A stretch of DNA of 64,000 bases, from the NCBI RefSeq assembly GCF_907164915.1, contig NC_061862.1:126613641-126677640 (forward strand), read 5' to 3'. The notes below the pieces were generated by a model. That model saw only the letters and a list, made by a program, of their open reading frames with translations, had not been told where the DNA came from and did not search any database. Below are positions 1 to 64,000 of this stretch, in pieces. A program made the translations under genes and the position numbers. This DNA comes from Impatiens glandulifera. Lineage: Eukaryota > Streptophyta > Magnoliopsida > Ericales > Balsaminaceae. Every line of letters begins with the position of its first letter. The stretch's first letter is position 1.

Positions 1-1
1 G

Positions 2-325
2 GGACATGCTCTTTTACATGCACCAACATTAATTCATATCAGACCTACACATTATAATGAGGTCTTTCCTTTAGAAATGGTTTATGGTCAGGAACCAAAT
101 ATTTCCCATCTAAGAATCTTCGGATGTGCGGTATATGTGCCAGTTGCTCCATCACAACGCACAAAGATGGGACCTCAAAGGAGATTGGGGATATATGTTG
201 GATATGAATCACCGTCTATAATTAAATATCTTGAACCATTGACGGGTGACTCATTCACAACACGGTTTGCCGACTGTCATTTTAATGAAATGATATTTCT
301 AACATTGAAAGGGAAAAATAAGTAG
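2..325 (+). pseudogene. copia integrase C-terminal fragment
   Basis: The frame is open from the window edge to 325. It encodes the end of a copia integrase, including the stretch ISHLRIFGCAVYVP and the LGIYVGYESPS motif typical of the region after the catalytic core. The DDE core itself is outside the window. A stop at 323-325 interrupts what would be one polyprotein; sequence up to about 830 still resembles the integrase-RT linker but is broken. Cut off by the window on the left. Confidence 0.85.
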
Positions 326-828
326 TTGGAAAAGGAAATAATATGGCGTGAGTTATCATTAGCTCACTACGATCCTCGTACAAAGCAATCTAAACTTGAA
401 GTTTAGAAAATCATTCACTTGCAAAATTTAGAAAATCAATTGCCAGATGCTTTTACTGATCCTAAAAAGGTTACGAAATCTTATATTTCAGCTGTAAATG
501 CTCCAATTAGGATTCATGTCCCTAAAGGACAACCCACTACTGCTAACGAGCCTAAAATGCAAGTGAAACGTGGTAGACCAGTCGGTTCCAAAGATAAAAA
601 TCCTCAAAAAAAAAGAAGTAATGGCTCAAACTGAGGAAACAATTACTCTAGAAGAGTATATAGTCATTGAAAAAATGATTCCAGAGGAATCACAAGTACC
701 TAAAATGAAGAGATCTCTATAAACTATATTTTGACTGGAAAAAGATAGAATCGAGATGAAATTGATGTCGATGAAAATTTTGCATATGCTATAACATGCG
801 ATATTATTAAAAAAGATGATCATGAGCC

Positions 829-1858
829 AAAGTCTGTAGAAGAATGCAGACGGAGAAATAATTGGCCAAACTGGAAAGCTGCGATTGAAACTGAATTAAA
901 ATCACTCGCAAATCATAAAGTTTTTTGACTTATTATCCGTACCCCTGAAGGTATTAAACCGATCGGTTATAAATGGGTGTTTATAAGAAAAAAAAGAAAT
1001 GAGAAAAATGAAATTGTCAGATATAAGGCACGACTTGTTGCACAGGGATTCTCGTAGATACCTAGTATTGAATATGAGGAAACATATTCTCCTGTGGTGG
1101 ATGCAACAACATTTAGATGTCTGATAAGTTTATCAATACACGAGAAATTGTAGATGAGATTAATCGATGTTGTTACGGCATATTTATATGGCTCCCTTGA
1201 TAACAACATATACATGAAACTCTCTGAAGGATTTAAAATGCCAGAAGCATTTAATTCAGATCGTCGAGACCTTTACTCGGTTAAATTATGCAGATCTTTA
1301 TATGGATTGAAACAATATGGACATCGGTGGTATAAACGTCTAAGTGAATATTTATTAAAGAATGGATTTCAAAATGATCCAATATGTTCGTGTGTGTTTA
1401 AAAAAAGATATGGATCACAATTTATAATAATTACAATTTATCTAGACGAATTGAATATTATTGGAACTACTGATGAACTATCTGAAACAGTTAGTTATCT
1501 TAAGAAAAAATTTGAGATAAAAGATCTGGGAAAAATAAAGTTATGTCTTGGCTTGCAAGTTGAGCATTTAGATAATGGAATTTTTGTCCATCAATCTTCT
1601 TATACATCAAGAGTACTAAAAATATTTTTTATGGATAAAGCGCATCCCTTGAGTAGTCCAATGATCGTGAGATCGCTTGATATAAATAAAGATCCATTTC
1701 GACCTCGTATGTATAATGAAGAACTAATTGGTCCTGAAGTACCATATCTTAGTTCTATTGGAGCACTAATGTATTTGGCTACTCATACTAGACCTGATAT
1801 ATCATTTACATTAAATTTATTAGCGAGATATAGTTCTTCACTGACAAAGAGACATTGA
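829..1858 (+). pseudogene. copia reverse transcriptase, inactivated
   Basis: RT-like sequence begins near 829 with NNWPNWKAAIETELKSL. It continues through [10 protein letters not shown] and [11 protein letters not shown] and is interrupted by stops near 926, 1056 and 1152. The longest open piece (1154-1858) carries LYGLKQYGHRWYKRL and the catalytic block. The usual YVDD box reads YLDE here, so one catalytic aspartate is replaced by glutamate. With three stops the domain cannot be functional. Confidence 0.9.
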
Positions 1859-1930
1859 AATGGAGTTAAGCATATTTTCTGGTACCTTCAAGGAACTGTG
1901 GACATGATTATATTATCCATATATATGTGA

Positions 1931-2400
1931 AGCTGAATTGATTGGGTACGCAGATGCAGAGTATTTATTTGATCCTCATAATGGTAAGTCTCAAACGGGT
2001 ATGTATTCACATATGGTGGTACAATCACATCTTCAAACCATTCTGAGATCATCGCTATTCATGAAGCAAGTCGAGAATGTGTATGGTTGATATCAATCAT
2101 TCATCATATTCGAGAGTCATGTGGCTTATCTATAAACAAGAATTCTCCAATAATTTTATATGAGGATAATGCAGTTTGCATTACACAATTAAAGGGAGGA
2201 TATATTAAAGGCGATAGAACAAAACACATATCACCAAAATTCTTTTTCACTCATGATCTCTAGAAGAAAGGTGATATTGATGCTCATCAAATTCGTTCAT
2301 CAGATAATCTAGCAGATCTATTTACAAAAGCATTGCCTAATACGACCTTTGAAAAACTACTATATAATATTGACATGTGGAGACTTAAAAGTTTAAAGTG
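1931..2400 (+). pseudogene. copia RNase H remnant
   Basis: After the RT there is decayed RNase H sequence. An ADAE-like segment lies near 1951. An EASREC-like segment lies near 2065, a YEDNAVCI segment near 2160 and a HISPKFFFTHDL-like segment near 2227. These are the copia RNase H landmarks in the right order. Frame changes and stops separate them. Confidence 0.75.
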
Positions 2401-2510
2401 ATATAACAAAAGGGGAATTTACGTACTGTACTCTTTTTCCCTTAATCATGGTTTTATCCCAATGGATTTTCCTGATAAAGTTTTTAATGTGGCAGTATAC
2501 CAATGGCATC

Positions 2511-2520
2511 CAAAGGGGAG
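2511..2520 (+). other. polypurine tract of the first copia element
   Basis: The purine-rich run CAAAGGGGAG stands immediately before the LTR, as expected for the plus-strand primer of a copia element. A second purine run near 2408 lies about 110 bp further upstream and is not adjacent to an LTR. Confidence 0.65.
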
Positions 2521-2697
2521 TATTATAAATGCAATATAATTAATGAATGTCATTGTGTAAGACTCTTGGTTTTCATATTCCACCGTTATGAAGGCCTTTT
2601 GTTTCTAGGGAACATTGTAAAGATTATTCATTTGATAAACAATAATACATTCTCTCGTTCTTATCTCTCTTGTTCATTATCTTGTATCTTTATAACA
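2521..2697 (+). repeat. 3' LTR of the first copia element (177 bp)
   Basis: It begins TATTATAAATGC (expected TGTTATAAA) right after the polypurine tract and ends TTTATAACA. These are the inverted terminal sequences common to a plant copia group with short LTRs. It ends in a CT-rich stretch. Confidence 0.7.
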
Positions 2698-2828
2698 TCA
2701 TTCTTATTCTTGTTCTAATTCTAATTGATAATTTGTTGATTCATTAAAGAGAAATTATTAATATTATTTTGTAATTAAAATTAGTAACGTGTCATATTTA
2801 ATAAAATATAATATCTAATCTTATCCTA

Positions 2829-2831
<3 letters not shown>

Positions 2832-2877
<46 letters not shown>
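2832..2877. repeat. (AT)n microsatellite
   Basis: An uninterrupted AT dinucleotide run of about 46 bp in AT-rich sequence. Confidence 0.95.
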
Positions 2878-2882
<5 letters not shown>

Positions 2883-4636
2883 TTAAATATATATGATCCA
2901 ATTTTTTTATTAATTATAATTAAAAATTATCTATCAAATATTAATAATATAAGATATCATAAATGTTTATGAATCTACACAAGAAACTAGTCTAGGTAAA
3001 GTTCTTTTGTACCCACGGCCAGCAAGATGTAGGTTGGTTATTGTTTTTTCTTTTACAAGATCTTCTCTATCATATTGTGAAATATCATTAAATGCATATT
3101 CACACATAAGAGGTACAAACCCTTACATTGATCCCATGCAGAATCAATTGTAAGCCATGTGTTGCCGCTTTTCGTAGAAATATCATCCAATAGATATTCA
3201 CTCGAAAACACATTTGGAGAAACTCATGCCTCAAACATGCACGAGGCGACTAGTTATCTATTCATATGATATACGTATGTCCATAGATTTACAAAAGTGA
3301 ATCCTCACGTTTCATTATTTCTTATCGGTATCACGCATGAGCTTCTATAAGGTGTTTGCCTCAAGTTTCTCGATTTCACGGTATCTATTAAAAATATGGG
3401 TTAGATACACCCATTTAGGTTGTATCACTTCACCTTTTAAATTTAATGGATTCGGGTTTGCGAATGGTACCTATTAGTCAAAGTTGAACACACCTTTTAC
3501 TAAAAGAATAATTTCTCCAACTCTGTCCAAGATGGGTATTATTAAATACTCTGAGTATATTAAAATAAATAAATATGGTCTAGTAAGATTATCATATATG
3601 ATTACTAAAGAGGAAGATCTAAAATAAATAATTAATTCGTGAAATGGTCCTCTATAGTCTATTTTCAAGAATATAAAAAAATGGTAAAGTATCAAAATTA
3701 CAAATTATATCACCATGTTGACAATAAGACGGTCAAATGGTGAGTTTTGAGACTAATATTATATTTGTGTTTTTTAGGAAAACGCTTGGAAAAATAAATA
3801 AATAATTTTTTTTTCCGAAGGATCATCCTAGCTTCGTTGTACGCGGCAGCGCGTGCACATCGGCGCCGAAATGGAGAAGCCGCACACCAAGCAAAGCGGT
3901 AGTGGGTGGTAGACCACTAAATGAGTCAAAACGGACGAGTTTAGGACAAGTCCACGCTGGGTCAAGGCGCTTGGCTCGGTCGACTACACATAAAAATGGT
4001 GGGAAATTCAAACTTCGCGGGGCCATGTCATCGCCATCTCCGGGCTTCAAGTCGTCGTGGCTTGCCGATCTTCAATCGGAAAACTCATAGCCCAATAACA
4101 ATTTCATCATTTGGTTACTTGGATTTTTGGCTAAAACATAGGAAAATCTCCCTTGGACACATTTTAGTAAAAAAATTACTCAAGGCTCAATAGATAACCA
4201 CATTCGATGAATATAGTTGCAATGGAAAGATAAGAGGATGGGCTATGAATATAGTTGCAATGGAAAGATAAGAGGATGGGCTTCCAAATCAAGATCCACG
4301 TCTTTCATAAATCTTCAAGGAAGTCAAGAACAAGAATTTTAAGCTCGAAACTGACCACCTTGTACTAATAAATCATTGAGGGAGTTGTAGTCCACTAAAT
4401 TGAGCTCACAATGTATCAAATTAAAGCTAAGACAAGTAAATTTCATGGAAACCTCTCGCCGAAAACTTCTTCATCAAACTAAAGCCTCAACAATTGTTTG
4501 GCCATCATTTAACATTCTTCTACTACACCTCTAACATGATTAGAGAGGTTCTTTGAATATGTTGTAACTCCATTTCTTAATTGAAGCAGCTAGTTCATTT
4601 ACTCTTCTTTCGCTTAGATTCATTTAAGATAGTATT
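2878..4636. other. intergenic, no gene recognised
   Basis: Mostly AT-rich sequence in which I see no gene. An island at about 3820-4080 is clearly richer in GC and CpG than its surroundings and is open on both strands for 60-75 codons. I recognise no domain there. The end of this stretch is the left flank of the copia insertion that begins at 4637. Confidence 0.5.
4207..4282. repeat. 38-bp direct repeat, two perfect copies
   Basis: The 38-bp sequence starting ATGAATATAGTTGCAATGG occurs at 4207-4244 and again, back to back and unchanged, at 4245-4282. The identity suggests recent slippage or an unequal event. Confidence 0.95.
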
Positions 4637-4870
4637 TGTAGAGAAAAGTTGTAATATATTATTTATTATAATATTGATTACATGAGAGTGGAGAGCCCTA
4701 TTTATATACAATATACAAGAAACTTTTACACTACTCTAAAAACATTTACATTACTCAAACCACTACTCCACTTCCCAAGTTTGACTTAGACATTAACCAA
4801 TGTTGAAATATTTATAGTCCCCAAGCCACTTATACGTTACCCAATGATGACTCATTCATTATTTTCAACA
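4637..4870 (-). repeat. 3' LTR of the minus-strand copia element (234 bp)
   Basis: On the plus strand it begins TGTAGAGAAAAGTTG and ends TTTTCAACA; in element orientation it is TG...CA. It matches 9622-9849 apart from about 15 substitutions and six extra bases (ATATAC near 4708). Confidence 0.93.
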
Positions 4871-4883
4871 CCCCCCCTCAAGT
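4871..4883 (-). other. polypurine tract of the minus-strand copia element
   Basis: On the minus strand this reads TTGAGGGGGGG directly before the 3' LTR, the usual place and composition of a copia polypurine tract. Confidence 0.85.
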
Positions 4884-4905
4884 TAAGAGTGAATAGATTG
4901 AAAAC

Positions 4906-5370
4906 TCATAACTTGTCAAGAATGTGGTCGAAGGAGGTTCTATCCAGAGAATTCGTGAAGATGTCGGCCAACTGGTTCTTACTCATTATGTAAGGTGCTT
5001 CAATTTGGCCAGATTGTACTTTCTCCCTGATAAAGTGACAATCAACTTCAATATTTTTCGTTCGTTCATGAAAAACGGGATTAGACGCGATATGTCGTGC
5101 TGCTTGGTTGTCGCAATACATTTTCATCGGTTCACTATGAGATATCCCCATATCTTGGAGTAGATGCTTAATCCAAATAAGTTCGCTAGCTGTAGTAGCC
5201 ATAGCCCGGTATTCTGCTTCAGCGCTGGATCTTGTAACCACGTTTTGCTTCTTGTTGCACCAAGTGACTAAATTCCCGCCAACAAATGTACATAATCTAG
5301 TGGTTGATTTTCTATCAGAACTTCCTGCCCAGTCTGCATCCGAGTATCCAATGATGTTTAAGCACTAATT
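4906..5370 (-). pseudogene. copia RNase H fragment
   Basis: The largest piece (5241-4906) contains TRSSAEAEYRAMA, YCDNQAA, the H-x-R-T-K-like segment HERTKNIEVDCHFIREKV and a final DIFTNSLD. These are the RNase H landmarks, including catalytic D/E/D positions. The N-terminal part with the ADWAG-like motif lies in another frame at about 5290-5350. A TAA near 5366 separates it from the RT. Confidence 0.88.
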
Positions 5371-6300
5371 TCTTTTAAGCCAGATTCCTTGTCCCGGAGT
5401 AGCCTTGAGATATCGAAGTATTCTTTCGACTGTTTTTAGATGACTTGTTTGTTGAGCATGCATAAACTGTCTCAATGCACTAACAGAAAAAGTAATATCT
5501 GGTCTAGTGACAGTTAAATATATAAGTTTGCCAACTAACCTTTGATACCTGCCAATATCCACTAACAACTCACCATCTTCAGAATTAAGTTTAGTAGTGG
5601 TGTCCATTGGAGTATAAGTTGGCTTTAATCCCAACTTCCCTGTTTCATTTAATAAATCTAAAGTATATTTTCTTTGAGACAGGAATAACACTTTTTGTGA
5701 ATGGGCTATCTCTACTCCAAGAAAATATTTAAGAATACATAGTCTTTGATATCAAAAGTTTTTTGTAAATACTTTTTAACTTTATTTATTTCTTCGTCAT
5801 TGTTCCCAGTAATTATAATATCATCAACATATATAAGAACAAAAAGAGAGAAATTTTTAATAAATAAGGAGGAATTTGCCGTACTTTTTGTGAATCCATT
5901 TTGAAGAAGAGCATTACTTAATTTAGCATACCAAGCACGAGGAGATTGTTTTAATCCATACATAACTTTATTAAGTTTACAAACAAGTTTAGAACTCAAG
6001 TTGTCTTTGTAACTTGGAGGAAGATCCATATACACTTCCTCCTCTAAATCACCCTGGAGAAAAGCATTTTTTACATCCATTTGAAAAATATTCCAATTTT
6101 TATTAGTGGAAATCGATAAAAGAATTCTAACCGTGTTCATTTTGACTACGGGGGAAAATGTTTCCTCATAATCTATACCATATGTTTGAGTATATCCCTT
6201 TGCTACAAGACGTGCCTTGTATCTATCTATTTTACCATTACTATCATATTTTATTTTATATACCCATTTACAACCGACAGGTCTTTTTCCTATAGGAGGA
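5371..6300 (-). pseudogene. copia reverse transcriptase, frameshifted
   Basis: The catalytic block FVLIYVDDIIITG is intact (around 5815-5840), preceded by KVMYGLKQSPRAWYAKL and VDVKNAFLQGDLEEEVYMD-type sequence. The end of the domain (5691-5365) is in another frame after a frameshift near 5705. The N-terminal part (about 6150-6300, KWVYKIKYDSNGK-type) is again out of frame. The active-site aspartates survive, but no continuous product is possible. Confidence 0.92.
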
Positions 6301-8397
6301 ACAACAATATCCTAAGTATGATTTTTTCAAGTGCTTCTAGTTCCTCACACATAGCTTGTTGCCATAAAGGATTAGAAACAGCTTCTTGAAAAATTTTAGG
6401 CTCAATGTTATCTAAACAAGTTAAAAAATTTAAATGTGTTAGAGAATTTTTTTCATAAGATAAAAGTTGTTGAATAGGGTAGGATACCTTATAAGAAATA
6501 TAGTCATCAAGTTTTGCAGGTGGTCGACTAGGACGCACGGATCTTCTTACACCTTCATATCCTGATAGGTTTTCACGAACTTCTTCTAAAATAGGTTGTC
6601 TTTCTTGTTCTAATGGATTTTCTGAACCATGTGACTCCTGATTTTCTCTTGAATAGGTTGAACTCTCTAATTCTCCCCTTGAGATGATATCGGATTCCAC
6701 GTTATCTTTGGTCATTGGTACCTCATCTCCCCATGAGTATGAGCATGACCTTAGTGCTTCATTTCCTGTAGTTACATCTGTAAAAGGGTTAAGAGTAGGG
6801 ATAAAATCGTTAAAAGAATCATAATCATTAATTTTTTTCTTTGAAAAATGGCTCATGCTCTCTAAATATAACATTTCTAGATATGTAAATTTTATTAGTT
6901 TCAAAATTATAACATTTGTACCCTTTCTGAGTCGTTGAATATCCAAGAAACAAAGCTATAATGGAAGTTGTACTAAATTTATCAGTGCGACTAGTGTGAA
7001 CAAAACATGTGCAACCGAAAACACGCAAATGTTCATAAGAGATTTTTTTGTTATTTAAGACATTGAGTGGAGCTTTTCCATTCAATACAGAAGTAGGAAT
7101 TCTATTTATAAGGTGAACCGCAGCGAGAAGGGCATCAGACCAAAATCTCTTAGGGACATTAGACTGGAAAAGTAAAGCTCGGGTTACCTCAAGAAGGTGT
7201 CTATTTTTTCGTTCAGCAACTCCATTTTTGGCAGGTGTATGAGGACAAGTTTTTTGATGAAAAATGCCCTTTGATTTAAAGAAGTTTGAAAATTTTGAGT
7301 TAATGTATTCAGTACCATTATCAGATCGAAAGTTTTAATTGTGGCATTAAAATGATTTTCTGTAAATGAATTAAATTCTAAAAACTTTTCATACACTTCC
7401 ACCTTTGAAGTTAAAAGATAAATCCAAGTTGTTCGTGAGAAATCATCGATGAAGCTAACATAATATTTAAAATTATTATATGAATCGATAGGTGCAGGAC
7501 CCAATACATCTGAATGTATCAATTCGAGAGGAGATTTGGTTTTATTTGTAGAGATGAAAAAAGGAAGTTTGGTTTGTTTTGAAAATTGACAAATATCACA
7601 ATTTGAACAAAAATTATCTATTCGTAAAAGATGTTTTACAACTTTATTAGAAGGATGTCCTAGCCTTTGATGCCATAAATCTTGCTCAAAATTAGTGTAT
7701 GAATTGAAAGCACATCTAGAAAGATCAACAATATAAATATCGTTGACAAGTTGTCCTTCACCAATCTTCATTCCTGTCAACTTGTCCTGAAACACAACAC
7801 ATTCATTAGAAAAAATAACAAGACATTTAAGATCTTTAGTTATTTTGCTAACAGATAATAAGTTAGGAGATAATTGTGGAACATAAAGAACATTATCAAC
7901 ATTTTTTGAAAATACTCTGATAGACTCAGTTCCTAAGATAGGCATATTTGAATCATTAGCTGTTTTAACACTTTGTTGTGAATTTTTAATGGAAAAATCC
8001 AAAACATTATTTTTATTTCCAGTCATATGATCTGAGGCTCCTGAATCAACTACCCAATAATTAGGATTTTTGCAAAAATATGTAAAATATTTTGAAAAAA
8101 TATCTGGGTCCACTTTGGATGTGGACCGAGCCTCTTGTGTTTGCATGAATTTGGTAAACTGATCAAAAGGATTATTGAAATCTGTTTGATTGTTTGACCC
8201 TGCTGCTATGTTAAAGTTGTGTTGTCCAGTAGTTGGCCTAATATTCCATCCCATTTGATCATTGTTTTCTCCTCCATTGTTTTGAGCGAGAAATCCTTTC
8301 GGGTTTCTCCCATTAAAATTTCTACCTTTTTCTTCGCCATTCTTCTTTGCCGCACGAAGATGAGGATAGAGTTTGAAGCAAAACTCCTTAGCATGAT
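6301..8397 (-). pseudogene. copia protease-integrase region, broken
   Basis: Piece 8254-7184 starts in the gag-protease linker and has the protease motif VVDSGASDHMTGN. It then has the H-H-C-C zinc-binding segment (LWHQRLGHPS...CSNCDICQ) and the first integrase aspartate (LIHSDVLGPA). A frameshift near 7335 destroys the second catalytic block; the third (NGVAERKNR-type) is near 7200. Piece 7085-6828 is the C-terminal part (EHLRVFGCTCFV, FLGYSTTQKGYKCYN). Piece 6946-6290 is the acidic linker to RT. Confidence 0.9.
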
Positions 8398-8402
8398 CCT
8401 GT

Positions 8403-8731
8403 TGTTAGGAAAAAACCTGACAGAACCACAACAGAAGAAAACAAAAGAATGAACACTAATAGAATTTGATAACGGAGTTCGGCCAAAATGTTGCCTACGT
8501 CTCCGAGCACTAAGGCTATCAATTAATAAGGAAGAAGAGATACAAATTTGGGTGCTATAAACCAAAGAGGGGAGAGTTTCTTTTATACACTAAGAAACTT
8601 CCCCAACTCCCATCATCTTCCGATATGGGATTTATGCTAATTGTGAATATAGTTTCTTTTATATACTAAGAAACTTCTTTCACTCCCATTATCTTCCGAT
8701 GTGGGATTCTAATTGTGCCAAAAAAACAACA
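8403..8731 (-). mobile_element. solo LTR nested in gag of the copia element
   Basis: This 329-bp block starts TGTTAGG and ends AACAACA on the plus strand, giving TG...CA ends on both strands. It is flanked by CCTGT (8398-8402) and CATGT (8732-8736), a 5-bp target duplication with one mismatch. It splits the zinc knuckle of gag: CNHCKK lies on one side and HAKEFC on the other. It contains two imperfect copies of a roughly 75-bp unit (from about 8575 and 8650). The segment around 8470 (GTTCGGCCAAAATGTTGCC) resembles the start of known plant copia LTRs. No internal region is present. Confidence 0.8.
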
Positions 8732-8736
8732 CATGT

Positions 8737-9504
8737 TTCTTACAATGATTACAAAGGAGATTGCTGGTTCGTTGAAAATTTTGGGATTTGTGACCAAAAA
8801 AATGCTTGATTTTCACCTGTTGTTTGCCCCTCACCTCCCATGGTGCTTCTCCGTGTCTCCTCTTGTTGTAGCCTTGAGACAACATCATCGAAATCTGGAA
8901 GAGTAGACGTCATGAGGATTTGAGCACGGATGGCGTCCTAACTCAGATCGAAGGAGGCAAGCAACTCGTATATCCCTTCTTGTTCATCTCTCTCTTGCAA
9001 AGTATTCTCATCGTTGGTCCGAGGTAAGTACATCATGAGTTCTTCTCGTCTTCTGGTTAACTCACCAACAATTTCGGTAACCGACTTCGATCCCTTTTTA
9101 AGGGACTGGATTTCAAATTTCAGTTGATATATGTGAGCATAATTTTAAGTATTTTCATATCTTTTGTTGACTGAATCCCAAATTTCTTTTGCTGAATTTT
9201 TATCCAAGAAAAATTCGGAAATTCTCGGCTCTATGGAATTTAGAAGCCAACTCATGATTTGATAGTCATGGGCTTCCCATTCCTCGGCCCTTTTCTGATC
9301 TTCCTCAGTGAATTTCTCTGATATGGTTGGTTGTGTTGATGTCCCAAAAATATGGCCAAATTTGAGCTTCCATTTCAGAAAAATAGTTGTTGACCGCTCC
9401 CAAGTGATGTAGTTCTTTTCATTCAAAAGAACCAAGGTCATCTTCCCGGTTGAGTGCCCATCAAAAAAATTGCTCCCGAAAGTAGTCATTGTCGTGTTTA
9501 ACAA
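8737..9504 (-). pseudogene. copia gag, N-terminal part
   Basis: The open piece 9504-9145 has the copia gag fold landmarks (LNEKNYITWERS, KEIWDSVNKRY). A TAA at about 9145 interrupts it, but the frame continues beyond with IQSLKKGSKSVTE and GELTRRREELMMYLP. A second stop lies near 8940. It then reaches the first half of the zinc knuckle (CNHCKK) where the nested solo LTR begins. The start is at 9504. Confidence 0.88.
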
Positions 9505-9603
9505 AAGCAGAGAATACTTTGAAATTTCAAGCTAAACAGCACAACATTGCTAAAAAGGAATATGAGAAAGTAAAGATAGTGCTGAAAGAGAGTCAGTACA
9601 CAA

Positions 9604-9621
9604 GTACCCGTTCTGATACCA
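9604..9621 (-). other. primer binding site (initiator tRNA-Met)
   Basis: On the minus strand the first bases after the 5' LTR read TGGTATCAGAACGGG, close to the complement of the 3' end of plant initiator methionine tRNA (TGGTATCAGAGC). It abuts the LTR directly. Confidence 0.9.
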
Positions 9622-9849
9622 TGTAGAGAAAAGTTGTAATATATTATTTATTATTATATTAATTACATGAGAGGGAGAGAGCCCTATTTATATACAAGAA
9701 ACATTTACACTACCCTAGAAACATTTACATTACTCAAACCACTACTCCACTTCCAAAGTTTGACTTAGACATTAACCAAGGTGGAAATATTTATATTCCC
9801 CAAACCACTTGTACGTTACCCAATGATGACTCATACATTATTTCCAACC
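9622..9849 (-). repeat. 5' LTR of the minus-strand copia element (228 bp)
   Basis: Partner of 4637-4870. Its outer terminal base is mutated (CC instead of CA on the plus strand). The target duplication GTATT follows at 9850-9854. Confidence 0.93.
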
Positions 9850-9854
9850 GTATT

Positions 9855-11312
9855 GATGGTTTGATTTCACCTAATTTGTTTATTTTGTTCCACGTGCCTT
9901 GCCTTGACAAGTAATAAGGTAAGATAAGTTTTTGTTTATTTAAACTAAAATGTGTGTATGTCTTCAAGGTATAAAATATTTCAAACTAAAAGTAGAAAAT
10001 ACTTAATTTTAAATAAATTAAATTTTGAAAGATAAAACTTATTTTATTTTATTGTTTTAATCACGGAGATTGCAACAAATATTCAAAATCTATAAAAGGA
10101 AAAAAAAAATTTGTAATTATGACATAATTTGTTATAACTTATCTATCTATATTTAAAAGGTAAGATATCAATAAGAGGTGAATACCAACCATAAGTTTTT
10201 GGGTTCAAACTCGTCAGACGACAAGTTTTGCGTCCGGTTAAATAATTAAGTATTTGCGGGCTACTTAATCCGTTGTGCTATTTTTTTTATAACTTTATCT
10301 ATATTTAGAAGGATCATCATGAAAATAAAAACATAAAAAGACTAACTTATCTGATACAACTCAAACTATATTAAAAAGGATCATCAAATGTAACTGAACA
10401 AAGTACAGGGAGAGTAAACTGTGGTCAATCCAGACTTCAATGATCAACCTAGCCGGCGGGGACCCAACACATTCTCTGCCATTATTAGTATTCCATCATT
10501 AACAGCTCAATAACTCAGAAAATTCTAAATGACAAAAACCACAAAACATATAACTCAACAAAACAGAAGTGAATAATAACATTCCAGTAGAAATGTGACA
10601 CATCTGGACATCAGTCACTAAGTTCAAAACTCACGCTTTCAGGTCATTTCTCTTGGCCCAATCTGAATACTAAACGTTAACCTCAACCTCAAAACAACAT
10701 CAACCTCAATAGAGGTTGGAGCCACGTACATTGTTGCCAAATCCGACAAGGGAGCATCTTCGTTTCAATCATTTGTCAAAATCTGACAGCTCGAAAAGAT
10801 GTTACCCGTATCTAGGGACAGCACAAGAATCCTAGAACACTACAGCCGACGGAGGAGACAAAGCCTCTTTCTACTCCGGCAGCTCAACATCGGAGATGGC
10901 AACGACTCCTGAAGGCATCCAACAAAGCTCCCAAGCTACTCCAGATCAACAACTGAGCTGATGCTGTGATGCAGGCAGCTGAATAAAAAGGAATGGCACA
11001 TGGGGAAGAAGGCATGAGTGGTGGGGAAGAAGAGGTTCGTTATTACATCAAAACAGATCATATAAGTGTGCCAAAAGAAGTTACAAATTACTAGCAACAT
11101 TTTTACTATTAATTAAACATCCAAATAAGTGCCATAATCATCCTAACATACTACTTGAGTGGGACTTACAAACCAACTTTTTTTCTAAAGATACCAACCC
11201 ACTTCAAAGAACAGCTAATTGTCCCTATCTTTAAGGAAACATAAAAACTAAATATTAAAACCAGAGTGTATTCATGCACACAAAAAAAGCACCTAAACTG
11301 AGAGGAACTTTT
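9855..11312. other. intergenic, including the likely 3' UTR of the receptor kinase gene
   Basis: 9855-10400 is AT-rich with nothing recognised. From about 10420 to 11312 base composition is more balanced, and this stretch directly follows the stop codon of the minus-strand receptor gene. It probably holds the 3' UTR, but no polyadenylation site can be fixed from sequence alone. Confidence 0.4.
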
Positions 11313-14300
11313 TCATAACATGTTGGGAGATCCTTGACAACTGCTCTTGGAGTCTACCATCCAAGAATCTTGGACTTGAGCTGCAAATTGCAAGTTCCAA
11401 ACAACGTCCTCAACCGAAGGCCTATTGCTTGGCTCGTCTAAGAGGCACCTCAAACATATCTCCATTATTGTCTTCAACGACTCGTCTGAACAGTCTTTTT
11501 GTATCGAGGGGTCAATGATACCTCTTCGACCTACCACATCGTCCGCTCTCAAGCTTACTCGTAGCTGAATGCCCAAAAGGAAATAAGTAAAAAGAAAATT
11601 AGTTTTAAGAAAGGTATTCAAAACTGAACACATTATAGGATGCTTTTCTATTGGAAGCACACCATTTCTCTTATAATTCTCATTTAGATGTAAATCTAGA
11701 TAGGATGACTTTGAAAACAATGTGTTTCTGAATTTAGCTCGACACATATTCATAAATTTATTAACAGTTCTTCTGCCAGATAAAGACACCACTCCACTCC
11801 CCGAACCCAATCGACCAATTATTACTTTTTTTTTAACACCACCCTAAAGAGTTGAAAGATACTTTGTTGAAACAAACAAGAAGACTTACAAGGTCCCTAG
11901 CAACAAGAATGGCATTTGCAGACATAATGGCCCTTCCCATGATAAGTTCAAGTAAAATTACTCCGAAATCATAGATATCCTTCTTGTCCTCATGTCCAAC
12001 CCTGAATAGATTTGATAGATGAAACATTTCCTTAAAAGTGGAATGTTTATAGTACATAACTCATGCCTATTTTGTTATAAAATGATTTCGATCATAATTC
12101 ATAATCCAGAAAAATCTACATTTTGTTGTGTTTGCAAAAATCACAATGATTTATAAAATACTTTAGATTATGATCCATACAAGAATCTGTAAAACAATTG
12201 AAGCCAAAAATCACACAAGATCTAGCCAAAAATAAGATTGTGACAAAATAAATATTTCCATATGATAGTTTGGCCAAGTGGACTAAGGTGCTAGATTAAG
12301 GTTCTTGGCCCGCAAAAAATAAAAATAAAATACCTATTTCCAAATAGCCTAATTGTTTTTTTCTTTTTGTTTGGAGAAGACAAATAAAATAAGCATATTT
12401 TCATTACCTTATCTTCTCATTAGTTTCAGAAGAAGAAGTTCCAGAAGCCACCTGAAAATTTTTACAAGATATTTATGAGCTTAGTTTAGTTATTTCATAA
12501 AAAAATATTCATTCTTACCATTCTCTTATCTTCATTCAAGAAGGGAATGTTACAAGTGCTTATTTTTGCAATTAGATTGTGATCTAACATCACATCTGTT
12601 ATCTTCAGATTGTTTGAGAAGATTCCTGGCACGATTCTCGTATGGAGAAACTGAATACCCTTAGCAACTCCAATGGCGGCAGCAATCCTTTGTGCCCATC
12701 TGAACTTTTGTGCGACAGTTCTTTCTGTTTTAATCACAATAAGAAATGAGGAGAGCTTTTGCATTTGTATTGAACCAAAAATAAAAACATTTTTTACCAG
12801 AAATACAGTCCCTGAGAGTCGTCCTGTTTGGGATAAATTCCAACAGAAGATACACAGTGATGACACTTGAATCATCTGGGCAGCATTCAAAGCAATGACC
12901 AATGGCACTAATCAAGTTACAATGCCTCAATTTTGATATCGACTCAATTTGGCGCGTATACAATTGAGTACTATGCTTCTTCTTCATTTTCAAGCTCTTA
13001 ATAGCCACCATTGTACCATCTGCTAGTGTACCTTTAAAAACCTGATTTTCAAAGACATGACAGGAACATGTTTAAGTCTTAAACTTTATAACTAAGCTTG
13101 AAGAATCATTTATATTTTCTACACAAATAAAAAATATATAGTACTTGTAGTTCATTTAATAGTATTCTTACATTTATATATACTAAATTGAACTTGTTTG
13201 ATGTGGCTTTTTTAGATTTAATCAAACAATTTTTCATCATCAATTATTTATTCCATCAAATCATCAACTAAAATAATAAATACTAATAATACTTTGATGA
13301 TTTGACCTAAATAAACAATTTCTACATCAAATACTATTCTTTTCGAAAAAAATATTATTTTGAAATAACTCCCCATCAAACAGGACCCAACCCATTGTAT
13401 GTGCATAGAGGATATTTTAGTTAGATAAGGAAACATATGAGTAGGCAAACCTTGCCAAAAGGTCCTTCACCAATTAGATTGATCAAACTGAAGTCATTAG
13501 TAGCTTCCTTGAGCTCCTCCAATACAAAAGTTCGATAAGGAGGAAGGCCAAGAGCACCAATCTTCATTGTCTCAGAAATATATCCTGTCAATCATCAAAA
13601 CAAAATAAAATCAACAAGTTCACATTATGTTTTTGTTATTTTTGAAGAAAAAACCAATTGTTACTGCTCAATAAAATCAACAAGTTCACATGTTCTCATT
13701 TTTTGAATTTTGATCTGAATTCGGATTCAAATGAAAACCGCCAATAAATTTTTGAATCAGTATTTTTTGTTTCCAAACATTATCTCATTTTCCACATCAA
13801 AATGAGATATCTCAACCAAAAAAGTGTTTTCAATGAGATCATGTTTTCAATCCAGTTTCAATGAGATATCTCACATAGAAAATTGTTTTCAAGTGGGATT
13901 GTGTATGATTATCTTTTCCACTTCTTGTTGCTTCTAAAATATACACAAAACTGAGAAAGTATCATTATTGAATCCCAAATACATAAGAAAAGAAAATAAG
14001 GGTAGAATCCTTACTAGCATCTGTCAGCATCTTCAATGTATTTGCAGGATTTACTCTCTCCAGAATCATTCTTGTTTGTGGTGCCTTAATCAAATTCACA
14101 CTTCTCAATCTTCCAGCAAACACGAACAACAAACTGCACAAAACAAGCCCAAAACCGACCCCACCCACTAAAGCCAACACAATAACCGCCGTCCTAACTG
14201 GTTTCCTAATCCGGTCTCTTGGCGTAACGTTAACAGCCAGAGCCTCATTATGACAATAAACATAAGGATGCTGTTTTTGCCCATGGCTGTGATTCAAACA

Positions 14301-15368
14301 GTTACCATCATACTGAAAAACCATTCTTTGTGATAAACAACAAGTAGGTAATTCGCCTGTTAACCGATTCGACGACATATTGACATAATCAAGAACGTCG
14401 CCACATGAAGTGTTTTCAAAGAGGAAACCAGTTAATTTGTTATCAGAGATGTCAAGATAAGACAATGAAGGAAGTGACATCAGTTGTGGCATGAATGGAC
14501 CAATAAAACCGTTCATGGAGATATCAAACTTTTCAAGATGGTAAAATGAGGTTAAGTTTTCTGGGATGCTGAATCCAAACATGTTCTTCCTAAGAACCAG
14601 ATGAATCAACTTATTAGGCAAATAAGGAAAATGAGGACCCAATTCGTTTTCCTCAAGGTCCAGAATCTGAAGGTTAGTCAATTTGGTGAGATTAGGAACT
14701 TCTCCAGACAAATTGTTCATACCCAGTTTCAGAATTCTAAGGTTTTGCAATCTAGCCAATGAACGTGGAACAGAGCCATGAAATGAATTGCTACTCAAAC
14801 TTAAAACAGTCAATGAAGATAAAGAAGCAAACCAAACAGGGATTTCACCGTTGAATCTATTGTTATCGAGAACAAGTGTTTGAAGGTTGACAAGGGATGA
14901 AACTTCCACCGGAATGTCGCCGGAGAAGTAATTTGATGTCAGATTGAGTATCTCCAAGGAGGAAAGAGACGCGATTGAAGTCGGCAACGGTCCCCATAAA
15001 TCAAGAGAGACTAAAGAAAGAACCTTTAAGCTGGGGAGATTAGCTAGGTTAGTGAAGAACAACTGTGAGGAGAAGTTCTGCGGTAAGTCATGTGGATGAA
15101 ACCAACTGACCCCTGAAATGTGCAGTTGGGTTACGTTTTCTGCGTAGCAGACGATGGTGAGAGATGGGTTTGGTTCGAAATTGCAGAAATCTGTGGCTTC
15201 GTTCCAATTAGTGAGAGTAGACTGTGGATAGTTAAGATGGTTTCTGAGATTGAGTAAGGCTTGGGATTGAGATGGAATTAGTTGAAGTGACTGTGAGATT
15301 GAAGTAGTAGAGAGAAGAAGAAGAAGAAGAAGAAAAAGAATGGAGATGAAGAAGGATGGGTTTGCCAT
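11313..15368 (-). CDS. LRR receptor-like pseudokinase (At1g14390/At2g02780 type, LRR VI)
   Basis: Seven exons join in phase: 15368-14015, 13584-13451, 13041-12798, 12724-12519, 12451-12408, 12001-11890, 11564-11313 (2346 nt, 781 aa). All introns are GT-AG; one is only 73 bp. The product is a plasma-membrane receptor. A signal peptide (MANPSFFISILFLLLLLLL) is followed by leucine-rich repeats (about 100-365), a transmembrane helix (about 393-419) and a kinase-like domain (about 480-765). The glycine loop (GEGPFGKV) and VAIK lysine (about 511) remain. The HRD position reads IVPG (about 608-611) and the DFG position STCN (about 633-636), so catalytic loop and metal-binding Asp are missing. This is normal for the family, which the Arabidopsis annotation calls 'probable inactive'. 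Family length is about 740-790 aa. An upstream in-frame ATG (15392) would add eight residues and spoil the signal peptide. Confidence 0.93.
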
Positions 15369-15398
15369 AGAACATGAATGTATGTCAGTCACTCATAA

Positions 15399-15419
15399 TC
15401 TATCTATCTATCTATCTAT
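15399..15419. repeat. (TCTA)n microsatellite in the receptor 5' leader region
   Basis: Five TCTA/TATC units lie just upstream of the start codon of the receptor gene, probably in its 5' UTR. Confidence 0.9.
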
Positions 15420-15603
15420 GCATGATCGAGAGTGAAAGACATGATTTTGATTATATGGGTTTTAGTTATCTGAAATATGTGATGATGAATCAAGGAAAGG
15501 AAGGCATGCCCAGAGAAGGGTGATAGTTGCAGAGCTTGAATTCAGTACAAAAATGGCTCGGAAAAGAGATTCCATTCATGCTACGAATGTTTGATGAATC
15601 AAG

Positions 15604-15790
15604 CGTTTTTTTTTTTTTTTCTTTTTTTTTTTGGGTTGTCATTTAATTTTTTTTTTAGCTTAACTCCATTCATCTCTTTATTAGAAGAACACATAAATAA
15701 GGTTAACTCATTTAATTATTTTTTTTTTAGCTTAACTCCACTCTCTTTTTTATTCATATTGATATTTCAATAAATAAAAAAAATTAAGAA
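15604..15790. repeat. poly-T rich stretch with a roughly 68-bp imperfect duplication
   Basis: Two copies of a unit made of a long T run plus AGCTTAACTCCA (from about 15643 and 15712) follow a T-rich stretch. The Phe-rich open frame here is a by-product of the T runs. Confidence 0.6.
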
Positions 15791-16075
15791 TCTATATATA
15801 TATATAATGCTTAATTTTTAAAGTGTCCGGATTGACGGGTCGAAAGCTGTGGTTAATTTGGATATATATGTAATAGTAAATGGATACTTGAGTCGGATTC
15901 TAGGTTGACTCGCCCATAAACTTAAAACGGTAAAAAATAAAATTAAAAATACTATACTTATATTTCGAACTCGCAACCTAACAAAACAAATACAACTCTT
16001 TAACCAACTAGACTAATAATACTTTATATTTTTAATTGAACACCAAACTTAATGAATGCGAGACGTTGTAACAAT
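15791..16075 (+). mobile_element. Helitron 5'-end fragment
   Basis: It starts TCTATATATATATATAATGC and continues with the family body (AAAGTGTCCGGATTG, CGCCCATAAACTTAAAACGG, CCTAACAAAACAAATACAAC). It stops near 16075 without a hairpin/CTAG end. It is the same family as the copies at 21472-22368, 24297-25067, 60195-61149 and 62349-63305. Confidence 0.75.
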
Positions 16076-17980
16076 ATATTTTTATTACATACGGATCTTC
16101 CTAGTAGTTTTATAAAGTAACTTTAATATAGTCTTTTAGGCTGGGTCTACATAGGTTTTTTAATGAATTATTTAAAAAATTAATGTTCTGAAAATGTTTA
16201 AAATATATTAATATATAATTTTAAAAAATAAATAATATTTTAATTGATTGAGTGATTTAATTGATAAAAATAGAATTAAAATATTCTTTATTAATTAGTC
16301 TTAGCCCTTCTTGTTTGAGGTTAATCAAATAATTATAACTCAACAATATTATATCACTCATTTTATTCTCTATCACATTGTTCAATTCATTACATAAAAT
16401 ATTAAAATAATCTTTAAAAAAAATTCAATCGTCTTAAAATTATATTCAATCATTACTTTCCAAATAACTATGTTATTTGAATAAAACTCAATATTTTTTT
16501 AAAAATTCAACTATAATCAAATATTATTTAATTCACACATTTATCAATATATTATTATATTTATTAATTTAAATACTACCAAATTTGCATATATATATTT
16601 TTTAAAATATTTTATTATTAAATATTTATACATTTCAAATCTTTTATAAAATAATAAAACACATTTTCAAAATCACACCTTATCACCATTTCTAAAATAA
16701 TTCAATAATTATTTAAAAAATCTTTATCCCAACATTCTTGTATAAAGAAAATATTTTAATTAAAATTTTATTTATTTATTTTAGAAACGATTCCACCAAA
16801 CATAAATTGCAAGTCTCACACTTTTAGAGGAAATCTATCACTTAATATACTATTGTTAAAAAATATAAGTAGTACAACATTTTATTATTATAATATGTAC
16901 TTCAATGAAAACAAAACTTATTTGATTTTAAGTTACTTAATAAAAAGGTAGATTATAAATTCAAAATTTTATTTAAAGAAAAAATAAATAAATTGAGATT
17001 ATTTATGTTAAATTATTAAAATATTTTTATATTTAATTTAAATTTGATAAAAAAATAAAATATATATAAATTGAGTGAATGATTAAAATGCATATTTATT
17101 TAAATAAACCACAATCAAGAGTTTAAATTGTTTTCAGTTAAATAACTTTATAAAAAAAAATACTTTTTAAAATTAGTAAGGGCTAAATTATTAAAAATCA
17201 CATATTAAAATAAAAAATAAAAAAAGCTGGTTTGAAGTTCACATGATTGGTTGCAACAGTAATTATATATATAAGGTGAACCCCACAGCACTTTTCTGTC
17301 GCAGAACGGATTGAAACAAAGACAAAATTGATGGTAAAAAAAAAATCATGTGAGCTTCGAGAAAGAATAAGATTTTTTTTTTTGTTTTTAAATGTTATAA
17401 TATAATCATTGTACTATCATTAATACCTTGGCTTTGCTTGGTTAGTAAATAATTTCCTATTATCATTTTGTTTGGAAAAGAATTTTTAAAAATTTAAGTT
17501 ATTTGAAAAATAATAATTTATAATAATTTTAAGAAGGTGAGATATTTTTAAGTAAAAAATTTAAATGGTATTAATATATAATAATTTATAATAAAAAATA
17601 TTTTAATATTTTAATTAATAAATTAAATAGTATAATGTAGAAGGAAAAGAATTAAAATATATTTAAATAACTCAAATCAAACACGGCTTTATTCAATAAG
17701 TTTAACTTATTTATAACTTTTTTTTTTTTTTCAATTTATTGAATATTAATTAGGATAGTAAATATTGATAAGAGGAAAAGAAAAAAAATTAGGATATCAG
17801 TATTCAATTCTCAATTAAACCACCATCTAAGAAAAGTTCATTCATTCTTTAAATAATCGATAGGGAGGGCAAACTTTCTCATTTCTCTACGCTAGTAGCT
17901 ATAACTGATAGTCTTCCAAAAAGTTCTTCCATGGAGCTATTCCAATCATCGACCAATCTTGATTGAGCGTAAGTTGATTT
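16076..17980. other. AT-rich intergenic, nothing recognised
   Basis: Very AT-rich sequence full of short A and T runs. I see no gene, no RNA gene and no clear element ends. Confidence 0.5.
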
Positions 17981-18222
17981 TCAGAGTGTGTCGTCCATTT
18001 AGGTTCGAGAATAAATGATTGTTCAAACTAGATTTCCTTCCGAGGGTACAAACTTGGTGGGAGAACCAAGTGATATGGGGGTCACATTCTTCCAAGATTT
18101 TTGTTAAATTTAGAGATCTTCGAAAGCTACTTAAAAGTTAGTTTGTAGGGGACCGTGATTACTTTCGATATAAGGTTGATACCTTATGCTATAAGATCAA
18201 AGTTATTGATGGGGCTGAAGAG

Positions 18223-18775
18223 GTGCGAGAGTTGTCGGATTCTAAGATTAGCTCTCGAATTTATTTGATTAGTGAGTTGCTCACTCTATGCAAGAAAGAG
18301 GAAATCCGAGCTCGTCAGCGTAGTAGGGCTACTTGGTTAAGATACGGTGATAAGAACACAAAGTTCTTTCATAATATTTCGAATGCTCGGGCTAGAAATA
18401 ATGCGATTAATTCTATCTCGGTTCTCGGGGTTACTCATGAGAGTGAGCCAACTATTTCCGTAAACATTATCCAGTTTTATAAAAATCTATTTTCGTACCA
18501 TTTATCGATATGCCAAAGTTAGACGACATAAATTTTGTGGCTATTAGTTCTGAGCAGAAGTGTATTCTTGAGAGATGCTTTACGGTGCAAGAGGTGGAAG
18601 ATGCTATTAATGTGTGCGGTAGTGACAAGGCTCCGTGTAACGATGATTTCACTTTGGCTTTCTTCAAAAAGGCGTGGACCTTCCTCAAGGGGAAGTTATT
18701 GCGGCTATTGAACACTTTTATCGTTTCTCCTCTTTCGACAAAAGATGGAATTCTACATTGATTGTTCTCATCCAC
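18223..18775 (+). pseudogene. LINE ORF2 fragment: pre-RT linker and RT start
   Basis: Two overlapping open pieces (18223-18522 and 18510-18761) in different frames code for adjacent parts of one LINE ORF2, so a frameshift lies near 18500. Landmarks are the GDKNTKFFH box and DKAPCNDDFT, where plant LINEs usually have DKAPGPDGF. The reading then breaks at 18760. Confidence 0.88.
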
Positions 18776-20209
18776 TAGGCTTCAAGAACTATAGACCTAA
18801 AAAATTTTAGGTCTATAAGTTTAGTTACGTATTTTTACAAGATTATTTCAAAATGTTTGGCAAACAGGTTACATGTGGTGTTAAAATCAATTATATATGT
18901 TAACCAAATGGCGTTTATTAAAGAGCGTCAAATCTTTTGATGCGACGTTGATTGCCAATTAGTGCATTGATTCAGCTAACTTTAATGTTGCTCAATGCGC
19001 TTTTGTCAAACATGATATTGAAAAAACTTATGATCATGTTAATTAGGACTTTCTCTTCGATGTCTTAGCTAGGATGAGAATGAGAAAAAAGTGGATACGA
19101 TGGATAAAATTTTGCATTACCACGGCTAAATTTTCTATTATTTTGAATGATAGTTCTCAAGGCTTTTTCGAGAGTTCAAGGGATTAGGGAGGGTGACCCA
19201 TTTTCTAAATTTTTGTTTGTCATTGTCATGGAAGCTCTTTCTGGGATGATGATCTTCGCTAAAAATAACAGACTTATACATGGGGTTAATTGCGGATAAA
19301 TTTCAAGCGCATTCGTAATATTTTGTGGTTATTTGGCACTTGCTCGGGACTTCGTGTTAATCTTGTCAAATCTAAAATTTTATTCTCTAATTATGTGTCG
19401 GCTAAGAGAAGATCTCGTCTGGCAGGTATTCTGGGATTTGGCATTGGATGTTTTCCGGCCACGTATCTTGGTCTTTCTCTAGGTGCAATATCTGGAAAAG
19501 CAAGTTGCTCTCTAAGGGAGGTCGTATGGTCCTCATCAAGAGCACGTTGGAATCTATGCCTATTTACATGATGTCATTATTTGTGAATCCTAAAGCGTGA
19601 CAGTAAAATGGAGAGGTTGATATGTAAATTTTTATGGGAGGTCTTTTGAGTCTTCATTTTCACATCTTGTTAGTTGGGACAAAGTAAAAATGACCAAAGA
19701 TGAAGGAGTTTTAGGTTTTCGTGACCTTTGTGCTTTTAATAAGGCCGTATTGCCAAAGTAATTTGCACATTTTTGTTCGGAACAGGGAAGTCTATGGGTA
19801 AATATGATTAGAAGAAAATATGAGTTAGATTAGTCTAGTTGGTTTACAAAAATATTTATTCGTCTCGTGGGATGTAGCATATGGAGTGGCATTTCAATCA
19901 TGTGGAAAATTTATCGTGAGTTTACCGTGGGTGACGGTTCATCTATCCGTTTTTTTGAGGATGCATGGTGTGGGGATAAGATTTTTGTTGTTCTCTTCCC
20001 CGTGTTGGCATCTATTACTATTTGTAGAGAATCCACAATCAAAGATATGTACAACCATGGCTCTTAAGAGTTTGTGCATCGTATTAGATATAGAAGGAAG
20101 TTATCATTGGAGGATAGTTCTTCTCATGATAGATTATTATCATTAGTAGCCAACAAAGGGGTGTCTCCAATGAACCAGGGTACGATGCGATGGAGAAATT
20201 TGTACAAGT

Positions 20210-20760
20210 TTGATGTGGGACATTGTTATTATCTATTTAATAGTCATTCCAACTGAGTTGTGCTGGAAGAAATTATGGGAATCTAATATTCCCACTAAAA
20301 TCTCTTTTTTTGGGTGGAGTGCAGTCTACGGTGGTATTCTAAATGATTATCGATATATGCGCAAGAGTCTTATATTAGTTAGTCGATGTCGTATGTGTCT
20401 TAAGGATGTGGAGACGACCCCTCATCTCCTTTTACATTATAAGAGTGTCGCTAGTATTTGGAGTCTTCTTTGGAGTATTATTGATATTCATTGGATTATG
20501 CCGGGAACTATTGGTGTGTGTTGAAAAACGTGGATTGTGGAAGCTAGATTTGAGGGCCTGAAACAATGAGGTTATATTCCCATTATTTTCTGGTGGGTAA
20601 TTTGGTTGGAGAGAAATCGTAGAACCTTCAATAATCTTAAACGATCATTGCGAATCCTTCACAAGGCTATCATTCTAACATTATATGAGGTTCGAAGTGG
20701 AAAGCCGACAAATTCAGTCGGAGAGTTCATTGCTCTTTTGAAAAATCTTCGCACACGTTA
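20210..20760 (+). pseudogene. LINE ORF2 C-terminus with zf-RVT domain
   Basis: The open piece 20210-20524 holds KLWESNIPTKISFFGWSA and the cysteine/histidine knuckle (C-R-M-C ... H-L-L-L-H). After a stop at 20522 the next segment encodes FWWVIWLERNRRTFNN and a final region ending LKNLRTR before a TAA at about 20760. This is the standard C-terminus of plant L1-type LINEs. Confidence 0.88.
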
Positions 20761-20855
20761 ATTTTTGTATTATTTGTGTGATTTTTTTCTTCCAATAATA
20801 TTATGTTTTTGTCGTTAATTTCATAATAAATTATATGAATCATTAAAAAAAAAGT

Positions 20856-21471
20856 TTATTTATATTTACTCGAAGAGGGGGCATAGGCATCTAGATGTAA
20901 AAGTTCATTACGAGTTTTTTTATTTTATTTTGGTGATCACAAATATTATTCAATTTTTTAACTTAGGTTTGAATAATTTTAAAATAATTTATAATAAATT
21001 TTGTTATAATTTAAATTAAATTATTACTTTTTGATATATTTTATTATTAGGTTGGGATGATTTTTGTAATTTAATAAAATAATGAGATGAGATTTACTTT
21101 TTTTCTAAATTAATGACATATCTTGAAACTTATTACAGTAATTATATGTTCTTGAATCTTAACTGAAATCTTATTAAAAATGAGGACATATATAAAGAAA
21201 TTTTTTGAAACAAATTAATATAATATACTTCTAATATTTATATCATATGCATTTAGCACTTCTTGATTTCTGTTTTCATTATTTTTCTCCACAAATATAT
21301 ATTACTTGTAGGCACAAACAATACTACATAATTTTTTTATTTGATAAGAAAAGTTAGTTTACTTTGTTGATATTTTTTTACTTTCTCCAAATAAATTTTG
21401 ATAGGCTTAATTCCTTAGTACAACTTGGAAACATGATTTTAAATAAATGTTGCCAATGCAACATTAGTTTT
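20856..21471. other. AT-rich intergenic, nothing recognised
   Basis: AT-rich spacer between the poly-A end of the LINE and a Helitron copy. No gene is visible. Confidence 0.5.
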
Positions 21472-22368
21472 ATTAGAAAAAAATTCACACGAATAAGGAT
21501 AAAAATAAAATAAATTAAAAAAATTATAATAATATTTATTCAATGTTTAAAATTATTAAAATAAAAAATATAACGCTCTCATCCCACATTTTATTCACTT
21601 CGATAAACAACTTATTTTCTCACATGTTTCATCATATATTTTTTTTCGAATGAATCTCTTATTTCGTGACTTTACACTTTCACTTTGTCAATTAAATATT
21701 TAATTCATATTTTTTAATAATTAGTATCGTGACCTCACACTTTGGTCAATTAAATATTTGATTCATATTTCTTTAACCACTTTCAAATGATACAAGTCTA
21801 TTATCCCTCGACAAACCACATCTCAATCACATTTGGTTAAAGATTGTACTTGATTTGTTAGGTTGCAAGTTCGAAACCTACAAATAATATTTTAAAATTT
21901 ATTTTTAACCGTTTTAAGTTTATGAGCGGGTCAACCCACAATTCGACCCAAGTATCTATTTACTCTCACATAAATATCCAAATTAACTACAACTCTCGAC
22001 CCAGCAATCCGGACACTTAAAAAATTAAGCATCATTATATATATATATATATATAGATTAGTCAGTTAAAAATTTGAACTTTTATTGTTAGAATGTTTCG
22101 CGTTCATCAAATTTCGTGTTGAATCTTAAATATAAAGTATTGTTAGCCTAGTTGGTTAAAGAGTTGTATCTTTTTTTGTTAGGTTGCAAGTTCGAAACCT
22201 ACAAATAACATTTTTAAATTTATTTTTAACCGTTTTAAGTTTATGGGCGGGTCAACCCACAATCTGACTTAAATATTCATTTACTCACATAAATATCCAA
22301 ATTAACCACAGCTCTCGACCCAGCAATCCGAACACTTTAAAAATTAAGCATCATTATATATATATAGA
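21472..22368 (-). mobile_element. Helitron copy (minus) with a duplicated 5' end
   Basis: Read on the minus strand, a 5' terminus (TC followed by TATATATA...) sits at 22057 and a second one at 22368. The roughly 310-bp 5' region is therefore present twice, head to tail. The body matches 60195-60802. The 3' end near 21472 is decayed; hairpin and CTAG are not intact. Confidence 0.75.
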
Positions 22369-24296
22369 TTTTAACACCGATTAAATATAAATTTTTAACA
22401 AACAATTTCTTACATAACTGGATCAACCCACTGAAAACTTTATCTAATTTTTTTCTTTTTTATAATTTAATGCTCTATTTAGTTCCGAAAATACCTCTAT
22501 TAATACCTTACAACTAATAAGTTAAAAGGTCATTCCTCTATTCAATCCTCTATATTTGGTTTTGGTTGGTGCTCACTAAATTTATATTGTATGAGTCTAA
22601 AATATTTGACTAAGTATTCGTTTAAAGTCTTGATCTTTTAATATCAAAACTAGTGGTATGTGATAATTTTAGAATATTATTGAGATAAGCATGTTCAGTA
22701 TTCTTGTCACTATTTTGTACTTTGTTTCCTTGTCATTATTTTGATGAAACATTAGGAAGAAGTCTTAGGATAAATTTAGTTAAGATTATATTCAAGTTAT
22801 TCGTTTCATTTCAGCTTATTGACAGATATATTTGATAAAATTTAGTTTATTTTAATCGCTGAGTAAATTTAATTTAGAGTTTATGCGTCTAGTTTATTTA
22901 TTTTTTATATTATAATATTAAAAAATAATTTATTTTAAAATAAATTATATGAATATATATTAATTTTTATAAGTTTTTATTAATATATAATTTTAAATGT
23001 ATATATTTATATTTAGTATGAATATGATATAAATGTATATATGTTTTTATTATGATTTATTTATATCTATTCTTAAAAAAGAGTAAAATTATTTTTGTAC
23101 TTTTAAGTAAGTTATTAAAAAAATGTAATGAGAAAAAAACGATGAAATTATAAGCTTAAAAGTTGGAGGCGAAGGTCTGTTTGATTATAATTTTTTTGTA
23201 TTAGCTATTAATTAAAATTGCTAGAATAGATTATTACGAAGCGTTCGAATTATAAGCTGAATCAAACTTGTCTTATAATATGCATTTAGCTTTTATAATT
23301 ATTCATAAGTCAATTCAAATCTGATTGCTACTACTATCTAACAAACATATATAGTTTTATTGACTTGGTTTACTGTTGATCTCTCAAATATTTCACAAAG
23401 TAGAGTCTTTGGTTTTTTTTTAATCACTAATTGAATAAGAGTATGTTAGAATATTTTTGAGATAAGTATATTCAATATTATTGTTCATAGTAAAGATAGA
23501 AAGTTGATAATTACCATCTTAGTGACATATTTATAGAAAATAAGAGATATTTGTTGAGGTATTGGTTGGACTAAAATATTGAAAGTGACAAATTTTATGT
23601 GTTTTTTTTAAGAGTATAGATTATATTTATTTTATTTAGATAAAGTTGGTTGAACTCAACTGTAGATTATAATACATGATATTTTTTAATTTATATATTC
23701 TCGACATAATTGATATAATTTTTGCAATAGCTAATTAGTTTGACATTATTTTCGTTTAGACTATATATTATTAATATTTTTTTGTTATTATAATTTTATT
23801 ATTTATTCGAATATCTTAATTTCAAATTATTCAATTGTAATATTAACTAGTTATATATATTATTAAAAATAAAGTGTGATGTCTGGCGTGAGGGTCGATA
23901 TTTGTCGAGTTATCGGTTATGATAAAATTGTCCAAAGCAATCCGGTAAGAAGTCAACAATAATGTATTTAGAGAAGATCGTGTTTGAAAAAAGATCTTGG
24001 TAAAGATCTTGATTGTCATAATTTTCTAGAATCAAGCTTAAGAGGTTGGTAATTACAATAAAATAATATTATATTAGTGTGTAAGAATATATTTAAATTG
24101 AATACATCAAATTTTATGAGAAGCTGAAATATTTATTTCTAAGGCTTACTCGACATATTTTTCTTGAGTTAAAAACTAGTATGACACTTCAGAATTATGT
24201 TCTTTCGCTTTCATTCAAACGATGTAAGTGAGAATCAAACCTTTAATATATAATTTATACAATATAATAATACTAGTTTTAATTTATATCAAATAA
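22369..24296. other. AT-rich intergenic, nothing recognised
   Basis: No gene is seen. A loosely similar sequence of about 45 bp (AGAATATT-ATTGAGATAAG) occurs at about 22671 and 23449, suggesting two decayed copies of an old repeat. Confidence 0.45.
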
Positions 24297-25067
24297 TCTA
24301 TATATATAATGATGCTTAATTTTTAAAGTGTCCGGATTGCCGGGTCGAGAGCTGTGGTTTATTTGGATATTTGTGAGAGTAATGGATACTTGTGTCGGAT
24401 TGTGGGTTGACCCGCCCATAAACCTAAAACGGTTAAAAATAAAATTAAAAATGCTATAGGTATGGTTCAAACTTGCAACCTAACAAAAACAAGTACAACC
24501 TACTAACCAACTAAGCTAATAATACTTTATATTTTAAATTCAACCCAAAATTTGATAAACGCATGACATTTTAACAATATAAGTTCAATTTTTAAAGTGT
24601 CCGGATTGCCGGGTCGAGAGTTGTGGTTAATTTGGATATATGTGAGAGTAAATGGATACTTGGGTCGGATTGTGGGTTGACCTGCCCATAAACTTAATAC
24701 GGTTAAAAATAAAATTAAAAATGTTATAAGTATGGTTCGAACTTGCAACCTAACAAAACAAGTACAACCTTTTAACCAACTAGACTAATAACACTTTATA
24801 TTTTAAATTCAACCCAAAATTTGATAAACGCGTGACATTTTAACAATATAAGTTTATCTTTTTAACTAACTAATCTATATATATAATGATGCTTAATTTT
24901 TAAAGTGTCCGGATAGTCGGATCGAGAGATGTGGTTAATTTGGATATATATGAGAGTAATGGATACTTGAGTCGGATTGTGGGTTGACCCGCCCATAAAA
25001 ATTTTACCGTAATATTTTTTTCACGTTTTTATATTATTACTCGTGCAAATGCACGGGATACATGCTA
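24297..25067 (+). mobile_element. non-autonomous Helitron with three tandem 5' regions
   Basis: It starts with TC (A before it) in TCTATATATATAATGATGC. The 5' region recurs from about 24582 (lacking the first bases) and again complete from 24874. The 3' end has a perfect 5-bp hairpin, CGTGC-AAAT-GCACG (25041-25054), then CTAG at 25064-25067 and T. This is the Helitron terminus rule with insertion between A and T. It contains no Rep/helicase coding. Confidence 0.85.
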
Positions 25068-25529
25068 GTTTTGTATATGATTTTAAGTAACTATATTTTT
25101 ACATTAAATGCTCTTGAATATATTTCTCATTCTCTTATAATGTCATTCTAAATAATCTTACATTTCATCATAATACATAATATTCAAAAATAATAAAACT
25201 AATTAGTATATATTGATGAGTCGTTTTCTGTGTAGACAAAATATTCACCCTCTAGCTAAATGCTAATAAGCCTTTAATTCCATCTAAAAATGATGCTACC
25301 AATTAATTATTTGATTAATTTATTCATTAACAATTTAATTGCATTATTTTATTTTTGTCTATTTTAATCAAATACATTAGTGATATGATAAGGCTTATGG
25401 TTTATTACATAATTAGAATGACAAATATTTGTTTTGTTTTTATTTATTTATTATACTCAAATAAAAATATGATACAAAACCAAAGTTAATTATTTTCTAG
25501 TAAAAATATAAATGTAATTTTTTTTTATA
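25068..25529. other. AT-rich flank of the Sirevirus-like element
   Basis: Short AT-rich spacer. Nothing is recognised. Confidence 0.5.
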
Positions 25530-26048
25530 AAATGTGTTAGATAAATTCATACCGGTTCGAATAAACCTAACTTAAACAAACTTCCCATGCAGGGACAAGG
25601 AACCGGACCGGATGAACAAGAGAAAACCAACTGAAGAAACCGAACCGAACCGATCAAGAGTATTCGGTACGTGACCGCACAGAGGAAGGATCGGCCAAAG
25701 CTCAAAAACCGGAATCTTCATACAACCGATCAATCCACAAGGCAATCATAACCGGAAGAAGTCCGGTTACTTCACTATCAAAAGACATTCGGCCAAGTCA
25801 AGTGGACAACCTAGGCCAAGTCAAGAGGCCGACTAGTACAAGAAGACACTTTGGGTATCTGCTGAGAATGATACCAAAGGAACAGACTGAATACTTCCAT
25901 ATCCATGCAAGTCTGAGGAAAGACTGTAGGCTGCAGAAAACAGTACTACCGGATCCTTCTACTTCGGGATAAGTCAGAAAGGAAATCTTCAAAGTACAGA
26001 CAACTGTCCAAGCAGACAGTGCCTACATTGAGTAAAAGACAAACCCAG

Positions 26049-26136
26049 CAGGTTTGCTTTACAGACCGGCAGGTCTGAAACAGGATGCCAGGTCTGAGAT
26101 TGACCGTCAGGTCTGAGGAAAAGACCGCAGGTCTGA
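26049..26136 (+). promoter_or_regulatory. phased CAGGTCTGA repeats in the LTR U3
   Basis: The 9-mer CAGGTCTGA occurs at 26070, 26089, 26108 and 26128, with a diverged copy (CAGGTTTGC) at 26049. Start-to-start spacings are 21, 19, 19 and 20 bp, about two helical turns. They lie about 75-160 bp before the TATA box, where enhancer repeats are expected. The 3' LTR has the same at 38614, 38633, 38652 and 38672. Confidence 0.6.
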
Positions 26137-26164
26137 GACACTGAATCACTGCATCTCTGATCAG

Positions 26165-26219
26165 CCAATCAGATTCAAGGCTTTGAAATATGACCGTTGG
26201 CATATTTCACCTATAAAAG
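26165..26219 (+). promoter_or_regulatory. LTR core promoter: CCAAT and TATA boxes
   Basis: CCAAT lies at 26165-26169 and TATAAAAGG at 26212-26220, 43 bp later. Transcription of the genomic RNA should start about 30 bp downstream, near 26245. The same pair recurs in the 3' LTR near 38709-38764. Confidence 0.7.
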
Positions 26220-26874
26220 GAGGCAGTTGCAGAAGAGTAAATGTGGGACATCAAGCAGATATTGAGCAGTTACTAAGTGAGACAAACATTGAGATAACAA
26301 AAGCTAAGTGCATTTACTACAAGTGATAACAGTGTGGTATTCTAAGAAAGCCTAAGTGCTAAATTCTAAGTGTGTGTTACAATTTCGGTGTAAATTGTAA
26401 GAGTGTTATCGAGCAGGAAATAAGTCTCGATCGGATTGTATTTGTATTCCTTAGTGAATATCCTTCTCGCGGTTTCGAGAGGAAGGGGTGACGTAGGAGT
26501 TTTATCTCCGAACATCCATAAGATCTGTTGTGTTATTTACTTTCTGTTGGCTTCATTACATAACCGACTAATTTATCCATACCGCTCCAAACCGACTCCA
26601 TACTGACCATACCGAATATCCAGATAACCGAAACCGACCCACCATTCTTCAAATCTCCATCATCCGAAACCGATTCCGCCTATCATACACGTGTACCGCT
26701 TCAACCTGAAAGCAAACCTCTTCCGCGCTTGAACCTAGTTCAAGGGTTTGTGACAGGTTGTGTAGTATTGAAACCCCGGTGTTAATCTCTAACCGGATTA
26801 ACCACCACCCTACGAGTAAGAACCGCTAACCGGTCCAACCCCCGGTCCACCAGCGGCGACCTAGATCCTAACAA

Positions 26875-26888
26875 TTGGTATCAGAGCA
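26875..26888 (+). other. primer binding site (initiator tRNA-Met)
   Basis: TTGGTATCAGAGCAG follows the 5' LTR after one or two bases. It matches the complement of the 3' end of plant initiator tRNA-Met. Confidence 0.93.
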
Positions 26889-26912
26889 GTTAGTTTCAAT
26901 ACTCAAGCAAAC

Positions 26913-28751
26913 ATGTATCAGGATAGGCCTCCAATGCTAGAAGGTGATGACTTTGCCAACTGGAAGGCACGCATGCACCTACATCTAGTCACCTTGGATG
27001 ATGAAATGGAGTCCATTCTGACCGAAGGACCGATAGTCATTGATAAAGACAGAAAAGAATGGACAGCTGATGATAGGAGAAGGAACAATCTGGACAACCA
27101 TGCAAGAAACCGGATCTCCAACAGCGTAGACAGAAATACATACTGCAAGATCAGAGATTGCAAAACCGCGAAGGAGACTTGGAACACGGTCATCCAGATC
27201 TTTGAGGGAAATGAAAGAACAAAGGAGAACAAAATAATGGTGGCCACACAGAGATTTGAAAGCATCAAAATGAAACCAGGGGAAACTATGAAGGAATACA
27301 GTGACCGGTTCACTGGTGTATTAGATGAGTTAGCAAATCTGGGCAAGAAGTACGACAACAAAGAGGTCATTATGAAGGTCTTGAGATCTCTTCCGAGTGC
27401 TTGGGATATAAAGACGATGGTCATGAGAGAATCAAAGAGCCTACGTAAGATGAAATTATACGATGTATTCGAAGATCTTAAGGCATATGAGTTCGAGATG
27501 AATTCCAGAACCGAAGAGGAAGTCTCGGCCTCAACATCAACCAGAGCATTATTCACATCTACAGAACCGGCTGTACCTGCTTCTGTACGCACACCTGCAC
27601 CGATACCGGTCCCTGCACCCGCACCTATCAGAACAGCCGAACAGTTTACTGAGGACGCCATGGCCATGCTCGCACAGAAGTTTGGGAGGTTCATGAAAAG
27701 GAGCCAACCGACAAACAACTACTATGGTGACAAATCCAATATAAGATGCTACAACTGTAACTGTATGGGACACTTTAAGTGGGAATGCAGGAAACCAAGG
27801 AGGGATACCCAGAAACCGGAATATCAAAATGACAGAAACAATTATCAACAAGCCGGCGAAGGAAGTGAGGTACCGAAAGCACTGATAGCCGATGATGGAG
27901 GAAGCCTATGGGCTCACAGTGACAGTGACGATGACCTCACATGTCTCATGGCAAATGAGGAACAGGTATTTGACTCTCCCTGTGAAGAATTTACTAAAGA
28001 TGAGTTATATAATGCATTGAATGACATGGTAGAAGAATATAAGAACCTATTGACCATGTTACCTAAGCACCTCAACATCAAAACCGATCCCATAGTACCT
28101 ATCCCAGTAGAACTAGAGGTACCTATCATCACCAAACCGGAAGTCATACAATCTGATGATACTCATACCCTAGAAACCGAATTAGACTCTAAGATCGAAC
28201 AACCTAGTGAGTCGACTAAAGAACTAACCGAGAAAGAGAATGCCAGATTTCAGTATACGATGGCCGCCTATAGGAGATCTAGCGATATAGTAAAGAACCT
28301 GAATAAAGAATACAGGCATCCACGTTGTAAGAATGGCCTAGGATACACAGAGAACAGATCTAAAAAACGAAAATCCATATGGAAAGCAAAGCTTACAAAA
28401 AGAAACCTTCCCTTTATAAAATTCCTTAAGAGCACCTGCACAGCTGAAGAAGAGGAGACCGCATATTATAGGGAAGAAAAGACAAAGTATGACTATGTTG
28501 GCCCAACCGATTCATGGCTTGACCTTGAGAAAAGGAAAGCAGAAATCCTCAAATATAAGAAAGACTTCCCTGAACCGCGTAGGTTAAACTATAGATCAAA
28601 CCAAAGACCATCATCATTTAGGTCATCTGTAGGGAAACCGAAATACACCAGACCAAGTGTGAGGAGAACAGTTGAAACTTTAGCAAAGAAGACCGTTCGA
28701 TTTATCAAGGTTTGGGTACCTAAGGGACTAATCGCATGTGGACCCAAGTAA
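26913..28751 (+). CDS. Sirevirus gag polyprotein (capsid/nucleocapsid)
   Basis: 612 aa, intact. Residues 1-about 200 are the copia gag/UBN2-like capsid region ([38 protein letters not shown]). A Pro/Ala-rich hinge follows (about 220-245). A single zinc knuckle, C-x2-C-x4-H-x4-C, spans residues 279-292. The C-terminal 300 residues have acidic then basic stretches and end [14 protein letters not shown]. The ATG lies 39 bp after the LTR and is the first after the primer site. The TAA at 28749-28751 overlaps the start of the pol frame. The protein packages the RNA into virus-like particles; the long C-terminal extension is typical of Sirevirus gag and its role is not known to me. Confidence 0.95.
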
Positions 28752-31700
28752 ACGTGGGTACCAAATAGTTGTAAATATGTACATTTTGCAGGATCCAAAG
28801 AAACGGCTAGGAAACTCCGAATGGTTCTTGGACAGCGGTTGCTCCAGACACATGACCGGAAATAGCAATTTGATAATCGACATCAGATCAGTAACCGGTG
28901 CTCCAATTACCTTCGGTGACAACTCTAAAGGTAAAACCGTGGGCAAGGGTAAGATTGTCCATGGTAACCTAACTATTGATAATGTACTTCTAGTTGAAAA
29001 CCTACGTTTTAATCTACTTAGCATTAGTCAGATGTGTGATGCCGGATACACAGTAGAATTCCTTAAACATGCATGCTTAGTTAAGAACTCTCAAGGGATA
29101 GTGCTACTAACCGGAAATAGGATAGGTAACATCTACAAAGTAGACTGGAAAACTAGAGTAGAACACCCTATATGCATGATAGCTAAAACTGATCAAACCT
29201 GGCTATGGCACAAAAGACTAAACCATCTAAACATGAAAACCTTAAACTACATTCGTGGTAAGAAACTAGTTGAAGGCATCCCGGATATAGTATTTAACCA
29301 GGATAAGGTTTGTTCAGCATGCCAGATGGGTAAACAAACTAGGTCATCGTTTAAGAGCAAAGGAAATCTCCAATCTAGCCGATGTCTAGATCTTCTTCAC
29401 ATGGATTTATTTGGACCAATTCAGGTCATAAGCCTAGGAGGTATGCTTTACACCATGGTGGTTATTGATGATTACTCTAGATATACATGGGTAATATTTT
29501 TACCATCTAAACGTGAAACGGTATCAAACCTAATCAACCTCCTTAAGCGTTTGCAAAATGAAAAATCAACTCGTATAAATTGCATTCGAAGCGATAGAGG
29601 TACCGAATTTACTAATAGCACACTAACTGCATATCTTGATGAATCCGGCATTAGACACGAGTTGTCTAGTGCTAGGACTCCTCAACAAAATGGCCTGGCC
29701 GAGAGAAGAAACCGGACTCTCAAGGAAGCCGCACGGTCCATGATAGCCGACTCCGGCATTGCTCAGAAATATTGGGCTGAAGCTATCAACACTGCATGCC
29801 ATACACAAAATCGGTCTTTGATTAACAGATTTCACAACAAAACACCATATGAGGTTTATTTTAACAGAGTTCCTAAACTTAAATACCTCAGGATTTTCGG
29901 CTGTAAATGTTATATTCATAATAATGGTAAAACTCAACTCACTGCTTTTGATGCAAAGACCGACACCGGCATTATGCTAGGATATTCGTCGGTAAGTAAA
30001 GCATATAGAGTATATAACAATAGAACTGCAACCATGGAGGAAACAATTCACGTTGTTTTCGATGAATCGGTTGAAAGCAACACTACTTCATGCTTTGATC
30101 TACATAACAGACTGGAAAATAATGATATCCATTCTGATAGCGAAGATGAGACCCCGGTCTTCAGGGGATTTGTCCATGACCTAATGGGTAATATTGATAC
30201 CCAGCCGGATCAAGCTGTTTCACAGCAGGAAGCTGACACTTCGGTCCAACCCGAGGAAGCCGGTCGGTCTGACAATCTTGGTCAGCCTACCGACATGTCT
30301 AGCCTTGATCAAATAAACGGTAACTTGGTAGACACCCTTGAGCTGAATCTCAGAAGAAACAGTAAACATCCTCCTGAGCAAATTATAGGTGACCCTTCAG
30401 AACCTGTTCGAACTAGGAGTCAACTTCTGGAAGGATATTTTAACTCTGCTTTTATATCTCAGATTGAACCGAAAAGAATAGATGAAGCATTGTCAGATCC
30501 GGACTGGATCTTGGGAATGCAAGAAGAACTAAACCAGTTCGAGAGTAGTAAAGTCTGGTACTTAGTTCCCAGACCGAAAGATAAATCGGTCATAGGAACA
30601 AGATGGGTATTCAGAAACAAACTCAATGAGGACGGTTTGGTCACGAGGAACAAAGCCAGATTAGTGGCTCAAGGCTACAAACAGGAAGAAGGCATTGACT
30701 TTGAAGAGTCATTTGCTCCTGTAGCCAGGATTGAAGCCATTAGGATTTTTCTTGCATTTGCTGCTTTCAAAAATTTCAAAGTTTTTCAAATGGATGTTAA
30801 AAGTGCATTTCTGAACGGTGATATACGTGAAGAAGTGTACGTTGAACAGCCACCCGGCTTCAAAAATGCGGCATTTCCAAACCATGTATACCGGCTGAAC
30901 AAAGCTTTATACGGTCTAAAGCAAGCACCAAGAGCCTGGTATGATACACTAACCGCATTCCTATTAGAGCATGATTTCACCATCGGTTCGGTGGATAAGA
31001 CCTTGTTCAAATTTGAAAAGAAGGAACATATCCTACTTGTTCAAATCTATGTAGATGATATTATTTTCGGTTCCACCGATCCAAAGCTCTGTGACAAGTT
31101 CTCAAAAATGATGACTGACAAATTTGAAATGAGCATGATGGGAGAATTAAGTTTCTTCCTAGGTCTTCAGGTTAAACAACTCAAGGAAGGAACATTCATC
31201 AGTCAACCTAAATATACCAAGGAGCTTCTGAAGAAATTCGGTATGGACACATGCTCATCGGCGGCCACTCCAATGAGCTCATCAATCAAACTGGACAGGG
31301 ACGATGAAGGCCAATCAGTAGATCAGATTGCATACCGAGGCATGATCGGTTCTCTACTATACCTGACAGCGAGTAGACCGGATATCCTATTTGCAGTTGG
31401 TGTGTGTGGGAGATTTCAAGCAAATCCAAAGCAATCTCACTACACAGCCGCAAAGAGGATACTGAAGTATCTAAAGGGCACACCTGATGTCGGTCTGTGG
31501 TACCCAAAGGACTCATCATTCAATCTAACGAGCTACTCAGACGCAGACTATGCAGGCTGCAAGATTGACAGAAAGAGCACCAGCGGAACATGTCAGTTCC
31601 TTGGTGACCGACTGGTATCATGGCATAGCAAGAAGCAAACATCCGTGGCTACATCAACCGCAGAAGCTGAATACTTGGCGGCCGGAAGTTGCTGTTCTCA

Positions 31701-32013
31701 ACTTCTCTGGATCCAACAGCAGCTGAAGGACTTCGGTATTTCAGCCGAAGAGTCCCCAATTTTCTGTGACAACACAAGTGCCATTGCGATTACATACAAC
31801 CCGGTTCTCCATTCCAGAACCAAGCACATCGACATAAGGCATCATTTCATTCGAGAGCATGTCACACTGAAGCATATCCGGCTGGAGTACGTACCGACCG
31901 ACCAACAAGTAGCCGATATCTTCACAAAGCCTCTACAGGAAGCTAAGTTCTCTCAATTTAGACTTACTCTCGGTTTAACCGACATCAGTCAGATCCTTCC
32001 TAAGGATACTTAA
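28732..32013 (+). CDS. Sirevirus pol: protease, integrase, RT, RNase H
   Basis: The frame is +1 relative to gag and opens at 28732, so it overlaps the gag end by 20 nt; 1091 codons follow the GTG at 28738 (numbering used here). It has no AUG before 28777, so expression needs frameshifting or reinitiation. Landmarks are protease [11 protein letters not shown] (DSG at 32-34) and the integrase zinc segment (HKRLNHLN...CSACQMGK). Catalytic residues D223, D286 and E322 have the family's 35-residue D-E spacing. RT has [12 protein letters not shown] and YVDD at 771-774. RNase H has [25 protein letters not shown] and [14 protein letters not shown]. All catalytic residues are present and there is no internal stop, so the element looks competent. 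Confidence 0.96.
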
Positions 32014-32567
32014 AGGAAAACCGGCTTCGACAGATAAAACAGGCAGTTCTTCTTAAGCTGTTGACTTTTGAATTCTCAAGATGCCTATGGAAGAACCGCC
32101 CAGCTCATCAGATAAAGTAAACCGACCGGCTACTTGGTGGAAACACCAACTAACCGCATCGGGATGAACAACTGATGACTGACCGGTTCGGAAGCAGGTC
32201 ATCCTAGATTATTTGAATTTCACAGATGTGGAACGACTACCAATGTTTGTAGATATTTGTTCTGAAATGTTGCCTTTTCAAAGAAAACTGGTCGCGCCTA
32301 AAAAGACGTGAAGATCTTTTGATATCTTTCATGGCTCAGGCCTATGACCGACACCTAGACTGCAAACATACCCATTTTGGTGAAAAACCTTTTATCCTGC
32401 AGTTAATATATGTCATTCCATTTAATGCCTGGACAATAGGTTAGCCCCAAAAACAGTATTTAAAGGAAGCGCTATTTCACTTAATCACTCACAACGCAAT
32501 ACACTCTTTCCCTCACTAAAGCAAAGAAACTCACAAGAACATCATCTCTCTCTAAGGCATCCTAACA
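32014..32567 (+). promoter_or_regulatory. spacer with a TATA-like box before accessory ORF A
   Basis: This 554-bp non-coding spacer follows pol. TATTTAAAGG at 32457-32466 lies about 110 bp before the ATG of ORF A. It is followed by a CT/CA-rich leader (CACTCACAACGC..., CTCTCTCTAAGG) that resembles a plant 5' UTR. Promoter activity is inferred from sequence only; this box is the weakest of the three. Confidence 0.45.
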
Positions 32568-33281
32568 ATGTCTATCTTCACAAATATCCTACAAGTGAAC
32601 TTCGAATCATGCTCCAGTACAGATCACTATGATCTATACCGAATGATCAAACAGCTGGAGGATACCGGTCTCCAGTACTTCCTGGATGATAATCAACTCA
32701 TCTATCCTCAGTCCGTCATTGAGTTTTTCAACAATGCCAGGGTGTACCGGGGGACACCCTACTTCAACACCCACATCCAATCAAAAGTTAGGGGTGCCAT
32801 CTTTGACTTCACCGAGCAAGACTTTGCTCGGTGCTTCAATCTGCCCAAACAAGGGCTCACGGACCTTAATCCTCCAGCCGACACCAAGGCTGAGGTCTCT
32901 CTCTCCCTCTCTCGGTCAGATGAGCCAATCGATGATCATGGCTCCAAATATCCCTTGAGGGCTGAATACCAGCTCCTCAATGACATAATAGGGAGGAGCA
33001 TCCTCGGAAAAGATGTAACCCACACATATTGCACGGTAACGTTCAATATGATGGCGGCCATCATAACGAGGACGCCGGTCAACTGGTCCAGGGTGCTGTT
33101 CGATGCCCTGATCTGGATAATCGGCACCAGGTCGGTGGCGTTCATTCCCCAGATCAGCCGGCTGTTTGAGGAGCTCGGGGTCCCAACCTGTCCAGGCGAA
33201 GGTTTGGACCGCAGCCAAGTGTTCACCAAGGAAATCATCGACTCGTTCTACGATCGGGTTGAAGAGAGGAGGAACCGTTAG
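32568..33281 (+). CDS. accessory ORF A (237 aa), paralogue 1
   Basis: Intact ORF of unknown function. It shares a layout with ORFs B and C. An N-terminal helix-rich segment (LEDTGLQYFLDD) is followed by VIEFFNNARVYRG and FNLPKQGLTDL near residue 100. RSILGKDVTH comes next, then TPVNWSRVLFDAL and FIPQISRLFEELGV. This is the pattern of the plant domain that I know as 'putative plant transposon protein' (Transposase_32-like, from memory). It is the least basic of the three. There is no signal peptide or membrane helix, so 'envelope' is not supported. Base composition and CCGG-rich style match gag/pol, so it belongs to the element. Confidence 0.85.
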   Translation: MSIFTNILQVNFESCSSTDHYDLYRMIKQLEDTGLQYFLDDNQLIYPQSVIEFFNNARVYRGTPYFNTHIQSKVRGAIFDFTEQDFARCFNLPKQGLTDLNPPADTKAEVSLSLSRSDEPIDDHGSKYPLRAEYQLLNDIIGRSILGKDVTHTYCTVTFNMMAAIITRTPVNWSRVLFDALIWIIGTRSVAFIPQISRLFEELGVPTCPGEGLDRSQVFTKEIIDSFYDRVEERRNR

Positions 33282-33769
33282 ATCACTCCTGCTTGCATCC
33301 GGTCATTTTGCTTCATGCACCGGATGTATTATTATTCAACTCAAATCTGACCATATCGGCTTCATCCATGTCCACTTCGGTTTTATTTCTGTTTTTTTAT
33401 TTCTGTATGACATATTTCGGCTTTATCTCTACCACTTTCGGTCTCTATCTAATCAATGTTGTTTATGTGATAAATGCACTTAATGAGATAATATTATTTA
33501 ATGAGATAACTCCCAACCACCTACATCTTTACTTTCCAACTAATCTGGCTGCTTCCCAACTACCATTTACCTCGAGACTTGCAATCTGCTCCTTCCCCAT
33601 GCATCATTAAAAGGGAAAGATTCTCTTCCTTAATAAGACAAAACTGACCATCAATGCTCAGATTTTCCCTCCAAAACCGATTCTATATAAGGAGCTATCC
33701 TCTCCTCATTTTCTCACATCCACAATCACTTGTATTCCTTTTAAATCTCTCTCTCTCTACATCATAATC
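33282..33769 (+). promoter_or_regulatory. spacer with a TATA box before accessory ORF B
   Basis: TATATAAGG at 33684-33692 lies 86 bp before the ORF B ATG. A CT-rich leader (TCTCTCTCTCTACATC) precedes the ATG. Just upstream of the TATA box stands TTTTCCCTCCAAAA (33663-33676), the exact reverse complement of a motif found twice before ORF C. The arrangement looks like a class II promoter; activity is inferred. Confidence 0.55.
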
Positions 33770-34477
33770 ATGCCAAGCCGAACTTTGGGAAACTTCCTAA
33801 TTGTTGATTTCGGCTCATGTTTGGCCGAATGGGACTATGATCATCCGAAGAAACACATGTTTGAAAGTCTCATTGTTACCGGTCTTCAAGCTTTCCTTGA
33901 TGAATCCGGTCCCATACTGACGGAAGATGTCAAGGAATTTTTCAGAAATGCCGTCAACTGGGGAGATCGCATTGTAACCACTGTAAGGAATCATACCTTC
34001 CGGCTTGATGAAGCCGAATTTGCCACCCTCTTCAGTCTGCCCAAAGAAGGGTTCTCTGACTTTCCGGCCATGGAGGGCGCTGATGAATACTACTATGGGC
34101 TCCGCTGTTTAGGAACCTTAGATACGGTGGAAACCCATGGGTTGAAAACCCGTCTCGGTCGTAGCACTCAGCTACTTCTTGAGATTGTCACTCGGTCCAT
34201 TCTGTGCCAATCTCTAAATCAGCGGTATTCAAGGAATACCTACCACATGATGACCCACATCTACAACCACACGCCCATCAATTGGGCGGCGGTTCTCTTT
34301 CAAATCTTGAGGAAAATGGTGCGGACCAAGAAGGGTCTCGGCTTTGCACCCCACATCAGCAGGTTGATTCTCAAGCACCGGCCAGATTTCGGACCGGGCA
34401 CACCGACATCCCCCTCAAATATTCTCGATAGAGATGCCGTGGTGGAAAAGTATTCCAAAATGGTGCTTACTGCTTAA
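33770..34477 (+). CDS. accessory ORF B (235 aa), paralogue 2
   Basis: Intact ORF, paralogous to A and C. Matching blocks are VTGLQAFLDESG, VKEFFRNAVNWGDR, FSLPKEGFSDF, TRSILCQSLN, TPINWAAVLFQIL and FAPHISRLILKH, all in the same order and spacing as in ORF A. No membrane segment, signal peptide or catalytic motif is recognised. An AATAAA at 34525-34530, 48 bp after the stop, could end a separate transcript. Function unknown. Confidence 0.85.
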   Translation: MPSRTLGNFLIVDFGSCLAEWDYDHPKKHMFESLIVTGLQAFLDESGPILTEDVKEFFRNAVNWGDRIVTTVRNHTFRLDEAEFATLFSLPKEGFSDFPAMEGADEYYYGLRCLGTLDTVETHGLKTRLGRSTQLLLEIVTRSILCQSLNQRYSRNTYHMMTHIYNHTPINWAAVLFQILRKMVRTKKGLGFAPHISRLILKHRPDFGPGTPTSPSNILDRDAVVEKYSKMVLTA

Positions 34478-34969
34478 GCATCTTTATTTAAATGTCTTTC
34501 TTTCGTCCTATCGGTTTCCATTCTAATAAAAATATCGTTTCAGTTTTGATCGCTTCTCTTTAATCTCTGTATCTTTCTAACATAACCGGCTTAATATCGC
34601 TCGTATCCGGTTTCATAAAATCTGCTTAAAACTGTTAAACACCGATCAATCAAAATATCTGAAACACTATTAGAAACCGATCTGCCATTCGGTCTCAAAG
34701 AAAAGACTGCGTCACCGATGACATAGGCAAAGTTTTGGAGGGAAAAACTCCCGCTCAAAGACACCGCACACCGTTTCGCACGAAACCACGTCCTTTCATT
34801 TTGGAGGGAAAACTCCCGCCCATTCATGATGGGACGGTTTGGCTTCCAAACCGTGCCTATAAAAGGGAGCCTTCGTCATATTTTTTCATTCTCACACAAA
34901 TTCACTTTCTCTCTCTAAACTTCTAAAATCCTTTGAAGCCGAATTCTTTCATTCTAAAACTCTTCAAAC
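34478..34969 (+). promoter_or_regulatory. spacer with a TATA box before accessory ORF C
   Basis: TATAAAAGG at 34858-34866 lies 112 bp before the ORF C ATG, followed by a CT-rich leader (CACTTTCTCTCTCTAAAC). Two copies of TTTTGGAGGGAAAA lie upstream (34733-34746 and 34799-34812), each continuing into ACTCCCGC. This is the best promoter candidate of the three: TATA box, duplicated upstream motif and 5'-UTR-like leader. Activity is inferred. Confidence 0.55.
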
Positions 34970-37762
34970 ATGGGTCGTGATTCGGCGTTGTTCAAACTAT
35001 ACTCTCAAGTGGACTTCGAGGAGATTCGGCAGAACGGAACGGCCGAAGCGAAAGAAGTAATCGACCGACTGATTAAAACTGGTTTGGAATATCTACTAGA
35101 CGGTCCCCACGTAATATACAAGGACGCGGTCGAAGAGTTCTTCAAAACCGCAACCGTTTCCTACGACAGGATCCTCGCAACGGTTTGCGGCTCCCAAATA
35201 GAAATCACCGAAGCTGTAGTGGCCGAAAGTCTGCATCTCCCAACTACCGGTATGGACGCAACAGCAGAGATGGACGATGACGTTTTTAAGATGGCTTGCC
35301 GCCGTGTATCAGCAACAAACAAGCCGGTTCCCACATCCGGAAAGAAACAACTGCTGAAACCGGAGCTCATCCCGGCGTGTGACGTTTTTGCCAGGGCGAT
35401 ACTGGCAAGGGGAGGAAATTTCAGCAATCTGACCAAAGACAAAATCAGAATGATTTTTCGTCTAATGGAAGGCACAGAGATCAACTGGGCAAGATCGGTC
35501 TTCAGCAACCTTATGGAAATGGTGAGACCGGACTCAGACAGGTCTTGGGGGTATGCCGTACAACTCGGCAAGATCTTCTTACATCTGAAGATCAAAGTCG
35601 GTCCCGGTGTTGGAATACTAAAACGCAGCATCATCCGATCAAGGCATTTTCTTCCAAGAAAGCAATCGGCCTCCAGTTCCACAGGTGGCCGAAAGAAGAA
35701 AGCCGCAAAGAAAAATACCCCGGCAAAAGAAAACACCGGAGGAAAGAGAAAAGAAAAAGTAATTTTCGAAGACCTACCTCAACAAACAGAGGATGAGGAG
35801 TGGGACGATGAGGAAGCCGTCACAGAGGGAACCGAAAATAGAACGGACCATGACGATGGTCTCTCGGCTCAAAGTCCAAACAATACCGAACATAGCATAA
35901 ATCCTGAAACCACCGAGGGTGAGGACGGGGTTGACACAGGTGCCAATAATGAGGGCCTCAGCAGGGAAGAAGCCGATGAGGCCGAGGCCGAAAGATTAGC
36001 CCAGAATATCTTTCAGGGCATTATCAGAAGAGACGAGGATGTCATTGACCTATATCTGGAGTGGCATGAGTACCGGTTTAATACAAAGTATAAAGACATC
36101 CTATCGGACCACTCGCAAGAACACTACATCGCCAGGTTGGAGGAAGTGGAGGACAATATCCTACGTCTCACCAAATCCAATACCATTCAGGAAATACAAT
36201 GCCGAACTTGCCTACTGATACCGAGAAGTCATCTTCGACAGATAAGAAGGCGTATCAGAAAGATTAAGGAAGAATATGCCGAAGGGGGGTCGGTGTCTAC
36301 AGTAGCACCGCTGGTATTAGAAAAGCTTGAAAAGGGCAAATTGGAAATACGCCAAGAGATAGCGCGGTTAGAAGCTATATGCAATCAGAAACAAGTTCCG
36401 GTGTATATCGCTCCGGTCATCGAAGATTTTCAAACAGACTGGACAACAGAGGACACTGTGACACCAAGGGACATTGAGACACCACTGCCAGAAAATGATG
36501 AGGTACCGACTTCGAAGTCTGTTGAGGTCCAAACTTTGGAGGATGCGGTTCCAGACCTGGAAGCTGAGATACCGACATTGGGAGTTGAAGCTCCAAACTC
36601 AGAAATTGAGGTAATAAACTTAGAGGATTCGGCTCAATTAGAACCTCCAAATGAAGAGGAGGCACCGATAAATCTTGACGAAAGAGCCGATCCAGATCCT
36701 ACCGAGCAATCAACGCCTCCACCACCACCGGTAGTCACCGCTCCAGCGCCCCCTCAGGAATGGATTGATGACCTATTTCAAAAATTTGAAGTAGTTGTTT
36801 CGAAGCGGATTGAGGACCGACTCCGGCAGTTTGACACTTCAATATCAGAGAAGATTGATGACCGCATACTTGACCACAACGTCTCCAAGCTTCAACCGCT
36901 CAAGGATAGATGCGAGAACATTTTCGATACGGCTATGAAGTTCGCCAATGCGACGAAGCTGGTTGTGGATCACACTCAAACACGCCTGGAGCAACTCAGC
37001 ACCGGACTATGGGAAGAGGCCGGTGAGCGAGAAAACTGTGCTCAGCATGTTGTAGCTCTGGAGGGTCTCACTTCGGAATTAAAGAAGGATTTCGAACGGG
37101 TCGACCCAACAATTGAACGAGTCTCGGTACTGGAAAAGAAGAACGAAGATCTCGTGGCCGAAGTAAAGGCACTTACTGCACAGATGGCCGAAATCCTGAA
37201 AGCTAAGGAAAACGCGGATGCCGCGGCTATAGAGGCCGATGCTCTGGTTGCCAAAAGAATCCAGGAAAGGCTGGACGCCGAAGTCAGCAAAGACAAAGAG
37301 GCGCCGCGATCGTCTCAGCTGACCGAAGAAGAAATAGAGGCCGAGAGAGTAAGAAGGGCTGAGATCATGTATCCAGGGTTTGCTGAGCAAATAGCACGAC
37401 AAGCTGCGGATGATGCCGAACGGCTGGAGAGACAAAAACGTGGGCTGGAAGAATTCTCCGAAGCACACAAGAAGAAAAAGAAAGTGGCCCCCTCTGCTTC
37501 AGCACCGGTCGCCTCCGCCTCAGCACCAAAGAAAAGAAAGAAGCCGGCTCCTAAGAAAGTTCGGATTGCGGAGATGCTCAATATAATTTCTGACCCGGTC
37601 GAGACGGGTACTTCGCAGCAAGACAACCAAGTCGAGGATGAACTCGAAGAACAGCTGCGGTACCGATCTAAAAGACCACGACACTCCACGCAACCGCAAC
37701 CGCAACCGCCACCGCAACCAAAGAGAAAGAAGAGTGCCTACGAATTCACGGACTCAGAATAG
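34970..37762 (+). CDS. accessory ORF C (930 aa): paralogous domain plus acidic, coiled-coil and basic regions
   Basis: Intact ORF. Residues 1-about 215 repeat the A/B domain (IKTGLEYLLDGP, VEEFFKTATVSYDR, LHLPTTGMDA, ARAILARGG, TEINWARSVF). Next is a Lys/Arg tract (GRKKKAAKKNTPAKE), then a long acidic, Glu/Asp-rich part (about 260-350). A mixed region with Pro-rich linkers (about 480-600) follows. A long coiled coil runs from about 605 to 845 (for example ERVSVLEKKNEDLVAEVKAL). The C-terminus has KKKKK, APKKRKKPAPKKVR and RSKRPRHSTQ. There is no membrane segment. The basic tracts look like nuclear-localisation or nucleic-acid-binding signals. Some Sireviruses carry one long coiled-coil 'env-like' ORF at this place; here the composition argues for an internal nuclear protein. 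Function unknown. Confidence 0.85.
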   Translation: MGRDSALFKLYSQVDFEEIRQNGTAEAKEVIDRLIKTGLEYLLDGPHVIYKDAVEEFFKTATVSYDRILATVCGSQIEITEAVVAESLHLPTTGMDATAEMDDDVFKMACRRVSATNKPVPTSGKKQLLKPELIPACDVFARAILARGGNFSNLTKDKIRMIFRLMEGTEINWARSVFSNLMEMVRPDSDRSWGYAVQLGKIFLHLKIKVGPGVGILKRSIIRSRHFLPRKQSASSSTGGRKKKAAKKNTPAKENTGGKRKEKVIFEDLPQQTEDEEWDDEEAVTEGTENRTDHDDGLSAQSPNNTEHSINPETTEGEDGVDTGANNEGLSREEADEAEAERLAQNIFQGIIRRDEDVIDLYLEWHEYRFNTKYKDILSDHSQEHYIARLEEVEDNILRLTKSNTIQEIQCRTCLLIPRSHLRQIRRRIRKIKEEYAEGGSVSTVAPLVLEKLEKGKLEIRQEIARLEAICNQKQVPVYIAPVIEDFQTDWTTEDTVTPRDIETPLPENDEVPTSKSVEVQTLEDAVPDLEAEIPTLGVEAPNSEIEVINLEDSAQLEPPNEEEAPINLDERADPDPTEQSTPPPPPVVTAPAPPQEWIDDLFQKFEVVVSKRIEDRLRQFDTSISEKIDDRILDHNVSKLQPLKDRCENIFDTAMKFANATKLVVDHTQTRLEQLSTGLWEEAGERENCAQHVVALEGLTSELKKDFERVDPTIERVSVLEKKNEDLVAEVKALTAQMAEILKAKENADAAAIEADALVAKRIQERLDAEVSKDKEAPRSSQLTEEEIEAERVRRAEIMYPGFAEQIARQAADDAERLERQKRGLEEFSEAHKKKKKVAPSASAPVASASAPKKRKKPAPKKVRIAEMLNIISDPVETGTSQQDNQVEDELEEQLRYRSKRPRHSTQPQPQPPPQPKRKKSAYEFTDSE

Positions 37763-38078
37763 GGACTATCCTTCTTTTTCTTACTTACCTTAGTATTTTT
37801 GCTTAGTACTTTCCGGTTATCTATGAATATATAAAGTTATTTTTGAATACCGGCCTTATTTTGCATTTCTACATGATTTTGATAATTTTAAATAAAATAA
37901 TCAAAAAGGGAGAAATTGTTAGATAAAAGATAGAGATTCCTCCAAAACCCCTCCCCCAAAATTTTTCGAAAAATTCTCTAAATCTTTTTCAAAATCGGCC
38001 AAACAAAACAACCGGCCTACGGTTGCAAACTTACATAATTTTGATAATTTTAAATAAAATAATCAAAAAGGGAGAAAT
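37763..38078 (+). other. 3' untranslated region with a duplicated polypurine tract
   Basis: AATCAAAAAGGGAGAAAT stands directly before the 3' LTR (ending 38078). The same sequence, with about 35 bp before it and the first bases of the LTR (TGTTAGATAAA) after it, also occurs 162 bp upstream (LTR-like start at 37917). Between the copies is an unrelated C-rich stretch (about 37935-38030). Only the second copy abuts the LTR. Multiple polypurine tracts near the 3' LTR have been described for Sireviruses. Confidence 0.85.
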
Positions 38079-39417
38079 TGTTAGATAAATTTATACCGGT
38101 TCGAATAAACCTAACTTAAACAAACTTCCCATGCAGGGACAAGGAACCGGACCGGATGAACAAGAGAAAACCAACTGAAGAAACCGAACCGAACCGATCA
38201 AGAGTATTCGGTACGTGACCGCACAGAGGAAGGATCGGCCAAAGCTCAAAAACCGGAATCTTCATACAACCGATCAATCCACAAGGCAATCATAACCGGA
38301 AGAAGTCCGGTTACTTCACTATCAAAAGACATTCGGCCAAGTCAAGTGGACAACCTAGGCCAAGTCAAGAGGCCGACTAGTACAAGAAGACACTTTGGGT
38401 ATCTGCTGAGAATGATACCAAAGGAACAGACTGAATACTTCCATATCCATGCAAGTCTGAGGAAAGACTGTAGGCTGCAGAAAACAGTACTACCGGATCC
38501 TTCTACTTCGGGATAAGTCAGAAAGGAAATCTTCAAAGTACAGACAACTGTCCAAGCAGACAGTGCCTACATTGAGTAAAAGACAAACCCAGCAGGTTTG
38601 CTTTACAGACCGGCAGGTCTGAAACAGGATGCCAGGTCTGAGATTGACCGTCAGGTCTGAGGAAAAGACCGCAGGTCTGAGACACTGAATCACTGCATCT
38701 CTGATCAGCCAATCAGATTCAAGGCTTTGAAATATGACCGTTGGCATATTTCACCTATAAAAGGAGGCAGTTGCAGAAGAGTAAATGTGGGACATCAAGC
38801 AGATATTGAGCAGTTACTAAGTGAGACAAACATTGAGATAACAAAAGCTAAGTGCATTTACTACAAGTGATAACAGTGTGGTATTCTAAGAAAGCCTAAG
38901 TGCTAAATTCTAAGTGTGTGTTACAATTTCGGTGTAAATTGTAAGAGTGTTATCGAGCAGGAAATAAGTCTCGATCGGATTGTATTTGTATTCCTTAGTG
39001 AATATCCTTCTCGCGGTTTCGAGAGGAAGGGGTGACGTAGGAGTTTTATCTCCGAACATCCATAAGATCTGTTGTGTTATTTACTTTCTGTTGGCTTCAT
39101 TACATAACCGACTAATTTATCCATACCGCTCCAAACCGACTCCATACTGACCATACCGAATATCCAGATAACCGAAACCGACCCACCATTCTTCAAATCT
39201 CCATCATCCGAAACCGATTCCGCCTATCATACACGTGTACCGCTTCAACCTGAAAGCAAACCTCTTCCGCGCTTGAACCTAGTTCAAGGGTTTGTGACAG
39301 GTTGTGTAGTATTGAAACCCCGGTGTTAATCTCTAACCGGATTAACCACCACCCTACGAGTAAGAACCGCTAACCGGTCCAACCCCCGGTCCACCAGCGG
39401 CGACCTAGATCCTAACA
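38079..39417 (+). repeat. 3' LTR of the Sirevirus-like element
   Basis: Same length as the 5' LTR (1339 bp), at a constant offset of 12,544 bp throughout. The only difference I found is T at 38092 against C at 25548. It is followed by the target duplication AAATG. Confidence 0.97.
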
Positions 39418-39422
39418 AAATG

Positions 39423-39924
39423 CTACATTGCCCATTACTTTCAAATTGCTTGCAATAACTCTTTGGTGCTTTGTATAGATGTGAGATTTTTGTCATTATA
39501 TTGTTGGTTTCCAATAATTATAATTGGTTTGTATTCCAATTTATATGGAATAATTATAATTCAATTTTTATTTTTTTAATTAAAAGTAGTAATTGTAATG
39601 TAGAATTCATAATTTCTTCTCAATTTTTTTTTTCAAGTAGGGAAAAGGTTTTTAAATTGGATATAAAATTTGTTATTGTGTCATGCATACCTAAGAAAGA
39701 AAGAAAAGAATTAGAATTTTATCAATTTATTTTGTAATTCTATATAATTTGACATTATTTATCATAAATTATTTATTAAAACACTGACTCAAAACTTCCT
39801 AATAAAAAAATAGGAAAGTAGCATACAATTCCAAAACTAATGCAAAACTTCCTAATAAAAAAATAAAGAAAAAAACAAACAATAAAGGAAAGAAGCATAC
39901 AATTCCAAATGTGTCAACTTCTGC

Positions 39925-39988
<64 letters not shown>

Positions 39989-42900
39989 CCTGTGTCATTT
40001 TGGACAATATGTCACGGACTCAAATTTTTTTATATAGACTCCAGCTGGATTGTCTTCAATTTTACCGTTACAATTTTATTTTTGACAGGATTTATTACTT
40101 GTATGAAGAATTTCTTGAAAAATAAATAATAATTATTACTATTGTAACTTAACATTAATAATAAGTTTTAACTAAAGTTTATAATATTGAGATGTTATAA
40201 TAGGTTCTTATTAAAAAATAATAGGTTCTTGTTATAAGAAAATGAGAAGTTAGAATTAGTTTAAAAAATAATCAAAGTTAAAATTAAATAATAAAAAAGA
40301 AATATTTTTATTACCAAAATTTGTTATATACTCAACTCAACTAATTTTATTATTAGAATAACTTATAAGATGTGTTTATTGAAGTATGTACATACTTAGT
40401 CTTAAATATATATTTTTTTTAATTGAAGTCTAAGAGCTTGTTTGATGAAGGAGTTATTTGGATTTTATTTGAGTTTTTTTCAAATAATTATTGTTTGACT
40501 AAATAATAATAAAAAACCCACATTTTAAATTTGGGTATTTCTAGTTTAGGTTGACTCATTTAATTTTGTTTCAACATAAATCTTACGAATGATCTTATAA
40601 TCGTTTTTCAATCAAGTAGTATATGAAATTGGTTAAACTGAAATGTAAAATTTTCAATTTAAACTTGTGAATCGAATTAAAGTATGATTGAAAGCTTATA
40701 ATGAGTTGGAGAACACTTTTGAACTCTTTTAGAAGTTTTATGAATGTCTGAATCCGAACTTTACATCCTAACATTAAATTTCCAAAAATTCCAAAAAATC
40801 TTAAAAGTTTTAATGGTAGATTTCTCTTGGGTGTGATGCAGGGCTTGGGATTGGATTCTTGAATTCGGTTGATCAACCAAGTGACTTCAATTTAGTCAAA
40901 AGACCATCAATAGTCTTTTGTTTGATCTCCGGCTAGTTGCTCGTATAGGCAATGATGTTGTCTTAGGTTGTAGGTGAAATGATCACCGGAGTAGGGTGAT
41001 CATTTTACCTTTTGAACGAAGTCAAATGGTGGAGAAACAAAAAAAGTTAATCTTTGAAAAATCAAAGATGAAATTGTTCTTATCCAGTTCGTCGTCGCGA
41101 GTAAGAAGACAAACTATGCGAGAAATGACGTTGTTTTCTTCTTCCGTGTTTGAGCATTGGGAAGGGGTCGAAACGTTTTCGTTTCGAGCCTAAGCGCGGA
41201 TGTTGGGCATTCCATTGGCGATGGGCGATCCACACGCATTTGAATTGACGTCGTTGGAGGTGTCTGTCTTTAGGGTCGGCCATGGAATAAGCCAAGCAAG
41301 CCCACGGGCTAAGGTAACTCACTCTCAGGGCAACTCATTTAATAAAAAATAAGATAGTTATTTAAATTTATTATAATTTTAAATATAAATGTTGAAATAT
41401 AGTGGTTTAAGATAGAAACTTATAGTTTTTATTTGATTATGTGTTCAAATATCACTGAAAATATTTTTTTTAATCAATTTTGAAACTAGACATAAGACAA
41501 CAAAAAATATATACTTTTTTTCTACCGGGGTTGGGGCAGCCCAAAACTCGAGACCGGCTCTATTCGTCTGTTGAATCCCTATTGCTCTGAAGCGTCCCAC
41601 TATCATTGCAGCAGGCTACGCGGAGCGTTCTTGAGCGTTGGATGACAATTTAGTGCTCATCTAATGGCTGAGAGGTCTACTGCACTAATTCCTCTTGATT
41701 TGAACTGCAGCGGATTCCGACCATTTTTTCAATCTTAGAACTTGTTTGAAATTAATTTTTTTTCAATCCATTTTGACTATATTTTTAATTCTACAAAATA
41801 TTTTAAATAAATATGACATTTATTTTTTCTTCTTATTATTCTTATTACTATTTTTTAGTTTTAATATTAATTTTTAAATATTGAATGAGGTGGCTTTCTT
41901 TCATTTGTAATTTATTTATTATTTTAACTTTATTTTATTTAAAATGGTTTAAAATTATTTTATAATTTTCAATATTATTAATATCAATAAATTAATTTAA
42001 ACAATACCACATTCATAAATATATAAAAATTGTATACAAAATAAACCTTCTAAATATTCATAATTCAAGATAACAATCAAGAATCCCAACATTCATAATA
42101 ACTCTGTATAACCTTGAATAATATAAAAGTTATAAATTAAAATACAAAATACTCTATAAACAATTAAATAATTTAATTTAAAATTGCATTAATTTGATTT
42201 TCCAAAAAGTCAATATTATGAGTATCTATCCATTTAAAATCAAACTTGTAATGTTAGTGCTCAATAATTGGAAACAAAAAGTACAGACAAGTCAAAATGT
42301 AGAAGCAGGAATAGTTGGATTTGTTTGAGTAATAGCAATGAATTTTTCCAAATATTTAAATAATAATTAAGATTGATGAGAAATAAAAATTAATATAGAA
42401 AAGTAGAGTTTTCTTTATGCTATAACAATCAAATTTAATCCATCAATACATTGAATTAAATCCTACCAATAATACAAGGGTAAATGTTTAATGTCTAAAA
42501 CATTTCCTCAACAACTTTTTTTTATTTAAATGATAAAATTTGTTTTAAATATAATTATTCATCACATGAGACAAAGATTCACTTATTGGTCAAAATATAT
42601 GAAATTTCTTCATGAGATGGAAATATAAAAAGACCTTACATGGTTAATCTTACATCTACGGTTTTTCTTTACGTCGCGATAATCATTTTTGTGTGTATAT
42701 ATTGACATCACAAATATCAATTTTATAAATAAAAAATCTAATTATTTAAATACAATTTTTTATATTAAATTTAGCATTGGAACAAAAATAATAGATAAAT
42801 AGTACAATGATAGTTAAGAAAAATAATATATAAAGTAGTGAAAAGGTATTTGAAGAATAAACGAAGCTTATACTCAAATACCGATCAAAGAAAAAACCAT

Positions 42901-43160
42901 ATCAATCAGTTACATTTAGATCGGTACATAATCGTTCTCAACAACTTTACTTTCAACTAACAGAAGTTCTAAATTCATCTATTGGTCACATACAGTTTTA
43001 ATAATTACTTTTCTACAACAATTTTTTTTCTCTTTTGAAGGAATCTAAACTATGAATTAGAGTCTAAATACTAACCAAGTGTTCAATAATGTAACAAAAT
43101 AAATCAAATATAAAGACTGAAGAACAGGTAAAATGTTGTGAATCATATACAACTTACTGA
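39423..43160. other. AT-rich intergenic between the Sirevirus element and NOL
   Basis: No gene is recognised. It holds a microsatellite (39924-39987) and a possible MITE edge near 40438 (GCTTGTTTGATGAAGGAGTT; a related inverted sequence lies near 44370). Two stretches of balanced base composition (about 40930-41330 and 41523-41710) have no recognisable reading frame. Confidence 0.45.
39924..39987. repeat. (AAT)n microsatellite
   Basis: About 21 uninterrupted AAT units. The isoleucine-only open frame across it is an artefact. Confidence 0.97.
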
Positions 43161-46100
43161 CTAATCTTCAAGCACATGTCGATTCCTCCGAGCACCAAAA
43201 GCAAATCTCTGTATCATCAATCACCAAGAAAGAAATCAGATCTCTGTATCAAGCAAAATCTTGTGCATGGAAATGAGATGTAACTTTTAATACAGGTATT
43301 AAACATGCCTATATACATAAAGCCCCATTATCTGGGTAAAACTAAGTTTGGATACACCAAATTTCCAAATGGGATCCATTTCGGATCCACACCCTGATGA
43401 GAAATTAGGCTAAAAATGTGTTTTCAAACAAGCCCCATTTTCTAGATCCGGATGAAGATGAGAAACTGTCAATTTTTGAATAAGTATCTTTCCCAAATGG
43501 ATCTCATATGGATTCAAATCCGAATCAATTTTTAACTAAGTACGTTTCTAAATCCATATGAGAAATCTAAAAAAAAATGTTTCCAAATGGGTATTTTTCA
43601 TGAGAGTAAAACAAAATTATGTTTTTTACTCAACTGAAAAGATTTGTGAGTAAGCTTTCAAGCCAGTAAGGAACCGGATGTAAGTTGGTTTGGTTGACCC
43701 ATTCAGAAGGACTGATCTGATGCTTGGGACGAGGTACTCAGCAACCTATATATAAAACAAGAAATGTAATTAAGTGAGCATGAACAACAGATTACCATCT
43801 TTTTATTCTTTTGAAATGAGGATTGGATGCAACTCTTATCAGAACTAACAATCGAATTATATCAACATATTGTTGTCAGTTATATGCAAAAGCAATTAAC
43901 TTTTCACAAGTTCTTCAACTTGTCATTTTCTTTTATTTTATCTTAAAGGAATAGTTACCTATTTCCATGTCCATGAGTGATGATGTTGTTCATAACAGAT
44001 AGTTGAATGTCAAACAATAAAAAGACAATGGGAGAAAAAAATTAATCACGTAGATTTAAAAATCTCAGCAGTTCAGCGTTGACGAAAAATGACTCACCAC
44101 CTCAGCTGGCTCTGCCAAAACGTTAATGAAGAACTTGGCCTGAAAGAGGAAAGATGTGTTTCAAGGAGATCTAATCAGATAACAAAATGATTAGTTTCAA
44201 ATAATTCACTATCCAAGCAATTATCTAGTCATCAATTACGTCTTTCAAATCATCATCCAAAATATCTTCTATCATTTTAAAATCCCTATGTCTTTTACCC
44301 AAATAACCTGATTTTCAATAACCTACATCAAACGAGATTATTTGGAAATAACAGGTTATTCAAATAACCCTTGATCAAACAAAGACCTGCTTCGTGGTAG
44401 CTCCAGACATGAGAAGATCAGTTGTAACCATTCCTGGCTGTTGACAAGAAAGAAGAGCAAAAACATATCTCACAGTCAAAATGAATCAGCCGAACAGATG
44501 AATAAAGAATACATTTACAGTGAAAATGGTGAGAAAATGAATAAATATGCCCCTAATAAAGTGCAATTTGCTTCATGTTTGCAAGTTCACAATTAAATAT
44601 CAAAACGATGAACATTATGAGCGTATATCAAAATTGTAAAAAGTTGGCGTGTTCTAAAAACCTGGTTGTAGTATGATTACTGTAAGAAACATAAATTCAA
44701 TAACCCCAAGAGAAACATGTGTTATAATTTAACTGTCTGAGAAATGATAGAGTTGGTGTGTCCGTGATTAATAAAACTGAAAATTAAGTGCTCAATGAAT
44801 TTTAAGTTTTGAATCTTAAGTCTTTAAAATATAATGTTGAATAAACCAAACGTAAACATGTTAATTTTAAGTTGATTTTATAACACATGGAACTAATGTA
44901 GAGAAATTACTTAAAGACTATTTTAAACGTATAATGACGCAATTTGATTAATTTTCAGAGATTAAAAGTATCTTTTGAATTTCATCTGGAAGCGCTTTGA
45001 GTTTAAGCGGGAGGTCATAGTTGTGGGGTTGTCATGCTAGCTCTGCTTTATTCCCAAAAAATAAAAAATAAAAAATAAAAGTATCTTTTGAACATTTTAC
45101 TAAATTACTGAGTTAAGTCATCCATAACTTACCAAATAAAACCAAATTTTTTAGCTAAGTTTTTTCTTAACTTAATTTGATAACTGTATTCAGTTAAAGG
45201 GAAGCAAGACATACCGACAAGTTATGCACTATCACGTGTTCAACATCCTGCATCCTTAATTCTGCCTGTAATAGAACCATGCCAGCCATTTTTAATGTTA
45301 AAGGAAGTAAAATGGAGAGTTTTGTTGACATAAGACACACAAATACAAAGAACATGAAAAGAAAATCATTTCATACCAAGTGGAAACAAGTTTTATAGCT
45401 TGACTGAAATTTTACAACTTGAAAAAAGTATTAATGTGCATGTACTTTCTATATTACTAACAGGCCTTATTTGTATGTAATTAATAACATTTGAGCTTTT
45501 TAGCTTCTTGTTTCCTTCATTAATATTTCCAGATGACATTAATGCCAATGATCGCCACAACTAATCAAATCTCATGTTTTTCTAAACACATATATCAGGC
45601 CTATTTCTGTTTCATTTTCAGATTTTGATCGATTCAAATAGGACTCAAATAGTACTTTTTCCTGCAAGAACCGCATTTCTATAGTAGGAACAACAGAAGT
45701 CGAAGGTAATTTTACAGCCTTATTTTTTGCTTGCTAAGGGAACAATTACCAAAGCTAAAAGAAAAAAGACATAACCTGCAATGACTTTGTCAAGTGCACC
45801 ACACTGCGTTTGGTAGCTCCATATGCAGCAAATCTAAAGCACTACAATGATTAGAAACATACAAAAGAAAAAGAACAAAAATTGGGAAACCGGTGAACCA
45901 GTTTATTAGTAAAAATAAACCCAGGAGTCTTTGAAGTAGGACTAGACAACAAGTAATGAGAATGGATAAAGCGTGCACATACTTGATATCCATACCACAA
46001 GTAAATGGACTTTATTTCTTTTGTAAATTTTTATCAGTGTTCGCTCAAGAATTACTATCCAATTGTTGATATCCTAAAATAATTAAAATTTTCTAGTAGC

Positions 46101-49100
46101 TTTTGTAGCAATTACATACATATATATAAGCAATAGTGCAGATTTCAAATAAAGGTTTGGACAAAGCATTGGAGTTACCTAGTTACAGCTTTTATAAAAG
46201 GTGCAATCTGGTTGTACCTTGGAGGCCAAACATTGTGTCGGCGAGAGATTGCTTCATTGTGAGTTGTGTGTGATTTTTTTGGTGAAAGAATCATTGAAAT
46301 ACGACTATAACATTCTTGATTCTAAAAGATAGAAGTCTCTTGTGCGGGTTATGATTTGACTGCACCATTATAAACTTTGTGTTTATGTTCTTTAGTTGCT
46401 TTTTATTTTATTGTTTGGTGATTGCTTGTCTTGCATTAGGGAATACTCATCACCTAGTATCCTAACATATCTGATAAGAAAAAGTAATGTTGATTGGAGA
46501 GAGTAATAAAGTGACATCTATATCATAAATTGATTGGCATACCTATCAAGTAAGACGAATGTAATATAGGTATGAAATTCATAAAATCTATGTAGAATAT
46601 TATTGATGAAAATACTCAATTTACATTTTCATTGAAGTTGTACACATGAATGAACAAAACCATTCTTTTCATGAGCATTTTCCCTTTCTTTGTTCAAATG
46701 TGGATTTTGATCATGCATTGGAAGTTAGATTTTGATCCATGGAGATATGCAAGTGTTGGTTCGTCATTTCTGCAAACTTAAAGCTCCAACTCAAACTATT
46801 TTTACGTGATACACCATTCAGTTCTCTATGATACAACCCATCAAAGCACATGGTAAGCCAATCATTTAACCATAGGAGAATTAAAGTACCTTGGTGTAGG
46901 TCTTCCATCAGATCCAGCTCCATCCATATTGAAAACGTGACCACCACGAGGCTGATTCAACATCATCTTTATGGCCTAAAAAGGAAAAACTTAAGATCAT
47001 ATACCCCAAACGGGATTTTAAGAACTTAGTAGATATGCTTACTTCTCGACAACATATCATCAAGCCAAGTGTGTTTGTAGTGACAACTTCACTGTGAAGA
47101 GATTCAAGTTCAACGAATCACTAACTAAAAAATTGCAAGGGTAAGGAAAACACAACCCCAAAAGATACTCACATCAAATCTTCATCTGAAGCTTCAGCTA
47201 GTGGTTTATAGCTATATGCATTTGATCCTGCATTATTAATCTGCATTATGAAGGTCAAATAAGGTAATGGCATATATGATTAGAAAAATGACTATTTCGA
47301 ATCTTCCTATTGAATGAACATAATTATCAGCAAACATAAGAAATAACCAAATTCCCAAAATAAAATAACTAAAAGTGAAGCTGCTAAAAAGATTGGAATG
47401 GAAAATGGAAGTTCAGCAATTAATACATTTTCGAAGGACTGATATAAGGAACAATTCCTGAGAACCATTACCTCTCAAACAAAAAATGCTAGGATAAGTT
47501 TGAAAAGAATCCACCTCTCCCCAAAATCTACTTCTCTCAAAACATTACTTTTATCAAATAATAATAATAATTTGACCCCAAATTTGATTTAGCATAACAT
47601 TACTTTTATCAAATAATAATACTTTGATCCCAAATTTGATTTAGCATTAAGATAGTAATCCAATAACACTAGTTATCGAAACCTTTTATTTTTCAATTTA
47701 TTTAATATTTTCATTCATATTTCAATCACCATTTCTCCCAGAAAACACCAATAATTATATATACTATTCAAACTTATAAAAACCATAAAGAGTGAGACGA
47801 AGGGACGCAACATGGTAAAGAGTAGATGACGGAAAAGAGTTCACCCTCACTTGCAGGCAACCATCAGCCAAGCGAACCTTACATCCACTCCTAGCGGTAA
47901 AGAACCAATCTTCACTGCCATTTTACTCGATGTGTGGACGCACAATCCACTATGGATGACAATTATAATCAGTCCCGCAATTTCCTATCTCAATTATTCC
48001 GTTTGGGCGATTTTTCCCCAGTTTGACCCATAGTTGACAAGGGATGGTATTTTTGTGCCGAAAGTGGGGGAAGCGCCCCGGAAGTGGGGTTGTCTGATGT
48101 GCGACGATGGTCAGTTTACTATCGAGCAATTGGTTCTCCGTCGTACGCTGAAATGGTGGCAGGCATGCGGTTTGGGGTGATTGGTCAAAAACGGTAAAGA
48201 CGGGATCAAAATCCTTCGAGTTCGCTACGGGAGTGGTAGATAATCAAAGTTTGATTTAGGCCATCTAAAACTAATTCGTATGTTTTTATTTTCGCCAACT
48301 TGTGTGAAAAAACGACTTAGAATCGGTAACATTATGGTGAGTTTTGGTCCAGAATTAACTCTCAAATCAGGTATGTTGCTAACAAATATCTTTCCAGAGA
48401 GTTAAATACGGACCAAAACTCATCACTAATGGGGCGAGTTCCAAAATGCTTTCCCATCTTAGTTGGAGAAGACAAAACCTACGAATCAATTTTAAATTAC
48501 CCAAATCAAACTCGATTGTCCTCCACTTACATATTTTTATCTTAATAATCACCACCACTCTCATCTGTTTCACTACCATAGCAAAATCGAAAGATTTCAT
48601 TATTGTCTTCATCGTTTTGAACAAATCGCTTCAAATCACACGTATCACTATTCACCATTAATTATTTGTAACCATCACTAACCGCTACTCCAACCATTAG
48701 ACATTAGCTCTAACACTTTCCTTTTATAACACAATCACTAACGGATCTTCGTGGGGTCTTCAAAGGAGAATTTTAGGGCATAAGAGGTTAATAATTTTTT
48801 TCTTACATAACAGAAATATATTTCAACAAAAGAAGATTTAATTAACGGATTACCAATGTTGCACCCAATTACAGAAGTGTGGTACACTCGCTTCTTTTGT
48901 TGTTAGTGGGAATATTTGCCCATTAAGTAAGTTCATGTATAAATATGACATATTTTCCTAGAAATAATGGTAAAGAAGAAACAGGTCATTCTCCTATGGT
49001 TGACTGAAATGGAAAGTGAAGAAACTCAAAGGAGATGAGAAACAAAAGAGTCAGATAAATACCCATATATCGATATGTTTTAGATTTTGTTGAGCAAAAT

Positions 49101-51256
49101 GAACTAACTTCTTCACATCTTCCCCCTGTCTAACATCACATGTTGTGCCCTGTACAAAGAGCAAAATAATCAAAAGAACGGGATTAAGAAATCACTTAAA
49201 CAAGATTGGTTAATGCAAAATGTAGACTGAAAAGGTGAACACTCTTTACAAATAAAATAAGGGCGGAAATCTAGTAAATATGTTGTGTTAATTACTGCAA
49301 AGAAAATATGAAGATATATCTAGAAATCATTAGGGAGGTACCCACACACGCTGCTGTCCAAAGTCATGTATTAAGCTCTGCAATGCAGATTCCACTCTTT
49401 CAGCTGTAACAGAGTTGTGACCAATCAAATAGTTACTATCTTAAAGCATAACAATGTGAAATTATTTTTGTTGCATTCAGAACCTTTAAGAAGTAAGTAT
49501 CTTGATGAGAATGTAAATTAGAAATGTTTCCTTGTGCAAGCAAAACGATAAAGAAATGTGGTAACTCTATGATTTATAGAGATGTTATTATAAGATCAAT
49601 TTGGAAAAGAGAAAACAACAAATAGAGAAAAGGAAATTAAAGGGTTATAACAGAAGTTTATTATTACAAGTGACCTGCCATAATATTTGCAAGAAATCAG
49701 TAGGTAGGGATAGAGTCTACTACTATCTCAGCTAAAATGTATCTCTACAATAATTACAACCTAAAATTACTATTATTCTATGAGAATCAAAATATACATG
49801 TAGGATCAAAATACAAAAACCTTCTTCTGACAGTTCCAAAATAAGGTGTGGCCTCAAGTATGTTTTGCATTAGTTCTCCTGATTTCAGAAATTTCAACAA
49901 CAGAAAAACTTTTCTGTGTACGAATTCCATTTCCATAAAATATTTTCAATTAACAGGCAGTGGTAAAGAAATCAGCTGCTAAGTGAAAGAATAGTGAGGA
50001 ATCACAAATTAGTTACTTTAATGATTTTTGTTCTCAGCTTATCTGGGACAGCATACCTATGTTCATCAAGAATAGTGAACAAAAAGTACTTGGGCTAGCT
50101 TTTCTTTGTTCTCTAGCATCTTGTCCTAATTATCATGTTATCGATTTATTGGGCTGACTATATTATTGAGAGCTTCCACACCTACAACAGGGAAATGACC
50201 AACAGAATCCTATTCTTATGATGGCTTACATCATAAGAAAACATTTATTCATCATTTATGAGGTTTACCCGTCCTTGCAATGGAGATGACATGCAGGTCA
50301 TCAGACCAAGGGCAATAAAGCAACAAATCAGCTCTTTCAAGAAAGAAATGAAAACAATCAAATTCCCAGTATACACAAAAGAAAAGTGAAATCTTAGTCC
50401 TTTCCTAGGTTAAGCATCATCTCACATGGTTGATCTGCTCAGTGGTGATTTACCTCTTTCTCAACACATGATATTGATAGTTCACGAGTTCATGCAGCTA
50501 TACCATTCAATGGTTTTTAGACTAAACTAATTTGCACAAAGAAAAATAAAAGAGACAATAATATGAAACTACAATACAATGGTTATCCAAACAAAAGTGT
50601 GAACATTGACAAATATACCTAATGACCTGGTCAATTTATTTAGTGATTGAATGTCTAACATGTTATAGAAATGCCTTTCTAGAAATGAATGCTTCAAGTG
50701 AAGCATTAAACTTAATGTAAATACCTGATCTTGAGCAGACAATGACATTATCTCCTGTTTTCAGAAATTCTTTAGCAAGTGCAAATCCTATGCCTGAGGA
50801 TAGGCAATAATCACAGTAAATCCTACGCGAGGAAGTAACTGCGGTTTCTCATAATCCAAATTTAATCAAATTTACGCTTACACAGACATCAACGTGCATT
50901 CAAATGCAATTCGATAATAACAATGACAATAATATGAAATCAAAACGAGTCAAAAAATATAGGAGATGAAGGAAAATGAAAAAGGACCAGGACGAACCTT
51001 TCGTAGAGCCTGTGATGAGTACATTAAAAGGAGGAGCTACCTGTTCTCTATTAAGAGGAGTAACATCTGCCCTAACGGATTTTGAAGCTGGAATTTTGTA
51101 GATTGCAGTAGTAACAAGAGATGAAGGAAAAGCCACTCCATGGATGCTTTTTTGGGAGGACGATAGAGAGTGGCAACGGCTATTGAAGTACGGAAAGAGC
51201 GGTGAAGTAGGAAAGTGATTGTAGGCTGAGAAGGTAAGGGCCGCATTAATCGCCAT
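43161..51256 (-). CDS. NOL: chlorophyll(ide) b reductase NOL, chloroplastic
   Basis: Thirteen GT-AG exons join in phase: 51256-50998, 50793-50725, 49403-49342, 49149-49063, 47240-47173, 47091-47043, 46975-46890, 45833-45776, 45265-45215, 44437-44387, 44139-44098, 43745-43635, 43208-43161 (1041 nt, 346 aa; Arabidopsis NOL is 348). NOL is a short-chain dehydrogenase that, with NYC1, reduces chlorophyll b to 7-hydroxymethyl chlorophyll a on thylakoids, the first step of chlorophyll b and LHCII breakdown. A Ser-rich transit peptide is followed by the NAD(P) motif TGSTKGIG (82-89), NNAG (161-164), Ser220 in NMDGAGSDG and Y231-x3-K235. All active-site residues are present. The start follows the transit-peptide pattern; an in-frame ATG at 51397 would add 47 residues, including a hydrophobic stretch. 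The last exon codes for only 15 residues. Confidence 0.95.
47541..47647. repeat. 55-bp tandem duplication in NOL intron 4
   Basis: AACATTACTTTTATC... at 47541-47595 is followed directly by a second copy at 47596-47647. The copies differ mainly in the number of AAT units. Confidence 0.85.
47790..48740. other. possible inserted sequence in NOL intron 4
   Basis: The central part of the 1.8-kb intron 4 is less AT-rich than the rest and includes a perfect-looking fold-back at 48334-48427. It may be an inserted non-autonomous element, but I could not find ends or a target duplication. Confidence 0.35.
48334..48427. repeat. inverted repeat (about 30-bp arms, 33-bp loop) in NOL intron 4
   Basis: GAGTTTTGGTCCAGAATTAA (left arm 48334-48363) is the near-exact inverse of 48397-48427 (TTAAATACGGACCAAAACTC), with two or three mismatches. 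The intron RNA could form a long hairpin. Confidence 0.75.
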
Positions 51257-51930
51257 GGGAGACGAGCGAGAGGTTGGTGGACTGTTATTGGAGACAAATA
51301 TGGACAAAATTGTGATTATCAGCCAGAAGATAAAACCGTATATCCCTCTACAACCACAAGCTAAAAAAATGGCTGTGACCCTAATTTGGAGTCGCATAAT
51401 CGCTTATAGAACTTGTGAGTTGTTGATTCGTTTACTACGTTTTTAACTCGTTTATTACGTTTTTAACTCGTTTAATACACTTTTACATATTTATCAGTTT
51501 TGGATCGTTTAAGACGTTTATGAAATGTTTAATTTTTTTTTATCCGTTTAATATTTTAATTAATAAATTAATCGATTAAATAATAAGTTGAATGAATAAA
51601 CAAAGTTTTGATTATGGTAAACTTTGTTTATTTTTAAAATCAAATTAGATATTAAAGAGATTGTCTACATGTTTTAATAATTGTGATGTATTTTTCTTAT
51701 TATTGAAATATTGTATATAATAAATATATTATTAATAAATTTAAAAAAAAAAATTATCCCCACTTATGTGTAGGTTTCACAAATTATTTCTCTTTAGTAA
51801 GTAATGAGAAAGTCAAATAATAATAGAGTGAGTGAGAAAAATGTGAATTTTGTAAACTAATAAAATTTATTTAATTTGGGTAACCCTAACTCAACTCAAA
51901 TTAAACACAATTCAAACTCAACTCAACACA
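51257..51930. other. region upstream of NOL
   Basis: It holds the NOL 5' leader and probably its promoter. A tandem ACGTTTTTAACTCGTTTA-like 18-bp repeat (about 51437-51475) is followed by AT-rich sequence up to the MULE target duplication at 51922-51930. I see no convincing TATA box. Confidence 0.45.
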
Positions 51931-52840
51931 GGAAATTTGATCAAATGACCCTCAAAAGAGGGCCATTCTCATATTTAACCTCAAAAATATTAAATTTTAT
52001 TTTTAACATTTTTTATAAAAATTCCCCCTTTTTCCCTTTACTAACATTTTTCCTTTTTTTTCTTTTTCTTTTTCTTTTTCTTTTTCTTCTTCCTTTTCTT
52101 TTTCCTTTTCCTTTTTCTTTTACTTCTCCTTTTCCCCCATTTCTCATTCCCGTTTTCTCTCCATCTCTTCCCGAAGACAATGCTCCAGCCCCAGCCAGCC
52201 ACAGCCGCCGTCAACCTATCTTCCCCGGCAACCTTGCTCCAGCCCCAACCGCCGTTGCTCACCGGAATCACAAACAGGCCGACTCCCGATGATCGCCAAG
52301 CCCCAAAGATGCTGAGCCCGACGTTCGCCCAGCATTACTCAGGTTAGTAATGCTTAATTAGTTTTATTCCCCAATGATTTTTCTGTTTTTTGCATGTTGA
52401 GTATGAAGTTTTATGGTTTTAGGGTTTTAGTTTAAAATTTAGGCTTTAGTTAGGGTTGAAATGCTTAGTTAGTTCTATTGTTTTGGTTTGAAATGTTTTG
52501 ATTCTAAAAATGTAGTTTAATCTGAATGATTCGTGAATGGGGCGTGGATCGTGGGGGTGGGGCGTGGGGGTTGTGCGAGGGCATGGGGTAGTGCGTGGGT
52601 GGGGCGAGGGGAGTGGGGTAGTGCGTGGGTGGGGCTTGGGCTTGGGCTTGGGCGTGGGTGGGGCGTGGAGCGTGGTGGGGCGTGGAGCGTGGGCGTGGGC
52701 ATGGGTGGAGCGTGGGTGGGGCATGGGTTTAATTGCAATTCAATTGCGTATCACGCAATATGTAAAAAGAATTTAATAAATTTATTAATAAGTGGGGATA
52801 GCTCAGTTGGGAGAGCGTCTTCGATCAACCTTCACCACAA
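51931..52840 (+). repeat. left terminal inverted repeat of the Pack-MULE
   Basis: It matches the inverted right end in several segments: the tip, CTCAAAAATNTTNAA..., the CTTTTTC-rich tract, a CCGCCGTC/GATCGCC region and TTAGTTCTATTGTTTTGG. The G-rich tract 52539-52730 and the following tRNA-like segment match the internal inverted copy at 54627-54885. The large open frames here (Phe-rich and Gly/Trp-rich) are composition artefacts. Confidence 0.8.
52792..52838 (+). pseudogene. tRNA-Phe-like fragment, anticodon arm deleted
   Basis: GTGGGGATAGCTCAGTTGGG is the acceptor and D-arm part of plant tRNA-Phe. It then jumps to TTCGATC and ends TTCACCAC. The anticodon arm and half of the T arm are missing. 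The acceptor ends still pair (GTGGGGA with TCACCAC), including the natural G-A mismatch of plant tRNA-Phe and a compensated second pair. Confidence 0.75.
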
Positions 52841-53459
52841 ATTTTTTTTTTTTCTTATTGGAAATTTTAAACAAACCATGTGACATCCCTAGTAAAACAG
52901 AGTTGTTATGCTGTAATGGATTCCTTATCTAAAACTGACCTTCAGATCTTCACAAGGATTAAAGTTTTTTACCTTCAGATTCGATTTCAAAACCTCTAAT
53001 TCGAATCGCAATCAAACAGGATCATCACCGAGACCACAAAATGAGAATAAAATGAAAGTACTGAAGAAAATGAAGTCTATCAAGTAAGTAGCTAGTAAAT
53101 CGATGCGATTGATTATATGGAATTGAAGATTAATGAATTGACTATTTAGGTTATCGTTCTATGGAAGATGGCCTCACAGTGAGATTGCGAGGAGAGGAAC
53201 GGTATCGCTGGATATAAGTAATTGTAATGATCCGAGTCTTGATTTAAAGAGCGACGCGGATTCAGTGGAAGGTGTTTGATCTCAATCTATGGATATGGAT
53301 TAAGTGTCTTCAGTACTATTAGCACATAGTATAAAATTGCCAATTATGGTTTATGGTATCAATTTAGACGACTTGCGAAACTTCCATGAAACTCATTTTT
53401 CATTTTACTATTTGGCTTTTTGGGTGGAGAACTGGACAAAGAGATATGTTTAAGAATGC

Positions 53460-54080
53460 ATTTAACTGAATTGCCTGGTAAATGTCATATTTCACAATGA
53501 TATCCTAGGACTCTGTCTTGAAGGTGTGCTTCAATGAGTTTTCTCATTCAAAAATGACTGTAGCAGTGTTTTGTTCCCGCTTGGAAATTTTATATTTCAC
53601 AATGATATACTAGGACTCTGTCTTGATGGTGTGCTCCAATAAATTTTCTCATTAAAAATACTATGACTTTAACAGTGTTCTGTTCCAACTTTAACAGTGT
53701 TCTGTTCCAGCTGGGAAATTTTATACTGTTTAGAAAATTATGAACCAATTAGTGAATGGAGTAAGAGGTGTTAGAAGCTCCTATGATTAATGTGACTTGC
53801 GATGATATGATATACCGAGTGCGAATACTCTAGAGCTCCATGGAACACCCATGTTTTACTTAATTCTGCAGCTCATATTTGGCTTCTTTGACAGGAGGAG
53901 TGGAAAAGGCAATATGTCTAAGAATACATTATACCATTCATGGATGTTATAACTGAATTCTCTCTGGGAATTGTCATATTCCACAATGATAGACATTTAG
54001 CTCTTTGTCATGATGGTGCTTCAATGGATTTTCTCATTCATATTACTAGGTCTGCAAGAGTGTTAATGACGTTCTGTCTG
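53460..54080. repeat. degenerate tandem repeats inside the Pack-MULE
   Basis: Three diverged copies of a unit with CATATTTCACAATGATA, CTCTGTCTTGA, GTGCTTCAATG and TTTTCTCATT start near 53488, 53589 and 53965. A 22-bp piece (ACTTTAACAGTGTTCTGTTC) is also repeated directly at 53666 and 53688. Confidence 0.65.
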
Positions 54081-54626
54081 ATATGAACCAATTAGTGAAT
54101 GGGTAGGTGTTAAAAGATTCTTTGATTTCTTCTACTTGGAAATTGTTTTGCACTCTGTTAATGCATAATGTGTCCACAATAAATGCATAAGAGAATGTAT
54201 TGTGTTTGGGCATACTTTGGAAGAAAGAATTTGCTAGCGGCTTATGTTGGAGTTTTATTTAATGCTATTATTTTGTCACATATATACTTCAATATATTTG
54301 TATTATTGTTATTAAAAATAACTGTTAATGTTGTTTCTAAAACACTTTGTTCTTATTTGAATTGATATATGAGATCTCTTTCATTTTTTGAGATGATGCG
54401 TTTCTTTTCTTCATTGTCTTTTTTCTAAAAACTTTTTCTTCTAGTTTTTAATGTTAAACTTTAATTTGTATACTTTTAGAATACTCTAATTTGCATTACA
54501 AATTAACAGTTGTGGCTTAACATAATTTTGTTTGCATATATTTATAATAATAACAGAAAACAAATGACTACACTATGCATGGAATAATTAAAACATAAAC
54601 ATTTATATAATTTACTTAAACACAAA

Positions 54627-54698
54627 CTTGTGAAGGTGGATCGAACACCTGACCTTCAGATCTTCAGTCTGACACTCTCCCAACTGAGCTATCCCCGC
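54627..54698 (-). pseudogene. tRNA-Phe (GAA) pseudogene
   Basis: Read on the minus strand from 54698: GCGGGGATAGCTCAGTTGGG (acceptor, D arm), then an anticodon arm with loop CTGAAGA (anticodon GAA). A T arm with TTCGATC and a paired AGGTG/CACCT stem follows. The 3' acceptor strand (TCACAAG) pairs with GCGGGGA at only about three of seven positions. It is therefore probably a non-functional copy, although the A box and B box are intact enough for RNA polymerase III. Confidence 0.8.
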
Positions 54699-54890
54699 TT
54701 ATTAATAAATTTATTAAATTCGTTTTACATATTGCGTGGTACGCAATTGAATTGCAATTAAATCCAAGCCCACCCACGCCTAAGCCCAAGCCCACGCCCA
54801 TGCCCATGCCCACGCATACCCCACGCCCCTCGCACAATCCCACGCCCCTCGCACAACCCCCACGCCCCACTCCCACGATCCAAAGCTATA
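54627..54890 (-). repeat. internal inverted copy of the MULE sub-terminal region
   Basis: This segment is the inverse of 52539-52838: tRNA-like part, ATTTAATAAATTTATTAATA, the ATTGCGTNNYACGCAAT core and the GTGGGC-rich tract. The element thus has three copies of this material, two inverted relative to the left end, as if two MULEs were nested or an end was copied internally. Confidence 0.8.
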
Positions 54891-55356
54891 AGATACATAA
54901 GTTATTTTGATCTATCTTTATTTTCCAAAGAAAAGAAGCTGCATTTTTTACATGAAGAAGATATTTGCTAACATATCTTCTATCATACTCAAACATATAT
55001 TTCATGCCTATCGCCTAACATAGGGAGAAGAATATTACAGAAAACCTTTTATCATACTCAAACATATGCCAACATACTGTATGTTGAAGTATGTTAAAGT
55101 AGGGACATAAAGAACCCATGATCCATAAATTTATATATTGGCATATCATATCAGATAATCATGTAAACCATAATATAAACTATTTATGTTCTTAAGATGA
55201 CCCAGACTAAACCCTATCATGTAATCCTTTTGCTGATATATTCATGCCTTCACACAGTGAGATATACAAAGCCAAGTTACATACTTTTACATCATAAGGC
55301 CTTTGTAAGCCCATTTCAGGGTATTAATGAGTTTCCAGAAGGGAAGTATTTATTAC

Positions 55357-56272
55357 CTGATAGCCACTTGGTTTTGGATTAATAATGTAGTCATCAAATT
55401 CACCATCAATAGGTATCCAAAGCCTGCATTTAGAGGAAGAAATGTTAGCAAGGTATATGTCAAACACCTATATCAAACAATAAGGATATTATGCTCTTAT
55501 AATGACAAGAAGAAAAAAACAAAAAAGATGCATTCCCCAACATGACATTAGATGATATCACTGATACAAATTAAAATCAATGTTAAGAGCACACTCCATT
55601 GGTTAGTCAAATTGTTCCCTCTCTAGAAACTTGCAAGCTTCATGTGCATGATAAAGAACAAATGTTACTCACAAGATAATGAGTACTTAAGACACATCCC
55701 ATAATCTACATTGAATACTATTTTACCCACAAGATAATGATACAGAACAAATGATAAAGAAATCTACATTGAATACTTAAGACACATCCCATAATCGTTC
55801 TTTGACCAACTAATGAGCTTATATACAGATGGCATACATAGATATTTTACCACCTAAAGAACAAATGTTACTCACAATTTCACCTCATGTTTCATGTTTA
55901 CCTTGCTGTAAATACTATATAAGCTTTTCAGACGACTAGACAAAGTTACTTCCATTCCTAGTACATAGCTGCAAATTTGAGCAGAAATAAAAAATCAATG
56001 TACAAGAATTTCCTATGTAATGCTTTCATTTGCTTTTTAATAATTAATAACGCTTCTATATGGAGAGGAGAATTGTGGTCCTACGAAGTTGATATGAATA
56101 ACTCCCTCTCAAGTGCTTTTTCACAAGCAACAAGAGATGCTAAAGCAATTCCCGCATCTCTTACAACCTTTGGTTTTGTTTGAGTCAAAGAAGTTTGAAG
56201 ATTACGAAGAAAGTTCATTCTCCTTCTTCGATCTAGGAACATATAAAATGGAAGTACAACCTACAATAGATC
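55357..56272 (-). pseudogene. captured exons of a RelA/SpoT homologue (RSH, CRSH-like)
   Basis: Three exon-like pieces with GT-AG borders and matching phases are read on the minus strand. 56272-56085 encodes MFLDRRRRMNFLRNLQ and DAGIALASLVACEKALEREL. 55968-55902 encodes YVLGMEVTLSSRLKSLYSIY. 55423-55357 encodes IDGEFDDYIINPKPSGYQ, part of the (p)ppGpp synthetase core. These match plant RSH proteins, closest in my memory to Ca-activated CRSH. Exon 1 has an in-frame TAG near its start, and the exon expected between the last two is missing. It is a transduplicated fragment, not a gene. Confidence 0.82.
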
Positions 56273-57329
56273 CTGCAAACAAAAGCACATGATTCAGAAT
56301 GTTAACAAAGGGAAAGAACCACAACTACTACTTCTGAAACAACATAATATAACAACTCATGCAAATTTGAAGCTTTCGAAGAAAATTGTTTTCTGATTGA
56401 AAGATGGCATAATACTTCAAACAAAATTTGGAAACAATCTGGTCTCTTGAGTCCTTATGGTATATACATATGCATAAACATTATATGAAAAACACAAGGC
56501 TAGAAACCCTTATCGAGACCTGAGGTTTGGCAGAATGTTCAAGTCAGAACTTGCTGTTCAGTTTTGTTCAAAACCAGATTTTTTTAGAAAGTTAATTGTT
56601 GACCAAAAAACTACACTAAATTTCAATTTTCAGAAAAAATCAAATGACAACATTTTGTTACATTTAAACTTCAAGAAAAACATTTTAGGTGCTTATTGTG
56701 TTTCTGGAGAAACTAAAATGATTGATTACATGGCAAGGCAGTGAACTTAAAAAACCAACATACTCGTTTAATTTTATTACATAAACACTATAAAGATATT
56801 TCTACATAGAAAACAAAGATATTTCTACATCATTCACCAATTCTACAAAATGTAGAAGTTTGAGAATGTTTATATGGTACCATAGTTCAACCAACACGGC
56901 CATTTGTAAGGAGTTGAATAGATAGAATGTATAGAAATACACACAATTAGTCCATGCTGCCAAAATAAATAATAGTTCATATCTCCTAAAAAAATTATGG
57001 TGAAATCATTGTGTTATCGCATCTTTAGAACTCGGAATTACCACAGATTCACAGTAGCACAAAATTGAATTTCCAGGTAGATGTGAACATTTTTTTCCAA
57101 GGACCTTTTCCTACCTTCATGCTTAAAGTGTCCCCATCTACTTTTACCCCTGTTTCATTCTATATGTTCGAATTATGACCAATGGGCGAAGAGCCAAAGC
57201 TACCTTTTGTCTTGTTGTAAGGGTTCCACATTGAGGTTAAGACAGATCGCATTTGAAAAAACATATGAGGTTGTAGAATGTATATCCAACCATCAATTAG
57301 ATGATAAATTTGGTTGCAGAATGACAGCT

Positions 57330-57790
57330 CGCACGCCCCACGCACCACTCCCACGCCCCATGCCCCACACCCCACCCCCAAGACTATACATTTCTCGGAT
57401 CAAAGCATTTCAAACCAAAACAATAGAACTAACTAAAGCCTCAACCCTAAATTAACCTTAGTAATGTTGAGCAAATGTCGGGGAAACGAGCTCAACGTCT
57501 CTAGGGATTGGCGATCGTCCGGCTGGGCTTGGGTTTGAGGGGTAGTCGTTTGGTGATCATGGGGGAGTCGGCGGGCATGGAATCGTGGGGAGAGCAGCCG
57601 TCGCGGGGAAGAGAGGAAAAGGAATGGGGAAAGAAAACGGGGAAAGGGGGAAAAGGAAAAGGAAGAAAAAATATATATAAAAAGGGTAAAACGGTCCAAA
57701 ATTAATAAAAAAAGGTTAAAAATAAAAACTGACATTTTTGAGGTTATTTTTGGGAATTACCCTTTTTTTAGGGTCATTTGATCAAATTCC
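57330..57790 (-). repeat. right terminal inverted repeat of the Pack-MULE
   Basis: Inverse of the left end with substitutions and indels: tip, AAAATAACCTCAAAAATG, a pyrimidine-rich tract, the GATCGCC region and a shortened G-rich tract (57330-57385 as C-rich on the plus strand). Confidence 0.8.
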
Positions 57791-57799
57791 CCCTCAACA

Positions 57800-58280
57800 C
57801 AAACCAAATTAATTTATCCAAATTAATATTTTGGGTTAGGGTTTGGATTTGGGTCAACCCAAGATATGCTCACCCTTAATTATTATGATGATATGAAATG
57901 TCCTTTTTGAAAAACCAGTGAAAGCGGTCGATAAACTCATTGATCTTCTTGAGGATCTCCGAACTCTTTAATGTTTGATTTTTTATGTTATGTTTATTCG
58001 TTAATGAACATTTTTTTGTTAAAACTTTCATTATTGCTCTCAAATTATTCTTGTTGTATTTTGAGTGTATTTTGTGACAATTTGAACACTTGTATTTTTG
58101 TATTTGTTTTGTTTTTATGATTAAACAACTATCATATTGTATTAATTTTTAAACATATATATTGATTCAACTCGTTAACTTTCTAAACTAAAATTTAAAT
58201 TAAAAAATATATATCGGTTCAACACGTTAACCATATCGTAAATGATAATGTAATTAATTTTTTGTTTGAAAAAATATATA
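57800..58280 (+). other. spacer with a LINE 3'-end remnant
   Basis: About 57915-57970 encodes AVDKLIDLLEDLRTL followed by a stop. It resembles the very last residues of plant LINE ORF2 (compare FIALLKNLRTR at 20740-20760), then a T-rich 3' UTR-like stretch. The rest is AT-rich. Confidence 0.45.
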
Positions 58281-58773
58281 TAGTAGAAACTCTTTAAATT
58301 AATAATGTCGGGATCGGAGAAATTTATTAATTTAGAGAGTTATTAATTTATCGATAAATTAATAATTATTAATTTAAAGAGTTTTTTAACCGATTCAACG
58401 TATAATTTATATATCCGTATAAAATAAGTAATTATATATATCAAACAAAAAGACAAATTAGTCTATGTCTCTTAGAATTACGTTGCAGCATTGGGACTCC
58501 AAACTTAGTACTATTAATGACTTTTAAAGTACCACTATAAATATAAACAAGAGAACAAATTTGAATGTATATATATGTTTTCAGTTTTTATGAATTATTA
58601 GTTTATGATTTTCTTGAGACCGAAAATTATAAAGGGATCTCCCGAAAAAATATTATCTTATTATTTTATCGAGTTTTTCAATTTTTTACATTGGCCTAAG
58701 TCAGGACCAGACAAATTTATTATTTTAGAGAGTTTATTAATTTACCGAATATTAATTTAAAGAGTTTCTACAG
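58281..58773. mobile_element. pogo/Emigrant-like MITE (about 490 bp)
   Basis: Both ends carry GTAGAAACTCTTTAAATTAATA in inverted orientation, with TA repeats outside (TA target site). Sub-terminal TTATTAATTTA-GAGAGTT repeats are typical of the Emigrant/Lemi1 group of Tc1/mariner-pogo MITEs. The first terminal base is mutated at the left end. No coding capacity. Confidence 0.75.
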
Positions 58774-58989
58774 TATATATATATATATATATATTGAAAT
58801 TACAATTCCGAGCTAAGAAAAGTGAAAAAAAATTGGTCAAAGTTGTGTATATTTTATAGCATTTACAAATACAACTCGGTAAAGTGGACCAACATATGAA
58901 AAATTAAATAGACTTAAATTAAGTCATATTTAAAAGTTTTAAAAAACTATTTTGAGCTTGAATTTTAGATCGTTCATTGATGACTTCTT
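58774..58989. other. AT-rich spacer before the tandem array
   Basis: An AT run (58774-58794) and short AT-rich sequence. Nothing is recognised. Confidence 0.5.
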
Positions 58990-59269
58990 CTCGGAGATCT
59001 ATCTCTCACTTCATTTATCATTGTTATACTTTTAGCATTGTTTTGTCCATTGCGATCTGTATTTAGACTTAGATCTATTTGATTGCTTTGTTTTATTCTT
59101 TCATCAGTTCTTTAGATCGTCTAAAGGTTTTAAAAGAGTAAGAGTTTAAATATATCAAGATCTTGTTCTCTCTACTCTTCTGATAAATTTTGCTATTTGT
59201 TTATGCTAATAATTACTACAATATGACTTGTGTTTACATTTTGTTAATGGATGCATCAGTATATGCAAT

Positions 59270-60190
59270 GAATGTGTTATTCCCAACCTAAATTTTAACT
59301 TATGTTCGAGGTTTTGCTGTTGTGGATAGTTCTCTTGTACAACTAGGTTCAAAATTCTATCCACATTTGTTGTTTGTCCTCTAAAAATAAAGTTATTCCT
59401 TGCTTTCTAAATTTTGCAACAAATATGAGCAATACGTTTATTCTACTCGTCTCTTTTCTTGAAGTTATGACTAATCTAATCTTAAAAATTAAAATTAGCT
59501 ATGCTAGGATTCGTGGTATGCAAATTTGCTTTTTTTTCCAAATTTCTTTAATAAACATGTATTCGATTAAAGTATGTCTAATTGTTTCACTGTTAGATTG
59601 ATATTTTATGCATAATAAGTAATTTCGATAATTTTGATAACAATATTGACCTTCGTTGCAATTGCTTCTTTCACAACTCTCCATATAATTTTATTTTTAT
59701 TTTTGGAGCACATTTTAAATCCCAAATTTGATTTTGATTTTGACTAAGTTCGATTGAAGGATGTGAGGTTTCTACTAAACAACTTATTTTCACATTTTAT
59801 ATTTCTTTTGTGGTGTGTGTCCAAACTAGAATGTCTTATGTGTCTTCCTCACTCAATGGAATTGATAAAATTTCATTGACAATATCAATGTGAAAAAGAT
59901 TATTTAATAGTTCATTATCCCATGTCTTAGTTCCTTGAATAATAAGATCTTTGATAAATTATTGTGGATAATTACCTGGAATTTGAAGAGTGTTACCCGA
60001 GAGAAGCCATTGATGTTCCTAAATTTTAATATTCTTACCTGAAATGGTTTTCTATTTTATATTTATTGTAAGAAGTGCCTTGCCCCGCATCAAACTCTTA
60101 CATGTCTACGAGGAGTTTTCCTTGTTACACCCTTCAATTTTTCCTAACAAATTATTAAACATTTCTTTCTTTGATCTTCTCAATTCATAT
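59270..60190 (-). pseudogene. LINE ORF2 C-terminal remnant, array unit 1
   Basis: On the minus strand the unit encodes scattered plant LINE ORF2 pieces. They are LLTINIKWKI-PGKNI (about 60090-60040), IIQGTKTWD (near 59940) and a zf-RVT-like part (ESCERSNCNEGQYCYQ ... ETIRHTLIEYMFIKEIW, 59684-59520). Stops and frame changes make it dead. Confidence 0.7.
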
Positions 60191-60194
60191 GGAA

Positions 60195-60802
60195 CTAGGA
60201 AAATTTCCGTGCGATGCACACGGATACGAATAAAAACAAAATAAATTAAATAAATTATAATAATATGTATTCAATGTTTAAAATTCTTAATAAATCACGA
60301 ATAATATATTAAAATAAAAAATAGAATGCTCTCATTCCACATTTTATTCACTTCGGTAAAACAATTTATTTTCTCACATGTTTCATCAAATATTTTTTCT
60401 GAATGAATCTTTCATCTCGTGACTTTACACTTTCACTTTGTCAATCAAATATTTAATTCATATTTTTAATAATTAGCATCGTGACCTCATACTTTGGTCA
60501 ATCAAATACTTGATTCATATTTGTTTAACAAGTTTAAAATGATACCGGTCTATTATCACTTGACAAACCACATCTCAATCACACTTGTTAAAGGTTGTAC
60601 TTGTTTTGTTATGTTGCATGTTCGAACCATACAAATAGCATTTTTTATTTTATTGTTAACCGTTTTAAGTTTATGGGCGGGTCAACCCACAATCCGACTC
60701 AAGTATCCATTTACTCTCACATAAATATTCAAATTATCCATAACTCTCGACCCGACAATCCGGACACTTTAAAAATTAAGCATCATTATATATATATATA
60801 GA
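60195..60802 (-). mobile_element. Helitron, complete ends, array unit 1 (608 bp)
   Basis: Minus strand: 5' TC at 60802-60801 preceded by A; 3' hairpin CCGTG...CACGG followed by AAATTTTCCTAG ending at 60195, then T. Insertion between A and T into LINE sequence. No Rep/helicase is encoded, so it is non-autonomous. Confidence 0.85.
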
Positions 60803-61149
60803 TTAGTTAGTTAAAAATTTGAACTTTTATTGTTAAAATGTCTCACGTTCACCAAATTTGGTATTGAATCTTAAATATAAAGTGTTGTGGCCTAGTTGGT
60901 TAAAGGGTTGTACTTGTTTTGTTAGGTTGTAAGTTCGAGACATAAAATTGCATTTTTAATTTTATTTTTAACCGTTTTAAGTTTATGGGCGGGTCAACCC
61001 ACAATTCGACCCAAATATCCATTTACTCTCACATAAATATCCAAATTAACCACAACACTTGACCCGACAATCCGGACACTTAAAAAATTAAGCAACATTA
61101 TATATATTTCCATCTCACGGAAATTATCCATGTGCATCGCACGGAAATT
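60803..61149 (-). mobile_element. second Helitron 5' region, array unit 1
   Basis: A head-to-tail extra copy of the Helitron 5' region (GGGCGGGTCAACCCACAA and CCGGACACTTAAAAAATTAAGC). It ends in a decayed terminus near 61110 and a separate hairpin-like TGTGCATCGCACGG at 61131-61144. Confidence 0.7.
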
Positions 61150-61349
61150 CTCGGAGATCCATCTCTCACTTCATTTATCATTGTTATACTTTTAGCATTG
61201 TTTTGTCGACTGCGATCTGTGTTTAGACTTAGATCTATTTGATTGCTTTGTTCTATTCTTTCATCAGTTCTTTAGATCGTTTGGAGGTTTTAAAAGAGTA
61301 AGAGTTTAAATATATCAAGATCTTGTTCGCTCTACTCTTCTGATAAATT

Positions 61350-62348
61350 TTGCTCTTTGTTTGTGCTAATAATTACTATATTACTTGTGTTTGCATTTTG
61401 TTAATGGATACATCAGTATATGCAATGAATGTGTTATACCCAACCTGAATTTTAACTTATGTTTGAGGTTTTTCTGTTGTGGATAGTTCTCTTGTACAAC
61501 TAGGTTCAAAATTCTATCTACATTTGTTGTTTGTCCTCTGAAAATAAAGTTATTCCTTGCTTTCTAAATTTTGCAACAAATATGAGCAATACGTTTATTC
61601 TGCTCATCTCTTTTCTTGAAGTTATGACTAATCTAATCTTAAAAATTAAAATTAGCTATGCTAGGATTCGTGGTATGCAAATTTGCTTTTTGCCAAATTT
61701 CTTTAATAAACATGTATTCGATTAAAGTATGTCTAGTTGTTTCATGGTTAGATTGATATTTTATGCATAATAAGTCATTTCGGTAATTTTGATAGCAATA
61801 TTGACCTTCGTTGCAATTGCTTCTTTCACAACTCTCCACATAATTTTATTTTTATTTTTGGAGCACATTTTAAATCCTAAATTTAATTTTGATTTTGACT
61901 AAGTTCGATTGAAGGATGTGAGGTTTCTACTAAACAACTTATTTTCACATTATATATTTCTTTTGTGGTGTGTGTCCAAACTAGAATGTCTTATGTGTCT
62001 TCCTCACTCAATGGAATTGATAAAATTTCATTGACAATATCAATGTGAAAAAATTATTTAATAGTTCTTTATCCCATGTCTTAGTTCCTTGAATAATAAG
62101 ATCTTTGATAAATTGTTGTGGATAATTACCTGGAATTTGAAGAGTGTTACCCGAGAGAAGCCATAGATGTTCCTAAATTTTAATATTCTTACCTGGAATG
62201 ATTTTCCATTTTATATTTATTGTAAGAAGTGCCTTGCCCCACATCAAACTTTTACATGTCCACGAGGAGTTTTCCTTGTTACACCCTTCAATTTTTCCTA
62301 ACAGATTATTAAACATTTCTTTATTTGATCTTCTCAATTCAGATGGAA
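61350..62348 (-). pseudogene. LINE ORF2 C-terminal remnant, array unit 2
   Basis: Same content as in unit 1, with better preserved upstream sequence: NNLLGKIEGCNKENSSWTCK and KALLTINIKWKIIPGKNIKI at 62340-62173, then the zf-RVT-like part at 61839-61660. It is interrupted by the Helitron inserted at 62349. Confidence 0.72.
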
Positions 62349-62958
62349 CTAGGAAAATTTTTGTGCGATGCACATGGATAAGAAAAAAAATAAAAAAAAT
62401 AAAATAATTTATAATAATATGTATTCAATGTTTAAAATTTTTAATAAATCACGAATAATATATTAAAACAAAAGAATAGAACGCTCTCATTCCACATTTT
62501 ATTAACTTTGGTAAAACAACTTATTTTCTCACATGTTTCATCACATATTTTTTCTAAATGAATCTTTCATCTCGTGACTTTACACTTTCACTTTGTCAAT
62601 CAAATATTTGATTCATATTTTTAATAATTAGCACCGTGACCTCACACTTTGGTCAATCAAATATTTGATTCATATTTGTTTAACAACTTTAAAATGATAC
62701 CGGTCTATTATCACTCGACAAACCACATCTCAATCACACTTGGTTAAATGTTGTACTTGTTTTGTTATGTTGAATGTTCGTACCATACAAATAACATTTT
62801 TAATTTTATTGTTAACCGTTTAAAGTTTATGGGCGGGTCAACCCACAATCCGACTCAAGTATCCATTTACTCTCACATAAATATTCAAATTATCCATAAC
62901 TCTCGACCCGACAATCCGGACACTTTAAAAATTAAGCATCATTATATATATATATAGA
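62349..62958 (-). mobile_element. Helitron, array unit 2 (610 bp)
   Basis: Same element at the same place in the unit. 5' TC at 62958-62957 preceded by A; CTAG at 62349-62352 followed by T. The 3' hairpin has mutations (TTTGTGCGATGCACATGG on the plus strand). The insertion therefore predates the tandem duplication. Confidence 0.85.
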
Positions 62959-63305
62959 TTAGTTAGTTAAAAATTTGAACTTTTATTGTTAAAATGTCTC
63001 ACGTTCACCAAATTTGGTATTGAATCTTAAATATAAAGTGTTGTGGCCTAGTTGGTTAAAGGGTTGTACTTGTTTTGTTAGGTTGTAAGTTCGAGACATA
63101 AAATTGCATTTTTAATTTTATTTTTAACCGTTTTAAGTTTATGGGCGGGTCAACCCACAATTCGACCCAAATATCCATTTACTCTCACATAAATATCCAA
63201 ATTAACCACAACACTTGACCCGACAATCCGGACACTTAAAAAATTAAGCAACATTATATATATTTCCATCTCACGGAAATTATCCATGTGCATCGCACGG
63301 AAATT
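62959..63305 (-). mobile_element. second Helitron 5' region, array unit 2
   Basis: Equivalent of 60803-61149, at the same place in the unit; it appears identical over most of its length. Confidence 0.7.
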
Positions 63306-63479
63306 CTCGGAGATCCATCTCTCACTTCATTTATCATTGTTATACTTTTAGCATTGTTTTGTCGACTGCGATCTGTGTTTAGACTTAGATCTATTTGATT
63401 GCTTTGTTCTATTCTTTCATCAGTTCTTTAGATCGTTTGGAGGTTTTAAAAGAGTAAGAGTTTAAATATATCAAGATCT

Positions 63480-64000
63480 TGTTCGCTCTACTCTTCTGAT
63501 AAATTTTGCTCTTTGTTTGTGCTAATAATTACTATATTACTTGTGTTTGCATTTTGTTAATGGATACATCAGTATATGCAATGAATGTGTTATACCCAAC
63601 CTGAATTTTAACTTATGTTTGAGGTTTTTCTGTTGTGGATAGTTCTCTTGTACAACTAGGTTCAAAATTCTATCTACATTTGTTGTTTGTCCTCTGAAAA
63701 TAAAGTTATTCCTTGCTTTCTAAATTTTGCAACAAATATGAGCAATACGTTTATTCTGCTCATCTCTTTTCTTGAAGTTATGACTAATCTAATCTTAAAA
63801 ATTAAAATTAGCTATGCTAGGATTCGTGGTATGCAAATTTGCTTTTTGCCAAATTTCTTTAATAAACATGTATTCGATTAAAGTATGTCTAGTTGTTTCA
63901 TGGTTAGATTGATATTTTATGCATAATAAGTCATTTCGGTAATTTTGATAGCAATATTGACCTTCGTTGCAATTGCTTCTTTCACAACTCTCCACATAAT
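63480..64000 (-). pseudogene. LINE ORF2 remnant, array unit 3 (cut by the window)
   Basis: Start of the third unit. The zf-RVT-like part at 63995-63816 is residue-for-residue the same as in unit 2. The sequence ends at the window edge. Confidence 0.7.

Follow-up and report, generated by a model that had tools for sequence, protein, structure and literature searches.

The Ty1/copia family represented in the Impatiens glandulifera genome by a 13.9-kb element probably carries a functional cassette of accessory genes, which would have arisen by tandem duplication of a promoter-plus-gene unit and in which each of three paralogous ORFs (A, B, and C) is predicted to have its own promoter. The window, i.e., the whole 64,000-nucleotide stretch that was analysed (contig NC_061862.1, positions 126,613,641 to 126,677,640), contains the complete element at 25535-39417. 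Its LTRs, primer binding site, and placement of integrase ahead of reverse transcriptase identify it as a Ty1/copia LTR retrotransposon, with the following parts outside the accessory region.

25530-25534 (left) and 39418-39422 (right), no strand: target site duplication AAATG, from sequence
25535-26873, + strand: 5' LTR, 1339 bp, with TATAAAAGG in mid-LTR at 26212
26876-26887, + strand: primer binding site TGGTATCAGAGC, from sequence, which we take to be of the tRNA-Met type
26913-28751, + strand: gag, 612 aa, Retrotran_gag_2, one CCHC knuckle at residues 279-292
28738-32013, + strand: pol, 1091 aa, in a different frame from gag, integrase before RVT_2 (copia order)
37849-38089, + strand: 79-nt direct repeat (37849-37927 and 38011-38089, 89%) that duplicates the PPT region together with the initial bases of the LTR
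38079-39417, + strand: 3' LTR

Profile matches place the rve domain of pol at residues 218-315 and RVT_2 at 605-847, and the last base of the terminal PPT region is 38078. The two LTRs differ at a single one of 1339 sites, so this copy is young, as the first-pass annotation had held. Several features of the SIRE type are found, namely a large gag, pol in another frame, a mid-LTR TATA, and extra sense ORF content at the 3' end. A rough heptad scan of gag finds heptad stretches only upstream of the zinc knuckle. The Sirevirus PPT octamer AGGGGGAG has no occurrence within the element, where a variant, GGGAGAAAT, is present twice (37908 and 38070); with the octamer absent, membership in the SIRE clade is not proven.

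The region behind pol holds three genes, each preceded by a candidate TATA box.

32457-32466, + strand: candidate TATA box of A, TATTTAAAGG, 111 nt upstream of the ATG; TATA-like in 36/36 loci with that A start
32568-33281, + strand: accessory gene A, 237 aa, PF20167-like
33684-33692, + strand: candidate TATA box of B, TATATAAGG, 86 nt upstream of the ATG; 38/38 loci
33770-34477, + strand: accessory gene B, 235 aa, PF20167-like
34858-34866, + strand: candidate TATA box of C, TATAAAAGG, 112 nt upstream of the ATG; 34/35 loci
34970-35644, + strand: head of accessory gene C, residues 1-225, PF20167-like domain
35645-37762, + strand: tail of accessory gene C, charged, with heptads near residues 714-755 and basic NLS-like runs near its end

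All three ORFs are open and colinear (C in full occupies 34970-37762, 930 aa), with the lengths that the first-pass annotation had assigned to them. The shared motifs on which it had based their relationship do occur in the same order in each, although the first of them reads EFF-x-x-A rather than EFF-x-A. Its claim of paralogy holds in comparisons of single sequences, not profiles: BLASTP aligns A with B at 82/228 identical residues (E 1e-34), A with C at 60/228 (E 4e-19), and B with C at 55/189 (E 2e-17), an amino acid identity of 26-36%, and 300 shuffles per pair give similarity z scores of 46, 34, and 32, respectively. The Transposase_32 profile (PF20167), proposed earlier as a point of comparison, is matched weakly but over most of its length by A (24.5 bits), B (32.2 bits), and C (22.1 bits), none of which reaches the curated cut-off of 45 bits in the window copy; all eight rows of an eight-row alignment match it at E <= 5, the best at 6e-14. 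C-like coding stretches in the same gene position at eight other loci (L059-L066) score 50.0-56.3 bits, above the cut-off. Five of these eight stretches contain internal stops.

Searches beyond the family return little. With B alone, none of 186 candidates in the protein database matches, and two profiles retrieve one of 3196 and one of 3826 candidates, in both cases the same Impatiens protein (P0004); because this search needs shared words, it carries little information on other plants. The best match in a PDB sequence search has E 0.07, which is not convincing, and an AlphaFold2 model of B built from three window rows (mean pLDDT 43.9) provides no evidence of a fold. A simple hydropathy scan detects no clear transmembrane segment in A, B, or C, the best 19-residue values being 1.62, 0.90, and 1.17. 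C had been described as a third copy fused to a coiled-coil tail; a tail of ~700 residues is indeed present, with a heptad stretch at ~714-755 in a rough scan and KKKK/KKRK runs near the end, which C may have gained or A and B may have lost. Basic NLS-like runs lie close to the C end in 12/12 copies scanned. LC8-type [TVI]QT motifs in C were considered and dropped, at least one being present in nine of these copies and none in three.

Relatives elsewhere in the genome carry the argument for selection. The order A-B-C is kept in 38 of 39 distinct loci; a C match is absent from the sequenced stretch examined in the remaining one, and in two further loci the match to C is confined to its initial 34 or 94 residues. 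All 39 were chosen for giving the best matches to B, and they are mutually related, so that intact B is favoured and pair counts are inflated; A and C entered the sample by linkage, not by direct choice. Median dN/dS is 0.094 for A (33 sequences; 0.111 from 242 pairs with dS>0.3), 0.130 for B (38 sequences), 0.139 for the C head (34 sequences), and 0.296 for the C tail (11 sequences). Variable columns at codon positions 1/2/3 amount to 27/16/65% in A, 13/9/38% in B, and 21/16/59% in the C head. These patterns clearly indicate that A, B, and C are each under strong purifying selection, with ratios that are not near 1 and ORFs that are mostly intact. Both outcomes that the first-pass annotation had named as refuting its reading, insignificant similarity among the three and decayed ORFs with dN/dS near 1, are contradicted.

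A diverged subfamily, whose pol has 87% amino acid identity to that of the window family (dN 0.08), retains all three ORFs at 60% (A), 43-49% (B), and 47-50% (C head) identity (dN 0.31-0.50). The triplication is accordingly old, predating on this comparison the split of the family into subfamilies, and a tree of eight rows, diverged-subfamily A not among them, recovers the A, B, and C groups at 99-100% ultrafast bootstrap each. The accessory ORFs evolve several times faster than pol, yet keep their order and orthology. The first-pass annotation had also invoked selection, reasoning from the youth of the copy; the selection stands on the purifying dN/dS, and because the triplication is old and common to the diverged subfamily, its support comes from the relatives rather than from the young age of this one element.

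New here is the presence of a separate TATA-like box for each accessory ORF, 66-125 nt upstream of the ATG. A TATA-like string lies at -125 to -66 in 108/109 ORF starts, against a shuffle expectation per locus of 0.08 (A), 0.10 (B), and 0.05 (C), and the boxes are of the same type as the LTR TATA. The earlier description of the ORFs makes no mention of a separate TATA box before each. The diverged subfamily keeps the boxes with altered letters, as TATTTAA[AG] before B (7/8), TATAAATA before C (8/8), and TATATAAG before A in the one copy available for that gene. The starts of A and B lie a median of 1226 apart (35 loci) and those of B and C 1197.5 (34 loci); in the window the two distances are 1202 and 1200. 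The three units can no longer be aligned in their spacer DNA, and duplication of promoter with gene is therefore deduced from position. In 12 and 20 of the 38 loci, further TATA-like strings occur 200-300 nt upstream of B, so that such strings alone are not decisive. Bousios 2010 (PMC2829016) reports that a promoter inside the element had been put forward in 2002 for the 3' genes of Sireviruses, with no conclusive identification as of 2010.

The boxes would be incidental if A, B, and C were made from LTR-started RNA via splicing or read-through, an unlikely alternative that nonetheless has precedent in env-like genes expressed by splicing in Bagy2 and by stop suppression in SIRE1 (PMC2829016 and PMC7264820). 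A possible acceptor, CAG followed by ATTTTCCCTCC, lies upstream of the TATA of B in 34/38 loci, and AG occurs between TATA and ATG in 25/38 B leaders, five times in the window A leader, and twice in that of C. Thirteen of the 38 B leaders lack AG, however, and splicing would need no TATA-like string, let alone one kept with altered letters in a diverged subfamily; the 554 nt between pol and A do not match the SIRE1 route, in which one stop is suppressed. The AG-free leader of B in the window was dropped as support for a promoter because it is shared by only those 13 loci.

It is quite improbable that the three products are env-like proteins aiding passage of the element between cells. Their sense orientation behind pol and the coiled-coil-like stretch in C would suit such a role, and Sirevirus 3' ORFs are commonly termed envelope-like in the literature sampled, but the hydropathy results and the NLS-like runs of C point elsewhere. 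Hardly credible is the notion of captured host genes or decayed inserts with no role for the element: among 20 longer loci, A is broken or shortened, i.e., not complete, in three and a complete C is missing in ten, but dN/dS of 0.09-0.30, the conserved order, and the age of the triplication already largely contradict it.

Under the preferred reading, a cassette of independently promoted duplicates, the ancestral unit would have been ~1.2 kb in length and comprised a TATA promoter, a short pyrimidine-rich leader, and one PF20167-like ORF. Tandem duplication to three, ahead of the subfamily split, presumably included the promoter, and copy C has the long tail. Once the element is integrated, Pol II would read each gene from a promoter of its own, separately from LTR-driven genomic RNA. 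An anti-silencing accessory protein of the VANC-like kind would be expected to lower DNA methylation or silencing of its own family. Only tentatively can it be suggested that the products here are soluble, with C nuclear, and that the three sister domains, jointly or each in a specialised form, take part in a step directed at the host, for which interference with silencing or some other nuclear process is the likeliest candidate; such a role would fit fast protein divergence alongside a conserved pol. A bolder and doubtful proposal is that the genes form a self-contained, independently promoted regulon, expressed without the LTR and perhaps from derivatives lacking gag-pol (e.g., L043), which would supply a standing pool of nuclear trans-factors from one duplicated domain against silencing, its modules swapped from copy to copy by recombination. 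In L043, a derivative without gag-pol, C is broken.

Comparison with known systems places the cassette closest to the 3' extra ORFs of SIRE-clade/Sirevirus elements (eORF-3'F, "ENV-like"; Neumann 2019, PMC6317226; Bousios 2010, PMC2829016). Both are Ty1/copia with sense ORF(s) between pol and the 3' LTR, a large gag, differing gag/pol frames, a tRNA-Met-type primer binding site, a mid-LTR TATA, and a long linker; the present element differs in its three paralogous ORFs, the conserved TATA box before each, the lack of a detected transmembrane segment, and the missing PPT octamer. The 3' aORF(+) of sunflower Athila (PMC11728184) shares PF20167 similarity, placement behind pol, and a predicted nuclear signal, but Athila is Ty3/gypsy and is described with one such sense aORF versus three paralogues here. 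Maize Grande gene23 (PMC7264820), compared by description only, is likewise an accessory gene behind pol with its own promoter, a feature predicted here, and a nuclear protein; in contrast, it is a single, antisense gene of a Ty3/gypsy element. Passages of PMC2829016, PMC6317226, PMC11728184, PMC11963269, PMC3414828, PMC4093653, PMC1142308, and PMC7264820 describe no copia element in which accessory paralogues stand in tandem.

Neumann 2019 (PMC6317226) raises the question of any function for the extra ORFs of SIRE elements, and of whether these ORFs evolved very fast or derive from different sources. These questions become testable with ORFs of this kind that are under strong purifying selection, change faster than pol, and keep order and orthology. 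With its minimum ORF length of 250 codons, that survey would have missed A and B, illustrating how accessory genes escape notice. The internal-promoter question (PMC2829016) is likewise testable now, given a TATA-like box at a nearly fixed position before each of three genes. If the duplicated unit included its promoter, the family would offer a concrete model for how an LTR element gains separately controlled genes, and if the regulon proposal is true, A, B, and C could be produced even with the LTR inactive. The extra ORFs look like working parts of the element, not passengers.

The window lies at C1:126613641-126677640 of a 654-Mb genome, and the accessory ORFs behind pol sit in it as follows.

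25535-39417, Ty1/copia element of 13.9 kb
32568-33281, ORF A, 237 aa
33770-34477, ORF B, 235 aa
34970-37762, ORF C, 930 aa
37849-38089, 79-nt repeat, copying the PPT region and the first LTR bases

The 1339-bp LTRs differ by one mismatch, AAATG flanks the element at both ends, and gag (612 aa) and pol (1091 aa) occupy different frames, with integrase preceding reverse transcriptase in pol. The element lacks the Sirevirus PPT octamer; a variant occurs twice, inside the 79-nt repeat preceding the 3' LTR. We call the element Sirevirus-like, short of clade assignment. The 79-nt repeat may offer plus-strand synthesis an internal start. Elsewhere in the window, no further LTR and no further A, B or C was found. 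Two mutually inverted direct-repeat arrays (21832-22394 and 24278-24999), ~2 kb apart, lie directly upstream of the element. Farther out are pol pieces from other copia elements (1154-1858 and 7184-8254) and a minus-strand 475-aa ORF with leucine-rich repeats and LRRNT_2 (13965-15392), probably all or part of a receptor-like gene of the host.

By sequence comparison, A, B and C are beyond doubt paralogues, as the first-pass annotation had claimed: pairwise similarities stand at z = 46, 34 and 32 against 300 shuffles per pair. In the comparison with Pfam Transposase_32 (PF20167), which it had proposed as a check, each ORF covers most of the profile, with all three scoring below the curated cut-off of 45 bits. 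C-like stretches of a diverged subfamily exceed this cut-off, and all 8 alignment rows scanned match the profile. A 3' ORF of sunflower Athila also has partial similarity to Transposase_32 in the available text of PMC11728184, so both superfamilies have this domain downstream of pol. For the accessory proteins, the database search found a single relative, Impatiens glandulifera LOC124943500 (P0004). Many PF20167 matches in the genome fall within open frames of about 960-1040 aa, which may represent further families with C-like genes.

According to the accessible portions of Neumann 2019 (PMC6317226), 74% of SIRE elements hold sense eORFs at the 3' side; these were sorted into 19 groups that share hardly any similarity or none, and whether they function at all is posed as a question. 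Both A and B are shorter than the threshold of at least 250 codons by which that survey, in the same portions, counted eORFs. The literature searched, insofar as its text was available, yielded no account of a copia element with paralogous accessory genes in tandem.

The best 150 of 17,929 first-look candidates for B are 89-100% identical and stop-free in 147 cases, and the best 150 of 18,967 for A are 83-100% identical and stop-free in 137, both lists being biased, as best matches, toward intact copies. Reading covered 30 loci at about 3.7 kb each and 20 at 6.5 kb; 11 of the longer stretches fall on places already among the shorter ones, and one shorter stretch is the window copy. Counting the window a single time, this gives 39 distinct loci. 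At 38 of them A, B and C are matched in order, the C match being limited to the first 34 residues at L048 and the first 94 at L056; at L029, A and B are present and the stretch read has no match to C. A is complete at 33/39, B at 38/39, and the C head (residues 1-225) is open at 34/39. Among 21 loci read across C, 11 have a complete C and nine have all three ORFs complete.

The earlier proposal that the ORFs are under selection is upheld by Nei-Gojobori dN/dS medians (pairs with dS>0.02, non-independent; broken ORFs excluded) of 0.094 for A (33 sequences, 524 pairs), 0.130 for B (38 sequences, 688 pairs), 0.139 for the C head (34 sequences, 547 pairs) and 0.296 for the C tail (11 sequences, 55 pairs), the B value being biased downward because B was the search query, by which A and C were not directly selected. 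For A pairs with dS>0.3 (n=242), dN/dS is 0.111 and no pair exceeds 0.14, at a median dS of 1.49 that is near saturation. A, B and C are constrained, conserved genes.

A exists in two forms of about 74% DNA identity (L039-L058), beside nearly uniform B genes (identity to the window copy is 93-98% for B and 86-99% for the C head), and distances in A and in the C head correlate at only 0.16 (28 loci). This pattern suggests that modules have been exchanged between copies by recombination. At L043:1-830, an LTR directly abuts the TATA region of A; this derivative lacks gag-pol at that place, and of its accessory ORFs A and B are complete whereas C is broken.

In the diverged subfamily, at L059-L066, a C-like stretch comes after a B-like one, several of them being broken, and L067, upstream of L060, has a pol of 87% identity and a broken A-like ORF of 60%. 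Identity is 43-49% for B and 47-50% for the C head (from L059, L060 and L063), with C tail homology extending to residue 468-469. In an 8-row tree, the A, B and C groups have 99-100% ultrafast bootstrap; the two forms of A group together, and the B and C groups each hold members of both subfamilies. Since the diverged loci also keep A, B and C, the triplication is older than the subfamily split. Across that split dN is 0.31-0.50 for the accessory proteins and 0.08 for pol, with B and C taken from different copies than pol and A, so the accessory proteins diverged several times faster.

A conserved TATA-like box lies upstream of every ORF: TATTTAAAGG for A, TATATAAGG for B and TATAAAAGG for C, respectively 111, 86 and 112 nt from the ATG; the LTR also carries TATAAAAGG, at 26212. 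A TATA-like string lies within -125 to -66 of 36/36 A, 38/38 B and 34/35 C starts, where 0.08, 0.10 and 0.05 per locus are expected. Other upstream windows mostly lack one, the exception being -300 to -200 of B (12 and 20 of 38). The diverged subfamily has TATTTAA[AG] before B (7/8), TATAAATA before C (8/8) and TATATAAG before A in the single copy read, the B and C distances being counted from the match start, which is not an ATG in two B cases. The leaders are rich in pyrimidines and contain runs of CTCTCTCT. Possibly the accessory RNAs are instead made by splicing, with which an AG between TATA and ATG in 25/38 B leaders and CAG-ATTTTCCCTCC 5' of the B TATA in 34/38 are compatible. An internal promoter for the Sirevirus ENV was proposed by Peterson-Burch and Voytas (2002), who found none, and Bousios 2010 likewise reports no conclusive identification, both according to the available text of the latter (PMC2829016).

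Within the window the starts of A and B lie 1202 nt apart and those of B and C 1200 nt, and the medians are 1226 (35 loci) and 1197.5 (34 loci), spacings that duplication of promoter and ORF together, as one unit, would predict; as the spacer DNA of the three units no longer aligns, we infer this joint duplication.

Hydropathy scanning revealed no transmembrane segment in the accessory proteins. C has basic runs close to its end, and identical last residues, in 12/12 copies scanned, one of them ending one residue early. From these features and the fast divergence we infer that the predicted proteins are nuclear and host-facing. Tentatively, and by analogy with VANC of VANDAL elements, the leading guess is that they might interfere with silencing.
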